Part shown: positions 1-43,644 of the stretch, piece by piece | How positions within the stretch are numbered: position 1 is the first letter of the stretch | How the letters are laid out: the number at the start of each line of letters is the position of its first letter | Source of the DNA: a virus | IMG/VR virus record: IMGVR_UViG_3300021401_000015 | Location: 1 to 43,644 of that record | Strand: one strand, 5' to 3' | DNA length: 43,644 nt | Made by a program: the position numbers and the translations under genes | The notes under the pieces: model-generated | The model's database searches: none | What the model saw: only the letters and a program-made list of their open reading frames with translations | Told to the model about the DNA's origin: nothing

Positions 1-13
1 TCTCTCGGTTCGC

Positions 14-80
14 GGGTTCGCGTCTGCGGTGGGTTTGCAGGTCGTTTGCAGGTCGTTTTATTTGCTTGTGGGTTCGCGTC
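14..80. repeat. short direct repeats at left end
   Basis: The 11-mer GGGTTCGCGTC occurs at 14-24 and 70-80. Between them GTTTGCAGGTC is repeated in tandem (33-43 and 44-54) and followed by a partial third copy. No gene lies here. If the genome is circular this is part of a roughly 300-base non-coding gap together with 43530-43644. The role is unknown; a protein-binding or packaging region is possible. Confidence 0.6.
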
Positions 81-93
81 CCAAACTTTTTAT

Positions 94-122
94 TTGACGT
101 GGTGACACAATTCCATTACCTT
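94..122 (+). promoter_or_regulatory. possible promoter of the clamp-loader-like gene
   Basis: TTGACG (94-99) matches the sigma70 -35 box in five of six positions. A 17-base spacer leads to TACCTT (117-122), a poor -10 box. Position and strand fit the first early gene, but the weak -10 keeps this tentative. Confidence 0.35.
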
Positions 123-144
123 CGTCCAAGTATCAGTTGTAGAC

Positions 145-163
145 GGGTGCAAACCCTCAAACC
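145..163 (+). promoter_or_regulatory. early leader hairpin, copy 1
   Basis: GGGTGCAAACCCTCAAACC. The stem GGGT/ACCC closes the tetraloop GCAA (GNRA type) and is followed by the conserved single-stranded tail TCAAACC. It lies 22 bases before the ATG at 185, in the probable 5' leader. Identical copies precede four other early genes. Confidence 0.75.
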
Positions 164-184
164 ATATCCCCTGGAGATTCCCTC

Positions 185-829
185 ATGTTTGAAACCTTCT
201 CACTCCCTGAATCAGACCAACTAACCGACCGACACCGTCCGCGCAAAACTTCAGACTTTGTAGGTTTGCCGAAGCTGAAGCGGTTAGCAGCTAGCCTAGC
301 GGCCAAACCCTATAACTCCTACTACATTTTTCGCGGCAATTCCGGCGTCGGCAAAACTACGTTCGCGGTCGCAATGGCGAACGAGATAGGCGCGCAAATT
401 CATCACGTCCGGTCGCAAGACTGTAGCGTTGATACCCTGGAGCGGACTTACAAAAATTGCTTTTACGAACCCGCGAACGGCAAACGGTTTCATTTGATCT
501 TGATTGACGAAGCGGACCTCATGTCGAAAGCATCGCGCGATTCTCTTCTGTCTATGACAGACGGCACCCGTCCGGCACCCAGCACCATTATTGTCCTCAC
601 GACCAACGAAGTCGAAAAATTTGAGGACCGTTTTGCATCGCGTTTTATGACGTTCAATTTTTCTACCCAGGGTATGCAGAAGGAAGCGTCTGACTTTCTC
701 GCTAGGGTCTGGCAGTCTGAAGCACCCGAGGGTGCGACCGCTCCAAACTTTGCGCGGATTATCAAGGATTCGAATACCAACATTCGCTTGGCACTCATGG
801 AACTACAAAGCGAGTTAGCTATTGCATAG
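185..829 (+). CDS. AAA+ ATPase, clamp-loader small-subunit-like
   Basis: A 214-residue P-loop ATPase of the clamp-loader (RFC small subunit / DnaX) type. Walker A is GNSGVGKT (51-58) and Walker B is LILIDEAD (104-111). TTNE (139-142) fits sensor 1, and the SRF near 152-154 sits where clamp loaders carry their arginine finger. These proteins load sliding clamps or remodel protein-DNA complexes. At 214 residues it has the ATPase core but lacks most of the usual C-terminal collar domain. No polymerase, clamp or second loader subunit is visible in the window, so it may work with host replication proteins. The ATG follows GGAG (172-175) and a conserved leader hairpin. A perfect hairpin overlaps its stop codon. 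Confidence 0.85.
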   Translation: MFETFSLPESDQLTDRHRPRKTSDFVGLPKLKRLAASLAAKPYNSYYIFRGNSGVGKTTFAVAMANEIGAQIHHVRSQDCSVDTLERTYKNCFYEPANGKRFHLILIDEADLMSKASRDSLLSMTDGTRPAPSTIIVLTTNEVEKFEDRFASRFMTFNFSTQGMQKEASDFLARVWQSEAPEGATAPNFARIIKDSNTNIRLALMELQSELAIA

Positions 830-842
830 CTAACCTTTGTTT
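814..842 (+). terminator. hairpin overlapping the stop codon, terminator-like
   Basis: GTTAGCTA (814-821) pairs perfectly with TAGCTAAC (827-834) around a 5-base loop and is followed by the T-rich CTTTGTTT. The TAG stop of the ATPase gene (827-829) lies inside the 3' arm. It suggests that this gene is transcribed alone. Confidence 0.6.
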
Positions 843-858
843 GGTACTATCGTCAAAG

Positions 859-867
859 TGTAGTTAT
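859..867 (-). repeat. dispersed 9-mer ATAACTACA
   Basis: Exact copy on the minus strand, in the gap before the DUF932 gene where a -10 box would be expected. Confidence 0.85.
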
Positions 868-880
868 TGCCAACTAAACC

Positions 881-899
881 GGGTGCAAACCCTCAAACC
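881..899 (+). promoter_or_regulatory. early leader hairpin, copy 2
   Basis: GGGTGCAAACCCTCAAACC, identical to copy 1, 30 bases before the ATG at 929. The GNRA-loop hairpin and TCAAACC tail are fully conserved while the surrounding bases differ. Confidence 0.75.
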
Positions 900-928
900 T
901 TGCAACTTCACCAATAGGAGATTTACAC

Positions 929-1819
929 ATGCGTTTCAATCGCCAATTTTCCAATGTCCTCGACACGAACCAACTACGTCAACTTGTCCCGTCCGCATAC
1001 GCTACTCAACCGCATGAGTCTAGGTCCTCTCGCTACACCTATATCCCAACGTCTGAAGTTATTGATGGTTTGGTTGCCGAAGGTTTCGCACCATTCAAGG
1101 CGGTCCAGTCTAAGTCACGTATCGAAGGCAAAACGGAGTTCACGAAGCACATGATACGGTTTCGGCACCCTGACGCAATGCAGAGGGCCGGTGTCGGTGA
1201 CAACATTCCAGAGGTCGTCTTAATCAATTCGCATGACGGCACGTCCGCATACAAACTTTTGTCTGGAATCTTTCGGATTATTTGCACAAACGGAATGATT
1301 GTTTGCGACCGCAATATGGGTGAACTTTCCATACACCACAAAGGCAACATTGTTAACCAAGTTATCGAAGGGTCTTTCGAGATAATCGGACAATCGAACC
1401 GGGCACTCGAAACCATTGACACCTGGAGCGGTCTGCAACTTTCGTCCGGTGAGCAAACGGCATTTGCCGAAGCTGCACACTCTCTCCGGTTCGCAGATTC
1501 GGACGGCAAAATTGACACTCCCATAACTGCATCTCAACTGCTAACTCCACGCCGGATAGAGGATCGTGCATCTGACGGTCGCGGGTTCGGTTGGACGCGT
1601 CCGGCACCCGATTTATACCGGACGCTAAACGTAGTGCAGGAGAATGTCATTCGCGGGGGTCTGTCGGCGCGTAACCCTGGAGATTCACGTTCGCGCGGTC
1701 GCATGGTGACTACGCGGGAGGTTCGCGGTATAGATCAAGACGTTCGTCTGAACCGTGCGCTTTGGCAATTGGCTGAGAAGATGGCAGAGCTTAAGGGTGT
1801 CGCACAAATAGCGGCATAA
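929..1819 (+). CDS. DUF932 family protein
   Basis: A 296-residue protein that I recognise as DUF932 (phage/plasmid-related protein). Its core pattern is present: a central KLLSGIFRIICTNGM segment (about 109-123), then CDRNMGE, an IEGSFEI-like stretch and a C-terminal RxLNVVQENVIRGG near 230-243. DUF932 proteins occur on plasmids and phages; their biochemical role is not established. TAGGAG (915-920) gives a good ribosome site for the ATG. The gene stands alone, with its own leader hairpin upstream and a strong stem-loop downstream, so it looks monocistronic. Confidence 0.85.
   Translation: MRFNRQFSNVLDTNQLRQLVPSAYATQPHESRSSRYTYIPTSEVIDGLVAEGFAPFKAVQSKSRIEGKTEFTKHMIRFRHPDAMQRAGVGDNIPEVVLINSHDGTSAYKLLSGIFRIICTNGMIVCDRNMGELSIHHKGNIVNQVIEGSFEIIGQSNRALETIDTWSGLQLSSGEQTAFAEAAHSLRFADSDGKIDTPITASQLLTPRRIEDRASDGRGFGWTRPAPDLYRTLNVVQENVIRGGLSARNPGDSRSRGRMVTTREVRGIDQDVRLNRALWQLAEKMAELKGVAQIAA
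1523..1531 (+). repeat. 9-mer variant ATAACTGCA
   Basis: Variant copy of the dispersed word, inside the DUF932 coding region. Confidence 0.55.
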
Positions 1820-1826
1820 GCAGAGG

Positions 1827-1860
1827 ACACCCTGCGAGGTCTGTTAGACTCGCCGGGTGT
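1827..1860 (+). terminator. strong stem-loop after the DUF932 gene
   Basis: ACACCC (1827-1832) pairs with GGGTGT (1855-1860). Inside it GCGAG pairs with CTCGC and TCT with AGA around a 3-base loop. It starts eight bases after the TAA stop. No T-run follows, so it may be an RNA stability or processing element rather than a classical terminator. Confidence 0.55.
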
Positions 1861-1896
1861 AATGCGCTGGCGGTCCGTTCCAAGTCGGATGCATTA

Positions 1897-1915
1897 GGGT
1901 GCAAACCCTCAAACC
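1897..1915 (+). promoter_or_regulatory. early leader hairpin, copy 3
   Basis: GGGTGCAAACCCTCAAACC, identical to copies 1 and 2, 22 bases before the ATG at 1937. Confidence 0.75.
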
Positions 1916-1925
1916 AATTAGGAGA

Positions 1926-1934
1926 ATAACTGCA
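1926..1934 (+). repeat. 9-mer variant ATAACTGCA
   Basis: Variant copy between the TTAGGAG ribosome site (1918-1924) and the ATG at 1937. A bound protein here could affect expression of that gene. Confidence 0.6.
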
Positions 1935-1936
1935 CT

Positions 1937-2647
1937 ATGGCTAAATACGTTTTCGCTTCCCTCGCACATTCAACCAAGTATGGATACATCTACGATTCAG
2001 ACGCTTACTCGCGGTCGCCGGAGATTTGCTCTAGCTTCCGGCGATTTGAAACCTACGGTGACGGGATGATTCAACATACCGGCGATTTGCCTATAACCCA
2101 GGAGTTCCTAGGTGACTACCTTGGGTCACTTGCTGCCGCGATGCTCACTAGTGACGAAATGGCGGAACGCATGTCTTGGGCGTTTCGTCCGCAAACGTCT
2201 AAGGCTGAACTGGACTTTGCTGCATCGGTCGCATGGCGTGAGTCTGACAACGACTGGTCCAAGCGTCGCTACGTTTCGGTGTCACTTCAGAAGATCGGCA
2301 CCCGTTCAAAAGAGCATGACAAACGCTACACTGAGATTACGCGGTACATGGACGGGACATGTGCGTCTATCTCCCGTCTGCTCATAAGCGAATACGCGAC
2401 CGGGTTTGCCCGGTACTGTCTCACTGAGGAAATCCGCAATTGGGCCAACGAACAAAAGAAGCACCCTGGTTTTGGCGAAGGTTGGGCAGAATGGTTTGAT
2501 GGTGACTGGTCAAAGGCAAATGAGGTCCGCATCTCTCTCGCTGTCTGTCGCAATATCTGCGAGTCTGTGCGTCTGCGGAACCATGCGGCGCAATGGTTGG
2601 AAAATAAAAAAGAGGTCCTCACCACCCAGGCTACGGAAGCTGCTTGA
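1937..2647 (+). CDS. early protein of unknown function, 236 aa
   Basis: I do not recognise a family. The 236-residue protein is soluble by composition, rich in Trp, Arg and charged residues, with no membrane segment or nucleotide-binding motif. The ATG has the ribosome site TTAGGAG. It is preceded by the conserved early leader hairpin, which groups it with the ATPase and DUF932 genes as a co-regulated early set. Host takeover or replication support are possible roles, by position only. Confidence 0.8.
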   Translation: MAKYVFASLAHSTKYGYIYDSDAYSRSPEICSSFRRFETYGDGMIQHTGDLPITQEFLGDYLGSLAAAMLTSDEMAERMSWAFRPQTSKAELDFAASVAWRESDNDWSKRRYVSVSLQKIGTRSKEHDKRYTEITRYMDGTCASISRLLISEYATGFARYCLTEEIRNWANEQKKHPGFGEGWAEWFDGDWSKANEVRISLAVCRNICESVRLRNHAAQWLENKKEVLTTQATEAA

Positions 2648-2666
2648 GTCTGTGGTATTCTGACTA

Positions 2667-2675
2667 TGTAGTTAT
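2667..2675 (-). repeat. dispersed 9-mer ATAACTACA
   Basis: Exact copy on the minus strand, three bases before leader hairpin copy 4 and about 18 bases after a TTGAGT (2644-2649) that resembles a -35 box. Confidence 0.85.
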
Positions 2676-2677
2676 TC

Positions 2678-2696
2678 GGGTGCAAACCCTCAAACC
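2678..2696 (+). promoter_or_regulatory. early leader hairpin, copy 4
   Basis: GGGTGCAAACCCTCAAACC, identical to the other copies, 21 bases before the ATG at 2717. Confidence 0.75.
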
Positions 2697-2716
2697 TAGA
2701 TAGGAGATTTTGAAAC

Positions 2717-2935
2717 ATGCATATTCTTTCCGAACACGCAAAGATAGTCCTCACCCTGATGAGTGCCCAACGCTATCTCTGGAGTCGGTGTGACGGTTCC
2801 TGGTGGCTCTTGGATTCCGTGAAGTGGGAAGTTTTTCAGCAGTTGTCCGGGCCGGAACGTGGTTTTATCCTGGCCCTTATTGATGAACAAAACATGAAAC
2901 GCGCGGATCTCTACGCGTTGGTTTTCGCGGCCTAA
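2717..2935 (+). CDS. small early protein, 72 aa
   Basis: No family recognised. The 72-residue protein has a Trp-rich centre (YLWSRCDGSWWLLDSVKW, about 20-37) and is probably a small soluble alpha-helical protein. TAGGAG (2701-2706) is a good ribosome site for the ATG, and the leader hairpin puts it in the early set. The small size and early position would suit an inhibitor or adaptor of a host protein, but that is a guess. Confidence 0.75.
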   Translation: MHILSEHAKIVLTLMSAQRYLWSRCDGSWWLLDSVKWEVFQQLSGPERGFILALIDEQNMKRADLYALVFAA

Positions 2936-2943
2936 ATCGTAGC

Positions 2944-2961
2944 GGGTGCAAACCCTCAAAC
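2944..2961 (+). promoter_or_regulatory. early leader hairpin, copy 5
   Basis: GGGTGCAAACCCTCAAAC, lacking only the last C of the other copies. Here it is 41 bases before the start at 3002. A second stem-loop (ACGCGC, 5-base loop, GCGCGT) fills the extra distance at about 2960-2976. Confidence 0.7.
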
Positions 2962-2992
2962 GCGCGGTCGGCGCGTAATCCGGCCACAAAGG

Positions 2993-3001
2993 ATAACTAC
3001 A
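2993..3001 (+). repeat. dispersed 9-mer ATAACTACA
   Basis: Exact copy lying between the AAAGGA ribosome site and the GTG start at 3002. Confidence 0.85.
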
Positions 3002-3637
3002 GTGGGTAAGTATAGGTCTTTAGAGCAAACTGAGCGTGTCGCGTTGGTGGATACGTTCGAGACAAAGGCGCGTGAGGTCGCGGCCATCTTGGGTGATGAT
3101 TGGACTATGCGGCATCACGCAAACGAAGAGGTCCGGCGAGAGGGTCTGTGCTATCTCGTCAACAAGGACGGTCGGCGCATCTGTCTCAACGTCCGGCTCT
3201 ATGAGCATCCGGTGAAAATCAACGTGTCCGGCGAATACGAGCCGGGTCCTGATTTCCTTGGTTTGCGCGGGTTCAAAAATAATCAGCGTCCTAGCATCTC
3301 GGTGTCGGTTGATCGTCCGGCTAAGGCGATTGCGAAGGACATAGAACGGCGGTTCCTGCCGGACTATACTCCGCTCTTTCTCGAAACAAAGCAGGTCGTC
3401 GCGGAACATCTCGCTCGGTGGGACATGCGGGAGGACGCGAACAAACGTTTAGCTGCCGTCGCTGAAGCTAAATACATCTCTGCTCACGAGTGGCGCGGGG
3501 CCGCTGTCGAGGGCCATGTTTGGAATCGGCATGACGGCGCGGGGCTTAGTGTCTCTTTGAAAATTGACGGTCTTACAGAGTCTCGCGCTGCTCAGATTAT
3601 CGGGTTTGTTAAATCATTCTCAGAAGGGGGTAGCTGA
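3002..3637 (+). CDS. early protein of unknown function, 211 aa
   Basis: Unrecognised 211-residue protein. I chose the GTG at 3002 because AAAGGA (2988-2993) lies at a suitable distance and the leader hairpin precedes it. It is charged and probably soluble. The C-terminal part (RAAQIIGFVKSF) looks helical. Its TGA shares a base with the next ATG (TGATG), so it heads a four-gene translationally coupled run to 4383. Confidence 0.8.
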   Translation: MGKYRSLEQTERVALVDTFETKAREVAAILGDDWTMRHHANEEVRREGLCYLVNKDGRRICLNVRLYEHPVKINVSGEYEPGPDFLGLRGFKNNQRPSISVSVDRPAKAIAKDIERRFLPDYTPLFLETKQVVAEHLARWDMREDANKRLAAVAEAKYISAHEWRGAAVEGHVWNRHDGAGLSVSLKIDGLTESRAAQIIGFVKSFSEGGS

Positions 3638-3945
3638 TGGATTACCGGGAGGGGATGCAGGTACTACGGGCCGCGCGTCTCCATGCTCCTTCAATCGTTC
3701 GCCTGGGCCGGGAGTATCACGTTTTCAGTCGGACCGAACTTATTTCCTCCGGCGTTAGCGTCTATGACGCTCTCGAACGGGGCGGTTTTTTGGTGGCGGA
3801 GAATGCGCCAACTATGATTTTCGCTGCGCATAACTACACGGTTCTGCATGGCCCTGTACGGGTCGCGCTGACTGAATCTAAAACAATGGCAAAGCGTATT
3901 GCAAACGCTCTTAACGAGTACATTCCTGGGGATAGAAAATACTGA
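3637..3945 (+). CDS. hypothetical protein, 102 aa
   Basis: Unrecognised 102-residue protein whose ATG overlaps the previous stop codon (TGATG), so it is probably made by translational coupling. No membrane segment or known motif is seen. It carries one exact copy of the dispersed 9-mer, read there as His-Asn-Tyr-Thr, a reading unlike most other coding copies. Confidence 0.75.
   Translation: MDYREGMQVLRAARLHAPSIVRLGREYHVFSRTELISSGVSVYDALERGGFLVAENAPTMIFAAHNYTVLHGPVRVALTESKTMAKRIANALNEYIPGDRKY
3830..3838 (+). repeat. dispersed 9-mer ATAACTACA
   Basis: Exact copy inside a coding region, in the reading frame that gives Asn-Tyr. Confidence 0.8.
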
Positions 3946-3946
3946 C

Positions 3947-4135
3947 ATGGCCAACGAAAGAGCAGAGCAGGTAGTTGCACTTTTATGGGATTCACTCAAG
4001 CGTGATCCCGAACACAAGGACCGCAGACAAACCGGGTGGGGCACTAAGACGCAAATCGGGCTAGTGGCGTGTCTCGATAGAATTTATTTCGATGACCCGG
4101 AAACGTTGCCGAAACTCGCACGGAAGGGAAAGTGA
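3947..4135 (+). CDS. hypothetical protein, 62 aa
   Basis: A 62-residue charged protein. I place the start at the ATG at 3947, one base after the previous stop. The longer reading from 3899 would overlap the upstream gene by 47 bases. No family is recognised; it looks helical. It ends in a TGATG overlap with the next gene, in the same coupled early operon. Confidence 0.65.
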   Translation: MANERAEQVVALLWDSLKRDPEHKDRRQTGWGTKTQIGLVACLDRIYFDDPETLPKLARKGK

Positions 4136-4383
4136 TGGCTGACAACGAGCTAGGGCGCGAACTGACGGCGGCGGAGTTGGTGCCGCGAACTGTGATCGTC
4201 CTGGGCCGCATTGATCGGGCGCGGATGGTGACGGCATGGGTCCAGGTGGTCGGCGTGGATTATGTCACTTTTCTGATGGCGGCGGTCCGGACTACCTTCA
4301 TCACTCGGCGGCTCCCGGATGACACTCTAGTTGACGATTCCGGCAAGCGTATCCTCGTCTTTGAATATCTCGGTGAAGTCTAG
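4135..4383 (+). CDS. hypothetical protein, 82 aa
   Basis: An 82-residue protein. The ATG at 4135 overlaps the previous TGA and has GGAAGGGAA just upstream; a GTG one codon earlier is also possible. The sequence alternates hydrophobic and charged residues (TVIVLGRIDRARMVTAWVQVVGVDYVTFLMAA), suggesting a small beta-rich domain. It is the last gene of the early arm before a terminator-like hairpin. Confidence 0.7.
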   Translation: MADNELGRELTAAELVPRTVIVLGRIDRARMVTAWVQVVGVDYVTFLMAAVRTTFITRRLPDDTLVDDSGKRILVFEYLGEV

Positions 4384-4415
4384 GCGCGATTCACTCGCTA
4401 ATCGCTTACAGAAGG

Positions 4416-4442
4416 GCTGTGGGGTGGCACTCCACGGCTTTT
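4416..4442 (+). terminator. terminator-like hairpin between converging arms
   Basis: GCTGTGG (4416-4422) pairs with CCACGGC (4432-4438, one U-G pair) around a 9-base loop and is followed by TTTT. It lies just after the last early gene and before the converging HNH gene, the expected place to end the rightward transcript. Confidence 0.5.
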
Positions 4443-4460
4443 CTGCGTTCGGGGTGGTGG

Positions 4461-4991
4461 TTATGGTCGTCCGGGCGACTCCGGCGCGTCTACGGGCGTT
4501 TTCAGCTTGTCCCATGATCGGGGGGCGCGTGAGGTCGTAAAGCCTCCATGTTTCATCTCTGCATCGCGGACACTGACTGCCTTCTCAATTGTCTTGTAGT
4601 CTCCGGCATGGTAGCGGCCTCCATACAACCTAGTCGGATCGCCATAGAGGACGACCGAATACCTTTTCTTAAACTCGCTCCAGAAAACTCCCGGCTCCTC
4701 GGTCGGCTCCATCGGGATGTGCTTCTTTTTGTAGTTCTGCGAACCTGTCAGGATTTGTAGCTCTGTGCGGCGATAGTCGCGGCGGTTGCCGTGCTTGTGG
4801 TCTACCTTCACGGCGGGGTCGGTCACTCCCATGATGAGGCGGTGCATTCCCACAATCTTGCCGGGGCTGCTGTAGGTACAGGCATACCCCTGATTGTCAA
4901 ACCAGTATTTTTTACTCAGCCATTCAAAATCGGCTTCGTCCACCATCACGGTGTAGTCGCCGTCTTTGCACTTGACTGTGATTTCCGCCAT
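4461..4991 (-). CDS. HNH endonuclease (homing-type)
   Basis: A 176-residue free-standing HNH endonuclease of the kind common in phages. MHRLI (49-53) is followed by the core VDHKHGNRRDYRRTELQ (63-79) with Asp64-His65, then QNYKKK (85-90). The C-terminal part (about 100-160) looks like the DNA-binding region usual in this family. The N-terminal VDEADFEWLS matches VDEADFEMLS in the HNH protein at 36244-36759, so the two are related. It cuts DNA to favour its own spread, by family knowledge. It sits at the convergent end of both arms, a typical insertion place. A variant 9-mer overlaps its start codon. Confidence 0.85.
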   Translation of the reverse strand: MAEITVKCKDGDYTVMVDEADFEWLSKKYWFDNQGYACTYSSPGKIVGMHRLIMGVTDPAVKVDHKHGNRRDYRRTELQILTGSQNYKKKHIPMEPTEEPGVFWSEFKKRYSVVLYGDPTRLYGGRYHAGDYKTIEKAVSVRDAEMKHGGFTTSRAPRSWDKLKTPVDAPESPGRP

Positions 4992-4999
4992 GCAGTTAT
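4991..4999 (-). repeat. 9-mer variant ATAACTGCA
   Basis: Variant copy overlapping the HNH start codon. On that strand it is preceded by TAGAAT, as at 5656 and 34521. Confidence 0.6.
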
Positions 5000-5010
5000 T
5001 CTAAGCGATT

Positions 5011-5583
5011 CTAGGCTCCATCGGTTAGCTCGAAATGAACTAATTGGACTAGCGGGGCCGGGGCGGTGATCGGGTCCACTTCAGGGGCGAAGCTGGCTCC
5101 GATGGCGAAGAGACAAACCGGGTCTAAGTTCTTCACCAAACCTAGCAGGGTGTTGTCTAGATTTTGGGCGGGTACGGGGTTGTCCGCGATGTTGCTTGAT
5201 GTCTCTCCCTGCATCTTCCCGCTGGCAAGGTAGAACATCATCCGGGTCCCTTGCAGCATCCACTGGGTTGATAGCGGGTCTTGGGGTCTGCCTACAGGCT
5301 CTCCGGGGGTCGTCGCCATCGCTACCCATTGGGTCGGGTCTAGTCCTGGCTTGGGCATGTTCGGCGCGTTGGGGAGTCCGAACAATACCAGCGATAGCCT
5401 TCCGGCCTGGTTCGGCGTGATGAATCCGGTAGCTGTCACATTGAACAGGCGCAACTGAAAATCGGACGCTCCCGATATGGTCAGGATGCACGGCGCATTG
5501 GCGTTGTCGGCGGCTGGGATGATCTGAACGTCTTCGGTGAGAGTCAGGGCGGCGGCGGGGCGTGACTTCGTGACGATTGACAT
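5011..5583 (-). CDS. unknown protein, possibly virion-associated, 190 aa
   Basis: A 190-residue protein rich in Ala, Pro, Thr and Asn with predicted beta-structure and no Cys-rich or catalytic motif. Its composition resembles phage surface or decoration proteins, but I cannot assign a family. The ATG has AGGAG nearby (AGGAG then nine bases). It is cut off from the rest of the leftward arm by the small rightward unit at 5650-5922 and two terminator-like hairpins, so it must have its own promoter. Confidence 0.75.
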   Translation of the reverse strand: MSIVTKSRPAAALTLTEDVQIIPAADNANAPCILTISGASDFQLRLFNVTATGFITPNQAGRLSLVLFGLPNAPNMPKPGLDPTQWVAMATTPGEPVGRPQDPLSTQWMLQGTRMMFYLASGKMQGETSSNIADNPVPAQNLDNTLLGLVKNLDPVCLFAIGASFAPEVDPITAPAPLVQLVHFELTDGA

Positions 5584-5652
5584 TGGGGGCGGCTCCTGGG
5601 TGGGATGGCCGATTAGGGGCGCGGTTAGAGTCTACTCCCTTCCCTTTTTGTC

Positions 5653-5661
5653 TGCTAGAAT
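5653..5661 (+). promoter_or_regulatory. extended -10 promoter of the small rightward unit
   Basis: TG at 5653-5654, one base, then TAGAAT (5656-5661) make an extended -10 box that does not need a good -35, and none is seen. The dispersed 9-mer (5660-5668) overlaps the -10 box and the expected start site, the geometry of a repressor operator. Confidence 0.55.
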
Positions 5662-5668
5662 AACTACA
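5660..5668 (+). repeat. dispersed 9-mer ATAACTACA overlapping a promoter
   Basis: Exact copy starting inside the -10 box TAGAAT. This is the clearest case in the window of the word placed as an operator. Confidence 0.85.
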
Positions 5669-5728
5669 GTCGCGATTCCAGAACTTTCCTTTTGGGTTGC
5701 CGGAGTCTTCACCTAGCCCCTCCTAAGA

Positions 5729-5745
5729 CGTTGCCTCTGGCAACG
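5729..5745 (+). ncRNA. leader hairpin of small rightward transcript
   Basis: CGTTGCC (5729-5735) pairs perfectly with GGCAACG (5739-5745) around a 3-base loop, in the untranslated part between the promoter at 5656 and the ORF at 5807. Confidence 0.5.
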
Positions 5746-5756
5746 ATCAAAGAGAA

Positions 5757-5782
5757 AGGCCCGGTGCATGAACACCGGGCCT
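5757..5782 (-). terminator. 10-bp hairpin, leftward terminator or leader structure
   Basis: AGGCCCGGTG (5757-5766) pairs perfectly with CACCGGGCCT (5773-5782). On the minus strand it is followed by TTTCTCTTT, so it can end leftward transcripts from the accessory block. On the plus strand it lies in the leader of the 25-codon ORF, just before the ribosome site. Confidence 0.6.
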
Positions 5783-5806
5783 CCTCTGGAAAGGTGGTAC
5801 ACAACG

Positions 5807-5884
5807 ATGATTGAAATCACAATCAAAGTTGACCGTAACACGCTGGCTGCGATAGTGGCCGCGCTTTACCTGCTGCTTAGGTAA
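5807..5884 (+). CDS. 25-residue peptide in a rightward unit
   Basis: A 25-codon ORF with ATG at 5807 and TAA at 5882-5884. GGAAAGGTGG (5788-5797) is a convincing ribosome site. The peptide begins MIEITIKVDRN and ends in a hydrophobic stretch, LAAIVAALYLLL, which could enter a membrane. It lies between a promoter-like -10 box, two leader hairpins and a terminator, opposite to the surrounding genes. The complete transcription signals make it likely to be expressed; the function is unknown. The RNA itself might be the active product. Confidence 0.55.
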   Translation: MIEITIKVDRNTLAAIVAALYLLLR

Positions 5885-5901
5885 TAGTACGGCACGGAGA
5901 A

Positions 5902-5922
5902 AGCCCCCGCAAGGGGGTTTTT
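5902..5922 (+). terminator. rho-independent terminator
   Basis: CCCCC (5904-5908), loop GCAA, GGGGG (5913-5917), then TTTTT CTCTT. It ends the small rightward unit. The reverse complement also has a short T-run, so it may work in both directions. Confidence 0.75.
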
Positions 5923-5932
5923 CTCTTGGGGG

Positions 5933-6166
5933 CTAAAACCACCACTCCACGATTTGCGGTTCGTCGCCTTCGATGCGCTCGATGCGCTGCTTCCCTGCCG
6001 GGACCTTGCGGCGTAGCTCTGCGATGGAGTTGGCGGTGTAGAAGTGTTCCGTGGGCCTGACTTCGTTGGGTCCTCCGTTCTTGCCTCCTTTGATGTGGTG
6101 TTCCCGCATGACGAACTGGTCCGGAAAGTCCTTGGGCCGCTCGTAGATGACCCATATTTTTATCAT
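5933..6166 (-). CDS. hypothetical protein, 77 aa
   Basis: A 77-residue protein starting MIKIWVIYERP and ending EWWF. No domain is recognised; length and style match small accessory proteins of tailed phages. The ATG overlaps the stop of the upstream gene by four bases (ATGA). A longer ORF in another frame (5877-6155) is its shadow. It is the last gene of the accessory block and is followed by the bidirectional terminator. Confidence 0.75.
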   Translation of the reverse strand: MIKIWVIYERPKDFPDQFVMREHHIKGGKNGGPNEVRPTEHFYTANSIAELRRKVPAGKQRIERIEGDEPQIVEWWF

Positions 6167-6846
6167 CGCGGAACTAGCCTCCGTGCCTCGGTGATCTGCG
6201 TTTCAAGGTGCGCGATTCCCTCGGGGCCGTCGTGCTTCTCCGCTGCTTCGCGGAGTAGCGGGATTCCGCTTTCGATGGCGTCTAGGACCTCCCCTCGCGT
6301 TGCGGTGCGGCCTCGGCAATACCACTCCACTTTGAACGGTCGGCCAATCTTGAACAGCACACCGTCTGCTGCCCCTGGGCGGTTGCGAACGGTCTGAAGC
6401 TCATGGCGGCGGGTGTACCACAACAGGGTCACGCCTGGGTTGCGCTCGATCATCACGCCGGGGGCCGGGGTCTTCATTGCTTCGAGTTTTTCGTCGGTGC
6501 GGCGGTGCATGTTGGGCTTGGTTAGAAACGGGCAATTCTTCGCGGCATACTCGGCGCACTCGCGATGACTCGGCGGCTCAGAGCTAATCCGGTTCACGGC
6601 GCACATCGGGCCGATGACGAAAATCTCTTCCAAAAAAAGTTTGCTCCCGCAGGTCCAGCAAAGACGGCCATTGATCGCGGCCCTGAACTTGCGCAAATCC
6701 ATCGCGCGAAACTCCGGCTCTCCGTGTACCCACTGGACAAACCAGGGGACCGGGTAGCCTCGTTTGTCGATGGGTAGCGTCTGCATGAACCTGGGCGGCT
6801 CTGCGATGTCGGGGCGAAGGGGGAACCGATGGGGGCATGTCGTCAT
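6163..6846 (-). CDS. zinc-binding-like hypothetical protein, 227 aa
   Basis: A 227-residue protein. The N-terminal half carries CWTCGSKL, then PMC and HRECAEYAAKNC, a spacing of Cys and His that suggests a zinc site. The C-terminal part (LFKIGRPFKVEWYCRGRTATRGEVLDAIESGIP) is a conserved block I associate with phage hypothetical proteins. No enzymatic motif is visible. It overlaps both neighbours by four bases in a long ATGA-coupled series. Confidence 0.75.
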   Translation of the reverse strand: MTTCPHRFPLRPDIAEPPRFMQTLPIDKRGYPVPWFVQWVHGEPEFRAMDLRKFRAAINGRLCWTCGSKLFLEEIFVIGPMCAVNRISSEPPSHRECAEYAAKNCPFLTKPNMHRRTDEKLEAMKTPAPGVMIERNPGVTLLWYTRRHELQTVRNRPGAADGVLFKIGRPFKVEWYCRGRTATRGEVLDAIESGIPLLREAAEKHDGPEGIAHLETQITEARRLVPR

Positions 6847-7196
6847 GGAGTAAGCGTCTCCCTGAAATGAAGGACCAACCCGGCCACTCTTACGGGGTCG
6901 CCGGGGAAGATTTTATCTAACTCGGTTTTCATATTGGTCAGAAGTTCGTCGCGCTCCTGTTCGAGTTCGCGCTTCACGCGCCGTAGCCTCAGTCCCTCGA
7001 TGAGAAGCAAGACGATCTGCATTGCGCCGAAGATTCCCACGGCTGTCGTCGTCAAAACCATTGCGCGGTGCATGGGCAAGCTGCGGTAGAGGTTCGACGC
7101 TACAGAGATGCCCACATTGATTCCGACAAGAAAAAGGAGGGCGTTGTAACGTAGCTGGCTTGTGTAGGGGAAAACGTCTTTGCGCGGTCGGTTCAT
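6843..7196 (-). CDS. two-helix membrane protein, 117 aa
   Basis: A 117-residue protein. I chose the ATG at 7196 (MNRPRKDV) because AAGGAG lies upstream and it overlaps the preceding TGA; the longer reading from 7343 has an implausible Arg/Pro-rich extension. Two membrane segments are seen (about residues 17-38 and 47-66), followed by a charged coiled-coil-like tail (RRVKRELEQERDELLTNMKTEL). Both ends are probably cytoplasmic. A holin or inner-membrane role is possible but unproven. Confidence 0.7.
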   Translation of the reverse strand: MNRPRKDVFPYTSQLRYNALLFLVGINVGISVASNLYRSLPMHRAMVLTTTAVGIFGAMQIVLLLIEGLRLRRVKRELEQERDELLTNMKTELDKIFPGDPVRVAGLVLHFRETLTP

Positions 7197-7357
7197 GGCT
7201 CTGGCTCCTTGCCCATTCGCTTCAAACTCCATCCGCCGATGTCGGCCAACCGGCGTTCCAGGTGCCAACATACCGCGAACATCTGGCCGCTGCGGTCGTG
7301 GGTGGCCACGATGGGCCTGTCGCATTCTCGCTGGCTCCGGCATTCAAAGCACGGCAT
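7193..7357 (-). CDS. small Cys-rich protein, 54 aa
   Basis: A 54-residue ORF starting MPCFECRSQRECDRP. Cys at 3, 6, 12 and 30 could hold one zinc ion. It fills the gap between two coupled genes and its TGA overlaps the next ATG, which supports coding. No good ribosome site precedes the ATG, so start and reality are less certain. Confidence 0.5.
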   Translation of the reverse strand: MPCFECRSQRECDRPIVATHDRSGQMFAVCWHLERRLADIGGWSLKRMGKEPEP

Positions 7358-7393
7358 CGTCGGGACAATCGTGTGGTAGCAGCGGGTCGCGGC

Positions 7394-7636
7394 TCACGTC
7401 GGCGTCGGCGGCAAGGGCAAGTGATAGCCTCGGCCTCCGCAGAGGGCACAGACCTTGTTCGCGACACTGTTCCAGCCGGAACCCTCGCATCGCAGACAAG
7501 CCTCTAGTGTTCCCTTGCCTCCGCACTTCGGACAACTGCGGCTGGGCTTGTGGCTCTTGGTGTGTCGGGCGCAACTGCATCGGCCTCGACCATCGGCCTT
7601 CAGCGCGGCGGCGGCGATGTCACTGGTGTCCATCAT
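7394..7636 (-). CDS. DnaJ-type zinc-finger-like protein, 80 aa
   Basis: An 80-residue protein with the CxxCxGxG repeats of the DnaJ central zinc domain: CPKCGGKG, CLRCEGSG and CALCGGRG (about residues 35-70). Proteins of this size in phages are usually small zinc-binding adaptors; chaperone activity should not be assumed because the J domain is absent. The ATG at 7636 overlaps the upstream TGA; a second ATG follows directly. Confidence 0.75.
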   Translation of the reverse strand: MMDTSDIAAAALKADGRGRCSCARHTKSHKPSRSCPKCGGKGTLEACLRCEGSGWNSVANKVCALCGGRGYHLPLPPTPT

Positions 7637-7854
7637 CGAAACCCCACAATCCAGCGGCGAAGCTCCTCGCGGTTGTCAATCCAGCCGGGTAGAAGCATGA
7701 ATCCGGCTCCTATCAAGAGTCCTGCATGGTTCTCGCAGTCCGGATGTTTCCGCACGTCGCTCAACATCGAAGTGAAGGCGTTTCGCGTGTCGCCGCTGTC
7801 GAGGTATTCGAGGGCGCGTTTCTTGCACCATTCGATGTGTTCGTCGCGTGTCAT
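7633..7854 (-). CDS. conserved phage protein, 73 aa
   Basis: A 73-residue protein beginning MTRDEHIEWCKKRALEYLDSG, with NAFTSMLSDVRKHPDC and a C-terminal EELRRWIVGF. I recognise this as a widespread small phage family of unknown function, seen in many siphophages. It is all-helical by appearance and coupled to the next gene by ATGA. Confidence 0.8.
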   Translation of the reverse strand: MTRDEHIEWCKKRALEYLDSGDTRNAFTSMLSDVRKHPDCENHAGLLIGAGFMLLPGWIDNREELRRWIVGFR

Positions 7855-7867
7855 TTTTCTAGTGTCC

Positions 7868-8047
7868 TCAAGTTTGACAGGTCAGCCACCAGTAGTGAAG
7901 TTCTTCTTCGCTACAGAACCAGCCATAAACGGGGTCGTGGTGCATCGTTGCCTTTGAACCTAAGCGTCCGCAACCTACACACGACGCGTCGGGCGTGAGG
8001 CGCGAACGAAAGACCCAAGTCATCCACCTGTGAAGGCCGCGCATCAT
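7868..8047 (-). CDS. small zinc-finger-like protein, 59 aa
   Basis: A 59-residue ORF, start ATGATG at 8047, stop TGA at 7870-7868. The start overlaps the upstream stop by four bases. CVGCGRLG (about 23-30) and FCSEEELHYWW (about 45-55) give a Cys-x-x-Cys plus a later Cys-Ser, a treble-clef-like pattern. It fills an otherwise empty gap in a tightly packed coupled operon. Confidence 0.65.
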   Translation of the reverse strand: MMRGLHRWMTWVFRSRLTPDASCVGCGRLGSKATMHHDPVYGWFCSEEELHYWWLTCQT

Positions 8048-8373
8048 TCTTCTGTCTGGTCCTTTCCTTCGACTTCGATCATGTCGAGTTCGTGCCGGTA
8101 GTCGCGAAACTCCTTCATCAGTTCAAAGGCGGCACCATCGGGAAAATCCATCTTGCCAAAAAACTTTATCAGCATCGCGTCGGCCTCGGTGCGGCTGCAC
8201 ATCACGAGGATGTCGTTCGCGATCTTCCGGGCCTCGGTCACGTTCCACTGGCTCATAATGCCGTTGCTGGTGGTCAGTTGAATGTAGGGCTGCTGGTCCC
8301 TGGCCGCAACGATGCCGTTGATGAAGATGTCCTGCGGCTCGGGCAGATTCGGCTCCTCCGGCTTCTTCGTCAC
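8044..8373 (-). CDS. conserved phage protein, 109 aa
   Basis: A 109-residue protein containing NVTEARKIANDILVMCSRTEADAMLIKFF, a pattern I recognise from many phage hypothetical proteins. The C-terminus is acidic. It is probably a small soluble protein of unknown function. Four-base overlaps on both sides place it in the coupled accessory operon. Confidence 0.75.
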   Translation of the reverse strand: MTKKPEEPNLPEPQDIFINGIVAARDQQPYIQLTTSNGIMSQWNVTEARKIANDILVMCSRTEADAMLIKFFGKMDFPDGAAFELMKEFRDYRHELDMIEVEGKDQTEE

Positions 8374-8582
8374 TGGCCTACCTCCCCGGTAAAGGTGAAG
8401 GCGCAGATGGTCGGGTTCCCCGGCGATACGACCGGCTCCCCGGTTAGATGGTCACTTATCACCCTGATTCCGTGAGTGTCGTGGTCGGGGTAGATGGCCG
8501 CTTTGAAGACACCACTAACCCATACCTCGATGACCTCGACGGCCCTTGCAGTGTGGTACGCCTTCCTAAACTCCACGCTCAT
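8370..8582 (-). CDS. hypothetical protein, 70 aa
   Basis: A 70-residue protein. The start at 8582 (MSVEFRKAYHTA) is preferred because GGGAGG lies just upstream and it overlaps the preceding TGA; the longer reading from 8639 has no such support. Mostly beta by appearance (EVIEVWVSGVFKAAIYPD, PTICAFTFTGE). No family is named. Confidence 0.7.
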   Translation of the reverse strand: MSVEFRKAYHTARAVEVIEVWVSGVFKAAIYPDHDTHGIRVISDHLTGEPVVSPGNPTICAFTFTGEVGQ

Positions 8583-8728
8583 CGGCCTCCCTTGTGCGCG
8601 GTCATCTCGTGAAACGCCATCCATCTCCAGCGGTTCCACGGCCTCACGTCGCGGGGTGGCCGTGCGTCACAGCGAGGGCATTGACACGCTACCCCGATGT
8701 GGTTGCCGTATTTGCGTGCGGTATACAA
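8579..8728 (-). CDS. possible small CxC/CxxC protein, 49 aa
   Basis: This frame is needed to fill the gap between the zinc-finger gene and the next one, but it has no ATG in a sensible place. The TTG at 8728 gives 49 residues with CQCPRCDARP near the N-terminus, a likely zinc site, and an end overlapping the next ATG. The ATG at 8926 would overlap the upstream gene by 260 bases and is unlikely. The start is uncertain. Confidence 0.4.
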   Translation of the reverse strand: MYTARKYGNHIGVACQCPRCDARPPRDVRPWNRWRWMAFHEMTAHKGGR

Positions 8729-9233
8729 GCTCTGCGAACCGGGCGGCAAACATGCGTTCAGGAATGTCGTACTGAGTCGCCATGCTGCGGCAAATTTCGG
8801 TGAATCTGCCGAGGGTAATGGCGAGGGCGACCTCAAGGGCGCGGTCACTAGCTGCAACGCTGGCTTCTTCGGCATGGGCGTGGTGTCCATTCTGGCTAAC
8901 AGGGATGGCTTCGGTGATTTTGGCAAGTTGGCTCCTCTTGGTGTCGGTGCGTTTCGGTTTGTGTTTCCTGGCTATGTGGTTTTTGAGTCCACCTACCCAC
9001 GACGCTACAAAGTCGCACTCCGGGCAGGGGAACTTTCCCTTGGTACGGTTGGGCCAAGTGCTGAGGTCCCGACCGTTGATGGCCTTCTGGTGCTGCTTCC
9101 GTTTGGCGACGGACGATCTTCCGGTCCCCACATATCCGTGCGCGAAGCGGCGATGGGTGGCGAGTCCTTTGGCTGTCGGGTAGGGTGCATGGTCGCAGTC
9201 GGGGCATTGGTGGTTGGCTTTCGTGGTCGTCAA
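8667..9233 (-). CDS. two C2H2 zinc-finger protein
   Basis: A 188-residue protein with two C2H2-type fingers. The first is CPDCDHAPYPTAKGLATHRRFAH (Cys10/13, His near 27-32) and the second CPECDFVASWVGGLKNHIARKH (about 70-91). These can bind DNA or RNA. The C-terminal half is helical (AEEASVAASDRALEVALAITLGRFTEICRSMA). C2H2 fingers are uncommon in bacterial proteins but do occur in phages. The gene is coupled to its neighbours by overlaps. Confidence 0.8.
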   Translation of the reverse strand: MTTTKANHQCPDCDHAPYPTAKGLATHRRFAHGYVGTGRSSVAKRKQHQKAINGRDLSTWPNRTKGKFPCPECDFVASWVGGLKNHIARKHKPKRTDTKRSQLAKITEAIPVSQNGHHAHAEEASVAASDRALEVALAITLGRFTEICRSMATQYDIPERMFAARFAELVYRTQIRQPHRGSVSMPSL

Positions 9234-9550
9234 TCGTTCTCCTTTTTGGCGTTGCGTTTTTGCGCGTATTCCTGACCCATGCGGAAAGCCTCTTCCGCTG
9301 ATGGGTGTTGTCGTCCGAAGATTGGGTGTTGCGTGTCGAATAACTCCATGATGCGGTCGGCCTGTTCGTGCGAAAAATATCCGGTGACGTAGCCAATGCT
9401 TTCTAACAATCTCGCGGTGGCCTGTTCGTTGGTGATTTTATAGAACGCGCTTGCTTCTGCGGCCTCTTCTTTCACGAGGGCGGCGGCTTGCTCCTTTGTA
9501 GTTATCTTGCTGTCCACCACAAGGTTTATGATCTGCCCCATGCTTCTCAT
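9230..9550 (-). CDS. hypothetical helical protein, 106 aa
   Basis: A 106-residue charged, Ala/Glu-rich helical protein (KEQAAALVKEEAAEASAFYKITNEQATARLLESIGYV). No known family. It contains one exact copy of the dispersed 9-mer, read here as Ile-Thr-Thr. Coupled to both neighbours. Confidence 0.75.
   Translation of the reverse strand: MRSMGQIINLVVDSKITTKEQAAALVKEEAAEASAFYKITNEQATARLLESIGYVTGYFSHEQADRIMELFDTQHPIFGRQHPSAEEAFRMGQEYAQKRNAKKEND
9497..9505 (-). repeat. dispersed 9-mer ATAACTACA
   Basis: Exact copy in a coding region, read in frame as Ile-Thr-Thr. Confidence 0.8.
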
Positions 9551-9687
9551 GGCTTTTTGCCTTTGACGACTACAACTTGGTTTACGCGGTAGAGTTCGGT
9601 GGCCTTCCCGCAGTTGGGGCAGTCGAAATATACCGGCATCTCCGGGTCCAATTTTGAAAGTGCCTCGACAACCTCTTTCACGGTCAT
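9547..9687 (-). CDS. small phage protein with CPNCG knuckle, 46 aa
   Basis: A 46-residue protein, MTVKEVVEALSKLDPEMPVY followed by FDCPNCGKATELYRVNQV. The opening resembles a common phage motif, T-x-(K/R)-E-(L/V)-I/V-E-x-L-x-x-x-D-x-x-x-P-V. The ATG at 9687 overlaps the upstream TGA (TGATG). The longer reading from 10017 lies over the upstream gene and was discarded. Confidence 0.65.
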   Translation of the reverse strand: MTVKEVVEALSKLDPEMPVYFDCPNCGKATELYRVNQVVVVKGKKP

Positions 9688-10271
9688 CACTGCCACCATG
9701 CGGGTATCAGGTTCATTCGCCAAGTGTCGTCGTCGCGTTTGCCCAATGGCGATTGGTCGGGCAGAAGATATTGCACCTTGTCTCCTGGGCCTTGGGTGTA
9801 CGGGGCCATCACGGTATGGGTGCCGCAACGCGGGCCTTTGATCGCCACGACTACGGCCTCGCTCCACAGGTGCCGGGGAAGGTTCTTTATCTGTCCACCG
9901 TATTGCCGGAGGACGGCATAGTAGCGGTCCTGGTATTCCATCATATGTTTCTCGTTCAACGGTTTGGTTGGTCCCTCGATCTTGAAATGCTCGTTGAAGT
10001 CGTCGCTTCGCAACCATCGGGTATCGCTGACAAGCATGATGGCCTGACTGAAGGTTATCTTTGCGGCTTCGGCGGCGTACCGCATCTTCTCGTACTTCTC
10101 AGCTTCGTCCCTCCAGGTAATCGCGGCCACGATTGCTTCGTCATCGGGTCCGATAAACGCGATTTTCGGCACAAAGGCTTCGTCCTGGCTGTAGGGCTTG
10201 CTGGCGCGGTCTTCCCTCGCCACCATCAGGAATTGATTCAACAGGTCATTGGTCTTCTTCGGGTCTAACAT
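9687..10271 (-). CDS. hypothetical protein, 194 aa
   Basis: An unrecognised 194-residue protein with a helical N-terminal half (DEAEKYEKMRYAAEAAKITFSQAIML) and a C-terminal part rich in Gly and Pro. The ATG lies 26 bases inside the end of the upstream gene. A near-match of the dispersed word (ATAACTATA) lies 17 bases upstream of the start codon. Confidence 0.7.
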   Translation of the reverse strand: MLDPKKTNDLLNQFLMVAREDRASKPYSQDEAFVPKIAFIGPDDEAIVAAITWRDEAEKYEKMRYAAEAAKITFSQAIMLVSDTRWLRSDDFNEHFKIEGPTKPLNEKHMMEYQDRYYAVLRQYGGQIKNLPRHLWSEAVVVAIKGPRCGTHTVMAPYTQGPGDKVQYLLPDQSPLGKRDDDTWRMNLIPAWWQ

Positions 10272-10908
10272 CTTCGTCCTTTTGCCATATAGTTATTCCG
10301 GCGAGTCGGCCTAGCAGGTAGGACCGCCACGGCGGGGGGATGAGACAGTGCAAGCGAAGGCGGCGGTGCATCGCCTCGGCCTCCTCGCGGGTGCTGTAGC
10401 GAAGTTGGAGTTGGTCGTGCGGATAGTATTTTCTGATGTAGGCGCGGCGGCGGTTGTAACCCTCCTCCTTCTCCGGGTCGTTGGGTTTGTCGAAGCTGGC
10501 GGTCGTGATGTACTCGCGGTCGGCCTCGCGGTCGGTGGGTGCAAAGAGCATCGTCTCGAAGATGAGCGGGGGGCCGGTCTGGAAGAAGTTGTGGTCAAGG
10601 CCAAGCCAGACGGTTGACAGGTACTCGCCGTACAGGGTCTTGGTCTTTCCTACGATGCGTTCCTTATTTTGCTGCTCAAAGAGCATCGCCCACTTGAGTT
10701 CTGCGGGTAGAAGGTCGTCGTCAAGGATGGGTTTGCCATCAGGGTAGTATTTGTTGGGCCTGGGGCTGCGTCCCGCGCGATAGTAGAGGTCTTGCCATGT
10801 GATCTGGCCGTCCTCGGTCAACCGCGCTCCCCACAGCGGTTCCTCGGCCCCGCTCGTTCCGTCCGCTATCGGCCCCTCGGGTCGTGCCTTCTGCTCGTCG
10901 TCGCACAT
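10246..10908 (-). CDS. conserved phage protein, about 220 aa
   Basis: The core STVWLGLDHNFFQTGPPLIFETMLF (about 95-120) is a pattern I recognise from many phage genomes; its function is unknown. I prefer the ATG at 10908 (MCDDEQKARP) because AGGAG lies nine bases upstream; a GTG at 10950 with a GGGGGAGGG stretch is a fair alternative and would add 14 residues. The protein is soluble, Arg/Tyr-rich and ends with an acidic tail. Confidence 0.75.
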   Translation of the reverse strand: MCDDEQKARPEGPIADGTSGAEEPLWGARLTEDGQITWQDLYYRAGRSPRPNKYYPDGKPILDDDLLPAELKWAMLFEQQNKERIVGKTKTLYGEYLSTVWLGLDHNFFQTGPPLIFETMLFAPTDREADREYITTASFDKPNDPEKEEGYNRRRAYIRKYYPHDQLQLRYSTREEAEAMHRRLRLHCLIPPPWRSYLLGRLAGITIWQKDEDVRPEEDQ

Positions 10909-11026
10909 CGCCGCGTGTCTCCTGTTAGGTGGGGGATGGTTGGCACTCACGGAATAGCCAACCCTCCCCCTCCAGCGTGAAACCGGGACCGTCCGTTAGC
11001 GGTCCTCCACGCCTCCAGCTTCGGGT

Positions 11027-12391
11027 TTAGGCCGTCGCCGGAATCTTTTTCTTGCCCGTCGCTTTCTTTACGATGGGCGCGGGGGTCTTGTCCAGCGGCT
11101 CCTCGTTGATGGCCTTTACTTCGCCGTCTTCGAGGTATACACCAACCTTGCCCGTTTGACTGACCTGCTCGATCCATACTTGGAAGTCGTGAGCGTGACT
11201 CATCTCCGCGATGATCTTCAGGCTCTTGTCGTCCAACAGGGACCCGTCCTTGATACGCATCACGCGAAGCTCGGGGTTTGTCGCCATGCCGATAGCGACA
11301 CTGGCCCTGATCTGGTCGGCGTTCGATACCTGCGCGAACGGAAACCCGCGATAGATAACTTCATCGTCACCGAAGGCCAAGCCGGGTACGGGAAACTCGG
11401 CGGATTCGATGGCCTTGGTCTTCGTCTCCTCGCTGTGCTTGAGGGCCGTGCTAAGGGTCGCAATCTCCGCGTCGAGCCGTTCAATGGCCTCGGTGTAGCT
11501 GTCGCGCAAGCGGCGGCGGTCGAGTCCCTGATTGATCGCCCTGGCCTCGGTGATCTTCGCGGCGAGTGTGGCGGCGTTCTTCAGCTTCGGCAAGTCCTCC
11601 CATTTGTCTATCTCCGCATCAACCTTCGCCAACGTCTTCGCCCAATCGTTCGCCTCGGCCTCTAATTGGTCGGCCTGGGCGCGAAGTTCAGCGACCCGCT
11701 CCCGCTGGTCTGCAATGTCGGTCGATAGCGTGTCGCGGTGATTCGCCTTCTCATTGCGCTCCCGCTCCTGCCGTGCGATGCCATCGTTGTAGTTGCTGGC
11801 CTCCTGAAGCTCCTTCACCAGCGCGGCCTCGTCTACCTTCTCCTTGGGCAGATTGTCGGGCACGGCGATGGCGTTGCGGCGGACCTCTTCGTTGTCCCGC
11901 TCCTTCTTCAGTTCGCGGCGGCGGAGGTAGTCGCGGTCGTAGTCTGCCTTCAGGCTGGTCAGGTCCACGTCCACCTTCACGAGTCCCTGTAGGACCTCGA
12001 ACTGTTTCTTGGGGTGCATCCGTAAAAACTCCAGCGGGTCAAAGCTGATCTTCCCCATGAGCGCATCGAGCATTTGCTGGGGCGATTGATAGCGGCTCTT
12101 GTTCGCCTTCGATTCGAGCGCAAGGGTCCCGTTCTTGTTGCCACCCTCGAAGAATCGTCGGGTCACAACGATGTCGCCAAGGTCTAGCTGAATGACGGCC
12201 TTGCCGGAGCCTTTGCGGACCGGCTGCGAAGCTACGTTGCTGGTGCCGGTCAAGGCCCATTCGATAGCGTCCAACAGGCTGCTCTTGCCGGAGCCGTTCG
12301 CGCCGGAGATGCGGTTGATGTACTCGTTCGGCGTCAGTTCCACGATGCCAAGACGTTTCACGTTTTCAGTCTTAATGCCAATAATTCGCAA
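11027..12391 (-). CDS. SMC/SbcC/RecF-like ATPase
   Basis: A 454-residue ABC-type ATPase of the SMC/Rad50/RecF superfamily. Walker A is GANGSGKSS (30-38) after a RecF-like N-terminal beta strand. Long coiled-coil segments run from about 145 to 330. A signature-like VSNADQIRAS (355-364) and a degenerate Walker B region around 375-387 close the head. Phage proteins of this kind are usually linked to DNA recombination or end processing. No partner nuclease (SbcD or exonuclease) is seen. The start is TTG at 12391, with GAGGAG upstream; the gene begins two bases after the previous stop. Confidence 0.8.
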   Translation of the reverse strand: MRIIGIKTENVKRLGIVELTPNEYINRISGANGSGKSSLLDAIEWALTGTSNVASQPVRKGSGKAVIQLDLGDIVVTRRFFEGGNKNGTLALESKANKSRYQSPQQMLDALMGKISFDPLEFLRMHPKKQFEVLQGLVKVDVDLTSLKADYDRDYLRRRELKKERDNEEVRRNAIAVPDNLPKEKVDEAALVKELQEASNYNDGIARQERERNEKANHRDTLSTDIADQRERVAELRAQADQLEAEANDWAKTLAKVDAEIDKWEDLPKLKNAATLAAKITEARAINQGLDRRRLRDSYTEAIERLDAEIATLSTALKHSEETKTKAIESAEFPVPGLAFGDDEVIYRGFPFAQVSNADQIRASVAIGMATNPELRVMRIKDGSLLDDKSLKIIAEMSHAHDFQVWIEQVSQTGKVGVYLEDGEVKAINEEPLDKTPAPIVKKATGKKKIPATA

Positions 12392-12392
12392 T

Positions 12393-12596
12393 TTACTTGT
12401 GCTCCTCTAATCTGGCCACGCGGGTATCTACTCCGTGGATGGTGGTCAGCAGTGTAGTTATCTGGTTGTTGAAATTCTCATAGTGACGGTCAACCTTGTC
12501 GCTCAACTTGTCCAGTTTTGAGTTATTGGAAAGCCATGCGAGGATGACGAGGATTGAGGGGATGCCGATGGTGAGGTATAGCTGCTGGTTGGTCAA
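12393..12596 (-). CDS. small membrane/coiled-coil protein, 67 aa
   Basis: A 67-residue protein with an N-terminal membrane helix (LYLTIGIPSILVILAWL, about 6-22), then a coiled coil ending RVARLEE. It has the same plan as the next protein upstream in the operon, with similar IP-T/S-I-L/V-x-I-x-x-I-L-x-N and V-x-x-R-x-x-x-LE elements, so the two look like tandem duplicates. The topology fits small holins or anti-holins but also many phage proteins of unknown role. Confidence 0.75.
   Translation of the reverse strand: MTNQQLYLTIGIPSILVILAWLSNNSKLDKLSDKVDRHYENFNNQITTLLTTIHGVDTRVARLEEHK
12453..12461 (-). repeat. dispersed 9-mer ATAACTACA
   Basis: Exact copy in a coding region, read as Ile-Thr-Thr. 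Confidence 0.8.
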
Positions 12597-12826
12597 TTCG
12601 TTCCCTCTCTCTTGCTGTCTTCGCGGTCGCGCTCCAAAGTGGAGATGCGTCCCTCATTGTTGACGTGGCGGTCAACGAAGTGATTGAACAGTGATCGCAT
12701 CTCGGTAATGTCTGCGCGTACTTCGGTGCGGAGAGAATTGACCGCGCTGCCGTTGAGCAGAATCCCGATGATGGCCACGATTGTTGGGATTGAGACGGCG
12801 AGTAAAAGCTGGCCGAACGTAATCAT
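12593..12826 (-). CDS. small membrane/coiled-coil protein, 77 aa
   Basis: A 77-residue protein with an N-terminal membrane helix (LLLAVSIPTIVAIIGILL, about 7-24) and a coiled coil with RISTLERDRED near the end. It overlaps the next gene by four bases and looks like its duplicate. Membrane anchoring with a cytoplasmic or periplasmic coil is all that can be inferred. Confidence 0.75.
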   Translation of the reverse strand: MITFGQLLLAVSIPTIVAIIGILLNGSAVNSLRTEVRADITEMRSLFNHFVDRHVNNEGRISTLERDREDSKREGTN

Positions 12827-13038
12827 CGCGCACCTGCCTTCTTTTTGGTCGCGGTGCGTCTGGCCCCGTTGGTGCGGGGTTCGGAGTGCGGGTTATTGAG
12901 GGAGAGATAGAAGTCCACGATTTTATTGAGCATTGAAGTCCGGTCGCGGTGGTCGGCTGCGGCCATCTCGTCAATGATTTTTACCGTGGCAGACGGGCAG
13001 AAGAAGTTGACCTTTGTTTTGTCCATATCATCTACCAT
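12823..13038 (-). CDS. ribbon-helix-helix-like DNA-binding protein
   Basis: About 71 residues. The core KTKVNFFCPSATVKIIDEMAAADHRDRTSMLNKIVDFYLSL (about 8-47) has the strand-helix-helix pattern of Arc/CopG-type regulators: a short strand, a helix, a turn, and a second helix. The C-terminus is basic (NGARRTATKKKAGAR). The start could be 13038 (MVDDMDKT) or 13026 (MDKT); neither has a strong ribosome site, and the reading from 13098 runs into the terminator. It is the first gene after a leftward terminator, so it probably has its own promoter. Candidate regulator or plasmid-maintenance protein. Confidence 0.7.
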   Translation of the reverse strand: MVDDMDKTKVNFFCPSATVKIIDEMAAADHRDRTSMLNKIVDFYLSLNNPHSEPRTNGARRTATKKKAGAR

Positions 13039-13070
13039 ACTCTGTTGGATTCCGTAATGTCTAGGGGGTT

Positions 13071-13113
13071 TAAATAAAAAATGCCCGGAGGGGGCCAACT
13101 GCCTCTCCGGGCC
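13071..13113 (-). terminator. rho-independent terminator of the late operon
   Basis: On the minus strand GCCCGGAG (13112-13105) pairs with CTCCGGGC (13090-13083) and is followed by ATTTTTTATTT. It ends the leftward structural operon, after the small coiled-coil gene at 13170. Confidence 0.8.
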
Positions 13114-13169
13114 AATATCCTTGGATTTTGCATGAGGGGTTCGTGACTCCCTTTTTTTGTTTCTAAATC

Positions 13170-13391
13170 TTATCCTCTCATCCGCTTTGGCGATATGGGT
13201 TGTGGACGCGGTTCCTCTTTGCTCACGAAGCCGCGCTGGTCGTCCCAGCGGAGTGCCGGGTGTGCGGCCTCTACCTCCTTGATGAAGGCGGCACGTTCCG
13301 CGAGATTATCTTGTAGCTGTCGTTGCAGGTTGTTGTGTTTGAGTGCGTAGTTCTCCAGCTTCACGCGCTCCAGTTCGGTTACTTCGTCCAT
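13170..13391 (-). CDS. small coiled-coil protein after the fiber gene, 73 aa
   Basis: A 73-residue protein. The start at 13391 (MDEVTELERVKLENYALKHN) follows GGAGG at good distance; the longer reading from 13538 lies over the fiber gene end. The first 45 residues form a coiled coil. The sequence then contains HPALRWDDQRGFV and a Pro-rich basic tail. Position after the fiber gene and before the terminator makes a tail or lysis accessory role possible. Confidence 0.7.
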   Translation of the reverse strand: MDEVTELERVKLENYALKHNNLQRQLQDNLAERAAFIKEVEAAHPALRWDDQRGFVSKEEPRPQPISPKRMRG

Positions 13392-13405
13392 CTCTGCCTC
13401 CAGTG

Positions 13406-15433
13406 TCAAGCGTTGTAGTAGGGAACTTTGATCGCGGCCCCGGCCAGAAGCATACTGATGAATCCAGCGGGAGTTGCTGGCAGGGCCGCGGACCCTGCGG
13501 TCGCGGTCGGTGCCGTCGAAGTCGCAGGAAACCAGCACGTGTTATCGACAATCCCAAACGATAGCTCCGGTGCTGTGCCCTTCGATGGGAAGTACACGCC
13601 GCTGATGGTGATCGCGGTCGCCTCGATGCCGTCCTGTGGTACGGGTCGTTCGCCCTGCACCACTGGGTTCCCCGGCACTTGAATGATGATGCTGTATGAC
13701 CCGATGGCGTAAGAATCGCCAGTGATGAAGACGCTGTTGTATTGGTCGAAGGTAATGGTGTTCATCCCACCACCAGTACCGATTTTCATGGTGTTCTGAT
13801 AGCCCATAACGATTGAGTTATAGACACCGTTCTGGTTGATCGTCATCCCACTCTGGACGGTCATCGAGCCGGTGAAGACCTGGTTGGCCGCGTTCAGCAG
13901 GGGCACGTTCGCAATCACGATTCCGCTGTTTGAGAACCCCCCCGCGCCGTCTCCCGCGAGTAGGTTGGCCGTCTCGGGAATCGGCGGTCCGCCTCCGGTC
14001 CCGGTGTTGGCGAAGGTCCGGACCGGCGAACCGGCACAGGTCAGCGTACCGGAGAACGCACCGGCAACCGCAGTGAGTCCCTGGTTGATGGTCACGTTGT
14101 TGCCCACGAGGACGTTGATGCCCACGGTCAACTGTTGGATGATGGCCGTCTGCGCGTTGAAGATGCCTTGTGTCGTCACTGACCCGGTGAAGATGTTGTT
14201 GCCGTCGAGCAGGGCCACGTCCGAGGGGTCGATGCCAGTGTCGGTGAACCCTCCGCTCCCATCTCCCGCAAGCATGTTGGTTGTCTCCGGGGCGGTGGGT
14301 GGCATGGTGGCGATGGTGACGACCGGGGACCCGTTCACGATGCATGAACCGAAGTTCGCGGTGGGCGCGGTGATCGGCTGTGTAGAGACAAGGGGCGTGT
14401 AGATGTCTATCTCGGTCGCATAGTTGCCGCCGCGTTGGACCCCCATCCACGTTGCTCCTGCACCGATGTCGCTCTGTGTGAGAAAAAGCAGTGTTCCATT
14501 TCGCACTTCTTCTTTCCACACCCTTGCCCCGCTGGGTTGCGATGTGTCGATCAGGCTGAGGCCGGGCCATCCTCCGGCGATAACGTTGAGAAAAGCGTTC
14601 GGCTGGGTAACGTCAATTGTGTTGTTGGGACCATAGTGCGCCGTGATCTGTCCTTCGGCGGTGAGGTTCCCATTCACGTCCACGATTTGATTCCCCGGCG
14701 TTGGCTCCGCGCACTCCAGGTAGGTAGATTGCCGCCCGGTGTTATCGACCCCCACTAACTCAATCGCGCCTAGTCCGCCTCCCAGCGATTTAGACCATAG
14801 GTAGGCTACGGGGTCTGAGTAGTTGATCGCGACCGAACCATCGGGTAGCGCGGCCCTTGCCGGGACCGGCCCGTTCGCCACGTAATACGGTGCGGTCAAC
14901 GGCGGGGTCAATGTGATCCCTGTGATCGTGGTCCCGCTTCGGTCCGCCACCAGCCAGTAGTTGTCCTCGCCTATGTCGCTGGCTGCGGAGAAAACCAACT
15001 GGTCGGTGAGTGCTGCGAATACCCAGTTTTTTTGATCGACCGGTGCCGATGCGTTCAACATAATCAGCATCGGGCTTGCCATGTCCTCGGCCACACCGAT
15101 GCGCGTATGCGAAATCGTCAGGTCAAGGTCGGTGAAACCTGTGGCCATCGCCGTACTGTTGACGGTCAGCGGCACACTGACAATTGCCTCGGCGGAGCCG
15201 GGGCCACCGTACTCCCCGCATGTGAGGTAGCCCACGCTTCGCCCGTCCGCCGTGTTGCTGAGTCCGATAAGCTGAATCTCCGCGAGATTGGTGGCGGTTG
15301 ACTTCGCCATGAATCGCCCGGTGTTCGCTCCGAAGTCCATGACGCTTGCCCCATCGGGCACAAGTCCATCCGAGATTCCAATGGCGAAGTAGAACGGCGC
15401 GGTCGTCGGTGCTATCAGCGTAGTCGTTGCCAT
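13406..15433 (-). CDS. tail fiber/receptor-binding-like protein, 675 aa
   Basis: I start at 15433 (MATTTLIAPTTAPFY), which follows AAGGGAG; the upstream Arg-rich extension of the long ORF is not credible. The protein is Gly/Thr/Asn-rich and almost all beta. It contains repeated units: APFYFAIGISDG and APYYVANGPVPA in the first half, and two copies of an N-(M/L)-LAGDG-(S/A)-GGF-x-(D/N)-(T/S)-GI unit followed by N-x-(I/V)-FTGS later. Such repeats are typical of fiber or appendage proteins that bind host surface sugars. No chaperone gene is recognised. It is next to last in the structural operon. Confidence 0.75.
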   Translation of the reverse strand: MATTTLIAPTTAPFYFAIGISDGLVPDGASVMDFGANTGRFMAKSTATNLAEIQLIGLSNTADGRSVGYLTCGEYGGPGSAEAIVSVPLTVNSTAMATGFTDLDLTISHTRIGVAEDMASPMLIMLNASAPVDQKNWVFAALTDQLVFSAASDIGEDNYWLVADRSGTTITGITLTPPLTAPYYVANGPVPARAALPDGSVAINYSDPVAYLWSKSLGGGLGAIELVGVDNTGRQSTYLECAEPTPGNQIVDVNGNLTAEGQITAHYGPNNTIDVTQPNAFLNVIAGGWPGLSLIDTSQPSGARVWKEEVRNGTLLFLTQSDIGAGATWMGVQRGGNYATEIDIYTPLVSTQPITAPTANFGSCIVNGSPVVTIATMPPTAPETTNMLAGDGSGGFTDTGIDPSDVALLDGNNIFTGSVTTQGIFNAQTAIIQQLTVGINVLVGNNVTINQGLTAVAGAFSGTLTCAGSPVRTFANTGTGGGPPIPETANLLAGDGAGGFSNSGIVIANVPLLNAANQVFTGSMTVQSGMTINQNGVYNSIVMGYQNTMKIGTGGGMNTITFDQYNSVFITGDSYAIGSYSIIIQVPGNPVVQGERPVPQDGIEATAITISGVYFPSKGTAPELSFGIVDNTCWFPATSTAPTATAGSAALPATPAGFISMLLAGAAIKVPYYNA

Positions 15434-15446
15434 GACGGTTTCTCCC

Positions 15447-15761
15447 TTACAGTTCTCTCCATGTCGCGGGCAGGTTCGCTTGCAGGTTCCCGTCTGCGTT
15501 GCCAACAAAATTTTGTACGGTCGTCGCTCCCGGCGTGGTGTCAACCGGCGAAGCGTTGAGGCAACTTGCCGGCCATGTGAACGGGTGCCCTTTCGCGTCC
15601 TGGTGGAAGACGAACGTATAGATTGCCCCCGGCGCAATGTTCTTAACGATCGCGTCCCTTGTTGCGCTCACGACTTCGACTAAAAAACACAAGGCCAGAT
15701 TGCCATCGAAGACGAGCGGCACAGCGTTTGTGTGAATCGTTTTGGTCGGTCGTGTATTCAT
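15447..15761 (-). CDS. virion-associated module, 104 aa
   Basis: A 104-residue protein starting MNTRPTKTIHTN, two bases after the previous stop. Its centre, YTFVFHQDAKGHPFTWP then CLNASPVDTTPGATTVQNFVG, matches the C-terminal part of the upstream protein (YTFLITQGSPGGWTFTWP, CLNATPVDPTPSSMTVQTFIA), so it is a duplicated beta domain. Located between fiber and hydrolase genes, it is probably part of the virion surface or tail. Confidence 0.7.
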   Translation of the reverse strand: MNTRPTKTIHTNAVPLVFDGNLALCFLVEVVSATRDAIVKNIAPGAIYTFVFHQDAKGHPFTWPASCLNASPVDTTPGATTVQNFVGNADGNLQANLPATWREL

Positions 15762-15762
15762 T

Positions 15763-16443
15763 TTAAATTGGCCGGTAGTAGGTTGCGGGACCAATCGGCA
15801 AGAGCGGTCCGTTGTTGGCAATGGCGATAAAGGTCTGGACGGTCATGCTGCTCGGGGTCGGGTCAACCGGCGTTGCGTTCAAGCACATCGGCGGCCATGT
15901 GAATGTCCACCCTCCAGGACTGCCCTGCGTGATGAGGAAGGTGTAGAGGTTCCCCTGCACAATTCCGCTCATTGTGGATGAGGTCACGTCACCCATCAGG
16001 TTGAACCCCCAAGCTGTGTACTGGTCGCCGGGGAAGTTCGGGGTCGGGCTGAACGGCGGCGAGACGATTTTCAACTGGTTGATGATGAGCGGCGGCAACG
16101 GCGGCATCGGCTGTGAGGGGTCGAAGGGTTCCGTCGCGTCGAGGTCATAGTCGTTGTCACCCAGGAAGACGTAGGCGTTGACCTGCACCACGTCGCCGTT
16201 CGCGTCGAGTACGGTGATGGTGTAGTAGGTCCCGGCTGGCTGAATCTGGTCGTTACCGGCTACCTCGGCCTCGAAGCTGCCGTCAGGGTCGGCGTCGATC
16301 TGTAGCGATGTCACCCTGGCCATGAGCGAGGACCCCTGCACACGCGGGACCTGCGGCCCATATCCGCATAGCGCGATAACTACACTGCCCTCCTCCGGCG
16401 CGTCTTCGATAACTCCTGTAAGGGTCCCGCTAATTGTCGCCAT
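15763..16443 (-). CDS. virion-associated two-domain protein, 226 aa
   Basis: A 226-residue protein. The N-terminal domain (1-105) is an immunoglobulin/transthyretin-like beta fold by appearance (GSFEAEVAGNDQIQPAGTYYTITVLDANGDVVQVNAYVF). A Pro-rich linker (PMPPLPPL) leads to a C-terminal domain shared with the following gene. Such architecture is usual for tail appendage proteins. Carries one exact 9-mer copy. Confidence 0.7.
   Translation of the reverse strand: MATISGTLTGVIEDAPEEGSVVIALCGYGPQVPRVQGSSLMARVTSLQIDADPDGSFEAEVAGNDQIQPAGTYYTITVLDANGDVVQVNAYVFLGDNDYDLDATEPFDPSQPMPPLPPLIINQLKIVSPPFSPTPNFPGDQYTAWGFNLMGDVTSSTMSGIVQGNLYTFLITQGSPGGWTFTWPPMCLNATPVDPTPSSMTVQTFIAIANNGPLLPIGPATYYRPI
16376..16384 (+). 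repeat. dispersed 9-mer ATAACTACA
   Basis: Exact copy in a leftward coding region, read there as Val-Val-Ile. Confidence 0.8.
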
Positions 16444-16452
16444 CTCTCTACC

Positions 16453-16881
16453 TCATCCAAAAAAAGTCAGCGGCCCCACGGTCGCAAGGCGCGGGTGCCG
16501 GTCGGGGTGCGCGGTGATGTTCTCGCGGAACCATGCGCGGTCAATGTTGTTTAGCTCCGCGTAGTAGAGCGACATCGTCCTTCCCCGGTCGTCCTCGATG
16601 TTGACGTTCGTACTGTCGGACGTGCCCTGGTAGATGTCGTCCACCATTGACAGCATCCGGCGGAAGGTGATGTCTCGCGGCTCGAACTTCGGGGCGATGG
16701 TCGTGGTGCCGGTGTACTTCGGCGCGGTGTCGATGACCGCCTTCCACTCTCCCCACCCGGACGCGACACGGTTGGCGATGACCTGGGCGACGGCACACAT
16801 CCCCTCGATGCCTCCGTGGTGGTACGCCTCGTTGACGGCGTAATCCACTAACCGCGCCTTGATGTAGTTCTCGTAGGTCAC
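16453..16881 (-). CDS. SleB-like cell-wall hydrolase (putative endolysin)
   Basis: A 142-residue protein. VDYAVNEAYHHGGIEGMCAVAQVIANRVASGWGEWKAVI resembles the core of cell-wall hydrolases of the SleB type (E-A-x-x-x-G-x-x-G-M-x-A-V-x-x-V-I-x-N-R), with the catalytic-type Glu in NEAY. These cut peptidoglycan. The start is GTG at 16881, overlapping the previous TGA, with AAAGGGA close by; the longer ORF upstream lies over the lipoprotein gene. It could act as endolysin or as a virion-borne wall-opening enzyme. Confidence 0.6.
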   Translation of the reverse strand: MTYENYIKARLVDYAVNEAYHHGGIEGMCAVAQVIANRVASGWGEWKAVIDTAPKYTGTTTIAPKFEPRDITFRRMLSMVDDIYQGTSDSTNVNIEDDRGRTMSLYYAELNNIDRAWFRENITAHPDRHPRLATVGPLTFFG

Positions 16882-17126
16882 GACTTCCCTTTCTTTTTTG
16901 CCAATGTCTCGCAAAACTGCTGCGCTTGTTCGAGCGTGTTCCCGTCTCTTGAAAGCTCGATGCCACCCGATGCGAGTGCTTCGCAGAACGTCTTCGCGTC
17001 CATCGGGTAGGCAAGCGCGGCTGCGCTCTTGTTCGCTACCCCCACGTTGACGACGATGAGGTTGTAGCAACCCGTTAGCAGCATCAGAAGCAGCACGGCG
17101 GCGGCGATGAGTAGCGGTCGCGTCAT
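16878..17126 (-). CDS. small lipoprotein (possible outer-membrane spanin)
   Basis: An 82-residue protein with a lipoprotein signal: basic N-terminus, hydrophobic LLIAAAVLLLMLLTGC with lipobox LTGC (Cys19). The mature part is about 64 residues with a helical tail. It directly precedes and overlaps the cell-wall hydrolase gene, so a role in lysis (spanin-like) or in blocking superinfection is plausible. No Rz-like inner-membrane partner overlaps it. A lipobox suggests a host with lipoprotein processing. Confidence 0.65.
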   Translation of the reverse strand: MTRPLLIAAAVLLLMLLTGCYNLIVVNVGVANKSAAALAYPMDAKTFCEALASGGIELSRDGNTLEQAQQFCETLAKKKGKS

Positions 17127-17827
17127 GGCCTTCCCTTCGTCTTGCGAAACTCCTCAATCTGTTCCATGTAAAGTTTGCTGGCCTCGTTCTGCGCCACTGG
17201 CCCGAAGGCCCGGTCTACCTCCTCCTCGGTCACAAGCCCTTCCTGGATCAGCCGGAGGACCGCGGTGCGCCATCCCCGGTATTTCTCAAAGGTCGGCACG
17301 TCGTATTCGTTGAAGCGCATAATGCTCCACTCCGGCCCCAGTGGGTATTGCATATACGTTATGTACTGCGCGGTGTATTCGCCTTTGCGGTTGACCCATC
17401 CGCTGATTCCCACGCGGTCTTTGATAACTACATCGTGCAGCCAGAAGCGGGAGTTGTTGCGGGTGCGCTGGGCCGGGACGGTAAGGCCGGTCGCATGGTC
17501 GATGTCCCACACCCACACCACGGACGCCTCGATGCTGCAATCCACTCCGGCCTTTTGCAGTTTGCGGAAGACGGCGTGAGGGTGAAGGATATTGACCAAC
17601 CGCATCTCTTCGTTCTCTTTGCCCATCCAACGCTCCTGTCCCTTCCATCGCTGCTTGGCGGAAGCGCGGTAGTTGTCCTCCCATAGTTTTTGTTCGGCCT
17701 CGATAAGCTCCTCGCTGCTTGTGTTCGTGTACGGCAACGGTTCCGCGACTACCGGCGTCGGTAGCTCCTCGTCATAACTACATTCGACCCGCTTGAGATT
17801 GGAACGTACTTCACCGGCCTCTGGCAT
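17123..17827 (-). CDS. hypothetical structural-operon protein, 234 aa
   Basis: A 234-residue protein with a charged N-terminal part and Trp/Tyr-rich centre (WVWDIDHATGLTVPAQRTRNNSRFWLHDVV). The C-terminus ends in a helical LYMEQIEEFRKTKG. Lying between the internal virion proteins and the lysis-like genes, it is probably a virion or assembly protein. It carries two exact 9-mers in two different reading frames (Val-Val-Ile and Cys-Ser-Tyr). Confidence 0.65.
   Translation of the reverse strand: MPEAGEVRSNLKRVECSYDEELPTPVVAEPLPYTNTSSEELIEAEQKLWEDNYRASAKQRWKGQERWMGKENEEMRLVNILHPHAVFRKLQKAGVDCSIEASVVWVWDIDHATGLTVPAQRTRNNSRFWLHDVVIKDRVGISGWVNRKGEYTAQYITYMQYPLGPEWSIMRFNEYDVPTFEKYRGWRTAVLRLIQEGLVTEEEVDRAFGPVAQNEASKLYMEQIEEFRKTKGRP
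17424..17432 (+). repeat. dispersed 9-mer ATAACTACA
   Basis: Exact copy, read by the leftward gene as Val-Val-Ile. Confidence 0.8.
17774..17782 (+). repeat. dispersed 9-mer ATAACTACA
   Basis: Exact copy, read by the leftward gene as Cys-Ser-Tyr, a different frame from the copy 350 bases away in the same gene. Confidence 0.8.
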
Positions 17828-19974
17828 TATTGTGGCTCCTGTGGTTGGTCTTTCCTGATAATCATTGAAGCGGCTAGCGGCCCTGCAATGGATGGCAGTA
17901 TCCGATTTGCGGTCGCATAAGCTATACGGTCGGCAATCTGAGGGTCGGTTGCCATGTAGTTAACGACCTTCGTTGCCGCCTCTCCCGCTGCGACTCCTCC
18001 TAGCGAGCCGGTCGCATGGCTTAATCCCAACATTGGCGCGGCATAGCCTCCCAGGACCCCACCTATCGGCCCTCCATGCCTTCGCAGCACACTTGCCGTC
18101 TTGTCGAGAATCTTCATCAACGGACCGGAGGTTTCCGGGTCCTTCAAGAGCATGTTCATGCGTCGAAGGCTCCTGATTCCCTGATTGCCAATCATGTCCT
18201 TCACGTCGTCGCCGTGGTCGGCAATTACCTTGTCGATAGCATTGCCCGTCGCCTCACTGCCGGAGAACCTTCTCACCCCGCCGATGTCGGCGGTGTCCGC
18301 TGCGGTTTGTTTCGTGATGTTGAACGCGCCTTGCACTGCGTTGTCCAATTCTTTCGCGACGAACCCCTTGCGGTACGCCTCCGTCGTGGCTTCCCATTCC
18401 GGCTTTGTAAATTCGGAACTATGTTCGTCAAAGAGTTCGTTCATTCGAGCGGCGGCTTTATAGCGCGGCTGCTGAATCAGCGTACTCATCTCCCCGTCCG
18501 TCGCGGCGTTCATGCGCTTGTAAACGTCACTGACGCTCCTCTGCATCAGGTCCCCGGCGGTCCTGAAGTCATGGACACCCTTCATTGCTTGCGTTGGATC
18601 AATGGGCTTGAAGTTGGGCACGGTCGCCTGGGCATCGCTGTACTGGTCTAGCTGGTCGCTGAGGCTCTGAATCCTCGCGTCCACTCTGGCTTTGAGCCTC
18701 GGCCCGATCATCGGGTTCTCGGAGATGCGCTGCGCTTCGGTGAGTAGTTTTTGCGCCTCCATCGGGTCGGTCGTCACATAGGGCGGCGGTGCGGCCCCTT
18801 CGCCGGTTAGAAGTCGCGATGGGACGGTAGAGCCTAGCGGCCCCATTCCCTGCTGTCGCATCTGCGCGTCGGATACCGGCCCTCCTGTCAACCGCTCGGG
18901 GACCGTGGTGGCTGTGGTCCCCATCTGCCGCTGTTGCTCTGCAACGTTGCCTCCCTCAAGCGGCTCCGTTTCCATGCGCGGGTCGAAGTTGTCAACGGAA
19001 AATTTGAACTGCCCTGGCTGAATCCCTGACGGGTCGGGTGGCCCCTGTATCTGCCGGGTTTCGTTAACTTTGTCGATGACGTTCTTTAAGGCACGTTGCG
19101 CTCCGGTCTGAATCACCTTGTCCGGTGCGGCTTGCTGCGCTGCGTCAACATCTGGAAGATCGCTGGCCCTGCTCATTAACTTCGAGACGAGAGGGGCGTT
19201 GGGCCTCTGGTTGGCGAGTACCGGAATCGTCTCGTCCTCCAACGCTTCGGTTGTCGGTCTAAGTGCTGCGGCTGTCTCTCCGGCTAACGTCGTCGCACCC
19301 TGCAACCCTCCGCCTAACGCTCCGCCTGTAACTGCGGCCTTCTCGGTTGCATCAATATCGCCTCCGGTCTTGAGGTAGGTCTGCCCTCCTGCCTCGGCTG
19401 CGGTGCGTGTTCCACCCGCCACGGCCCCGGTTGCGGTCTTCACCATCGCTCGAATGGCGGGGTAGTCCTCCATTACCTTTAGGAACTTACTCAATCCGGC
19501 GAAATGCTCGGAGAGTTTCGGCGCGGCTTCGGCTGCTTCAGCTAATCCCGGCGCGGCTTCGGCTGCTCTGGCTGCGGCTCCGCCCGGTATAGCTACTTCG
19601 CCAATCGACTCCCCAACGTTTCCCGCCTCTTGTCCTACGGTCGTCGGCTGCGTGTGCGCTCTTACCCAATCGGTCGCTCGCTTGACCTGCGGAATGAGGG
19701 GAGCATTGGGGTCCTTGGCTAATGATGGAACGATGGGCTTGTTCGCCATGTCCACCAACCCGGCCAACGTCCTCGCGGCCCCTTCCGCTCCTCCGACGAC
19801 CGTGCCCGGAATCATCGCCTTCGCCATCTCCAAAGCGCGGTCAATGCCGCTCGGCGGCGGTGGCGGCGGTGCGGTAGGCGTGACGGAATCGACCTGCCAT
19901 TGCCCGTTGCCCTGCGGTGGTGCCGGGGGTGGTGTTGGCGTGACGGAATCGACTTGCCATTGCGGGTCGGGCAT
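17827..19974 (-). CDS. internal virion / ejection protein-like, 715 aa
   Basis: A 715-residue protein, Ala/Gly/Pro-rich. The N-terminus has a tandem QWQVDSVTPT repeat separated by a Pro-rich spacer. Gly-rich helical segments such as GTVVGGAEGAARTLAG and AVTGGALGGGLQGATT, and HGGPIGGVLGGYAAPMLG near the C-terminus, could insert in membranes. Together with position after the nozzle gene, this fits the large internal proteins that short-tailed phages eject with their DNA. No transglycosylase motif was seen. A near-copy of the 9-mer (one mismatch) lies at 17955-17963. Confidence 0.65.
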   Translation of the reverse strand: MPDPQWQVDSVTPTPPPAPPQGNGQWQVDSVTPTAPPPPPPSGIDRALEMAKAMIPGTVVGGAEGAARTLAGLVDMANKPIVPSLAKDPNAPLIPQVKRATDWVRAHTQPTTVGQEAGNVGESIGEVAIPGGAAARAAEAAPGLAEAAEAAPKLSEHFAGLSKFLKVMEDYPAIRAMVKTATGAVAGGTRTAAEAGGQTYLKTGGDIDATEKAAVTGGALGGGLQGATTLAGETAAALRPTTEALEDETIPVLANQRPNAPLVSKLMSRASDLPDVDAAQQAAPDKVIQTGAQRALKNVIDKVNETRQIQGPPDPSGIQPGQFKFSVDNFDPRMETEPLEGGNVAEQQRQMGTTATTVPERLTGGPVSDAQMRQQGMGPLGSTVPSRLLTGEGAAPPPYVTTDPMEAQKLLTEAQRISENPMIGPRLKARVDARIQSLSDQLDQYSDAQATVPNFKPIDPTQAMKGVHDFRTAGDLMQRSVSDVYKRMNAATDGEMSTLIQQPRYKAAARMNELFDEHSSEFTKPEWEATTEAYRKGFVAKELDNAVQGAFNITKQTAADTADIGGVRRFSGSEATGNAIDKVIADHGDDVKDMIGNQGIRSLRRMNMLLKDPETSGPLMKILDKTASVLRRHGGPIGGVLGGYAAPMLGLSHATGSLGGVAAGEAATKVVNYMATDPQIADRIAYATANRILPSIAGPLAASMIIRKDQPQEPQ

Positions 19975-19975
19975 C

Positions 19976-21934
19976 TTAGTTCTCCCCTACCTTTTGAGCT
20001 ACACCGTTGACGTTTCTCCAAATCCCACCATGATTTTTGAAACTTACGTCATGCCCTGGCGGAATGAGATTGATCGGTGGTGGTGTTGCTGGCCCTCCGG
20101 CTCCCGCGCCCTGCCCTGCCCCCGCTCCTCCGCCTCCTGGTTGCTGCTGCGTGATTCCATACCGATTCAATCGCGCCTGTGTTGGCTGGTCGAAGTATTG
20201 TTCGACCGGAAGCTCTTGCTGTGCGCCGGTCTTGTACTTCTGGAAACCGGCCCTCACTCGTCCACCGAGAAGCTCTAGGGTTTCACTGATGCCTTTATCG
20301 CGGATGCTCTGCACTGGTGAAAGCATGTTCTGTTTCTGCGAGTCCAGTTCATGCTCACCCATCACTCCGCCCTTAACGAGTTTCCCAATCTCTTCATTCA
20401 ATAACTGCACATCCTGGTTGTAGGCTGCGGCATCGCCGGAAAGATTTCTGCCGGTGAGAAGCGAGGGAGAGTTGCCCAATTTCGCGGAGTTTTTCTGAGC
20501 ATTTTCTGCATGTTCAAGACTCGTTGAAAGTGTTTGCAGGTTCGTCGCGTCGCCCTTGGTCTTGAAGTTCTGTTTAGTGTCGTACCGGGCATCGGTGAAC
20601 GTTGGGTCGTAGTTCATTACCTGCTGTCTGAAGGCTATATTCGCGGGACTTCTGGATGCGGTCGGCATCTTCACGTCGCCGTTGGCGGTGGCCTTGATTA
20701 GCTGCCAAGTCGAGGGGTCAAGTCCAGAGGCTTGCAGATAGGCGTCTCCGTGGAGTCCTGCGGCCCCTGCTGCGGTTGCGCCTCCTTGCAAAATCTTCTG
20801 CTGTGTCTGGTGTATTTTCGCCTCGGACCATTGGTTCGCGGCTGTGGCTTGCTTCTCCGCGATTTCTGACGGTTGCGCCTTTTGTTTCAGGGCGAGTTCG
20901 CCCTGCTGAGTGTCCCGCTCCTGCTTCGTCATCTTGGCTTCATTGGCCTGTTTGATCGCGTTATCGTTCGCCACGTTCAATGCCATCAGTTGCGTTGCCA
21001 AGGCTCCTTTCTTGGTCCCTGCCGGGATGGTGAAGGGCTTGCTTATAGTCTTCGTTGGGTCGTCCGGGTCAACGGTCCTAAGCTCCGTCGTGGTGGGTTC
21101 CGTCGTCGGCTGATTGGCTGAATCTGCGGAAAGCTGGTAGAAGTTCACTCCCCCTTTACCATCGGGTTCGTTGTAGATCATGTCTCCACCCGCCCCCATG
21201 TGCGCTCCGACTGCCAACGGGTTCGCGGCCCCGTACTTTGCCAGTGTTGCGGAGTCTTTGACCCCCATCGCGAGGGGCGTAAACCCTGCGTCCCGTAGCT
21301 TCGTGGCATGGTCAAGGGCGATGTCCTCTTGTTTTTGCAGGTCATCGCGATCCAGGTGCAAATTGTTCCATGCTCCAGCCACGATTCTCTGGTTGAGAAG
21401 GGCGTTATTGGCGTTGCGCTCCATGATCTGCTGTTGCGCCTCTGCATCTTTATTGGCCGCATCGAGTCTTTGTTGCGGCTGCGCCATGCCGGTTTGTATG
21501 CCTCCGGCTGCTGCCCTTGCTGGCCCTCCTGGGCCTTGCCCTACCTCCATTCCCTTCGCTGCTCCGCCTAGCGCGGCCTGGGCTATCCGGCCCCACTTTT
21601 CCCCGGTCGTAGAGGGGTCGTGGGTTACCTCCACGGTGCCGTCCGGGTGCTTCGTCACATGCAGCGTCGTATCCCCTCCAAGGATGTTGCTAACCGTGTC
21701 CATAATGTGGGCCAACCATGACTGATGCGCGGCCCCTGCGACTACCTCCGGGTCCTGGCTGGCGGGGGTGGTTTGATACTGCTGCGGAGGCTGCTGCTGG
21801 GGCTGCTGCTGCGGGGGTTGGTCCTGCATCCCCGGGGGCTGTAATTGCTGTAGGGGAACAGTGGGTCCAGTTGCCCCCGGTGGCATGGAATAATCGGGGG
21901 TCACACTTCCTAAAACGCTGGCTGCATCTCCCAT
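19976..21934 (-). CDS. internal virion protein-like, 652 aa
   Basis: A 652-residue protein with a Gln/Pro-rich N-terminal stretch (about 28-55), a long helical and Ala/Gln-rich middle, and the block RSPANIAFRQQVMNYDPTF then YDTKQNFKTKGDA (about 450-485). That block resembles conserved segments in phage internal or tape-like proteins. A Gly/Ala-rich stretch lies near the end. It probably belongs to the ejected internal proteins with its neighbours. Carries the variant 9-mer at 20401. Confidence 0.65.
   Translation of the reverse strand: MGDAASVLGSVTPDYSMPPGATGPTVPLQQLQPPGMQDQPPQQQPQQQPPQQYQTTPASQDPEVVAGAAHQSWLAHIMDTVSNILGGDTTLHVTKHPDGTVEVTHDPSTTGEKWGRIAQAALGGAAKGMEVGQGPGGPARAAAGGIQTGMAQPQQRLDAANKDAEAQQQIMERNANNALLNQRIVAGAWNNLHLDRDDLQKQEDIALDHATKLRDAGFTPLAMGVKDSATLAKYGAANPLAVGAHMGAGGDMIYNEPDGKGGVNFYQLSADSANQPTTEPTTTELRTVDPDDPTKTISKPFTIPAGTKKGALATQLMALNVANDNAIKQANEAKMTKQERDTQQGELALKQKAQPSEIAEKQATAANQWSEAKIHQTQQKILQGGATAAGAAGLHGDAYLQASGLDPSTWQLIKATANGDVKMPTASRSPANIAFRQQVMNYDPTFTDARYDTKQNFKTKGDATNLQTLSTSLEHAENAQKNSAKLGNSPSLLTGRNLSGDAAAYNQDVQLLNEEIGKLVKGGVMGEHELDSQKQNMLSPVQSIRDKGISETLELLGGRVRAGFQKYKTGAQQELPVEQYFDQPTQARLNRYGITQQQPGGGGAGAGQGAGAGGPATPPPINLIPPGHDVSFKNHGGIWRNVNGVAQKVGEN
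20401..20409 (+). repeat. 9-mer variant ATAACTGCA
   Basis: Variant copy in a coding region; the only copy between 17.8 and 27.1 kb. Confidence 0.5.
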
Positions 21935-21946
21935 AAAAATTCTCCC

Positions 21947-22639
21947 TTATGCTTGTATCTGCGGAACCATGTAACTTGAGGCCATTCCGGACAGGTTCGG
22001 AATGCCGGGGTTGCTACCGAAGCTGGGTAGGCCAAAGTTTCCCAGTGCGGCCCCACCTACGGCCCCAAGTGCGCCTATGGCGGCGTTCCAAGGGCTGTTG
22101 GCAGAGTTCGCCACCTGGGTCGCGCCGGTCATCGCGGACCCTCCGGCTGTGTTGGTCATTCCGCCGAAGCTGGTTGGGCTGAGAAGCCCTGCGGTTGAAC
22201 TAAGTACACCGGCTGCTTGCTGCCAGTTCTGATAGCCCTGCGCATAGTTGGCCTGGGTGATGGTGTTCTGGCCCTGCGCCCGTTGCAGGGCGGCTTGGTT
22301 GGTGTTCTGCGCGAGGATGTTGGCGTTGACGCTCGACGGTAGCAGGGGATTGCCCCCGCCCCCGCCCTGCGCGGCAAGGACCTGCGCGGTGGCCTTCTGT
22401 GCCTGGGCATAGTCGGTGGCAACGTTCTGCGTGTTCTGCGTCTCCAGAGCGTTTGTCTCGGAGGGGCTAAAGCCGGTCTGCGACGGCCCCGCTGCGAGTA
22501 TCGGCGTGAACGCGGAGGTCAAAGCCCCGGTGATCGCCTGAGACTGGCCAAAGACAGTCGAGTATTGCTGAGTGAGTTGCTGGTAAAACGCATTCTCCTC
22601 GTTGCTAATGTCCTTCTGTTGTTGCGAAGCTCCGCACAT
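21947..22639 (-). CDS. internal virion protein-like, 230 aa
   Basis: A 230-residue Gln/Ala/Asn-rich protein starting MCGASQQQKDIS. Small internal proteins of short-tailed phages often start with such a Met-Cys-Gly/Ala opening and have a helical, low-charge body with hydrophobic patches (NAAIGALGAVGGAALGNFG). It lies beside the two larger internal proteins and just after the acetyltransferase-like gene, matching a T7-like gene order. Confidence 0.65.
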   Translation of the reverse strand: MCGASQQQKDISNEENAFYQQLTQQYSTVFGQSQAITGALTSAFTPILAAGPSQTGFSPSETNALETQNTQNVATDYAQAQKATAQVLAAQGGGGGNPLLPSSVNANILAQNTNQAALQRAQGQNTITQANYAQGYQNWQQAAGVLSSTAGLLSPTSFGGMTNTAGGSAMTGATQVANSANSPWNAAIGALGAVGGAALGNFGLPSFGSNPGIPNLSGMASSYMVPQIQA

Positions 22640-23150
22640 TGGCCCCTCCCGTCTCCCCTTGAGATACCTGTGGGGCTGCGTCCCAATGATTTATACGGCC
22701 CTGTGAGGGTGCCGGGGGTAGTCCAATGTCCCTCGCCAACCCGGAAACCTCCCTGAAGCCCATCCGCCGTTTTGCCATCGCGGTCAATTCCGGGGCGTCG
22801 GTCTGAAACAAAATCTCGCGGAAGCTGTTGGCGCGTAGCTGCGCCTCAATCCATGCCAGACCTTTCATCAATGCAAGCCGGTTTCGGGTCTTGGCCTGGG
22901 TCGTCTCCGCCTGGGCGAACTGCATACTCAGCCTCACGGCGGTCTGAGTCTTGAAGTAGAACAGCACCTTGCCCTGCTCGTCCTCCAGTGCCCATGCGTC
23001 CTCCCCCGGCTTGAGTTCGAGGAAGTAGTCGGCGTCCATCTGGTCGCGGTGATATTCGTCGGCCTCTATCAGAGAGTCCAAGTACACGCGGTCGCGTTCT
23101 TCCACTGGCCGCACCACATAATTGTCGAAGTGAAAGACTGTTTTGCTCAT
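22605..23150 (-). CDS. GNAT-like protein of the internal-protein cluster, 181 aa
   Basis: A 181-residue protein, VVRPVEERDRVYLDSLIEADEYHRDQMDADYFLELKPGEDAWALEDEQGKVLFYFKT, with the layout of a GNAT acetyltransferase N-terminal fold; the acetyl-CoA binding loop is not clear. Relatives stand beside the internal virion genes of podophages. It may be structural rather than enzymatic. It overlaps the next gene by 35 bases. Confidence 0.65.
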   Translation of the reverse strand: MSKTVFHFDNYVVRPVEERDRVYLDSLIEADEYHRDQMDADYFLELKPGEDAWALEDEQGKVLFYFKTQTAVRLSMQFAQAETTQAKTRNRLALMKGLAWIEAQLRANSFREILFQTDAPELTAMAKRRMGFREVSGLARDIGLPPAPSQGRINHWDAAPQVSQGETGGANVRSFATTEGH

Positions 23151-23386
23151 GTCCCGCTACCTTTCCCGGCTGGCAAAGTGCGGTAGGTTGGCACGTTTGC
23201 TCCACCATAAAACTGACGTTGAAAAGCATCCGCCGTTGTCGCCATCAAAGGCATCGACGCGAGCATGTTTGGGTGGCGTACTGACGTAGTTGGTTCGGGG
23301 GGTCTTGAGGGGGTAGAAATGGGCTGTGCCGGGGCCGGTTTCCAGCCTTGCATATTCACCCTCGCGGCCTGTCTCGGGGATGCCAT
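23147..23386 (-). CDS. small structural-operon protein, 79 aa
   Basis: A 79-residue Pro/Ala/Arg-rich protein starting MASPRQAARVNM. AAAGGAG lies at ideal distance before the ATG at 23386, which shares a base with the previous TAA; this rules against the longer ORF from 23497 and against the overlapping frame at 23157-23420. It may be a small tail or head-to-tail fastener, by position only. Confidence 0.65.
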   Translation of the reverse strand: MASPRQAARVNMQGWKPAPAQPISTPSRPPEPTTSVRHPNMLASMPLMATTADAFQRQFYGGANVPTYRTLPAGKGSGT

Positions 23387-25956
23387 TATTGGCTCCTTTG
23401 TTCGGCCCATGTTTCGCCAAAAATAGTGAAGGTTAGAAGCTCGTTTGCGGCGTCTTCGTTGGGCCAATAAAACATCAGTTGAAGGCTCTTGCACCACACT
23501 GGTTTTTGCCCTTGTAAAAGGCTGTGCCGGTTGCTGAAAAGTGACTCACTCGGGGGCATGTTCGGGGGGTCTTGACGGCTGCGTGGAACGGGGTAAAAAT
23601 TGGCAGATTGCGACTTCGGAATCTCTGCTATTTCATCCAACATTACGGCTAGTTCTGTGGCCGAACCTTCAGCCTCCGACTCCACTCCAACCCACGCCAA
23701 ACCTGCCAGTTTCCCGCTCTGTGCGAGTACGATATTTCCGACGTGCGCCCATGCAGCGAAGGGGGTCCCGTTGTCGGTATTCACGGTCGGGTCACGCATC
23801 AAAATTGGCCCTCCACTGGCGGGTGGGCCAATCAAAAGGGCGAACTGTCCGGGGAGAATTTCGACGGATTGAACGGCACTTGTGCCGCCTACTATCGTCG
23901 CCTGTGGGTTCCAGTTCAGACCCGATTCCCGCGCGCATGTGGGGGCCATCCGATACCATGAACTAGTCCCGTCTGCCACATACAGCGCGGTTTCTCCGCT
24001 GCCTCCGCTATGGAAAGTGACATAGGCCGTCTTGGGGTTCATTGCGGCTATCTGATCGGCTATAGGGAAGCTGGCTTCCACGATGCCGGAGGACGGGTCC
24101 AGGGCGTTAACCATTCCGTGACCGCTTAGTAAATAAGGGGTTGTGAGAAAGATTGCAAAGGCGTCATAGTTCAACAGCGGTAGGTTGTCGATGTATCGCC
24201 CTGGAACAAACGGTGCCCCTCCGTTCGCCGCTGGCGCGCCGTTGCCTGTGATGATGTACACGTCCCTCACGGTGAAGACAATGAGGCCCGCTGGTGTGGC
24301 CCATAGACGCTTCACCAGCGATTGAAAGGTGAACGTCATATCGAACCCGGCATTTCCGCTTGACCCGGCCACTATCGCATCGGGGCCGGAGGAGGCATAA
24401 ACTACATTGCCCACTGCTGCCCAAATTCGCCCATAGTTGTACTCAAGGCAGGTCGCGCCGATGGGTAGCGGAGTCCCTTCGCCGTTCACCAACGCCTGGA
24501 TCGTCGGGTTGAGTCCGCTGTCCGGCGTGTTGTCGGTGTACGTCCAGATATTTCCTGCGCCGGGGTTCGGAATCGTCGCTAGTAGCAGAAAGATCGAGCC
24601 TCCCTGCGGGGTGCGGTAGATGGGGATTGTGTCGATGCCCGCCTGTCCTGACCCAACCCCCTGAACGATGACCTGCCCGCCCTGGCTCACCGTAATAGGT
24701 ACGCTTGGCGGTGACATATTACTGAGGTCGGTGTTCGTTGAGTTCTGATAGGCGTAGCCGTATTGCGCGGCGGCGGTGGCCGCTACTGCGAACGGCCCTC
24801 CGTTGAGCCATACCATTGTCCCGTCCGTGGTGTACGCGCCTTGCTGGGTCTGCCAAGGGTTCGGCGGGAGTGGGCCGGTCTTACCGGGCTGCGCCACAAG
24901 TTGAAGATTGCCGTTGCCGTCCACTATCGCGGCGGCGGTCTGTCCGCTCTGCGGTGCCGTCCCGATGATGGGTGTATTGGAGCCGATGTCGGAATATTGA
25001 AGTGCCTTCCCTCCGTTCCGCCACGTCACTCCGTTGGGGCCATCTGCGACATAAACCCCCATGCCTGTGACCCATCCCGGTACGTCCGTCCCGCTCACTC
25101 CTCCCTGAGTACACCAAAATAATTCCGCTTCAATACCCGTTTGATCGGGTGTCTGCCCCACGCACACATCACCGTAGGCGTACTGGTGGTTCGGTGCCCA
25201 CGGATACGGCCCCATGTTCTGCCAGGTCACGGAGCCGTCTTGCGTTGACTGGTATGGAATTTGGTTCCAGTTCGTCGGCGGCGTCGGCCCTGTCGTGCCG
25301 TCGATAATCACCCGTTGCAGAAATCCGTTAGGGTCTATTATCACCAGGCTTCCGATGACGGCGGTAGTGCAAAAAACGGAGTTTCCCTGCCATGCCGGAT
25401 AGGGGTTCGGACGTGCGTTCTGTGATAGCGTCGGCGCAGTCGTCGGTGCCGTCACTCCCCAATCTGTAACCTGTCCGGTTACATTGCTCAGTTGTTTGTT
25501 TTCCAGTCCGTTCGTGAAGTAGAGGATGTTCCCCACACCGAGAAAAAAGGTCGGCCCTGAACCAACGGCCTTCGACCAGATCATCGTTTTGCCGTTCAAC
25601 CCGGTCACGTCATAGACATATGCGCTCGTGTCGGCCATCACGCGAACGGCTTCCTGTGTAAGCGTGAAGGTGTTCCAGCCGTAAAAGCGCGTGATTCCAC
25701 CCGGAAACGTATTTTGGTTGTAGACGCTCGTACCGGGGCGGCGGCGGAGGGTGAGTCTGGTGCTGAGTTCGACATTGACTCCGGCTGCGATGCGGTCCTG
25801 CCGTCCACCGTAAAACTTCTCAATGAACATGCTGGTCGCGGCATCGCGGAGCGGGTTGGTGTTGGTCCAGTAGCCCGTCACCATGCGGTTGATGTGCAAC
25901 GGCGCAAAGTCGCTTGGTGCGCTCTGCGCTCCCGCAATTTGGAGAAGGTCGGCCAT
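23386..25956 (-). CDS. tail nozzle (tail tubular B)-like protein, 856 aa
   Basis: An 856-residue protein. The start at 25956 (MADLLQIAGAQSAPSD) overlaps the previous stop (TAATG). The block GYWTNTNPLRDAATSMFIEKFYGGRQDRIAAGVNVELSTRLTLRRRPG (about 24-72) matches the opening of large podophage tail proteins. The body is beta-rich with many Gly/Pro/Thr turns, and the size fits a gp12-like nozzle. It follows two tail-tube-like genes, as in T7-like gene order. Confidence 0.75.
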   Translation of the reverse strand: MADLLQIAGAQSAPSDFAPLHINRMVTGYWTNTNPLRDAATSMFIEKFYGGRQDRIAAGVNVELSTRLTLRRRPGTSVYNQNTFPGGITRFYGWNTFTLTQEAVRVMADTSAYVYDVTGLNGKTMIWSKAVGSGPTFFLGVGNILYFTNGLENKQLSNVTGQVTDWGVTAPTTAPTLSQNARPNPYPAWQGNSVFCTTAVIGSLVIIDPNGFLQRVIIDGTTGPTPPTNWNQIPYQSTQDGSVTWQNMGPYPWAPNHQYAYGDVCVGQTPDQTGIEAELFWCTQGGVSGTDVPGWVTGMGVYVADGPNGVTWRNGGKALQYSDIGSNTPIIGTAPQSGQTAAAIVDGNGNLQLVAQPGKTGPLPPNPWQTQQGAYTTDGTMVWLNGGPFAVAATAAAQYGYAYQNSTNTDLSNMSPPSVPITVSQGGQVIVQGVGSGQAGIDTIPIYRTPQGGSIFLLLATIPNPGAGNIWTYTDNTPDSGLNPTIQALVNGEGTPLPIGATCLEYNYGRIWAAVGNVVYASSGPDAIVAGSSGNAGFDMTFTFQSLVKRLWATPAGLIVFTVRDVYIITGNGAPAANGGAPFVPGRYIDNLPLLNYDAFAIFLTTPYLLSGHGMVNALDPSSGIVEASFPIADQIAAMNPKTAYVTFHSGGSGETALYVADGTSSWYRMAPTCARESGLNWNPQATIVGGTSAVQSVEILPGQFALLIGPPASGGPILMRDPTVNTDNGTPFAAWAHVGNIVLAQSGKLAGLAWVGVESEAEGSATELAVMLDEIAEIPKSQSANFYPVPRSRQDPPNMPPSESLFSNRHSLLQGQKPVWCKSLQLMFYWPNEDAANELLTFTIFGETWAEQRSQ

Positions 25957-26687
25957 TAGCTTGCCCCTCTCGCCTGGACGCCTTGTTGGGTACTCAACTG
26001 GCTGCGTCCTGCCTCGCTGGTCAGGGCAAGCCACTCACCGATGAAGATGTTGCGCTGGGTCGCTGTGAGGCCGTCCTGCGCCCCTAACAGGTGCGAGACG
26101 AATTTCTGCGCAAACTGGGCCTGTCGAGCGTCTTTGGTTATCATCGCCATCATCGCCAAAAAGCCCCAATCGTAGATGTAGCTGAGGTTGTCGGGTATCG
26201 GTCCCCAACTAGCGGCCAGAGAGGTCATCGGGTTCGGGGCTTGCTGATAAAAGCCGCTCAGGAGATAGGCTTGGTCGGGGATGCTGTTGAGCCGGAGAAC
26301 GATGCCGTCGTTGTCCTGGCTCTCCACGGCAACACTCTGCGGTCGCTGGGTGGCACTTTCGGCGGCAAGGGTGCTTTTGATCGCAACTTCTTTCACGTTG
26401 CCAAGGGCGTCGATAAGCCAAACCTGCTCAAGAAACCCAAAGTCGGTCGTATCGAACCAATAGTCCTGCACCGGGTCGATGGGGTCGCCGTTGTAGTCGG
26501 TCGTCGGAATCGGCACAGTGAACGCGATGCGGTTCCACGGCCATTTGAACGGCGGTCCCATCATGGTTTGCTTGATGAGGTTGGCCGCATCGAGCGCGGG
26601 TTGCCCGTTCGAGATGTTCGCCGGTTGATACCCGATGAAGGGCAACGTGAACAAGACGCTCGATTGCAGGTTCCGGGTCGCTGGCAT
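25956..26687 (-). CDS. tail tubular A-like protein, copy 2
   Basis: A 243-residue protein. ALDAANLIKQTMMGPPFKWPWNR matches ALTIANTVMQELISVRFPWKWNR in the protein encoded just upstream, and both continue with a Y-x-x-x-x-(D/N) then (F/W)LE(Q/N)(V/G) pattern. Such proteins form the tail tube adaptor ring (gp11 type) of short-tailed phages. Two related copies in a row suggest a duplication with specialised roles. Confidence 0.7.
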   Translation of the reverse strand: MPATRNLQSSVLFTLPFIGYQPANISNGQPALDAANLIKQTMMGPPFKWPWNRIAFTVPIPTTDYNGDPIDPVQDYWFDTTDFGFLEQVWLIDALGNVKEVAIKSTLAAESATQRPQSVAVESQDNDGIVLRLNSIPDQAYLLSGFYQQAPNPMTSLAASWGPIPDNLSYIYDWGFLAMMAMITKDARQAQFAQKFVSHLLGAQDGLTATQRNIFIGEWLALTSEAGRSQLSTQQGVQARGAS

Positions 26688-26690
26688 CGT

Positions 26691-27704
26691 CTACCTCCAA
26701 CCCCATCCCCATCGGTAGGGATACGGCCCTTGGTCTTGCACGTAGTTGGGTGACATGACCCCGGTGTCGGGATAGAAGCCCTTGGCTTCGTCCTCGCGGT
26801 CGCCCTGTCGAGCGGCGGCTGCTACGGCGTCAAGCCACACTCGGCGCATCGGCTCGAAGCGGTTGAGAACGGCGGGGTTCGAGGAGTAGCGGTGGGCGTA
26901 GGCGATAAAGCCGTCAACGAACCATTTGGAATACTCGTCTGGAATCGGTTCGATAAACTCGGAGAGTTCCACGAAGCGCGGCGGTGCCTTCATCTGCGCG
27001 AAGGTGCGAATCAGCCACACGTTTCCGCCATAGGGCGGTCGCGGCGTGAAGCGGAAGCCCTGGGCGTTCGGGTCTGCCACCGTCCACTGGCAAGTGCCGT
27101 CCTGAATAACTACACCCACAGGGTAGTTGTCCGGTGCATCGGGCGGCGGGGGCGGCGCGACCGGAGGGACTAGGCCGGTCACACCGAACTTCGTCAGTAC
27201 CAGAATGTTCCAGTCGGCGTCATAGATGTTCGTCGGCGGATTGTTGTTGACGGCGTTCTGGCCGATGGGATTGGTGTAGATTTTGCCCGGTCCCGGCCAC
27301 TGCGCATACTCAAGCAGATGGTTATAGAACCAGCAAAACTGGCCCGGAAACCCACCGATGGAGTTGTCAATCTCCAGGTCGCGGACGGCGGTGATCTTCC
27401 AAGACGGCGGCGGGACCTGCGTGTTGTTGATGTCGATGCGGACACCGTTTTCAAGCCACCCAAGGTCATAGATGTTGAGCGATGCGTAGTCCTGCTGAAT
27501 CGGGGTTAGGGTGTAGGGCGGTATCTTCATGCGGTTCCACTTCCACGGAAAACGCACACTGATAAGCTCCTGCATCACCGTGTTCGCGATGGTGAGCGCG
27601 GGTTGGTTCGCGTAGCCTCCGGTGTTCTTCAGGACCGGGGTGAGGTCGCCAATGACGGCAACCTCGTCCACGATTTCTTGAATCCTTACGTTGGAGTTCC
27701 CCAC
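26691..27704 (-). CDS. tail tubular A-like protein, copy 1
   Basis: A 337-residue protein, relative of the next gene. IQEIVDEVAVIGDLTPVLKNTGG starts it, then the shared FPWKWNR block and WLENGVRIDI. A Pro-rich insertion (PPVAPPPPPDAPDNYP) lies in the middle. The C-terminal helix region (KWFVDGFIAYAHRYSSNPAVLNRFEPMRRVWLDAVAAAARQGDRE) is typical of the family. Carries one exact 9-mer. Confidence 0.7.
   Translation of the reverse strand: MGNSNVRIQEIVDEVAVIGDLTPVLKNTGGYANQPALTIANTVMQELISVRFPWKWNRMKIPPYTLTPIQQDYASLNIYDLGWLENGVRIDINNTQVPPPSWKITAVRDLEIDNSIGGFPGQFCWFYNHLLEYAQWPGPGKIYTNPIGQNAVNNNPPTNIYDADWNILVLTKFGVTGLVPPVAPPPPPDAPDNYPVGVVIQDGTCQWTVADPNAQGFRFTPRPPYGGNVWLIRTFAQMKAPPRFVELSEFIEPIPDEYSKWFVDGFIAYAHRYSSNPAVLNRFEPMRRVWLDAVAAAARQGDREDEAKGFYPDTGVMSPNYVQDQGPYPYRWGWGWR
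27106..27114 (+). repeat. dispersed 9-mer ATAACTACA
   Basis: Exact copy, read by the leftward gene as Val-Val-Ile. Confidence 0.8.
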
Positions 27705-27717
27705 GGTATGCCTCCGA

Positions 27718-28089
27718 TTACGGGTTCAGCGGGTCCCTGGGCTTCTCTTCGTATATCGGGAGCGTTTCGGCCTGTTCCTTCTCCCTCTGCTTCTGCTGTT
27801 CCTGCATCATGGCCTTCTGCTCCCTGGTCGGAGACACAACGGCGGGGAACGCGCCGGGGACCGTCTCGTCGTAATTGCGTTCGCGGGTGATGACGGCCTC
27901 TTCTCCGGTGCCCGCTCCGCGCTGTTCGGTGGGTACTTCGTCGGCTGCTTGGTTGACTACTTCGTCCTGCCCCGTACTGCCGTCCTGCGGGACATGGGCT
28001 GGGTATGTGGTTCGCTGCTTGGTGGTCATGGTGGACTCATCTTTCTGCGATGGGTTCGCGGGTCGGGGCTTCGGTTTAGGCTTCGGCAT
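27718..28089 (-). CDS. disordered structural-operon protein, 123 aa
   Basis: A 123-residue protein starting MPKPKPKPRPANP, very rich in Lys, Pro, Glu and Gln with a helical EQKAMMQEQQKQREKEQAE. It is probably mostly disordered. The start at 28089 lies five bases after the previous stop. It sits between capsid and tail genes, where many podophages have small unassigned proteins. Confidence 0.6.
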   Translation of the reverse strand: MPKPKPKPRPANPSQKDESTMTTKQRTTYPAHVPQDGSTGQDEVVNQAADEVPTEQRGAGTGEEAVITRERNYDETVPGAFPAVVSPTREQKAMMQEQQKQREKEQAETLPIYEEKPRDPLNP

Positions 28090-28094
28090 GGTCG

Positions 28095-28574
28095 TCAGGC
28101 TGCGCTTTCGTCGCGGTTGACGACGAAAAGCTGGGTGCCGCTCATCACGTTGTCGGTCGGAAGGTTGAGCCACCACTGGTACTCTTCATAAAGCCTCTTG
28201 TACTCGGCCTTCTGCTCGGCGGTGGCCCCGCGCCGGTTGAGCGCGGTGTCGGGCGGTTCGGCTACGTGCCAACACCGTTGACAGATGATGATGATGGGAC
28301 CGTGGCAAAGCTGGTGCTTGACGACCGCGTAGTTATGGTCGTTGCCGCGTGACAGCATCTCCACACCCTTGCCACCCTTTTTGTGCCAACAGTTCGCTTG
28401 TCGGGCCTTGTCCATGTCTCGGCCTCTTTTGAGGTCGCTTTCGCGTGAGGCCAAGCGGCGGCGGCTGCTTTCTTTCCGCTGTCGCATCTGGTTGACGCGC
28501 TCCTGCGCCTCCTCCAGTTGCAGTTCTTCAAGTTCATTGGTGATCTTTGCTTTGTCGAGACGTTCTTGCGCCAT
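28095..28574 (-). CDS. zinc-binding coiled-coil protein, 159 aa
   Basis: A 159-residue protein. The N-terminal 55 residues form a strongly charged coiled coil (LEELQLEEAQERVNQMRQRKES). It is followed by CWHKKGG, HQLCHGP and CQRCWH, a likely zinc-binding domain (about 62-102). The C-terminus has YKRLYEEYQWWLNLP. I recognise this architecture from other phage genomes near the capsid gene, without known function. Confidence 0.7.
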   Translation of the reverse strand: MAQERLDKAKITNELEELQLEEAQERVNQMRQRKESSRRRLASRESDLKRGRDMDKARQANCWHKKGGKGVEMLSRGNDHNYAVVKHQLCHGPIIIICQRCWHVAEPPDTALNRRGATAEQKAEYKRLYEEYQWWLNLPTDNVMSGTQLFVVNRDESAA

Positions 28575-28593
28575 AAAAACTCCTTCGCGTGTG

Positions 28594-28602
28594 TGTAGTT
28601 AT
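28594..28602 (-). repeat. dispersed 9-mer ATAACTACA
   Basis: Exact copy in the gap between the capsid gene and the zinc/coiled-coil gene. A one-mismatch copy lies at 28326-28334. Confidence 0.85.
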
Positions 28603-28608
28603 TGGAGT

Positions 28609-28657
28609 GGGGAGAGTTTCGCCTGGACCCTCTCCCCTCGTCGCGGTTGAGCGCGAC
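28609..28657 (-). promoter_or_regulatory. two stem-loops after the capsid gene
   Basis: GGGGAGAG (28609-28616) pairs with CTCTCCCC (28630-28637), and GTCGCG (28640-28645) with CGCGAC (28652-28657). Both lie just downstream of the capsid stop codon in the leftward transcript, without a T-run. They could protect the capsid mRNA from 3' decay or act as a partial terminator. Confidence 0.55.
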
Positions 28658-28669
28658 TCCTCCAGCTTT

Positions 28670-29818
28670 CTAGGTGATGGCCGAGGCCGCGTCGGAGTAG
28701 CGGAGACGCATTACCGGGTCGGGTGGAAGGGTCGCGGTGTACATCGTGTTGTACGAAGCGAAACCTCCAATCATCCTGGACGGGTCATACCCGCTCGGCT
28801 CGGTCAATCGCCGCACCCACACTTGCAGGTTGCGCCAATCGCCGTCGCCAATCTGCGTGTTTTCCTTCGCGCCGAACGAGATGCCGATTACGGCGTCTTT
28901 TCCGACAACATAGGTGCGGAGTTTGGTGGGCGCGGTGCCGGTCTGCGTGACAAGGGTGGATTGATGGAAACGCGCTCCGCCCCAATCAATCACCGTTACT
29001 TCGTCGCCGTCCGGTGCCGGTAGCTCCCGCAACTTCTCCTGGCCCTCCGCCGTCCTCTTCAGAACGTCGGTGATGCCGTTCGGCTGCGTGGAGATGAGGA
29101 TGTCGCCCACGATCAACGGGTGGATGACTCCGGTGAAGCGGCCGTTTTCAAAGGGCAGGGCATTGACCGCAGACAACGATTGCACCATCGAAGTGATGTC
29201 CTGCGCGATGAGGCCGGTCGAGTCGATGGGAACGTGGATGACCGATGGGTCTACGACTGCTGCGCCGTCCGCCGTGTTCTGGACGATAAGGTTGATGACC
29301 TGGGCCATGCGGTAGGCCATCTGCACTCCCAACGCTTCAAGCGCGGGGTCGATGGCGGTTTGCAGGGCATAGGTCGAGATGTTCGCGTAGTCTGCATAGT
29401 TGCCGATTGTGCTTGTGTTCTGCACGACCGAAACCGTGAGGCCGGTCTGTATCGTGCCTTCCGGTGCCTGGGTCAGCGGCGGGGCCGGAAGGTTTTGATA
29501 CATGAAGAGCGCAAGTTTGTTACCTGCGTTCTCGTCCAGTGTGCGGCGAGACGTGCAGCGGACCCAGGGCGTCTCAGCTTTAAGGTTCTCGATGAAAACC
29601 TTGTCAAAACTGGTGACGACCGACTGCGGTAGGTTGGTGGTCAAGTTAGACGCTGGTGAAACCCCAACGGCCAACGCACCGTGGACGCGATAACGCGCCA
29701 CGTCTCCCGTCCAAAAGAAGAGTTGTCCGCCGACTGCGGCGGCAAACTCGATGAACGGAATAACTACATTTCGGCAAAACTGTCTGCCGCGCTCTGCGGC
29801 CCTTGAATTGTCTCGCAT
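28670..29818 (-). CDS. major capsid protein (N4 gp56-like family)
   Basis: A 382-residue protein. The block SNLTTNLPQSVVTSFDKVFIENLKAETPWVR with LALFMYQNLPAPPLTQAPEG (about 57-120) matches the N4-gp56-like major capsid family, as do the later ADYANIST and a C-terminal GYDPSRMIGGFASYNTMYTA. GGGGGA lies eight bases before the ATG at 29818. This start gives about 50 residues before the family core, a possible N-terminal extension. It lies after the scaffold-like gene, as expected. Confidence 0.8.
   Translation of the reverse strand: MRDNSRAAERGRQFCRNVVIPFIEFAAAVGGQLFFWTGDVARYRVHGALAVGVSPASNLTTNLPQSVVTSFDKVFIENLKAETPWVRCTSRRTLDENAGNKLALFMYQNLPAPPLTQAPEGTIQTGLTVSVVQNTSTIGNYADYANISTYALQTAIDPALEALGVQMAYRMAQVINLIVQNTADGAAVVDPSVIHVPIDSTGLIAQDITSMVQSLSAVNALPFENGRFTGVIHPLIVGDILISTQPNGITDVLKRTAEGQEKLRELPAPDGDEVTVIDWGGARFHQSTLVTQTGTAPTKLRTYVVGKDAVIGISFGAKENTQIGDGDWRNLQVWVRRLTEPSGYDPSRMIGGFASYNTMYTATLPPDPVMRLRYSDAASAIT
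29760..29768 (+). repeat. dispersed 9-mer ATAACTACA
   Basis: Exact copy near the capsid gene start, read as Val-Val-Ile. Confidence 0.8.
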
Positions 29819-29845
29819 GTGACCATCCCCCTCTTCGGGTTGGAG

Positions 29846-30673
29846 TCACGCGCCTAAAGCATCGACCGCCTTCCGAAAGCCTGGGTCATTGGCCAATCTG
29901 TCCATGTACTCCCGCCTCGGCATACGCTCAACGTCTGCGCGTGTTAGTCGCTTGGGAGGTGGCGGCGGGGGGGGTGAAGCCGATGCGTCCGAACTTCTAA
30001 TCCCCGTTGCAACGCTCCGTGGTCTAGGAGAGGGAGAATTAGGCTCCGGTCGTCCGTTGGGTCTTGCTGGTTCGGGTCCTACATGCTCACCGTTGCCGTT
30101 GCCATTGGTGGGCCACGGTATTAACTCGCCCTGGTCTTGCAGGGCTTGGTAGACGATGGTGAGGTTGTTGCGCGTGAGGTCATATTTGTTGGCCTCCAAC
30201 GCGGCGAAGAGTTTTTGCTGGTTCTGCTGTACCGGATAGTAGTCCGGGTTGGCCCGTACAAATTCCTCGGCCTCGGAGCGATAGTAGTTATCGCGCTGCT
30301 CGTTGGTCATGGTCGCCACGTTATTTACGTTCTGGCGCGGCGTCACGCCGTCCTGCGCTGCCGTCACAATTTCCGTGATGGTGTCCACGATCTTGTCGGG
30401 GTCGGTTATGTCCGTTGCCAACCGAAGTTTGTCGGTCGGCGTCAGGGTCTTCGGTTCGGTCTTGAGTTGTTGGGGGACCCTCGCTTGGTCAGGCCGTCTC
30501 AGACGGCTAATCTCGCGGTTCGCGTTCGCCTGGGATTCGAGCAGCTTGTCCGCCACTTCTTTGTACGTCTTGCCCTTAAAGGTGGAGATTCGCGCTCCCG
30601 CCGTGTTCTCAATCACTGCTATATACTCGCCGTTTTCATCCGGCTCTCCGTCGTTCAACCATTTGGGTTGCAT
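29846..30673 (-). CDS. scaffolding-like protein, 275 aa
   Basis: A 275-residue, hydrophilic, helix-rich protein directly before the capsid gene. N-terminal half with GKTYKEVADKLLESQANANREISRLRR, a middle with Gln/Asn-rich helices, a disordered Pro/Ser/Asn stretch (about 195-240) and a C-terminal helical hairpin-like end, LTRADVERMPRREYMDRLANDPGF. This plan and position fit capsid scaffolding proteins. A one-mismatch copy of the 9-mer lies at 30283-30291. Confidence 0.7.
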   Translation of the reverse strand: MQPKWLNDGEPDENGEYIAVIENTAGARISTFKGKTYKEVADKLLESQANANREISRLRRPDQARVPQQLKTEPKTLTPTDKLRLATDITDPDKIVDTITEIVTAAQDGVTPRQNVNNVATMTNEQRDNYYRSEAEEFVRANPDYYPVQQNQQKLFAALEANKYDLTRNNLTIVYQALQDQGELIPWPTNGNGNGEHVGPEPARPNGRPEPNSPSPRPRSVATGIRSSDASASPPPPPPPKRLTRADVERMPRREYMDRLANDPGFRKAVDALGA

Positions 30674-30693
30674 TGTCTTTCCCTTTCTAGGGT

Positions 30694-31071
30694 TCAGTGT
30701 TCGTATTCGGGCGGTGGCTTGGTCGGGTCCAGGATGTTCTCTATTTCCTGCTCCTCGCGAGTCATCGCCGGTATCAGAGGCTTGGTGGCAACACCAGACA
30801 GGTAGAAAGAAATTTCGTCGTCAATTTTGGCTTGCAGATGGGTGAATATCTGCCACGCTGCTTTGGCCATGCGGTGATTGGCCAACACGTCGGCTTCGGC
30901 GGCTGGCTCGGTATTGATTAGCTTCGTTTCCATTTCGATACAACACATCTCCATCACGTCCAGCACGTCACTCCACCCGTCGCTATTGCGAATGGTGAAG
31001 AGGTTGCGGCGTTGCAGGGCGGTTAGCCCTGCGGTGACGCCGAACCTGCGCTCGGTGCGGGCCTCGATCAT
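30694..31071 (-). CDS. conserved head-region protein, 125 aa
   Basis: A 125-residue protein. The start at 31071 (MIEARTERRFGV) overlaps the previous TGA (ATGA); the longer ORF from 31161 is not supported. LQRRNLFTIRNSDGWSDVLDVMEMCCIEMETKLINTEPAAEADVLANHRMAKAAW is a block I recognise from phage genomes near portal and scaffold genes, function unknown. It is helical; a head-to-tail role is possible. Confidence 0.7.
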   Translation of the reverse strand: MIEARTERRFGVTAGLTALQRRNLFTIRNSDGWSDVLDVMEMCCIEMETKLINTEPAAEADVLANHRMAKAAWQIFTHLQAKIDDEISFYLSGVATKPLIPAMTREEQEIENILDPTKPPPEYEH

Positions 31072-31307
31072 TGCGGTTCCACCCTGCCTTTCGCGGTCGA
31101 TAGCATCCAGTGGATGTCCTCGGTGCTTCCGGTGCCGTAGTGCCGGAGGCCCACTCTGCAACTTTTGTTCGGTCCATAAAATTCGCGGGTAATAACTACA
31201 ACGTCACGCGGGGCAATCTCGCCGCATTCAATCTCGCGGACTAGGCTCCGCAGTTTTCCCGATACGTCATACCGTGTGCCTCGGTTGATGATGCGGAGCT
31301 TCGTCAT
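31068..31307 (-). CDS. small conserved phage protein, 79 aa
   Basis: A 79-residue protein, MTKLRIINRGTRYDVSGKLRSLVREIECGEIAPRDVVVITREF. It is beta/alpha by appearance and belongs to small hypothetical proteins seen beside portal genes. It overlaps both neighbours by four bases. It carries one exact 9-mer in the Val-Val-Ile frame. Confidence 0.7.
   Translation of the reverse strand: MTKLRIINRGTRYDVSGKLRSLVREIECGEIAPRDVVVITREFYGPNKSCRVGLRHYGTGSTEDIHWMLSTAKGRVEPQ
31192..31200 (+). repeat. dispersed 9-mer ATAACTACA
   Basis: Exact copy in a coding region, read as Val-Val-Ile. Confidence 0.8.
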
Positions 31308-31810
31308 GCGATGGCCTCCTTCTCCTCGTTCGAGTCGCCGCGTTTCTTAACCGCTAAAACTCGTGGGTCGGCTCCAGTGAGAGCTTCCGTTTGACGTTGA
31401 AGGTGTCCTATCGCTTCAAATGCCTCGGTCGGCGGTGCCGGGGGATGTAGGACGTTGGCCAACTTCGTCTGTTCGTCGGAGTCTGACGCGAGATACTTCC
31501 TTATTTCCGCCTCGCTGGTCCTGCGCGGGTCGCGGAGCATGTAACCGAGTGCCAGGCACATTTCACCTAGCGGGGTGATGTGGATGAAGTAACGTGCGCC
31601 CCTGCCAAAGTCGGTATTGGTCAGGTCCTCGATAAGCCCACGCTCCAACAGCGGCCCCGCGATCTGCTCCAGCGTGAACGGGTCGTCTTCATCGCGGAGT
31701 GCGCCGGTCCCGATGGCCCCGTAGGGGTCGTGCTTCTTCTGGTCCATCAGAAGCTCAAGGGCGCGGCGGTGGCGCGGGGGAATCGGCATGAAGTGGTCGG
31801 ACGCTGGCAT
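31304..31810 (-). CDS. possible winged-helix-like protein, 168 aa
   Basis: A 168-residue protein. LEQIAGPLLERGLIEDLTNTDFGRGARYFIHITPLGEMCLALG (about 47-90) has the pattern of a winged helix (helices, then a wing ending I-T-P-x-G). The C-terminal half is helical. Its ATG directly follows the stop of the Cys-rich gene, with CCAGGAGG upstream. It might be regulatory despite lying among head genes. Confidence 0.6.
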   Translation of the reverse strand: MPASDHFMPIPPRHRRALELLMDQKKHDPYGAIGTGALRDEDDPFTLEQIAGPLLERGLIEDLTNTDFGRGARYFIHITPLGEMCLALGYMLRDPRRTSEAEIRKYLASDSDEQTKLANVLHPPAPPTEAFEAIGHLQRQTEALTGADPRVLAVKKRGDSNEEKEAIA

Positions 31811-31987
31811 TTATCCGCCTCCTGGGTGACATGCTTTAAGGTGATCGCAATAGACGCAGTAGTCCGAACGTCCTCCCTCCAAAAAATCATCACAAGGGCC
31901 AAGATTTTCCGGGTAGGTCGAACACGCGCAATTCGTGCGTGGATTCCGAGGAGTCATCGTTGTGTCACAAAGGGGTTTGCCCATCAT
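31811..31987 (-). CDS. small Cys-rich protein, 58 aa
   Basis: A 58-residue ORF with ATGATG start at 31987 and TAA at 31813-31811. AGGAGG lies five bases upstream, an excellent ribosome site. The start overlaps the portal stop (ATGA) and the stop abuts the next ATG. Cys-rich: CDTT, NCACSTYPENLGPCDD, YCVYCDHLKAC, so probably a zinc-binding mini-protein. The perfect packing makes it almost surely real. Confidence 0.75.
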   Translation of the reverse strand: MMGKPLCDTTMTPRNPRTNCACSTYPENLGPCDDFLEGGRSDYCVYCDHLKACHPGGG

Positions 31988-34104
31988 CCGCCTCCTGTGG
32001 GTGCGTAGAACTGGCTGGCTTGCATCCCGCGCTCGTCGGCGGTGCGCTCGGCAAAGGCGGCGGCACGTTCGAGCGGCGATTGCACTAGGGTCTGGTGGGT
32101 GGTGTCGATGCTCTTGGCCGCGATGCGACCGGCGATTTTTTTGTCTTCAAGGTCCATGTCGTTCTGGTGTTTCTGCTGTAGCTCGGCGGCGGTCGATTGC
32201 GCCTTGATCGCGGCGGGGTTCTGCTGCATCATCATTTGCTTCTCTTGGTCGGTCATCGGAACAATGAGGTCGGCCCGGTTCTTCCACTCGCTCATATCGA
32301 GGACCATCTTCACCAGTTCCATGACGTTGACCTTGTAACCGACTTGGCTCATCTGTTGGACGAGTGCCTGGTTGCCAAAGACTTCTAGTAAAAATGGCAG
32401 TGCCTGGGCCATGCGGTTCCGGGCGGCGAGTTTTGTACCTGCCAAGGTTTCAAATTTGACGTTGGTCCGCATGAAATCGCCAAAGTCCACCACGAGGTCA
32501 GCCGTGCGCTCGCCCAGGATGTCGCGAATTTCCTGTATCGGCATCCGCTCTTTGACCATCTGCCAGAGGAAGTTGAGGAAGGGAAGGAACACCCCGTCAA
32601 CGAAGCGTTCGACCGGCGATTGCAAACGACCCGAGGAAGCGGCCTGGAGCATCCCCGCGCCTGTACCGGAGTGCCCCACACTGCTCCCCCGGCCTGGGAG
32701 GACCCCTTGAACAGTTGCTTGGTCTGCGCCGGTCGCGCCTTCGCTCGAACCGATGGCGGCTTGTATGGCCCTCCATGCGTCGGGCGGAGGGTTCGGCTGC
32801 GGCACGAGCGCGACGGCCTTGGTCGCGTCGGCCCCGTCCACCATGCGGATGCCACCCAGCCTTCGCCGCTGGTCCTGAGTCGGCACATTCGCTCCCCGCG
32901 CGATTGCATACTCAGGTTGGACGGCGAAGGCCAGGATATCGAGGATCGCGTTCATCATCCCCTGCTCGACGCGCTGGTCCGCGCCGGAGATGCGACCCAC
33001 ACCCATTCCATAGCCGGAGTTCTCGATGTCCCAATAGTTCGCACTCAGAAACGGCTTGTCCGGTAGTTTGTGTTTCCCGTTGCGAATAACGCATTTTTGT
33101 TGTAGCACCACACGGACCTGGGTCTTGTCGTACCACTCCAGGACCTGCATCGGCTTCTGTAGCGGGTCCTCGCTGAAGTCCTGGTCCGGCATCGCGGCAT
33201 GGTGGACGTTGGTGCTTGCCACCATAGCTTGCTCAAGCGAGTTCGCGGATTCGGTCTGCTCCTCGTCGGACATGAAGATGTGGCGGAGAACGTCGTCGGG
33301 CGGGATGTCGTAGTCGGGGTTCTCGCGGAGCTTCGTGAGGTCGTCATAGTTCAGGTAGTCCTCATAGACAATCCACTTTGCCTTCCATAGTTGGTTGGGG
33401 TTGCACCACTTGGGGTCTACAAACACCTGACCGATATTGCACTTCTCGAAGAAGGGCCGGTTGCGCGTCACTTCCACGTCCACGGCCTCAAACTCGTCTG
33501 ACTCCTCGGTGTAGATGGTCAGGGGCTTGCCAAAGGGCATGGGCACTTGCGGCGGTGCGCTCTTCCTGTGGTAGTGCGTCTCCACCGTCGTCTCCGTCAC
33601 CCATCCGATTTTGAAGATGACGGTGCCGGAGTTGACCATCGCCTGGATGCCATAACTACACTCTTGCTTGAAATTGATCTGGTCGAGGAGTTCGGAGACA
33701 AGCTCCGTCCATGCCCTCGTCGTGTCCTGATGGGTGTTGGGCCGGGGGCGAACCAGGAACGGGGTCGGGTCCGAAAAAACGGCCCCGGTGATTGCCGGGG
33801 CCAGAGAGTTCGTTTGTTTCGCCACTGTGAAGCGTGAGACGTTCGAGCGCGTGACGGTGGACCCCTCGAAGACGCTTAGGGTCCGCGGCGATTGGTAGAG
33901 TACGTCGCTCTCGGTCCATTGCAGGGGCCAACGGCGGTCATTGAGCCACGCGCTTGCCCTCTCATAGTCCTGTACTACGATGCTGATAGCGGCTTGGTCG
34001 GTGTACTTTGCAGCGATGGCGGGGTCGGGCGAGGTCTTGATGTCCCTGGGCAGCACTGGTCTGCTGGGATTACTGGTCAGCGGCAATGTTGCGCTTGCGG
34101 CCAT
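31984..34104 (-). CDS. portal protein
   Basis: A 706-residue protein, the right size for podophage portals. Features: IVVQDYERASAWLNDRRWPLQW at the start, a central GKHKLPDKPFLSANYWDIENSGYGMGVGRISGADQRVEQGMMNAILD (about 350-395), then GADATKAVALVPQPNPPPDAW, and a Gln/Met-rich helical C-terminus (QEKQMMMQQNPAAIKAQSTAAELQQKHQNDM). This arrangement is that of portals in N4/acidobacterial-type podophages. It stands between terminase and scaffold genes. It forms the dodecameric DNA channel at one capsid vertex. Confidence 0.8.
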   Translation of the reverse strand: MAASATLPLTSNPSRPVLPRDIKTSPDPAIAAKYTDQAAISIVVQDYERASAWLNDRRWPLQWTESDVLYQSPRTLSVFEGSTVTRSNVSRFTVAKQTNSLAPAITGAVFSDPTPFLVRPRPNTHQDTTRAWTELVSELLDQINFKQECSYGIQAMVNSGTVIFKIGWVTETTVETHYHRKSAPPQVPMPFGKPLTIYTEESDEFEAVDVEVTRNRPFFEKCNIGQVFVDPKWCNPNQLWKAKWIVYEDYLNYDDLTKLRENPDYDIPPDDVLRHIFMSDEEQTESANSLEQAMVASTNVHHAAMPDQDFSEDPLQKPMQVLEWYDKTQVRVVLQQKCVIRNGKHKLPDKPFLSANYWDIENSGYGMGVGRISGADQRVEQGMMNAILDILAFAVQPEYAIARGANVPTQDQRRRLGGIRMVDGADATKAVALVPQPNPPPDAWRAIQAAIGSSEGATGADQATVQGVLPGRGSSVGHSGTGAGMLQAASSGRLQSPVERFVDGVFLPFLNFLWQMVKERMPIQEIRDILGERTADLVVDFGDFMRTNVKFETLAGTKLAARNRMAQALPFLLEVFGNQALVQQMSQVGYKVNVMELVKMVLDMSEWKNRADLIVPMTDQEKQMMMQQNPAAIKAQSTAAELQQKHQNDMDLEDKKIAGRIAAKSIDTTHQTLVQSPLERAAAFAERTADERGMQASQFYAPTGGG
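33652..33660 (+). repeat. dispersed 9-mer ATAACTACA
   Basis: Exact copy in the portal gene, read as Cys-Ser-Tyr. Confidence 0.8.
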
Positions 34105-34230
34105 GGTCCGAGGTCCTCGTCAAAATTCAACGGGTTCGGGTCGGAGTTAACTCACGGCCACTTCCGCAACATTCGTAACATCAAGGCTTAGGGCTGATGT
34201 GTTCTTTTGGTAACGTACACCAGTTCCGGG

Positions 34231-34260
34231 ATAATATGCCCTTTGTAACTTTCTATTCAA
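34231..34260 (-). promoter_or_regulatory. promoter for the portal/capsid operon
   Basis: On the minus strand TTGAAT (34260-34255), an 18-base spacer and TATTAT (34236-34231) make a good sigma70-type promoter. It lies in the 173-base gap before the portal gene and leaves a leader of about 125 bases. Confidence 0.6.
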
Positions 34261-34283
34261 CTAGGGAAATTCACAGGTTACAA
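34243..34283. promoter_or_regulatory. inverted repeat over the portal promoter
   Basis: TTGTAAC (34243-34249) and GTTACAA (34277-34283) form a perfect 7-bp inverted repeat spaced by 27 bases. It surrounds the -35 box and touches the stop codon of the upstream gene. This could be an operator for a dimeric regulator. Confidence 0.45.
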
Positions 34284-34508
34284 GTCGTTCGCCTTGCGTT
34301 CGCCGTATCGGATGGGGATGACATCGAACGTGTCGCCCGTATCTTCTACGCGGTGGCCCTCCAGCAATCCGGCCTCTTCGAGTTCAAAGAGGATTTTTAA
34401 TGCATCGTCTTCCCTGTAGAAACAGGCCAGCACTTCGGCTTTGTGTCCGAAGAGTGGGACGTTGCCAATACGTGCAATCTTATTTTCCGCATCCACGATA
34501 ACGAACAT
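34278..34508 (-). CDS. small protein after terminase, 76 aa
   Basis: A 76-residue protein starting MFVIVDAENKIARIGNVPLF. The start at 34508 lies eight bases after the terminase stop; the longer frame upstream is inside the terminase gene. Alpha/beta by appearance with ALKILFELEEAGLLEG. An exact 9-mer lies four bases before the ATG and overlaps the terminase stop codon. Function unknown. Confidence 0.65.
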   Translation of the reverse strand: MFVIVDAENKIARIGNVPLFGHKAEVLACFYREDDALKILFELEEAGLLEGHRVEDTGDTFDVIPIRYGERKANDL

Positions 34509-34511
34509 GAT

Positions 34512-34520
34512 TGTAGTTAT
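34512..34520 (-). repeat. dispersed 9-mer ATAACTACA at a gene junction
   Basis: Exact copy between terminase stop and the next ATG, preceded by TAGAAT on the same strand. Confidence 0.85.
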
Positions 34521-36244
34521 TCTAACCCCGGCATCATCACTTCCAAACCAAGCTCGTTGAATAGCCTCTCCTCCACGCCGGGGACCTCTATTTCTTCCGG
34601 CTCCGGCTCCGAAGGCGTGTAGACACCGCGCCCATAAATCAGGTTGTACTTGTCCCTCTCGCGCATCATCTCCCACGCGAGGTCTTCGTCATCAAGCTCG
34701 GTCGCGGCGATGCTCACCGGCAAGTTGTCGGCAATCCGCGAGACTACATCGGGTAGTCCGTTGTCGTCGGTCATCCCGTATTGTACGAAGCCCTGAATCA
34801 GCGGCTTGGTCTTGAGGCCAGTCGAGAAGTAGAGCCGTGACGATGCCAGTAGCGGCTCGATGCTGCGGATGCGGGTATCGCGCTCTCCGCCGTCGCCCTG
34901 GAAGTCCACCCACGTTACGAAGATGTCCCAGCCGGTCGTCAGGCTGTAGTTATTGATCGCCGGTTGAATCAGACGCGCTCCCGGCGAGTCTTCGATTTCG
35001 ACGGTGTGCATTCCGTTGCGCCGCGCCGTGTCGTGAATCAGCTTCGCCAACACCGAAGGCTTGTAGTGGCCCTGTATCGTCTCGATGATGTACATGCGGT
35101 TGCGATGCATGAGGCCCACCGCGCCGGAGGTCATCAACCAGTTGAGGCTCCGGCACGGTAGTCGGAAGTGGATGAACCGCTGGCCCTCCATCGGTAGCTC
35201 GGCCTCCTCGGTCATCGCGGCAAGCATCTGCGCGTCGGTGAAGACAAGTTCTGCGGCCCCGTAGCTGTCCAATTGATATTGCGACATGAATGATTCAAAG
35301 TCGGCCTCATACTCCTCGCGCAAAAAGTCGTAGCTGAGGATGGTGGGGAAGAGAAGTTCGACTTCGTTTTCGGGCGGAAACCCGTTGGGGTCCAGTCGTT
35401 CGCCATTCAGCAGCCGAAGTGCCGGTTTGAATACCCGGTCGTAGCTCCCAGGCCGCGCCGTCAATACCTCGTCGCTGAAGGTGTCTCCCAAGCCGTAGGG
35501 GGTCCCGATCTTGATTTCGATGCCGGTGGGCTTCAGGATTTTCCGGGTGAGTTTGTAGGCTTTAGTGACGGCCACGCGGCCTTCAAATTTTTTGGAGTTG
35601 CGATTGGTATTGATGTCGTCGTACACCAGCACGTCGGGGTGCCATCCGGTCGTGTTCGAGTCAATCGAGTTCGCCCATATCATCGGCTCTACGATCTTGG
35701 GTTCGGTCTGCCGCAAAGGGCCGGTAAACTGGCCGGGGACCGGCTGCTTGATGGCGCACAATTCGGGGAAGAGTGCCTGGAAGAGTGTCGCCGGTCGGCG
35801 CGGCTCCTTGATGAAGAAGCTGGCAATCTGGTCCACAAAGGCGAAGGCCAGGTCTTTGCCGCCGCTCATAATCAGAATGGCGATGGTGAAGTAGTAGTGA
35901 AGGATGAGTTGGACACAGTAGGCGATGTCGAGTGTAGTTTTGTAGGTGTTGCGCGGGTAGAGAAGCGTTCGCCGTCGCTTGCGGCCTTTGTATAGCTCCT
36001 CGGTCGTCTGGTCGGGGTCTATCTCCGGAAAAAACTGGATGGCCTCATGGTGAACGTCCTCGGTGATGAGGCAATAGCCCAACGTGTAGCAGAGCGCGAG
36101 TAGGTTGGTCTTGCAGCATCGCCGTCCGTCCTCCTTCACATCCTCTTCGTGTAAAACTCGGTCAGTTAGCTCCGCTCTCCAGGCCGCATTGTTCGCACCC
36201 TCTTGGTAGGGGTCCCTCAATCGCCTCCAATTAAATCCGCTCAT
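34517..36244 (-). CDS. terL: terminase large subunit
   Basis: A 575-residue packaging motor and nuclease. The ATPase has a Walker A-like LYPRNTYKTTL (95-105; RNTYKTT in place of GxxxxGKT, as in many phage terminases) and Walker B VLVYDD (205-210), followed by INTNRNSKKFE. The C-terminal nuclease half contains GLMHRNRMYIIETIQGHY and TVEIEDSPGARL. It cuts concatemers and drives DNA into the prohead. No small terminase subunit is recognised, although a small upstream gene could serve. Its start codon touches the divergent HNH gene. Confidence 0.85.
   Translation of the reverse strand: MSGFNWRRLRDPYQEGANNAAWRAELTDRVLHEEDVKEDGRRCCKTNLLALCYTLGYCLITEDVHHEAIQFFPEIDPDQTTEELYKGRKRRRTLLYPRNTYKTTLDIAYCVQLILHYYFTIAILIMSGGKDLAFAFVDQIASFFIKEPRRPATLFQALFPELCAIKQPVPGQFTGPLRQTEPKIVEPMIWANSIDSNTTGWHPDVLVYDDINTNRNSKKFEGRVAVTKAYKLTRKILKPTGIEIKIGTPYGLGDTFSDEVLTARPGSYDRVFKPALRLLNGERLDPNGFPPENEVELLFPTILSYDFLREEYEADFESFMSQYQLDSYGAAELVFTDAQMLAAMTEEAELPMEGQRFIHFRLPCRSLNWLMTSGAVGLMHRNRMYIIETIQGHYKPSVLAKLIHDTARRNGMHTVEIEDSPGARLIQPAINNYSLTTGWDIFVTWVDFQGDGGERDTRIRSIEPLLASSRLYFSTGLKTKPLIQGFVQYGMTDDNGLPDVVSRIADNLPVSIAATELDDEDLAWEMMRERDKYNLIYGRGVYTPSEPEPEEIEVPGVEERLFNELGLEVMMPGLE
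34945..34953 (-). repeat. dispersed 9-mer ATAACTACA
   Basis: Exact copy in the terminase gene, read as Asn-Asn-Tyr. Confidence 0.8.
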
Positions 36245-36759
36245 TGGTGGCTCCGTGTAACGTAGACTATATTCCTGTGTCCCATCGAATTATCCCCCTC
36301 ACTCAAGGCCAAGTTGCCCTCGTTGATGAAGCCGATTTTGAAATGCTGAGTCAATGGAAGTGGTACGCAAAGTGGAGTGAGGGAGGAAAATGCTTTTACG
36401 CTCGTCGCATCTTCAAAATCAAAAAAGGCAAGTACGCCTGGACGAACATGGAGACGGTCATTGTTCGACCGCGCAAAGGCCGCACTGCTGACCATAAATC
36501 GGGCGATACTCTCGACAATCGGCGCAATAATCTTAGGGAGGCTACGAAGCGTCAAAACGCTATCAATCGCCGTCGCCGCACCGACAACAAAACCGGTCAG
36601 ACGGGCGTTAGTTATGACAAGACGCATGACTGCTACAAAGCGACCATTTCCGTCGCGGGGAAACAACGGTCTTTGGGATATCGAAAAACGTTTGAAGAGG
36701 CCGTCGCATTGCGAAAGGCCGGGGAACGCCGCTACTACGGCGAGTTCGTTCGCTCGTAG
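36244..36759 (+). CDS. HNH endonuclease, divergent from terL
   Basis: A 171-residue free-standing HNH endonuclease. Core: TADHKSGDTLDNRRNNLREATKRQN (81-105) with Asp83-His84, Asn96 and Asn105, then an AP2-like DNA-binding end (about 120-168). The usual MHR before the core is replaced by NME (68-70), so activity is uncertain. Start choices are TTG 36244, GTG 36247 or GTG 36277, none with a clear ribosome site; the conserved part begins near residue 16. It is the only rightward gene inside the structural arm and shares its start boundary with terL, as expected of a mobile insertion. Related to the HNH at 4461-4991. Confidence 0.75.
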   Translation: MVAPCNVDYIPVSHRIIPLTQGQVALVDEADFEMLSQWKWYAKWSEGGKCFYARRIFKIKKGKYAWTNMETVIVRPRKGRTADHKSGDTLDNRRNNLREATKRQNAINRRRRTDNKTGQTGVSYDKTHDCYKATISVAGKQRSLGYRKTFEEAVALRKAGERRYYGEFVRS

Positions 36760-36794
36760 TCTCGGCGTTCCCCGCCAATTGAAATGCTGCTTCA

Positions 36795-37379
36795 TTACCG
36801 CTTCGGCTGTGGGGTCAGCGGAGGGTCGTTGCTGGGCCTGTTGCCGAAGCCGGGGTCAACGGGGAATCCGGGCTTCTGCGACGGGTCCAGCACCACCCAG
36901 CGGTAGCCGATGCCAACCAGCCAACAGAAGGCGAGGATTTTGCCCTTAATGTCCGGAGGAAGCGGAGGCCACACGGAGCCGGGCGGCAATGGAAGGCTGT
37001 TGTCTACGCCGTCTCCCTCGGTGGGATAGATGGGGTGCGACGGGTAGATTGGCTGTTGGGGAGGCCAGATGCCAAGCGGAGGTCTTGGAAACCCACCGGG
37101 AGGACGAGGCAGGTCATTACCGGGTTTGACGGGGTAGGTGGGGGGTAGGCCATTGTCGATTCCCGCTCCCTCGTCTACTCCATAGCCGGGGTCTACCGGG
37201 CGGTTGATGACGGGGGGAAGTGGAATCCCGAAGCCGGGGTCAACCGGACCACCGAAGCCGGGTCGTCCGGGTCCGGGCAAGCCGTTGTCGATTCCCGCGC
37301 CTTCGTCTACTCCGAAGCCGGGGTCAACGGGTCGTCCGCTGGCGTCGATGAAGCGGATTACTGCAAGCTGTCCTCGCAT
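36795..37379 (-). CDS. Pro/Gly-rich repeat protein, 194 aa
   Basis: A 194-residue protein built from RPVDPGFGVDEGAGIDNGLP-type units (about 16-35 and 60-79, with a shorter GPVDPGFGIPLPP between), then Pro-rich stretches and a conserved GKILAFCWLVGIGYRWVVLDPSQKP (about 145-169). I recognise the last block from many phage genomes; it is often near structural genes. The ATG has AGGAG upstream. Probably an extended, flexible virion or assembly protein. Confidence 0.7.
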   Translation of the reverse strand: MRGQLAVIRFIDASGRPVDPGFGVDEGAGIDNGLPGPGRPGFGGPVDPGFGIPLPPVINRPVDPGYGVDEGAGIDNGLPPTYPVKPGNDLPRPPGGFPRPPLGIWPPQQPIYPSHPIYPTEGDGVDNSLPLPPGSVWPPLPPDIKGKILAFCWLVGIGYRWVVLDPSQKPGFPVDPGFGNRPSNDPPLTPQPKR

Positions 37380-37418
37380 AACTGTTCTCCTTGTTGGGCA
37401 CTACGGTTTGGGGTGGGC

Positions 37419-37694
37419 TTACTGTCCCGCCATCGTGTTCATCTCCGCCTGGGAATCGTCCGGTTCGACTGGTCCCATGTGTTGCTGAACGTGCTGGGCG
37501 AGTTCGGCGGGGTTGGCGACGTTGTACTCGGCATCTCCGCTCTGGCCGTCGCTCGGGGGCTGGCCCTTGGAGTCGCGGAGTTCGTGTTTGGCGACATACC
37601 CGTTTTCGGTGCGCCGGATATTCATGCTGTGGGTGTGGAGTTTCTTACCTTTGCTGCTGAGGACCTTGGCTGCGCTGGCTGCTGGTGAGTCCAT
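37419..37694 (-). CDS. conserved phage protein, 91 aa
   Basis: A 91-residue protein, MDSPAASAAKVLSSKGKKLH then THSMNIRRTENGYVAKHEL and PAELAQHVQQHMG. I recognise this as a common small phage family of unknown function. The ATG at 37694 lies two bases after the previous stop and has GAAGGGTGG upstream. An exact 9-mer overlaps the start codon. Confidence 0.7.
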   Translation of the reverse strand: MDSPAASAAKVLSSKGKKLHTHSMNIRRTENGYVAKHELRDSKGQPPSDGQSGDAEYNVANPAELAQHVQQHMGPVEPDDSQAEMNTMAGQ

Positions 37695-37701
37695 AACTAC
37701 A
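37693..37701 (+). repeat. dispersed 9-mer ATAACTACA at a gene junction
   Basis: Exact copy overlapping the stop of one leftward gene and the start codon of the next. Confidence 0.85.
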
Positions 37702-37855
37702 CCACCCTTCCCACGAATAGCGTGTAGATGACCCACACGAACGTGACGAGGTAGACGGCTATTTTGACGGGGATGCGGACCCGCTCATTCAGACAGAGGT
37801 CAACGAGCGGAACGAGGATGAACTGCACGAGCAGAATGACGATGATCTGGAGCAT
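37697..37855 (-). CDS. two-helix membrane protein, 52 aa (possible holin)
   Basis: A 52-residue ORF, ATG 37855, stop TAG 37699-37697. GGAGG lies seven bases upstream. Two hydrophobic helices (IIVILLVQFILVPLVDL and IAVYLVTFVWVIYTLFVG) are joined by a charged turn (NERVRIPVK). The size and topology fit a small class II holin. Its place far from the hydrolase gene argues for caution. Confidence 0.7.
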   Translation of the reverse strand: MLQIIVILLVQFILVPLVDLCLNERVRIPVKIAVYLVTFVWVIYTLFVGRVV

Positions 37856-37888
37856 GGGTGCGCCTCCGGGGTGGCCCCCGGACCGCGC

Positions 37889-38140
37889 CTAGTTGCGCCG
37901 GAGTGCCTGACGATTGATGACGGTCGTGAAGCCGTCATCGAACCTGACCTGCGCTGTGCGTGTGGTTTGGCGGAGTATCTTGCACCGCTGCCCCTTGCGG
38001 CCCAAGCGGTCCCAGACAAGGACATAGGGGAAGGGGATTGGCTCATCCTGGGCTGCGGGGTTAGTCCCTAAGAACCGGATGGCGGATTTGAGACTAGCAT
38101 CGAACTGCTTCTCTTCGCTAGTTCTTAACTTTTTCTTCAC
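37889..38140 (-). CDS. conserved phage protein, 83 aa
   Basis: An 83-residue protein. WDRLGRKGQRCKILRQTTRTAQVRFDDGFTTVINRQALRR (about 44-82) is a widely distributed phage motif, probably an SH3-like beta barrel. Function unknown. It overlaps the upstream gene by 23 bases. Confidence 0.75.
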   Translation of the reverse strand: MKKKLRTSEEKQFDASLKSAIRFLGTNPAAQDEPIPFPYVLVWDRLGRKGQRCKILRQTTRTAQVRFDDGFTTVINRQALRRN

Positions 38141-38450
38141 GTCGCTCCATGAGGGTCCGGTGGAAACACAGGTGGCAGATTATTTCGCTTGGGTTTGCGC
38201 CCCGCGCTTTTATCATCGCCTGGGTTGATGGAGATATCCAAACGCCTAGTCCGCAGTCGCATTTGACCTGTACACACCCGATGATTCCGCCGTGCTGGTC
38301 GGACGCCACGATGGTCAGGAGTTCGTCGCTGGCCGCGTCTTCATTGGTGAACGCCTTGATCTTCCCCGCAAGGGCCATCTCGCGGAGCCGGTCGTGGACT
38401 TCAGGGTTGTCTTTCAGCATGGCGCGTATTGCTTCCCTCTCAGTGGGCAT
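38118..38450 (-). CDS. zinc-binding-like protein, 110 aa
   Basis: A 110-residue protein. The start at 38450 (MPTEREAIRAML) directly follows AGGAGGGG; the ORF from 38585 covers the upstream gene. The second half contains CVQVKCDCGLGVWIS and ICHLCFHRTLMER, four Cys and a His suitable for zinc. Function unknown, in a group of small regulatory-looking proteins. Confidence 0.7.
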   Translation of the reverse strand: MPTEREAIRAMLKDNPEVHDRLREMALAGKIKAFTNEDAASDELLTIVASDQHGGIIGCVQVKCDCGLGVWISPSTQAMIKARGANPSEIICHLCFHRTLMERREEKVKN

Positions 38451-38763
38451 CTCCCCTCCTGATGACCGTGGTGTTCTCCGCCCCGTCTTTGCCGTGGACC
38501 CACCTTCGGCCACGTTCGAGCCACTGAAGAAACTCCAGTGGTGGCCCCTGGGCCTTGATGTAGAGTTCCGGCGTGTCGGGTTCATAGGCGATAAGGGTGG
38601 AGAAGTTGAGCGGGAACATCGGCGGCGGGAGAATCCCGCCCTGGCTGATGGATTCGAGGGTGGCGGGGTCGCCAGTCTTCATGCGTTCAAGATTATCTGG
38701 TTCAATAACTACAACCAGCACACTCGAAAACATCTCTTTGATGTTAAGCATCGCTGCGACCAT
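38440..38763 (-). CDS. conserved phage protein, 107 aa
   Basis: A 107-residue protein starting MVAAMLNIKEMFSSVLVVVIEPDNLERMKTGDPATLES, with PPLEFLQWLERGRRWVHGKD near the C-terminus. I recognise it as a small phage family of unknown function. GGAGGAG precedes the ATG at 38763. One exact 9-mer lies in the Val-Val-Ile frame. Confidence 0.7.
   Translation of the reverse strand: MVAAMLNIKEMFSSVLVVVIEPDNLERMKTGDPATLESISQGGILPPPMFPLNFSTLIAYEPDTPELYIKAQGPPLEFLQWLERGRRWVHGKDGAENTTVIRRGDAH
38705..38713 (+). repeat. dispersed 9-mer ATAACTACA
   Basis: Exact copy in a coding region, read as Val-Val-Ile. Confidence 0.8.
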
Positions 38764-39016
38764 TCCGTCTCCTCCGCTTCAATTCCACTTCCAACTCGGC
38801 TCCAGTGAATAGCTCGTAGGCTCCGCGATAGTCGGCCACAACCGCAACCGCGCCCATCATCAAGCCACCTCCCACGCGCAAACATCCGTCTACTACCGCT
38901 AGAGCTAACGACGCTCTGTTGTGGGAAACTAGCTCTACCCGGCAAATACACCAGTCATCGTTCGTTCCCAACACCCGCACCCGTACAATGTCGCCGGTTT
39001 CCACATCGACACTCAT
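38744..39016 (-). CDS. hypothetical protein, 90 aa
   Basis: A 90-residue beta-rich protein, DVETGDIVRVRVLGTNDDWCICRVELVSHNRASLALAVVDG, resembling a small barrel domain. The C-terminus is basic (KRRRRNGRSD). Overlaps both neighbours; function unknown. Confidence 0.65.
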   Translation of the reverse strand: MSVDVETGDIVRVRVLGTNDDWCICRVELVSHNRASLALAVVDGCLRVGGGLMMGAVAVVADYRGAYELFTGAELEVELKRRRRNGRSDA

Positions 39017-39426
39017 TCCGCCTCGCTGTCAGACTCCACGTAGTCTCCTGCGCCGGTCAGACCAACGTCCGAAGGGCTTAGGCGGGTAGTCATGTTGGGT
39101 TTGGGCTTCGGGCCGCGCTTCTTCGGCGGGTTGGCTTTACGATACTCCCGTTCGGCAATCTCTTCCGGCGAAAGTTCCGCGTCGGGTGGTGGATTTTTTT
39201 CCTCGAACCTGCGCCAACGCAGGTATCGGGTGCGCTCGGCCAGTGACGCGGGGCGGCGGCAATACCGGCACTCTCGGGCGTCCTGTTTGCTGCGCCTCCA
39301 GTTCTTACGCCGGTCGCTGCACTCTTTCGAGCAAGTGATTGCGTGTTTGGGGCGGTCGGGGCCGATGACGTTGCCGCACATCACGCAATGGGGGGTTACA
39401 TCGGAAAAGTTGTCTACGCGGGGCAT
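39013..39426 (-). CDS. zinc-ribbon protein, 137 aa
   Basis: A 137-residue protein with two Cys clusters: CVMCGNVIGPDRPKHAITCSKECSDRRKNWRRSKQD (about 14-48) and CRYCRRPASLAERTRY. The first is a treble-clef or FCS-like zinc finger (Cys-x-x-Cys, Cys-x-x-x-Cys). A long basic, Pro-rich linker (PKKRGPKPKP, an AT-hook-like core) and an acidic tail follow. It likely binds nucleic acid. Coupled to rusA by overlap. Confidence 0.7.
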   Translation of the reverse strand: MPRVDNFSDVTPHCVMCGNVIGPDRPKHAITCSKECSDRRKNWRRSKQDARECRYCRRPASLAERTRYLRWRRFEEKNPPPDAELSPEEIAEREYRKANPPKKRGPKPKPNMTTRLSPSDVGLTGAGDYVESDSEAE

Positions 39427-39857
39427 TGTTCCTCGATTCTTTCAATTACAAACTCGGTCCGCGGGTTGGCGCGGTCGTTCTTGACTACATTTACGATCTG
39501 CTGGCCGATGAAGGCGTCGGAGTGGATGACTCCTGCGGCCTCAAGTCCGTCGAAGGCCACTTTTGCGCCGTTGTCGCTGTCGAGCCTCACGTTCGGGCCT
39601 AGCACCACGGTCATCTCCACGCGGTAGCGCACCTTGTCGCGCTCTTTCTGTGTCTCCGGGGCGACGGTGCGGCCCCTGGCATAGATGGCGACGGCCCACT
39701 TGTACGCTTTGGCCTCCGGGGTCAGCTTCATCCCTTTGCGGCTGCGGCGGCGTCCGGCCTTGTCCGTGTAGGTGAAGGCGCAGGGCACCTTGAAGTGGTT
39801 GACGCTCGGCGGCGTCAACCCCGGCACAGTGAACGCGACGATTTTTTCGATTGCCAT
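39414..39857 (-). CDS. rusA: RusA-like Holliday junction resolvase
   Basis: A 147-residue protein matching RusA. GLTPPSVNHF at the start, TPEAKAYK (46-53), and the catalytic block RLDSDNGAKVAFDGLEAAGVIHSDA (91-115). Asp93, Asp95, Lys99 and Asp114 keep the spacing of the E. coli RusA active site (Asp70, Asp72, Lys76, Asp91). It resolves branched DNA, needed before or during packaging. It is the first gene of the leftward arm, divergent from the ribbon-helix-helix gene. Confidence 0.85.
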   Translation of the reverse strand: MAIEKIVAFTVPGLTPPSVNHFKVPCAFTYTDKAGRRRSRKGMKLTPEAKAYKWAVAIYARGRTVAPETQKERDKVRYRVEMTVVLGPNVRLDSDNGAKVAFDGLEAAGVIHSDAFIGQQIVNVVKNDRANPRTEFVIERIEEQCPA

Positions 39858-39885
39858 CCTTCAATAATATAACTACACTGTGACT
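39858..39885. promoter_or_regulatory. divergent control region between the two arms
   Basis: A 28-base gap between divergent rusA and the ribbon-helix-helix gene. It is AT-rich (TAATAT at 39865-39870) and holds one exact 9-mer. TTGCCA (39851-39856), 17 bases, TACACT (39874-39879) is a possible rightward promoter; TATATT on the minus strand could serve rusA. Any protein on the 9-mer would affect both. Confidence 0.5.
39869..39877 (+). repeat. dispersed 9-mer ATAACTACA in the divergent gap
   Basis: Exact copy eight bases before the ATG of the ribbon-helix-helix protein; a natural autoregulatory operator position. Confidence 0.85.
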
Positions 39886-40134
39886 ATGGCTACTAAAAAA
39901 GTCGTTCATAATAGCACTTATGTTAAGGGGGTCGGTCGGCGGTCGAAGAAGAAAAAGGGCATCGTCGTCCAGTCAATCCGGCTCCTGGTGGTGGACAACA
40001 AACGTTTGCACGATGCAGCAAGGGAATCGGGCATTTCGTTCAACGGTTGGGCATCGAAAACCCTCGTTCGTGAGGCCGATAAGGTCCTCAAGCGCAAAGA
40101 GGCTGCAAAAATAAAGAAAGTGACGGAGGAGTAA
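39886..40134 (+). CDS. ribbon-helix-helix DNA-binding protein, 82 aa
   Basis: An 82-residue basic protein. A Lys/Arg-rich N-terminus is followed by strand SIRLLV (30-35), helix A NKRLHDAARESG (39-50), SFNGW turn and helix B ASKTLVREADKVLKRK (56-71), a clear Arc/CopG-type fold. It probably dimerises and puts its strand in the DNA major groove. Start ATG 39886; a GTG two codons earlier is possible. It heads the rightward arm right beside an exact 9-mer, so it is the best candidate to bind ATAACTACA and repress both arms. That link is inference. Confidence 0.75.
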   Translation: MATKKVVHNSTYVKGVGRRSKKKKGIVVQSIRLLVVDNKRLHDAARESGISFNGWASKTLVREADKVLKRKEAAKIKKVTEE

Positions 40135-40135
40135 C

Positions 40136-40324
40136 TTGGCAAAAAACGCTGCACCATCACAGAAGGTCAACCAGTCCAAAACCCTAATCCCGGTATCGAC
40201 TGACCCGCGCTCGGAGCTTTATTTCCTGCTCGGTCGTCTACCGGACATCGAAAGCGCGGACCGCATCACGGTCCTTGTCACGCAGTTGACCAATCCGGCC
40301 CCGGCTGAGTCTGGTGGTGAGTAG
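40136..40324 (+). CDS. hypothetical protein, 62 aa, TTG start
   Basis: A 62-residue protein. GGAGGA (40125-40130) is an excellent ribosome site for the TTG at 40136, and no ATG fits. Contains DPRSELYFLLGRLPDIESADRITVLVTQL, helical. Its TAG overlaps the next GTG start. Unknown function, co-transcribed with the ribbon-helix-helix gene. Confidence 0.65.
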   Translation: MAKNAAPSQKVNQSKTLIPVSTDPRSELYFLLGRLPDIESADRITVLVTQLTNPAPAESGGE

Positions 40325-40506
40325 TGCCTTTCTCTTATAGGCAGAGGATTGGCGCACACTTGCAGGAAGTCGGCGTTTTAGCTCTGGTCTTCATCCCGCT
40401 CGATAGGATGCGCGACCTTCAGAGTCTTCGCTGGCTTCCCGTCGCGCTGGTCTTCTCCATTGCTCTAATCGCATACGGGATATTTATCGAAAGGGGTAGC
40501 GAATGA
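40324..40506 (+). CDS. small membrane protein, 60 aa
   Basis: A 60-residue protein with GTG start overlapping the previous stop. One clear membrane helix (WLPVALVFSIALIAYGIFI, about 37-55) and an earlier hydrophobic stretch (EVGVLALVFIPL). It overlaps the next tiny membrane gene by four bases. It could be part of a lysis cassette or affect the host envelope. Confidence 0.6.
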   Translation: MPFSYRQRIGAHLQEVGVLALVFIPLDRMRDLQSLRWLPVALVFSIALIAYGIFIERGSE

Positions 40507-40601
40507 GTCCACAGATTATCTCTTACTTTGCCGTTCTTGGTTCGGCGTTCGTTGCCGGTCTTATCACGCAGTTTTGGCCCAAAAAGAAGGAGAAAAAGTA
40601 G
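40503..40601 (+). CDS. tiny membrane protein, 32 aa
   Basis: A 32-residue ORF, ATG 40503 overlapping the previous TGA, TAG 40599-40601. One membrane helix (IISYFAVLGSAFVAGLITQFW) with a strongly basic cytoplasmic end (PKKKEKK). The next gene starts at the very next base. Tight packing supports translation. Possibly a small holin-like or toxin-like peptide. Confidence 0.6.
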   Translation: MSPQIISYFAVLGSAFVAGLITQFWPKKKEKK

Positions 40602-40781
40602 ATGGCAGATGACCGGCTCGACCGGATTGAAAAGTCCATTGAGGATTTGACGAAGGTGGTAAATCGGCTCGGGCGATATGCAATGGTGATCGCCCGGTAT
40701 CACGAAAACGAACTTGGCGACCATGCTAGGCGGATTCTGGCACTGGAAGAGGGAGAGAATGGCGACACTATACCGCACTGA
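40602..40781 (+). CDS. small coiled-coil protein, 59 aa
   Basis: A 59-residue protein, MADDRLDRIEKSIEDLTKVV followed by NRLGRYAMVIARYHENELGDHARRILALEE, a coiled coil. AGAAGGAG precedes the ATG closely. It starts directly after the tiny membrane gene and overlaps the next gene by 23 bases. Function unknown. Confidence 0.65.
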   Translation: MADDRLDRIEKSIEDLTKVVNRLGRYAMVIARYHENELGDHARRILALEEGENGDTIPH

Positions 40782-41052
40782 TGGCCGCACCGAAGAGTTG
40801 AAGCCCCCAAACGGCGTCCACTGGAGCCTCCAGGAGCTTCAGACCCTCGTCGGCGGCTACATCGAGGTCGTCCGCACCACGAACGGCGAGTTTATGGTGA
40901 TTGACGAAGAGGGGAAGCTCAAGCACAAGGAGTTGAATATCCCCGCAACGCGGCTCTACCAGTACGGTCGTCACGACCCTATTGTTGGTGACGCGGTGGT
41001 GATCGGCACTATGTTTGAGATGGACGGGCCAGAGGACGGGCCGGAGGATTGA
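40759..41052 (+). CDS. DUF3846-like protein, 97 aa
   Basis: A 97-residue protein. ELKPPNGVHWSLQELQTLVGGYIEVV (about 12-37), then NGEFMVIDEEGKLKHKELNIPATRLY and DPIVGDAVVIGT, the full pattern of the DUF3846 family found on phages and plasmids; the biochemical function is not known. Start 40759, with AAGAGGGAGAG upstream; the ORF from 40714 has an unlikely extension. Confidence 0.75.
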   Translation: MATLYRTDGRTEELKPPNGVHWSLQELQTLVGGYIEVVRTTNGEFMVIDEEGKLKHKELNIPATRLYQYGRHDPIVGDAVVIGTMFEMDGPEDGPED

Positions 41053-41360
41053 TGGTCAGGAACCGCTTCACGGCGACGGGCTACACCGGGCAGACACCTT
41101 TGCGGTTCTGCCCGGTTTGCTTTCACAAGCTCGATGGCGTGACGAACCTCACCGGGCAGGAGAAGCCGGAGCCTGGGGATTTCACGGTTTGCATAAGCTG
41201 TACTGCTATTCTCCGGTTCACCACCGGCAACGATCTTGAGTTGTCCTCGCTTGAGGCCGTGCCGGTCCATCTGCGGTTTGAATATGCGAAGGTCATCCGA
41301 ATGTTGAAAGAAAGCCCACCGCCGCTGAGGGCGAAAAATTATGTACGCAGAGACAAGTGA
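41052..41360 (+). CDS. zinc-ribbon-like protein, 102 aa
   Basis: A 102-residue protein with RFCPVCFHKLDGVTN and DFTVCISCTAILRF (Cys-x-x-Cys pairs about 27 residues apart), a zinc ribbon. Start ATG at 41052 overlaps the previous TGA. C-terminus basic. Function unknown. Confidence 0.7.
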   Translation: MVRNRFTATGYTGQTPLRFCPVCFHKLDGVTNLTGQEKPEPGDFTVCISCTAILRFTTGNDLELSSLEAVPVHLRFEYAKVIRMLKESPPPLRAKNYVRRDK

Positions 41361-41658
41361 AACGGCGCGGTTCGCGGACCCCGCCAACCCTAGCGCGATC
41401 CTATTCCGCGACCTGCGCGACGGGCGCGGCGTGTGGGTCTACCCGATGACCTTCACGTTCAAACTGGTGATCGGGCGGGTTGGCTCTCCCGTTTATGATA
41501 GCGACTGGTGCTATAAAGATTGCGCGAGTGTAGTTATTGCCTTTGCCGAATGGAATCCGCTCGAAACGGCGGAGCCGGAGGGCTGGGTACGTCATCCACG
41601 AACGGGCCGTCGCCGCTTTCCAGACGGCGACCCCGCAACCGAAGAAGTGAGGCTATGA
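41341..41658 (+). CDS. hypothetical protein, 105 aa
   Basis: A 105-residue beta-rich protein with GRGVWVYPMTFTFKLVIGRVG and SDWCYKDCASVVIAFAEWNP, a block I have seen in other phage genomes. It overlaps the previous gene by 20 bases and the next by four. One exact 9-mer lies in the Val-Val-Ile frame. Confidence 0.7.
   Translation: MYAETSETARFADPANPSAILFRDLRDGRGVWVYPMTFTFKLVIGRVGSPVYDSDWCYKDCASVVIAFAEWNPLETAEPEGWVRHPRTGRRRFPDGDPATEEVRL
41529..41537 (-). repeat. dispersed 9-mer ATAACTACA
   Basis: Exact copy, the last one before the RepA and origin region, which holds none. Confidence 0.8.
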
Positions 41659-41909
41659 TTCGCACACCTGAACAGTATTGGGAAACGCTTCTACGCGCTT
41701 TTCCCCCTGGCATACCAGATTCAAAGATAGTTGCCTTTCGCCGCACCTTTTTCAGCGGCATGAGCGCGATGGTTTCGCTTATGGCGGAACTACGAGAGTC
41801 ACCCTTGGGGGAGTCGGAAAAACAGGCTCTCTATCGGAGATTTGCCGAGTATATTCATCGAAATGACGGTCTTGAGGAGGATTCGAGGACGAATGGGCGC
41901 AATAACTGA
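41655..41909 (+). CDS. hypothetical helical protein, 84 aa
   Basis: An 84-residue protein starting MIRTPEQYWETLLRAFPPGI at the ATG 41655, which overlaps the previous TGA (ATGA). Helical throughout (VAFRRTFFSGMSAMVSLMAEL, EKQALYRRFAEYIHR). It overlaps repA by 17 bases, so repA translation may be coupled to it. Such coupling is common for plasmid rep genes. Confidence 0.7.
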   Translation: MIRTPEQYWETLLRAFPPGIPDSKIVAFRRTFFSGMSAMVSLMAELRESPLGESEKQALYRRFAEYIHRNDGLEEDSRTNGRNN

Positions 41910-42954
41910 AAAGGCGAAATCACCGTTCTCTCTTGGCGATGAAGCAATGGCCGAAATAATCGAACAAGTGTGGGGCCGCGATGTTCTCGATAATCCCCGC
42001 CTTGGTTTCAATCACCTGATTCAAACGTCGTGTTTTTTGCCGAGTAAAGACCCCGGCGAGATACCAATGTGGCAGCGCAAAGATGGCGGTCTGACAATGA
42101 CGATGACTCGGGGTCCCGCCATGAATCCGGTTACAAGGGAGGCGGAGCTACAGGGGTATCCTCATGGGCTGTGGCCGCGTCGGTTTCACAGCATCATCAA
42201 CGCTGAGATTTTGCGGAGCCGTTCACGAACGATCTACTGCGGTCGAGGTTTCTGCGAGTTTTTCAGGGATAAGATGTCTGTGCGGATGACGGGCGGGGCG
42301 AACGGTAATATCCGACACATGAAGAATCAGTTTTCGCGGCTATCGGCGGCGAATCTAGTGTTCTTCATGCACAACGACAAGCGGATTGTGATGCTGAGTC
42401 CAGCGCGGATGATTGAGGCAACGGATATGTGGCTGGACGGCGATGAGGAGCACTGGCCGTCATTTCTCCTAGCGTCACAAGCCTATTGTGACGACCTGTT
42501 TCAGAATGCCGTTCCCATCGACCTGCAAGCTGCTTCGCGCATCAAGGGGTCGATGGAATACGACTTCTACACTTGGGTCACTCGCCGCGTCTACAGCCTC
42601 GTCGTGAGCGGTCAGCGGAGCGTGGCGATCACCTGGGGGTCGCTGAAGTATGCGATGGGCTACAGCTACTCGCGACTAGACCATTTCCAGTCGGAAATTC
42701 GGGCCATCATTCGGCATCTGAAGGCCGAGGTCTACCGTGATCTGAATATCCGCGAGAGTCAAACGGGTTTGGTTCTCTACGCGGGGCCGCTGGCGGTTCC
42801 TGAGCGCAAACTGTGGGCTGGTTACACGGAGCCGAAGCAGATACCGATGTTCGCGGATGACCGCCGCTTCGATGACCCTTTTCCACAGGAGGAGGAGAGA
42901 AGGGTGGTAGTCAAAACCATCACCATCACAAAACGCCAAGTTGTTCAAAAATAA
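41893..42954 (+). CDS. repA: plasmid RepA replication initiator
   Basis: A 353-residue protein matching the plasmid RepA family (PF04796 type). Key blocks: YPHGLWPRRFHSIINAEILRSRSRTIYCGRGFCEFFRD (89-126), MTGGANGNIRHMKNQFSRLSAANLVF (132-157), PVPID-like AVPIDLQAASRIKGSMEYDFYTWVTRRVYSL (206-236), and ITWGSLKYAMGYSYSRLDHFQSEI (246-269). It binds iterons and opens the origin. I start at 41893 (MGAITEKAKS); the ATG 51 bases earlier would enlarge the overlap. Four iterons follow directly. In a phage genome it is strong evidence for plasmid-style replication. Confidence 0.85.
   Translation: MGAITEKAKSPFSLGDEAMAEIIEQVWGRDVLDNPRLGFNHLIQTSCFLPSKDPGEIPMWQRKDGGLTMTMTRGPAMNPVTREAELQGYPHGLWPRRFHSIINAEILRSRSRTIYCGRGFCEFFRDKMSVRMTGGANGNIRHMKNQFSRLSAANLVFFMHNDKRIVMLSPARMIEATDMWLDGDEEHWPSFLLASQAYCDDLFQNAVPIDLQAASRIKGSMEYDFYTWVTRRVYSLVVSGQRSVAITWGSLKYAMGYSYSRLDHFQSEIRAIIRHLKAEVYRDLNIRESQTGLVLYAGPLAVPERKLWAGYTEPKQIPMFADDRRFDDPFPQEEERRVVVKTITITKRQVVQK
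42879..42887 (+). promoter_or_regulatory. DnaA-box-like site
   Basis: TTTTCCACA, one mismatch from TTATCCACA, inside the 3' end of repA. Confidence 0.45.
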
Positions 42955-42962
42955 ACTGATAA

Positions 42963-42980
42963 TCACGCATAATCGCCGGG
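42963..42980 (+). repeat. iteron 1
   Basis: TCACGCATAATCGCCGGG. Lies 84 bases (start to start) before iteron 2. Confidence 0.85.
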
Positions 42981-43011
42981 ATAAGCCATCGAAGGTCGTC
43001 TCCTTCGGGGC

Positions 43012-43020
43012 TTTTCCACA
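43012..43020 (+). promoter_or_regulatory. DnaA-box-like site
   Basis: TTTTCCACA, one mismatch from the E. coli consensus, between iterons 1 and 2. Confidence 0.5.
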
Positions 43021-43046
43021 TAAAATCTGTGAAATCAATGACTTTT

Positions 43047-43064
43047 CCACGCATAATCGCCGGG
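43047..43064 (+). repeat. iteron 2
   Basis: CCACGCATAATCGCCGGG, 46 bases before iteron 3 (start to start); its left edge overlaps a third DnaA-like TTTTCCACG. Confidence 0.85.
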
Positions 43065-43092
43065 AACCAAAAATCAACCACTTGCAAGCGTT

Positions 43093-43110
43093 TCACGCAT
43101 AATCGCCGGG
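43093..43110 (+). repeat. iteron 3
   Basis: TCACGCATAATCGCCGGG, 22 bases before iteron 4, about two helix turns, so both lie on the same DNA face. Confidence 0.85.
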
Positions 43111-43114
43111 GAGT

Positions 43115-43132
43115 CCACGCATAATCGCCGGG
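43115..43132 (+). repeat. iteron 4
   Basis: CCACGCATAATCGCCGGG, last of the array. Confidence 0.85.
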
Positions 43133-43226
43133 GACCCTTTAATGTATTACCGTAGTTTCTACCGTAAGAAACTGTTTCCGGTAGGGGTGAAGCCCTGCGA
43201 CGTGGAAATCGGGAGGGCAAGAGCGC

Positions 43227-43529
43227 ATGAAAGACCGAATCGGCAACAAGTTGGCGTTGAAGGACAAGGTTCTGGTCGAATTGCCGACTTCGAGCATCAT
43301 TGGCTTCATCGCAGAGTTGCAGGAGCCGGGAGTGGTGGCCATCCGGCGAGGGACGGCGGCGGGCATGACTCCAGGGCGGGTCTTGGTGTCGTGTGTGATC
43401 GCGTTGCCGGTCGATGCGGAGCAAAACGCGGTCGGCCAGTTGGTCAAGGTGCATGATGCGGAGCGAGATGGCCTCAAGGAGCCATCGCAAGGTGAAAAAG
43501 GTACGTCAGGGCCACAACTGACGAACTGA
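43227..43529 (+). CDS. conserved phage protein, 100 aa
   Basis: A 100-residue beta-rich protein: MKDRIGNKLALKDKVLVELP then SSIIGFIAELQEPGVVAIRRG and MTPGRVLVSCVIALPVDAE. I recognise this barrel-like pattern (K-D/V-x-D-x-V-L-V ... T-P-G-x-V-x-V-x-C-x-I) from small phage proteins of unknown function. GGGAGGG precedes the ATG. It follows the origin and is the last gene before the window end. Confidence 0.7.
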   Translation: MKDRIGNKLALKDKVLVELPTSSIIGFIAELQEPGVVAIRRGTAAGMTPGRVLVSCVIALPVDAEQNAVGQLVKVHDAERDGLKEPSQGEKGTSGPQLTN

Positions 43530-43573
43530 CCGCACCTGAATCATTGGGGTGCAGTGCCACAAGTAATAAATAT

Positions 43574-43633
43574 GGGCTGGTTGAGGCACATCCTGAGGGT
43601 GTGTTAGATACGGGTCGCAAACCGTAACAGCCC
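43574..43633 (+). ncRNA. tRNA-like fold lacking a D arm
   Basis: GGGCTGG (43574-43580) pairs with ACAGCCC (43627-43633) in six of seven positions. CACAT/GTGTG (43587-43591, 43599-43603) closes a 7-base loop CCTGAGG. A 5-base linker TTAGA leads to TACGG/CCGTA (43609-43613, 43622-43626) with loop GTCGCAAA. This is the acceptor, anticodon and T-arm geometry of a tRNA, but six bases replace the D arm and U33 is C. It is not a normal tRNA; the fold may be real or fortuitous. Confidence 0.35.
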
Positions 43634-43644
43634 CCCTGCGCAAG

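Follow-up and report, generated by a model that had tools for sequence, protein, structure and literature searches.

What is a short rightward unit doing between genes that run leftward? The window, the whole stretch of DNA analyzed here, is the 43,644-base virus record IMGVR_UViG_3300021401_000015 of IMG/VR, and it holds such a unit in a 349-base gap between a 190-aa gene (5011-5583) and a 77-aa gene (5933-6166), both leftward. An earlier sequence-only reading had described a self-contained, counter-oriented unit with a -10, a repeated 9-mer, two hairpins, a ribosome site, a 25-codon open reading frame (ORF) and a terminator, and had suggested, with the small immunity RNAs of P1 and P4 in view, that it could make a regulatory RNA or peptide switched by the 9-mer's binding protein. 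Every listed element is present in the window sequence, and positions 5653-5926 (+) are an autonomous unit made up of a promoter-like -10, a structured leader, the 25-codon ORF and a terminator. It runs against its neighbors in the window, and its likely +1, from sequence and hexamer spacing, is 5668, as had been proposed. The observation is confirmed as real and beyond chance. Its interpretation is partly supported overall, and the better reading is an mRNA that silences itself and encodes a peptide, in the manner of type I toxins.

The unit begins with a -10-like element, TGC-TAGAAT (TGCTAGAAT, 5653-5661, +), which was read in the sequence and from which the +1 at 5668 is predicted; the 9-mer ATAACTACA (5660-5668, +) overlaps both. 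A TAGAAT, TACAAT or TATACT hexamer lies 6 nt 5' of the assigned +1 in all seven distinct units described below, the +1 of each unit having been assigned from hexamer spacing. No convincing -35 emerged from an E. coli-type scan of the units' upstream strings (p 0.017-0.42). A simple consensus scan listed neither the unit's promoter nor its terminator; we think it missed the terminator because the T-run was counted into the stem. The predicted transcript covers the whole unit (5668-5926, +; ~258 nt), on the grounds of homologous units and of the fold z score. It would carry a ribosome site, GGAAAGGUGG (5788-5797, +), read in the sequence, the translated 25-aa ORF MIEITIKVDRNTLAAIVAALYLLLR, which ends in a stop codon (5807-5884, +), and a GC terminator hairpin with a T-run, seen in sequence and fold (5896-5926, +). 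A GC hairpin stands directly 3' of the stop in all six folded units, with differing stem sequences, and is not evident in L106. We found no near-identical second copy of the stretch with the unit for an assembly check. As a separate observation, the start of the HNH gene (4972-4985) and that of the 25-aa ORF (5813-5826) have 13 of 14 bases in common in the same reading sense (EITVK versus EITIK), which may be duplication or chance.

Does the unit occur elsewhere? Direct DNA searches of phage and plasmid records gave no match to it, and neither the 190-aa neighbor nor the exact hairpin, used as probes, found relatives. Related phage contigs were reached via the 227-aa neighbor and the large terminase (for which genome_contigs gave no relative), and contigs L020, L014 and L015 carry homologous units. 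A pattern search added L040 and L043, with five of the six stretches of that pattern being units; L044 was discarded as a chance hairpin (19.3 bits). A leader covariance model (R1), run on 37 records, finds the unit in seven at 106 bits at least and newly added L063; G005, at 13.2 bits, was not counted. L106 and L107, which have an identical unit (85 bits), came from a second pattern. Altogether there are seven distinct sequences in nine phage contigs, window included, with L014/L041, identical to L015/L042, counted once. The leader is kept in all seven (85-137 bits). Each record has one copy, lower matches being the opposite strand of the same place or scoring at most 13.2 bits. The last viral pattern returned 44 stretches, namely six known unit loci and 38 others that included no unit, and in genome_contigs (84,980 prokaryote species) the hairpin pattern returned 14 stretches, none a unit by the model.

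These units occupy two kinds of place. Five of the seven (L015/L014, L043, L040, L063 and L106/L107) lie 3' of the terminase gene and 5' of a portal-like gene; terminase and portal genes were aligned for L107, and for the other four the portal gene was judged by its leader and its start. The window and L020 have the unit flanked by the 77-aa and 190-aa genes, with its orientation reversed from one to the other; in L020's record, G002, it shares a strand with both neighbors. Because homologous units are found at two gene locations and in both orientations, the unit is, judging from the compared contigs, a moving cassette that does not belong to the leftward operon. We also discarded the idea of an attenuator for the operon that follows, since the window copy points away from its neighbors. 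Could the gap simply hold a terminator set for the leftward operon plus a chance ORF? The 10-bp hairpin is indeed terminator-like on the minus strand, and the consensus scan lists it as such, yet the leader and ORF start are kept even though the cassette is co-oriented with its neighbors in six of the seven distinct units, and we find this explanation scarcely credible. At the corresponding place, L018 and L019 have other rightward ORFs. Downstream of 10675, L019 carries another rightward unit at the cassette site, which ends in a 19-codon ORF (MIDLLILMFGLGGTHLGSS) and a strong terminator. The place seen in L019, the window and L020 is a site for small accessory units.

The sequence-only reading also held that the unit combines a structured RNA with a real small ORF, and this stands up well: RNA 5666-5926 has a z of -6.7, with none of 200 shuffles as stable (z -5.9 for 5668-5926), and other phages have homologous units. 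All seven transcripts are more stable than their dinucleotide shuffles (z -5.2 to -9.5, 0 of 100 shuffles each), L106 having entered this test as its first 200 nt. When folded singly, all six full transcripts follow a common plan, which runs in order through H1, P1, P3 or a competing helix, P4, P5, a further hairpin late in the ORF, towards its 3' end, and lastly the terminator. L106 folds likewise, though it was found without use of H1 or P1.

Helix H1 joins the 5' end (GCGCAGCYAG-like) to ORF codons ~13-17 in five of the six folds and is absent in L043. In the MFE structure of the full window transcript, its 5' arm (5669-5681, +) consists of GUCGCG (5669-5674) and CCAG (5678-5681) and pairs with 5843-5853. 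Even with as many as 6 extra nt in front of the assigned start in the folded sequences, H1 starts at -1 to +2 in five of the six. We paired each 5' arm computationally with every ORF arm, and the true assignment ranked 16 of 5040 for the seven units, 4 of 720 in a six-unit version, 8 of 720 once L043 is left out, and 3 of 120 when L063 is dropped as well. In P1, the anti-ribosome-site CUUUCC (5684-5689, +) pairs with GGAAAG (5788-5793) at a probability of 0.93-0.94 in the window; 97.2% of cells are paired across units, with a C-G to U-A change in L020 and a weak helix in L015. P3, found by folding, is a 7-bp hairpin, CGUUGCC-UCU-GGCAACG (5729-5745, +), with a U-A to C-G change in L015. The first GUUGCCGG (5696-5703, +) is an alternative partner of its 3' arm (5737-5744): the resulting helix pairs in 94.3% of cells and is favored over the local P3 hairpin in four of six folds (0.26 versus 0.74 in the window). 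P4, also from the fold, is the 10-bp GGCCCGGUG hairpin plus an AGAG/CUCU extension (5751-5787, +; 10-bp stem-loop 5757-5782), and one of its pairs changes from G-C to A-U in two of the six. The fold further gives P5, a start-codon hairpin (5794-5841, +), which has similar counterparts in the other five folds. In a model-based alignment of six leaders, which leans towards its own model's structure, 94.8% of cells pair, 5 of 29 pairs are changed on both sides, and the covariation score exceeds those of 500 of 500 shuffles; slid versions pair at only 33-51%. An alternative helix set pairs at 96.0%, with its score reached by 2 of 500 shuffles.

What would this structure do to translation? In the full RNA, the ribosome site is mostly paired, with a mean unpaired probability of 0.14-0.32 (0.14 in the window, over 12 nt from 5788), and in some units it is so as soon as transcription has passed the start codon (0.23 in the window, 0.02 in L020, 0.42 in L015). 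Taking 10-25 nt off the 5' end opens it, from 0.11 to 0.41 in the window, from 0.12 to 0.57 in L020 and from 0.38 to 0.80 in L043. The start codon is about equally paired before and after such cutting, so in these models 5' cutting is a plausible but incomplete trigger.

Is the product of interest the RNA or the peptide? In six of the seven distinct units, the peptide is hydrophobic and 25-30 aa long, and its best 14-residue stretch has a mean hydropathy of 1.8-2.1; ORF frame, start and small size are likewise kept in six of seven. With L043 excluded as unalignable, pN/pS is 0.37-0.79 in all ten pairs of the five alignable ORFs, values that are indicative only, as RNA constraint acts on the same bases. 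Third codon positions differ most, with a tie with first positions in one pair. Loss of the ORF and hairpins in relatives had been set beforehand as the check on the sequence-only reading; both are kept in six distinct relatives, with the hydrophobic end missing from L106/L107, so this check favored that reading. Together, the covariation and codon-use tests support, at the level of sequence, both an RNA structure and an ORF. The RNA is the better kept part across the units compared, since L043 has the leader with an unalignable peptide (MMILVISSAAVKAFSKALLIAWVVYLRRKR), and L106, which begins MTIRLRIEIDLTTLAAL and then continues as unrelated sequence, has like L107 lost the hydrophobic end and kept the leader. 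One may therefore ask whether the unit is a regulatory RNA in its own right, its structured leader working on a host target and its peptide secondary. A leader present in all seven units, next to a peptide that cannot be aligned in L043 and that a fusion has cut short in L106/L107, fits this idea, as does the retention of two competing leader folds. However, the ORF constraint just described, including pN/pS below 1 in every pair, and a structure built around the ribosome site and start codon argue against it, and we found no above-chance target within the phage. On balance, we consider a regulatory RNA rather unlikely.

No database family claims the unit. None of six peptides matched Pfam, PHROGs or NCBIfam, and Rfam gave no match of the unit at its cut-offs and no known riboswitch. 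A Moco match was at chance level (16.2 bits, cut-off 36), and an RNAI match (28.4 bits, cut-off 47) was dropped, being absent in the five other units scanned. These results bear on another explanation, in which the product is a non-toxic small membrane peptide under translational control, serving for example superinfection exclusion or lysis timing, with the leader switched by a ligand, a protein or temperature. The membrane-like peptide, the bistable leader and an accessory site that has other rightward ORFs in L018 and L019 would all suit it. Against it stand the lack of a known riboswitch at the Rfam cut-offs and, in our judgment, the pairing of the 5' end with the ORF, which resembles a silenced finished mRNA more than a classic riboswitch; we would be somewhat surprised if it were correct.

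The 9-mer at the promoter was part of the sequence-only interpretation. ATAACTACA is the commonest 9-mer of the window (21 copies) and of G002 (18) and is abundant in G008 (19), G022 (13) and G005 (12). G012 does not contain it and has 9 copies of GTAACTACA and 12 of GTAGCTGCA; G025 has GTAACTACA 9 times. In the window it is scattered on both strands, with ~8 of 21 sites intergenic by hand count, above the intergenic share of the sequence, and from this distribution it may be a scattered operator. Mycobacteriophage stoperators offer a parallel. The exact 9-mer is at the promoter in the window and L020 and the variant GTAACTACA in L043, three of the seven units in total, and it is at or near the promoter in three of the four nearly complete carriers; the upstream strings of L015, L040, L063 and L106 have none there. 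A protein that binds the 9-mer could control the unit in some genomes; such control does not belong to the cassette as a constant feature. P4 CI and P1 C4 immunity RNAs are small structured phage RNAs that pair with a phage transcript. Our unit is also a small structured phage RNA; unlike them, it shows no above-chance pairing with a phage transcript. Its longest perfect complement to other window transcripts is 11 nt, a length reached by 85 of 100 shuffles, which average 11.4 (exact matches only). The P1/P4-like proposal is thus not supported. In favor of an immunity RNA or peptide under the control of the 9-mer-binding protein, the window, L020 and L043 have the 9-mer, or the variant of their genome, at the promoter. 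Against this explanation, four units lack the 9-mer there and complementarity to phage transcripts does not exceed chance, and we regard it as very unlikely.

What kind of phage carries the cassette? The window encodes a RepA_C replication protein at 41842-42954 (+), and RepA_C is over the cut-off in 7 of 15 records: the four nearly complete carriers G000, G002, G012 and G025, together with G011, whose unit is that of G012, and two records without a unit, G008 and G009. It was not found in G003, G005, G022, G031, G033, G015, G017 or G018, none of which has the unit. A plasmid-like state of the phage is possible from its gene content. Among database portals, the best match comes from Tunturiibacter phage Tunturi_3 (37% identity, 83% query coverage); Tunturiibacter we take to be Acidobacteriota, so the host is probably a member of this phylum.

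Other elements of these genomes deserve mention. The gap before the portal gene has its own conserved leader, CGGAAGTGGCC...CCCGAACCCGTT (window 34105-34260, -), which is also found in L046, L048, L049, L050, L053, L054, L057, L058, L062, L063 and L064, and is preceded in several records by a promoter-like TTGCAN-17-TATNAT. It has no Rfam match at cut-off in the window and the six loci scanned. Late transcription may start here, from a promoter followed by a structured leader. A Type-P5 twister ribozyme lies directly 3' of the DUF932 gene (window 1819-1889, +; 37.9 bits against an Rfam cut-off of 37.6) and is stronger in L020 (13968-14039, -; 51.8 bits). Finally, GGGTGCAAACCCTCAAACC, a small hairpin with a tail, has five copies in the gaps upstream of rightward genes (141-163, 877-899, 1893-1915, 2674-2696 and 2940-2962).

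Conservation, the common fold, selection on the ORF and relocation were all computed here, and they suggest a self-silenced mRNA for a small membrane peptide that acts like a type I toxin mRNA, a reading for which we see the case as evenly balanced. In this model, a mobile accessory cassette of the phage group would be transcribed into a ~258-nt mRNA for a peptide of 25-30 aa with a putative short hydrophobic helix. The finished mRNA would silence itself in vivo: its first nucleotides would pair with ORF codons ~13-17, the next six (CUUUCC) would block the ribosome site, the start codon would be held in a hairpin, and the terminator hairpin would close the 3' end. The duplicated GUUGCC would allow two competing leader folds, possibly folding intermediates. 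Translation would require processing that removes the 5' end, or its melting. Type I toxin mRNAs behave likewise, from which we infer a peptide that acts on the membrane with toxin-like effect and has a role in phage maintenance or cell lysis.

It is tempting to go further and propose a new phage-borne, type I-like toxin gene family, probably in Acidobacteriota phages with a plasmid-type replication protein, in which pairing of the 5' end into its own coding sequence and a two-state leader would silence the mRNA until the 5' end is cut, and in which the cassette would hop between the gap behind the terminase and the accessory site as an addiction or lysis module. We put this forward tentatively, as a possibility that we doubt in its full form. 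If true, RNA-silenced peptide toxins would extend to a phage group and probably a host phylum for which we found none described. We found no paper in the open-licence literature on type I toxin-antitoxin systems in Acidobacteria; before coming to its own Cyanobacteria, the relevant passage of PMC12390103 mentions Proteobacteria, Firmicutes and Tenericutes and no other phyla. Nor did we find one on this cassette in open-licence PubMed Central literature, which is weak evidence of absence. It would also be a case of a phage that carries, behind its terminase gene, a movable and complete package for a self-silenced mRNA, and the compensating changes among the seven natural variants allow the silencing model to be tested directly.

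How does the unit compare with known systems? Type I toxins are usually under 60 aa and hydrophobic, with a membrane helix, in the relevant part of PMC8309996. A small (under 60 aa), hydrophobic peptide is encoded by six of the seven distinct units, L106 being the exception, and the ribosome site is hidden by the mRNA fold by prediction. Because no consistent antisense promoter is found on the opposite strand of the seven units (p 0.03-1.00, at no common place), we do not class the unit among type I toxin-antitoxin systems; an antisense RNA encoded in trans is possible. TisB, ZorO and DinQ type toxin mRNAs are 5'-processed, and the unit's probable need for 5' processing is similar. The peptide also resembles these toxins in size and hydrophobicity (toxin traits as given in part of PMC8309996); their antitoxin RNAs, unlike anything seen here, are separate genes, and they share no Pfam, NCBIfam or Rfam similarity with the unit.

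Hok proteins, at about 50 aa, are longer than the unit's peptide. The hok/sok systems, including the prophage-borne hokW-sokW, are alike in having a membrane peptide and a self-silenced mRNA and in being carried on plasmids and phages (in the passages concerned of PMC8621323 and PMC6733600), and hokW aids the release of its phage (the same part of PMC8621323). In contrast to the unit, they have an antisense Sok RNA, and no sequence similarity between the two was found. AapA/IsoA of Helicobacter is likewise a short mRNA for a small peptide toxin, with an inert full-length form, a ribosome site hidden by a long-distance interaction, and metastable hairpins. The finished AapA3 mRNA is inert through that long-distance interaction, and its 3'-trimmed form is translated, AapA being activated by nuclease trimming (relevant sections of PMC6733600). 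An antisense RNA is known for AapA from the same sections, and none was found for the unit. The ends also differ. AapA has its 5' end paired with its 3' end, and trimming takes place at the latter (same sections of PMC6733600); in the unit, the predicted partner of the 5' end is the ORF, and the anti-ribosome-site is close to that 5' end, which makes 5' trimming the expected trigger.

Follow-up and report, generated by a model that had tools for sequence, protein, structure and literature searches.

The window analysed here is an entire virus record of 43,644 bp (57.7% GC) from a family of uncultured soil phages. In each genome of the family, about 12-21 copies of a nine-letter word, ATAACTACA, lie at scattered positions. 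A gene for a RusA-like Holliday junction resolvase (39414..39857, minus strand), the first gene of the leftward arm, and the gene for the 82-residue ribbon-helix-helix (RHH) protein RHH1 (39886..40134, plus strand) diverge from a 28-nt gap (39858-39885), which holds one exact copy of the word (39869..39877, plus strand) 8 nt from the RHH1 ATG. The gap, its copy of the word and the adjoining Arc/CopG-type gene had been described in a sequence-only reading of the same DNA, whose sequence and coordinate statements all hold. Relatives from public metagenomes were collected from IMG/VR by terminase search, giving 16 at 76-99% identity and then 37 down to 59%, nearly all of which were fetched. RHH1 used as a single query gave no matches among IMG/VR and GenBank phages, and a profile search with RHH1 recovered 10 loci.

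Predicted promoters and repressor candidate at the arm divergence

The predicted promoters of RHH1 (39851..39879, plus strand; TTGCCA-17-TACACT) and of the rusA-like gene (39864..39892, minus strand; TAGCCA-17-TATTAT) overlap, each with a -10 element ending 6 nt before the ATG, and the word touches both -10 hexamers (39874-39879 on the plus strand and 39869-39864 on the minus strand). Judged by these consensus matches, the gap is a divergent control region with two overlapping outward promoters, apparently leaderless. In a scan of 59 gene families, covering 2-20 nt upstream of starts, strong sigma70-like consensus matches were found at 15 of 18 RHH1 starts, at 11 of 20 rusA starts, and at two starts elsewhere. 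With curated starts, 17 of 20 genomes have 6-8 nt between the end of the -10 element and the RHH1 ATG, the weaker of these matches being poor. Such closeness of the -10 element to the ATG predicts leaderless mRNAs; the lambda cI mRNA from the maintenance promoter is also leaderless. The conserved -35 box TTGACA coincides in part with the start of the rusA-like reading frame, and its conservation thus has two possible causes. Synteny is strict: wherever the locus was seen, in 20 genomes including wordless ones, RHH1 and the rusA-like gene stand head-to-head.

In 9 of the 12 word-bearing genomes a copy of the word falls within the RHH1 core promoter (-35 to +1). These copies occupy several different positions and either orientation, so that the word has been retained there while moving; the exact word is absent from the gap in G010/G011 and in G017. 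The probability of so many matches within 37-bp segments by chance is below 1e-8, a rough estimate based on the genome-wide site density, even when this is tripled for AT-richness. With the gap as a divergent control region and a conserved word inside the RHH1 promoter, autoregulation of RHH1 is likely. To this extent the earlier proposal that RHH1 is a repressor acting through the word gains ground, and RHH1 is the best-placed candidate reader.

RHH1 itself is, by its profile and structural matches, a genuine RHH protein. In the model an extended segment (27-33) is followed by two helices (35-48 and 52-81), the strand being unassigned in the monomer model, an arrangement that fits the N-terminal strand and two helices expected of the RHH (MetJ/Arc) superfamily. 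Its PDB matches are mostly RHH proteins (NikA, AtaR, KacA, MazE, MatP, CopG, PutA and Arc), with a best Z of 7.3 and a Foldseek E never below 0.088. The HicB profile matches 13 of 18 RHH1 orthologues (best E 0.0012), and the orthologue scans also returned TacA1 (1.4e-4) and NikA-like (8.9e-4) profiles; the RHH1 of the window alone matches HicB at E 0.025, which misses the Pfam cut-off. The ‘Arc/CopG-type’ call made earlier from the sequence was right, as these orthologue profile matches and RHH-dominated structural matches indicate. The N-terminal arm of RHH1 is basic, and its strand V-Q-S-I-R is invariant in all word-bearing genomes, the corresponding strands of wordless relatives being VTSLR, NQTIR, MQSVR, SYSIR and similar. 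Because the word-bearing genomes form one clade, the association between VQSIR and the word is suggestive only and possibly due to common descent.

Dispersal, conservation and selection of the word

The window contains 21 exact copies of ATAACTACA; dinucleotide-preserving shuffles contain 0.09 on average and at most 1. No 9-mer is more over-represented in the window, and the same holds for nearly all word-bearing relatives longer than 9 kb; in G013 the word ranks second, and G012 has just three copies. Altogether 184 sites, reducing to 75 non-redundant ones, give the extended consensus A-ATAACTACA-YT, which is asymmetric and not palindromic, and no second half-site was seen within 30 nt of ATAACTACA among these 75 sites. 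Besides the gap copy, several copies in the window lie ahead of genes, namely at 859..867 (minus strand; 66 nt ahead of a DUF932 gene), 2667..2675 (minus; 46 nt ahead of gene 2717), 28594..28602 (minus; 24 nt ahead of gene 28095-28574) and 2993..3001 (plus; abutting the start of gene 3002), and the copy at 5660..5668 (plus) is intergenic. Others lie inside genes, at 9497..9505 (minus; 49 nt into gene 9230-9550), 16376..16384 (plus; 63 nt in), 17424..17432 (plus), 17774..17782 (plus; 49 nt in), 29760..29768 (plus; 54 nt into the likely major capsid protein gene), 33652..33660 (plus; in the likely portal gene), 34945..34953 (minus; in the terminase gene), 37693..37701 (plus; 39 nt in) and 38705..38713 (plus; 54 nt in), and one at 34512..34520 (minus) overlaps the terminase stop codon. 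The remaining copies are at 3830..3838, 27106..27114 and 31192..31200 (plus) and at 12453..12461 and 41529..41537 (minus).

Two of the genic copies allow the codons at the word to be compared. In the terminase, AT-AAC-TAC-A is retained in 21 of 21 ATA-class genomes, in one of which the first codon has changed from AAT to GAT with the word intact, and wordless relatives have other codons or residues at this position. The position of the copy at 17774..17782 is kept in six of the seven aligned ATA-class genomes, where gene 17123-17827 reads TGT AGT TAT (Cys-Ser-Tyr); the seventh has TGC, which breaks the word, and Cys-Ser-Tyr at the word is absent outside the ATA class. This codon retention suggests that selection acts on the DNA word itself, at the nucleotide level, inside protein-coding sequence. 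The word forces codon and even amino-acid choice in the terminase and another late gene, making the constraint visible and testable.

The sites are also placed non-randomly with respect to genes. With gene starts taken from a curated map and homology transfer, and all permutations of the word's letters as a control, 48 of 119 non-redundant sites fall no more than 100 nt from a start (22.6% for the permuted words, p=1.1e-5), with a peak at -25 to 0 (22 sites against 5.5 expected); many sites nevertheless lie inside genes. Cruder codon-based gene calls, which missed known genes and gave no intergenic excess, were replaced by this map. Near starts the word runs in the same direction as the gene at 34 sites and in the opposite direction at 30, homologous sites being counted, and the site at gene 40762 is opposite in G020 and same in G021. 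This free orientation argues for a DNA-binding protein that reads the word and against an RNA-level or start-associated element or a promoter motif, both of which are disfavoured.

Every fetched member of the inner clade (terminase identity about 75% or more) has ATAACTACA or a shifted form of it, ATAACTACA occurring 12-19 times per near-complete genome in most members, and the shifted forms occur in three deeper branches. In G013 and G014 the word is GTARCTRCA; G014 lacks ATAACTACA and has 30 copies of RTARCTRCA (1.0 expected). The shifted word is also clear in G019 (19 against 1.04 expected), where it is a mixture led by GTAACTACA, and the words of G015 are mixed too. No such word was found in relatives with terminase identity of 68% or less; the distant G037 has instead a repeat of another kind, linked to promoters, and a dyad scan for degenerate words in the wordless G027, G030 and G034 found nothing comparable. 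The gap of G030 contains ATAACTGTA, two mismatches from the word and there only, which may be a chance similarity. The repeat of G037 comprises five copies of TGTAATACAATAGAATACA (L092:18316-19870 and L093:1192), most of them behind a TTGACA box and in one arm, and is a different promoter/operator set. A host protein could conceivably read the word, with the phages following the binding specificity of hosts that might differ between word classes. This seems very improbable, as the distribution of the word follows the phage clade, syntenic relatives lack it, and its link is to the promoter of a gene for a phage DNA-binding protein.

Candidate readers and a repression model

We infer that RHH1 reads the word and represses on binding it, and that the scattered copies influence transcription. 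In this model, the gap would be the master divergent control region of the family, its two overlapping sigma70-type promoters firing outward, one into the rusA-like arm and the other into the RHH/replication arm, to produce leaderless mRNAs. RHH1 bound to ATAACTACA across the -10 elements would repress its own promoter and probably that on the rusA side too. It would also bind about 12-20 further words, preferentially just before start codons, where it may act as a local roadblock or silencer whatever the orientation of the word. We give a slight preference to the view that RHH1, bound in the gap, represses both its own promoter and that of the rusA-like gene, with the dispersed copies serving as local blocks.

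Certain observations fit this model less well. The RHH1 gene is also present in eight relatives without a dispersed ATAACTACA-type word (G024, G025, G027, G028, G030, G031, G034 and G037), and its presence does not therefore predict word dispersal. In addition, the half-sites bound by RHH proteins are usually paired or palindromic, and the lack of a half-site beside an isolated, asymmetric word counts against RHH1 as the reader. A lone 9-bp site without symmetry suits a protein that binds as a monomer, and another phage protein may read the word, RHH1 being merely regulated through it. The candidates, all of them family-wide, are a treble-clef/HNH-like zinc-binding protein (39013..39426, minus strand), a second RHH protein, RHH2 (12823..13098, minus strand), and a C2H2 protein with two zinc fingers (8667..9233, minus strand). 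The neighbouring zinc-binding-like protein covaries with word class as closely as RHH1 does (72-84% in the ATA class and 52-60% in the GTA class), which qualifies the repressor role earlier assigned to RHH1. By contrast, RHH2 is disfavoured because its predicted contact strand differs among genomes that share the word (KTYAVHT in G006 against KxNFYCP, the word being unchanged). The C2H2 protein is likewise disfavoured, having one to four fingers regardless of the word; it has one finger in five ATA-class genomes and two in G000, with different recognition residues. The word sits in the RHH1 promoter and not specifically in those of the genes for the three other proteins, and we regard a reader among them as fairly unlikely.

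Replication module and comparison with known systems

The window encodes a plasmid-type RepA initiator (41842-42954, plus strand; RepA_C E 7.5e-11), followed at 42962-43136 by four CACGCATAATCGCCGGG iterons, which together represent what is, by sequence, a plasmid-like origin in a phage. RepA_C was found in 6 of 11 genomes tested, with adjoining iterons in several; in the iterons of G010, G014 and G030, CACGCATAA is kept and the right half is changed. The presence of this initiator raises the question of whether the word represents scattered iterons of RepA, an idea to which we give almost no credence. The RepA iterons are a different repeat, clustered just after repA, as opposed to the dispersed word; no RepA_C match was found in the word-bearing G006 and G017, which encode a different, HTH-like protein there; and RepA relatedness conflicts with the word classes (G000 at 41% to G014 and 28% to G010). 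RepA is therefore excluded as the reader, and the word is rejected as a RepA iteron.

The sequence-only reading also held that RHH1 maintains a silent state. No integrase, resolvase or ParA matches were found in 11 of the largest genomes, no prophage was found in 84,980 species genomes searched with terminase and capsid profiles, and a plasmid search by terminase found none; what speaks for such a state is the plasmid-type RepA with iterons, which hints at an extrachromosomal one. Repression through the word may keep a lysogen silent or may instead time a lytic programme. A possible extrachromosomal element, together with orientation-free sites in both arms and an RHH fold with MatP among its structural matches, might suit a word reader that condenses, pairs or segregates phage DNA in a MatP/matS-like or centromere-like manner, promoter repression being secondary. 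This seems improbable in view of the concentration of sites at -25 to 0 of genes, the lack of a ParA-type (AAA_31) gene in the 11 genomes, and the non-palindromic word, unlike matS. MatP of Enterobacteria resembles the present case in being an RHH-containing protein with dispersed sites, but it is a larger, host protein that organises a chromosome domain through palindromic sites, whereas ATAACTACA is asymmetric.

Mycobacteriophage stoperators provide the closest parallel to the repression model. The L5 and other cluster A genomes contain at least 20 dispersed, short, asymmetric sites, many of them in short spaces between genes, and the immunity repressor of L5 is a 183-residue monomeric HTH protein; stoperator orientation follows transcription and is needed for repression (PMC9283540, PMC6550527). 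As in cluster A, the sites here favour short intergenic spaces near gene starts (many being inside genes), the word occurs upstream of the candidate repressor's own gene (in 9/12 word-bearing genomes), and it varies among related phages. Unlike cluster A, there is no orientation bias, the candidate is an RHH protein with a 9-bp word and not an HTH repressor, and no sign of lysogeny was found (no integrase, resolvase or ParA match in 11 of the largest genomes). The system is thus best filed under phage dispersed-operator control, as stoperator-like but failing two defining features (orientation and the HTH repressor). Another precedent is the SPBRE repeat of SPbeta, which was found first by sequence and later shown to be the site of the phage master repressor MrpR at many promoters; unlike the case here, MrpR has a tyrosine-recombinase fold, and SPBRE is a 15-bp element in promoter regions (PMC10516654).

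RHH1 shares its fold and predicted autoregulation with Arc of P22, CopG, NikA and the HicB/TacA/AtaR antitoxins. Those repressors act on one or a few paired sites close by and are not known to use some 20 single words spread over a genome, and a literature search found no paper joining ‘stoperator’ and ‘ribbon-helix-helix’. A fuller reading, which we put forward tentatively and consider somewhat less probable than its being wrong, is that of an RHH-based, orientation-independent stoperator system. In it, an Arc/CopG-like repressor would silence a RepA/iteron phage via divergent leaderless promoters and about 20 single 9-bp words, which spread from an ancestral autoregulatory operator and have since split into immunity classes (ATAACTACA vs GTARCTRCA). 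A few phage groups are known to have genome-wide dispersed operators, and their repressors have HTH or recombinase folds. If true, an RHH case with free site orientation, and with relatives in which the gene is present and the scattered words are absent, would allow study of the spread of a single autoregulatory operator over a genome, and of shifts in operator specificity.

Several other features of the window were recorded. The finger number of the C2H2 protein orthologues, one to four, indicates rapid finger turnover. A stand-alone phage clamp-loader-like AAA ATPase is encoded at 185-829, and among the genes of the window none for a DNA polymerase was noticed. Independent relatives' contigs break at one shared position, between gene 43227 and the clamp-loader gene (43530-43644 and 1-184), suggesting natural genome ends there. 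Five plus-strand copies of GGGTGCAAACCCTCAAAC (at 145, 881, 1897, 2678 and 2944), each about 40-60 nt before the start of an early-arm gene, resemble start-associated elements of other phages, and were not found in the relatives checked. Genes 4461-4991 and 36244-36759 are related (29% identical) and by inspection probably of HNH type; one runs against the direction of its arm, and the pair are possibly homing genes.

Follow-up and report, generated by a model that had tools for sequence, protein, structure and literature searches.

Does a plasmid-type replication initiator, lying beside direct repeats in the genome of a tailed phage, maintain that phage as a plasmid, or does it serve the phage's own replication? 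The question is raised by the repA locus of a 43,644-nt viral DNA (IMG/VR record IMGVR_UViG_3300021401_000015, analyzed over its whole length and here called the window). A plasmid-type initiator is often treated as a phage-plasmid marker, and a preliminary description of the window had proposed an extrachromosomal plasmid as the lysogenic form. The terL, portal, and capsid genes that it placed in the same contig were all recovered by Pfam or PHROG matches: the terminase large subunit TerL (34517 to 36244, minus strand; phrog_38, E = 9.7e-28), an SU10-type portal protein (31984 to 34104, minus strand; PF23899, E = 1.8e-23), and the major head protein (28670 to 29818, minus strand; phrog_1357, E = 1.5e-8). 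On the evidence below, we think it probable that in this tailed phage of a soil bacterium, with its SU10-type portal, the plasmid-type replicon is an exchangeable module, the only one for initiation that was recognized, and that it is used for the phage's own replication.

The RepA gene and its adjoining repeats

The repA gene (41893 to 42954, plus strand) encodes a protein of 353 aa. A profile search of this ORF gave the replication initiator family RepA_C (PF04796; E = 7.9e-11; score 43 bits, cut-off 26) and no other Pfam family, which confirms the complete RepA-family ORF described earlier. The ATG start is backed by an N-terminus, MGA[IL]TE, that is conserved in several relatives, and the RepA_C score exceeded the cut-off in the window and in four of five relatives tested (up to E = 2.6e-20 in relatives). 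By tblastn, the protein was similar to the RepA of 817 plasmid records, the best match being from Pseudonocardia (E = 4e-26, 28.8% identity). A structure model built from eight relatives was of low confidence (pLDDT 57 overall, with residues 190 to 300 better), and its four best PDB fold matches, which are to RctB and RepE54 (best E = 0.0055), both initiators that act on iterons, may point the same way; a sequence search of the PDB gave no match.

Other known RepA_C proteins come from plasmids, which counts against the role in phage replication favored here. None of the PHROG families matched the window RepA, and no annotated phage among 50,697 records was matched by two RepA queries; the sole "phage" match, an unannotated 3.9-kb clone flagged UNVERIFIED, was discarded. 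Scanning viral and genome collections directly with peptide patterns from the window RepA also gave nothing, because RepA diverges too fast for such patterns, and its alignment contains no stretch conserved enough for scanning. A literature search with most subscription journals outside its coverage gave no description of RepA_C in phages of this kind.

Downstream of repA, an 18-bp direct repeat (YCACGCATAATCGCCGGG) is present in four exact copies on the plus strand, starting at 42963, 43047, 43093, and 43115. Iteron 1 (TCACGCATAATCGCCGGG; 42963 to 42980) begins 8 bases past the repA stop codon, in agreement with the four identical repeats within ten bases of the gene noted before, and iteron 2 (CCACGCATAATCGCCGGG; 43047 to 43064) is followed after 46 bp by iteron 3 (43093 to 43110) and after a further 22 bp by iteron 4 (43115 to 43132). 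The spacing of the last three, 45 to 46 and 22 to 23 bp, is kept in most genomes of the family that carry RepA. No further copy was found in the window with up to three mismatches allowed (0.15 expected), and none of 100 shuffled sequences contained four copies.

The DnaA-like boxes of the preliminary description were also borne out, since the only two matches to TTWTNCACA in the 43.6-kb window, both TTTTCCACA on the plus strand, lie at the origin beside the iterons, one near the end of repA (42879 to 42887) and the other between iterons 1 and 2 (43012 to 43020). DnaA boxes are enriched at the same place in relatives, with a box at most 330 bp after repA in 10 of 12 other RepA rows, some of which are near-identical. 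The AT-rich segment reported at the origin is present, although modest, with at most 62% AT in 60-bp windows compared to about 42% overall.

A similar arrangement was seen in the Xanthomonas citri RepA_C plasmid pCFBP2012-87, in which CACGCAGAATCG iterons come right after repA, as in the window; plasmid and phage have a CACGC-AATCG half-site in common, and a DnaA-type box lies nearby. The Xanthomonas plasmid repeats just after repA read CACGCAGAATCGGAC, and the phage cassette therefore matches plasmid replicons in detail, although two of the four plasmids examined had no repeats downstream of repA. On every feature tested (a PF04796 initiator, adjoining iterons, and a DnaA box), the window replicon is a RepA_C iteron replicon. 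Unlike RepA_C iteron plasmids, it is surrounded by the genome of a tailed phage, which has terminase, portal, and capsid genes and in which no ParA or ParB was found.

The replication slot in related genomes

We located relatives by way of TerL, DUF932, and the gene at 43227. Searching IMG/VR with TerL gave 64 related contigs (49 to 99% identity, many of 40 to 45 kb), the 65th match being remote. The full-length relatives compared were collinear with the window at about 64 to 85% nucleotide identity, except at about 41.2 to 43.2 kb: blastn similarity ends by 41201 and returns at 43221 to 43228. A cassette (41202 to 43220, plus strand) without nucleotide similarity to otherwise collinear relatives is thereby delimited. 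A conserved gene recognized by family comparison (43227 to 43529, plus strand) forms its right border; the conserved left neighbor is a DUF3846 gene (40714 to 41052, plus strand; PF12957), and a small gene left of repA (41049 to 41360, plus strand) is conserved in the family as well.

Such a gap in similarity is what a chimera, or a recent one-off plasmid insertion with no role in the phage, would also produce. Comparison across the family refuted contamination of this kind, because initiators are what this slot carries in relatives too: of the relatives whose sequence extends into it, almost all have an initiator-like gene there, and RepA with iterons occurs in 12 other genomes, from several metagenomes and with intact reading frames. 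We therefore regard an assembly or insertion accident as scarcely credible. Among 38 genomes, the slot held RepA and iterons in 13, an O-like HTH_36 initiator in 21, and a third initiator-like ORF in 4. The HTH_36 proteins match phage replication-initiation families (phrog_270, E = 2.1e-9), while the third class, a longer ORF resembling replication organizers, is less certain because it is based on one weak PHROG match. At least four changes of slot type were counted over the 38 rows of a quick, unrooted TerL tree, on which gain and loss of cassette types look alike.

Exchange is also evident among the RepA genomes themselves. L142 and L145 are 92% identical in TerL and 24% in RepA, whereas L136 and L145 are 70% identical in TerL and 92% in RepA; the window and its nearest relative, L004, share 85% identity in TerL and 24% in RepA. 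Iterons adjoin repA in all 13 RepA genomes surveyed, downstream of the gene in 12 and differently placed in L121, where repA is inverted and four copies of a different iteron, GCGCCCCCACTCCATCCC, lie between it and the same neighboring gene; none of 20 HTH_36 genomes had iterons downstream of the initiator. Over nine distinct genomes, iteron distance rose with RepA distance (r = 0.72, Mantel p = 0.0006), whereas TerL distance showed no such correlation (r = -0.20, p = 0.92); the half-site CACGC was kept in all nine while the other half varied. By sequence comparison, then, the iterons differ between genomes and track RepA, not the phage backbone. Since the iterons adjoin repA and track RepA, and a plasmid shares the layout and half-site, we conclude that a plasmid-type replicon resides inside this tailed phage. 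What the earlier description overlooked is that the replicon is a swappable cassette, in which, as these comparisons show, initiator and matching origin move together in a fixed slot.

In lambdoid phages, the O protein and its cognate ori iterons are exchanged as a unit. The family studied here resembles them in that initiator and cognate iterons are exchanged together and in that its HTH_36 members match O-like families; it differs in that the window initiator belongs to RepA_C, the iterons lie outside the gene, and no lambda P-like helicase loader was recognized. Fast divergence and exchange of RepA and iterons would also suit a function in competition, for example, titration of the initiators of resident plasmids or other phages, with the true origin elsewhere. 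Such a function is very unlikely, given that no other initiator was recognized and that the slot is otherwise filled by proteins matching phage replication initiators. Models of the HTH_36 and organizer classes detected no second initiator in the full RepA genomes.

Plasmid maintenance or productive replication

Virion and packaging genes (TerL, portal, and capsid) are combined here with a plasmid-type initiator, as in phage-plasmids. The prophage could accordingly exist as a low-copy plasmid whose replication starts from RepA and the iterons, with lytic growth from the same or another origin. RepA and the iterons are plasmid-like, an integrase is absent, and plasmid incompatibility could underlie the frequent exchange of initiators. 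Moreover, the mycobacteriophages Miko, Rachaly, and Jeeves, which are tailed like the window phage, have a RepA-like protein supporting autonomous replication and no integration cassette, and lysogenize extrachromosomally (PMC7157519). Those phages, however, are temperate and carry parABS, neither of which was found in the window phage, and ParA (PF13614) and ParB (PF02195) were absent from all 25 contigs searched (the window and 24 relatives), while control genomes gave matches. A partition system is common, though not universal, in phage-plasmids.

The family was also not encountered as an episome. Its TerL was present in none of 72,556 plasmids and was not found in 84,980 genomes of bacteria and archaea by a limited scan that used only exact peptide patterns. 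Neither the window nor its relatives had terminal repeats indicative of circularity, all family contigs checked were classed as linear, and fixed ends are common to the family. The protelomerase (PF16684) of an N15-like linear plasmid prophage and the tyrosine integrase (PF00589) of an integrating temperate phage were each absent from the 25 contigs; serine recombinases were sought solely through the Pfam scan of the window ORFs. That scan, covering 50 ORFs, recognized no repressor or partition protein, but since most of the ORFs match no family, a novel repressor, a partition system, or a second initiator could be hidden among them. O-like initiators, finally, occupy the same slot in close relatives. 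We consider maintenance as a plasmid prophage unlikely, and of the first interpretation the lysogenic plasmid is the part that found no support, while the plasmid-type origin with RepA, iterons, and DnaA boxes stands.

The reported lack of integrase, polymerase, primase, and helicase genes was upheld, as none had a Pfam match in the 50 window ORFs, and with no polymerase, primase, or helicase recognized, the dependence on the host replisome that had been proposed is a fair inference. Most likely, RepA is the sole initiator of the phage and serves lytic growth through that replisome. RepA would bind the four iterons that follow repA, open the DNA together with host DnaA at the adjacent boxes, and recruit the host helicase and replisome. 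Later steps may be assisted by two proteins that the earlier reading had missed, a RusA-like Holliday junction resolvase (39414 to 39857, minus strand; PF05866, phrog_34) and a clamp-loader-like AAA+ ATPase of 214 aa (185 to 829, plus strand; PF00004, phrog_5846 with E = 1.5e-24, and phrog_168). Most relatives carry a homologue of the latter near their left end, and a search of 50,697 phage records at E ≤ 1e-8 gave no match to it. An SbcC-like AAA protein (11027 to 12391; Pfam) had also been missed. In relatives, divergent RepA/iteron sets or initiators of unrelated types have taken the place of the cassette.

Phage P1 likewise has a plasmid-type RepA initiator and origin. The P1 origin has iterons, and P1 keeps its lytic initiator separate. 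P1 also has ParAB, whereas in the window phage there is one initiator slot and no partition system was found. Because the slot holds O-like initiators in close relatives and the RepA genomes carry no second initiator of the modeled types, RepA acting in productive replication fits better than a P1-like division between plasmid and lytic origins. It is conceivable, although we hold this only tentatively, that a virulent tailed-phage lineage took plasmid RepA/iteron replicons as its lytic origin, swapping them freely with O-like initiators. If so, lytic phages would fall into plasmid-style replicon types, which bears on host range, plasmid compatibility, and co-infection. RepA alone should not be used to call a phage-plasmid, because this family has RepA without other recognized plasmid functions and the slot is elsewhere of phage type. 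On a single phage backbone, the family moreover provides a set of naturally occurring initiator/iteron pairs suited to tests of recognition specificity, incompatibility, and origin exchange.

Genome ends and additional features

Near-complete contigs of the family, all classed as linear, start and stop in the interval that separates the gene at 43227 from the clamp-loader gene. By eye, about a dozen left ends (G004, G006, G010, G017 to G019, G021, G022, G036, G037, G041, and G042), eight of them by pattern match, fall at a shared site, as do the right ends of G006, G018, G036, and G041. Shortly before they stop, the left ends carry a conserved promoter-like motif that faces outward (TTGACT, 17 to 18 nt, TATGC). 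Because about a dozen contigs stop at one site, linear DNA with fixed ends is suggested, and the simplest reading is that the sequences stop at the fixed physical termini of a linear molecule; the window appears to stop short of both. Fold-backs with arms of 16 to 69 nt were seen at eight contig ends, compared to one of 18 contig breaks in the genome interior, and 160-mers drawn at random from internal sequence reached at most 14 nt. The ends may be hairpins that close the molecule, or they may be open, with the fold-backs arising as snap-back artefacts. N15-like telomeres, which the fold-backs had suggested, were rejected, as no protelomerase was found and the loops are non-palindromic.

An apparent circular permutation of G023/L054 came down to its DUF932 gene lying on the other strand. 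L161 runs past the shared end and was set aside as a view of the left end, since it is there joined to DNA with an IS1-like transposase; its positions 1 to 2758 encode this transposase and a HigA-like protein, and the junction may be an insertion, an integration, or a chimera. In the early operon of L140 (IMGVR_UViG_3300036821_000038), the initiator is followed by homologues of window genes that belong to the late leftward block (6163 to 7343), an arrangement that we read as a rearrangement at the genome ends.

Elsewhere in the window, a protein with C2H2-type zinc fingers, unusual for a phage, is encoded at 8667 to 9233 (minus strand; PF13909, E = 1e-8). Two small proteins without a family match (39880 to 40134, plus strand, and 12823 to 13098, minus strand) look ribbon-helix-helix-like by eye, and the first of these, conserved across the family, is encoded at the start of the early operon. 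Directly 3' of the DUF932 gene, at 1819 to 1889 (plus strand), a type-P5 twister ribozyme scored above the Rfam gathering score. Seven relatives (L099, L101, L103, L106, L116, L028, and L031) have this ribozyme in the equivalent position, L116 with two copies, and it is thus a predicted conserved self-cleaving RNA of the phage early operon.
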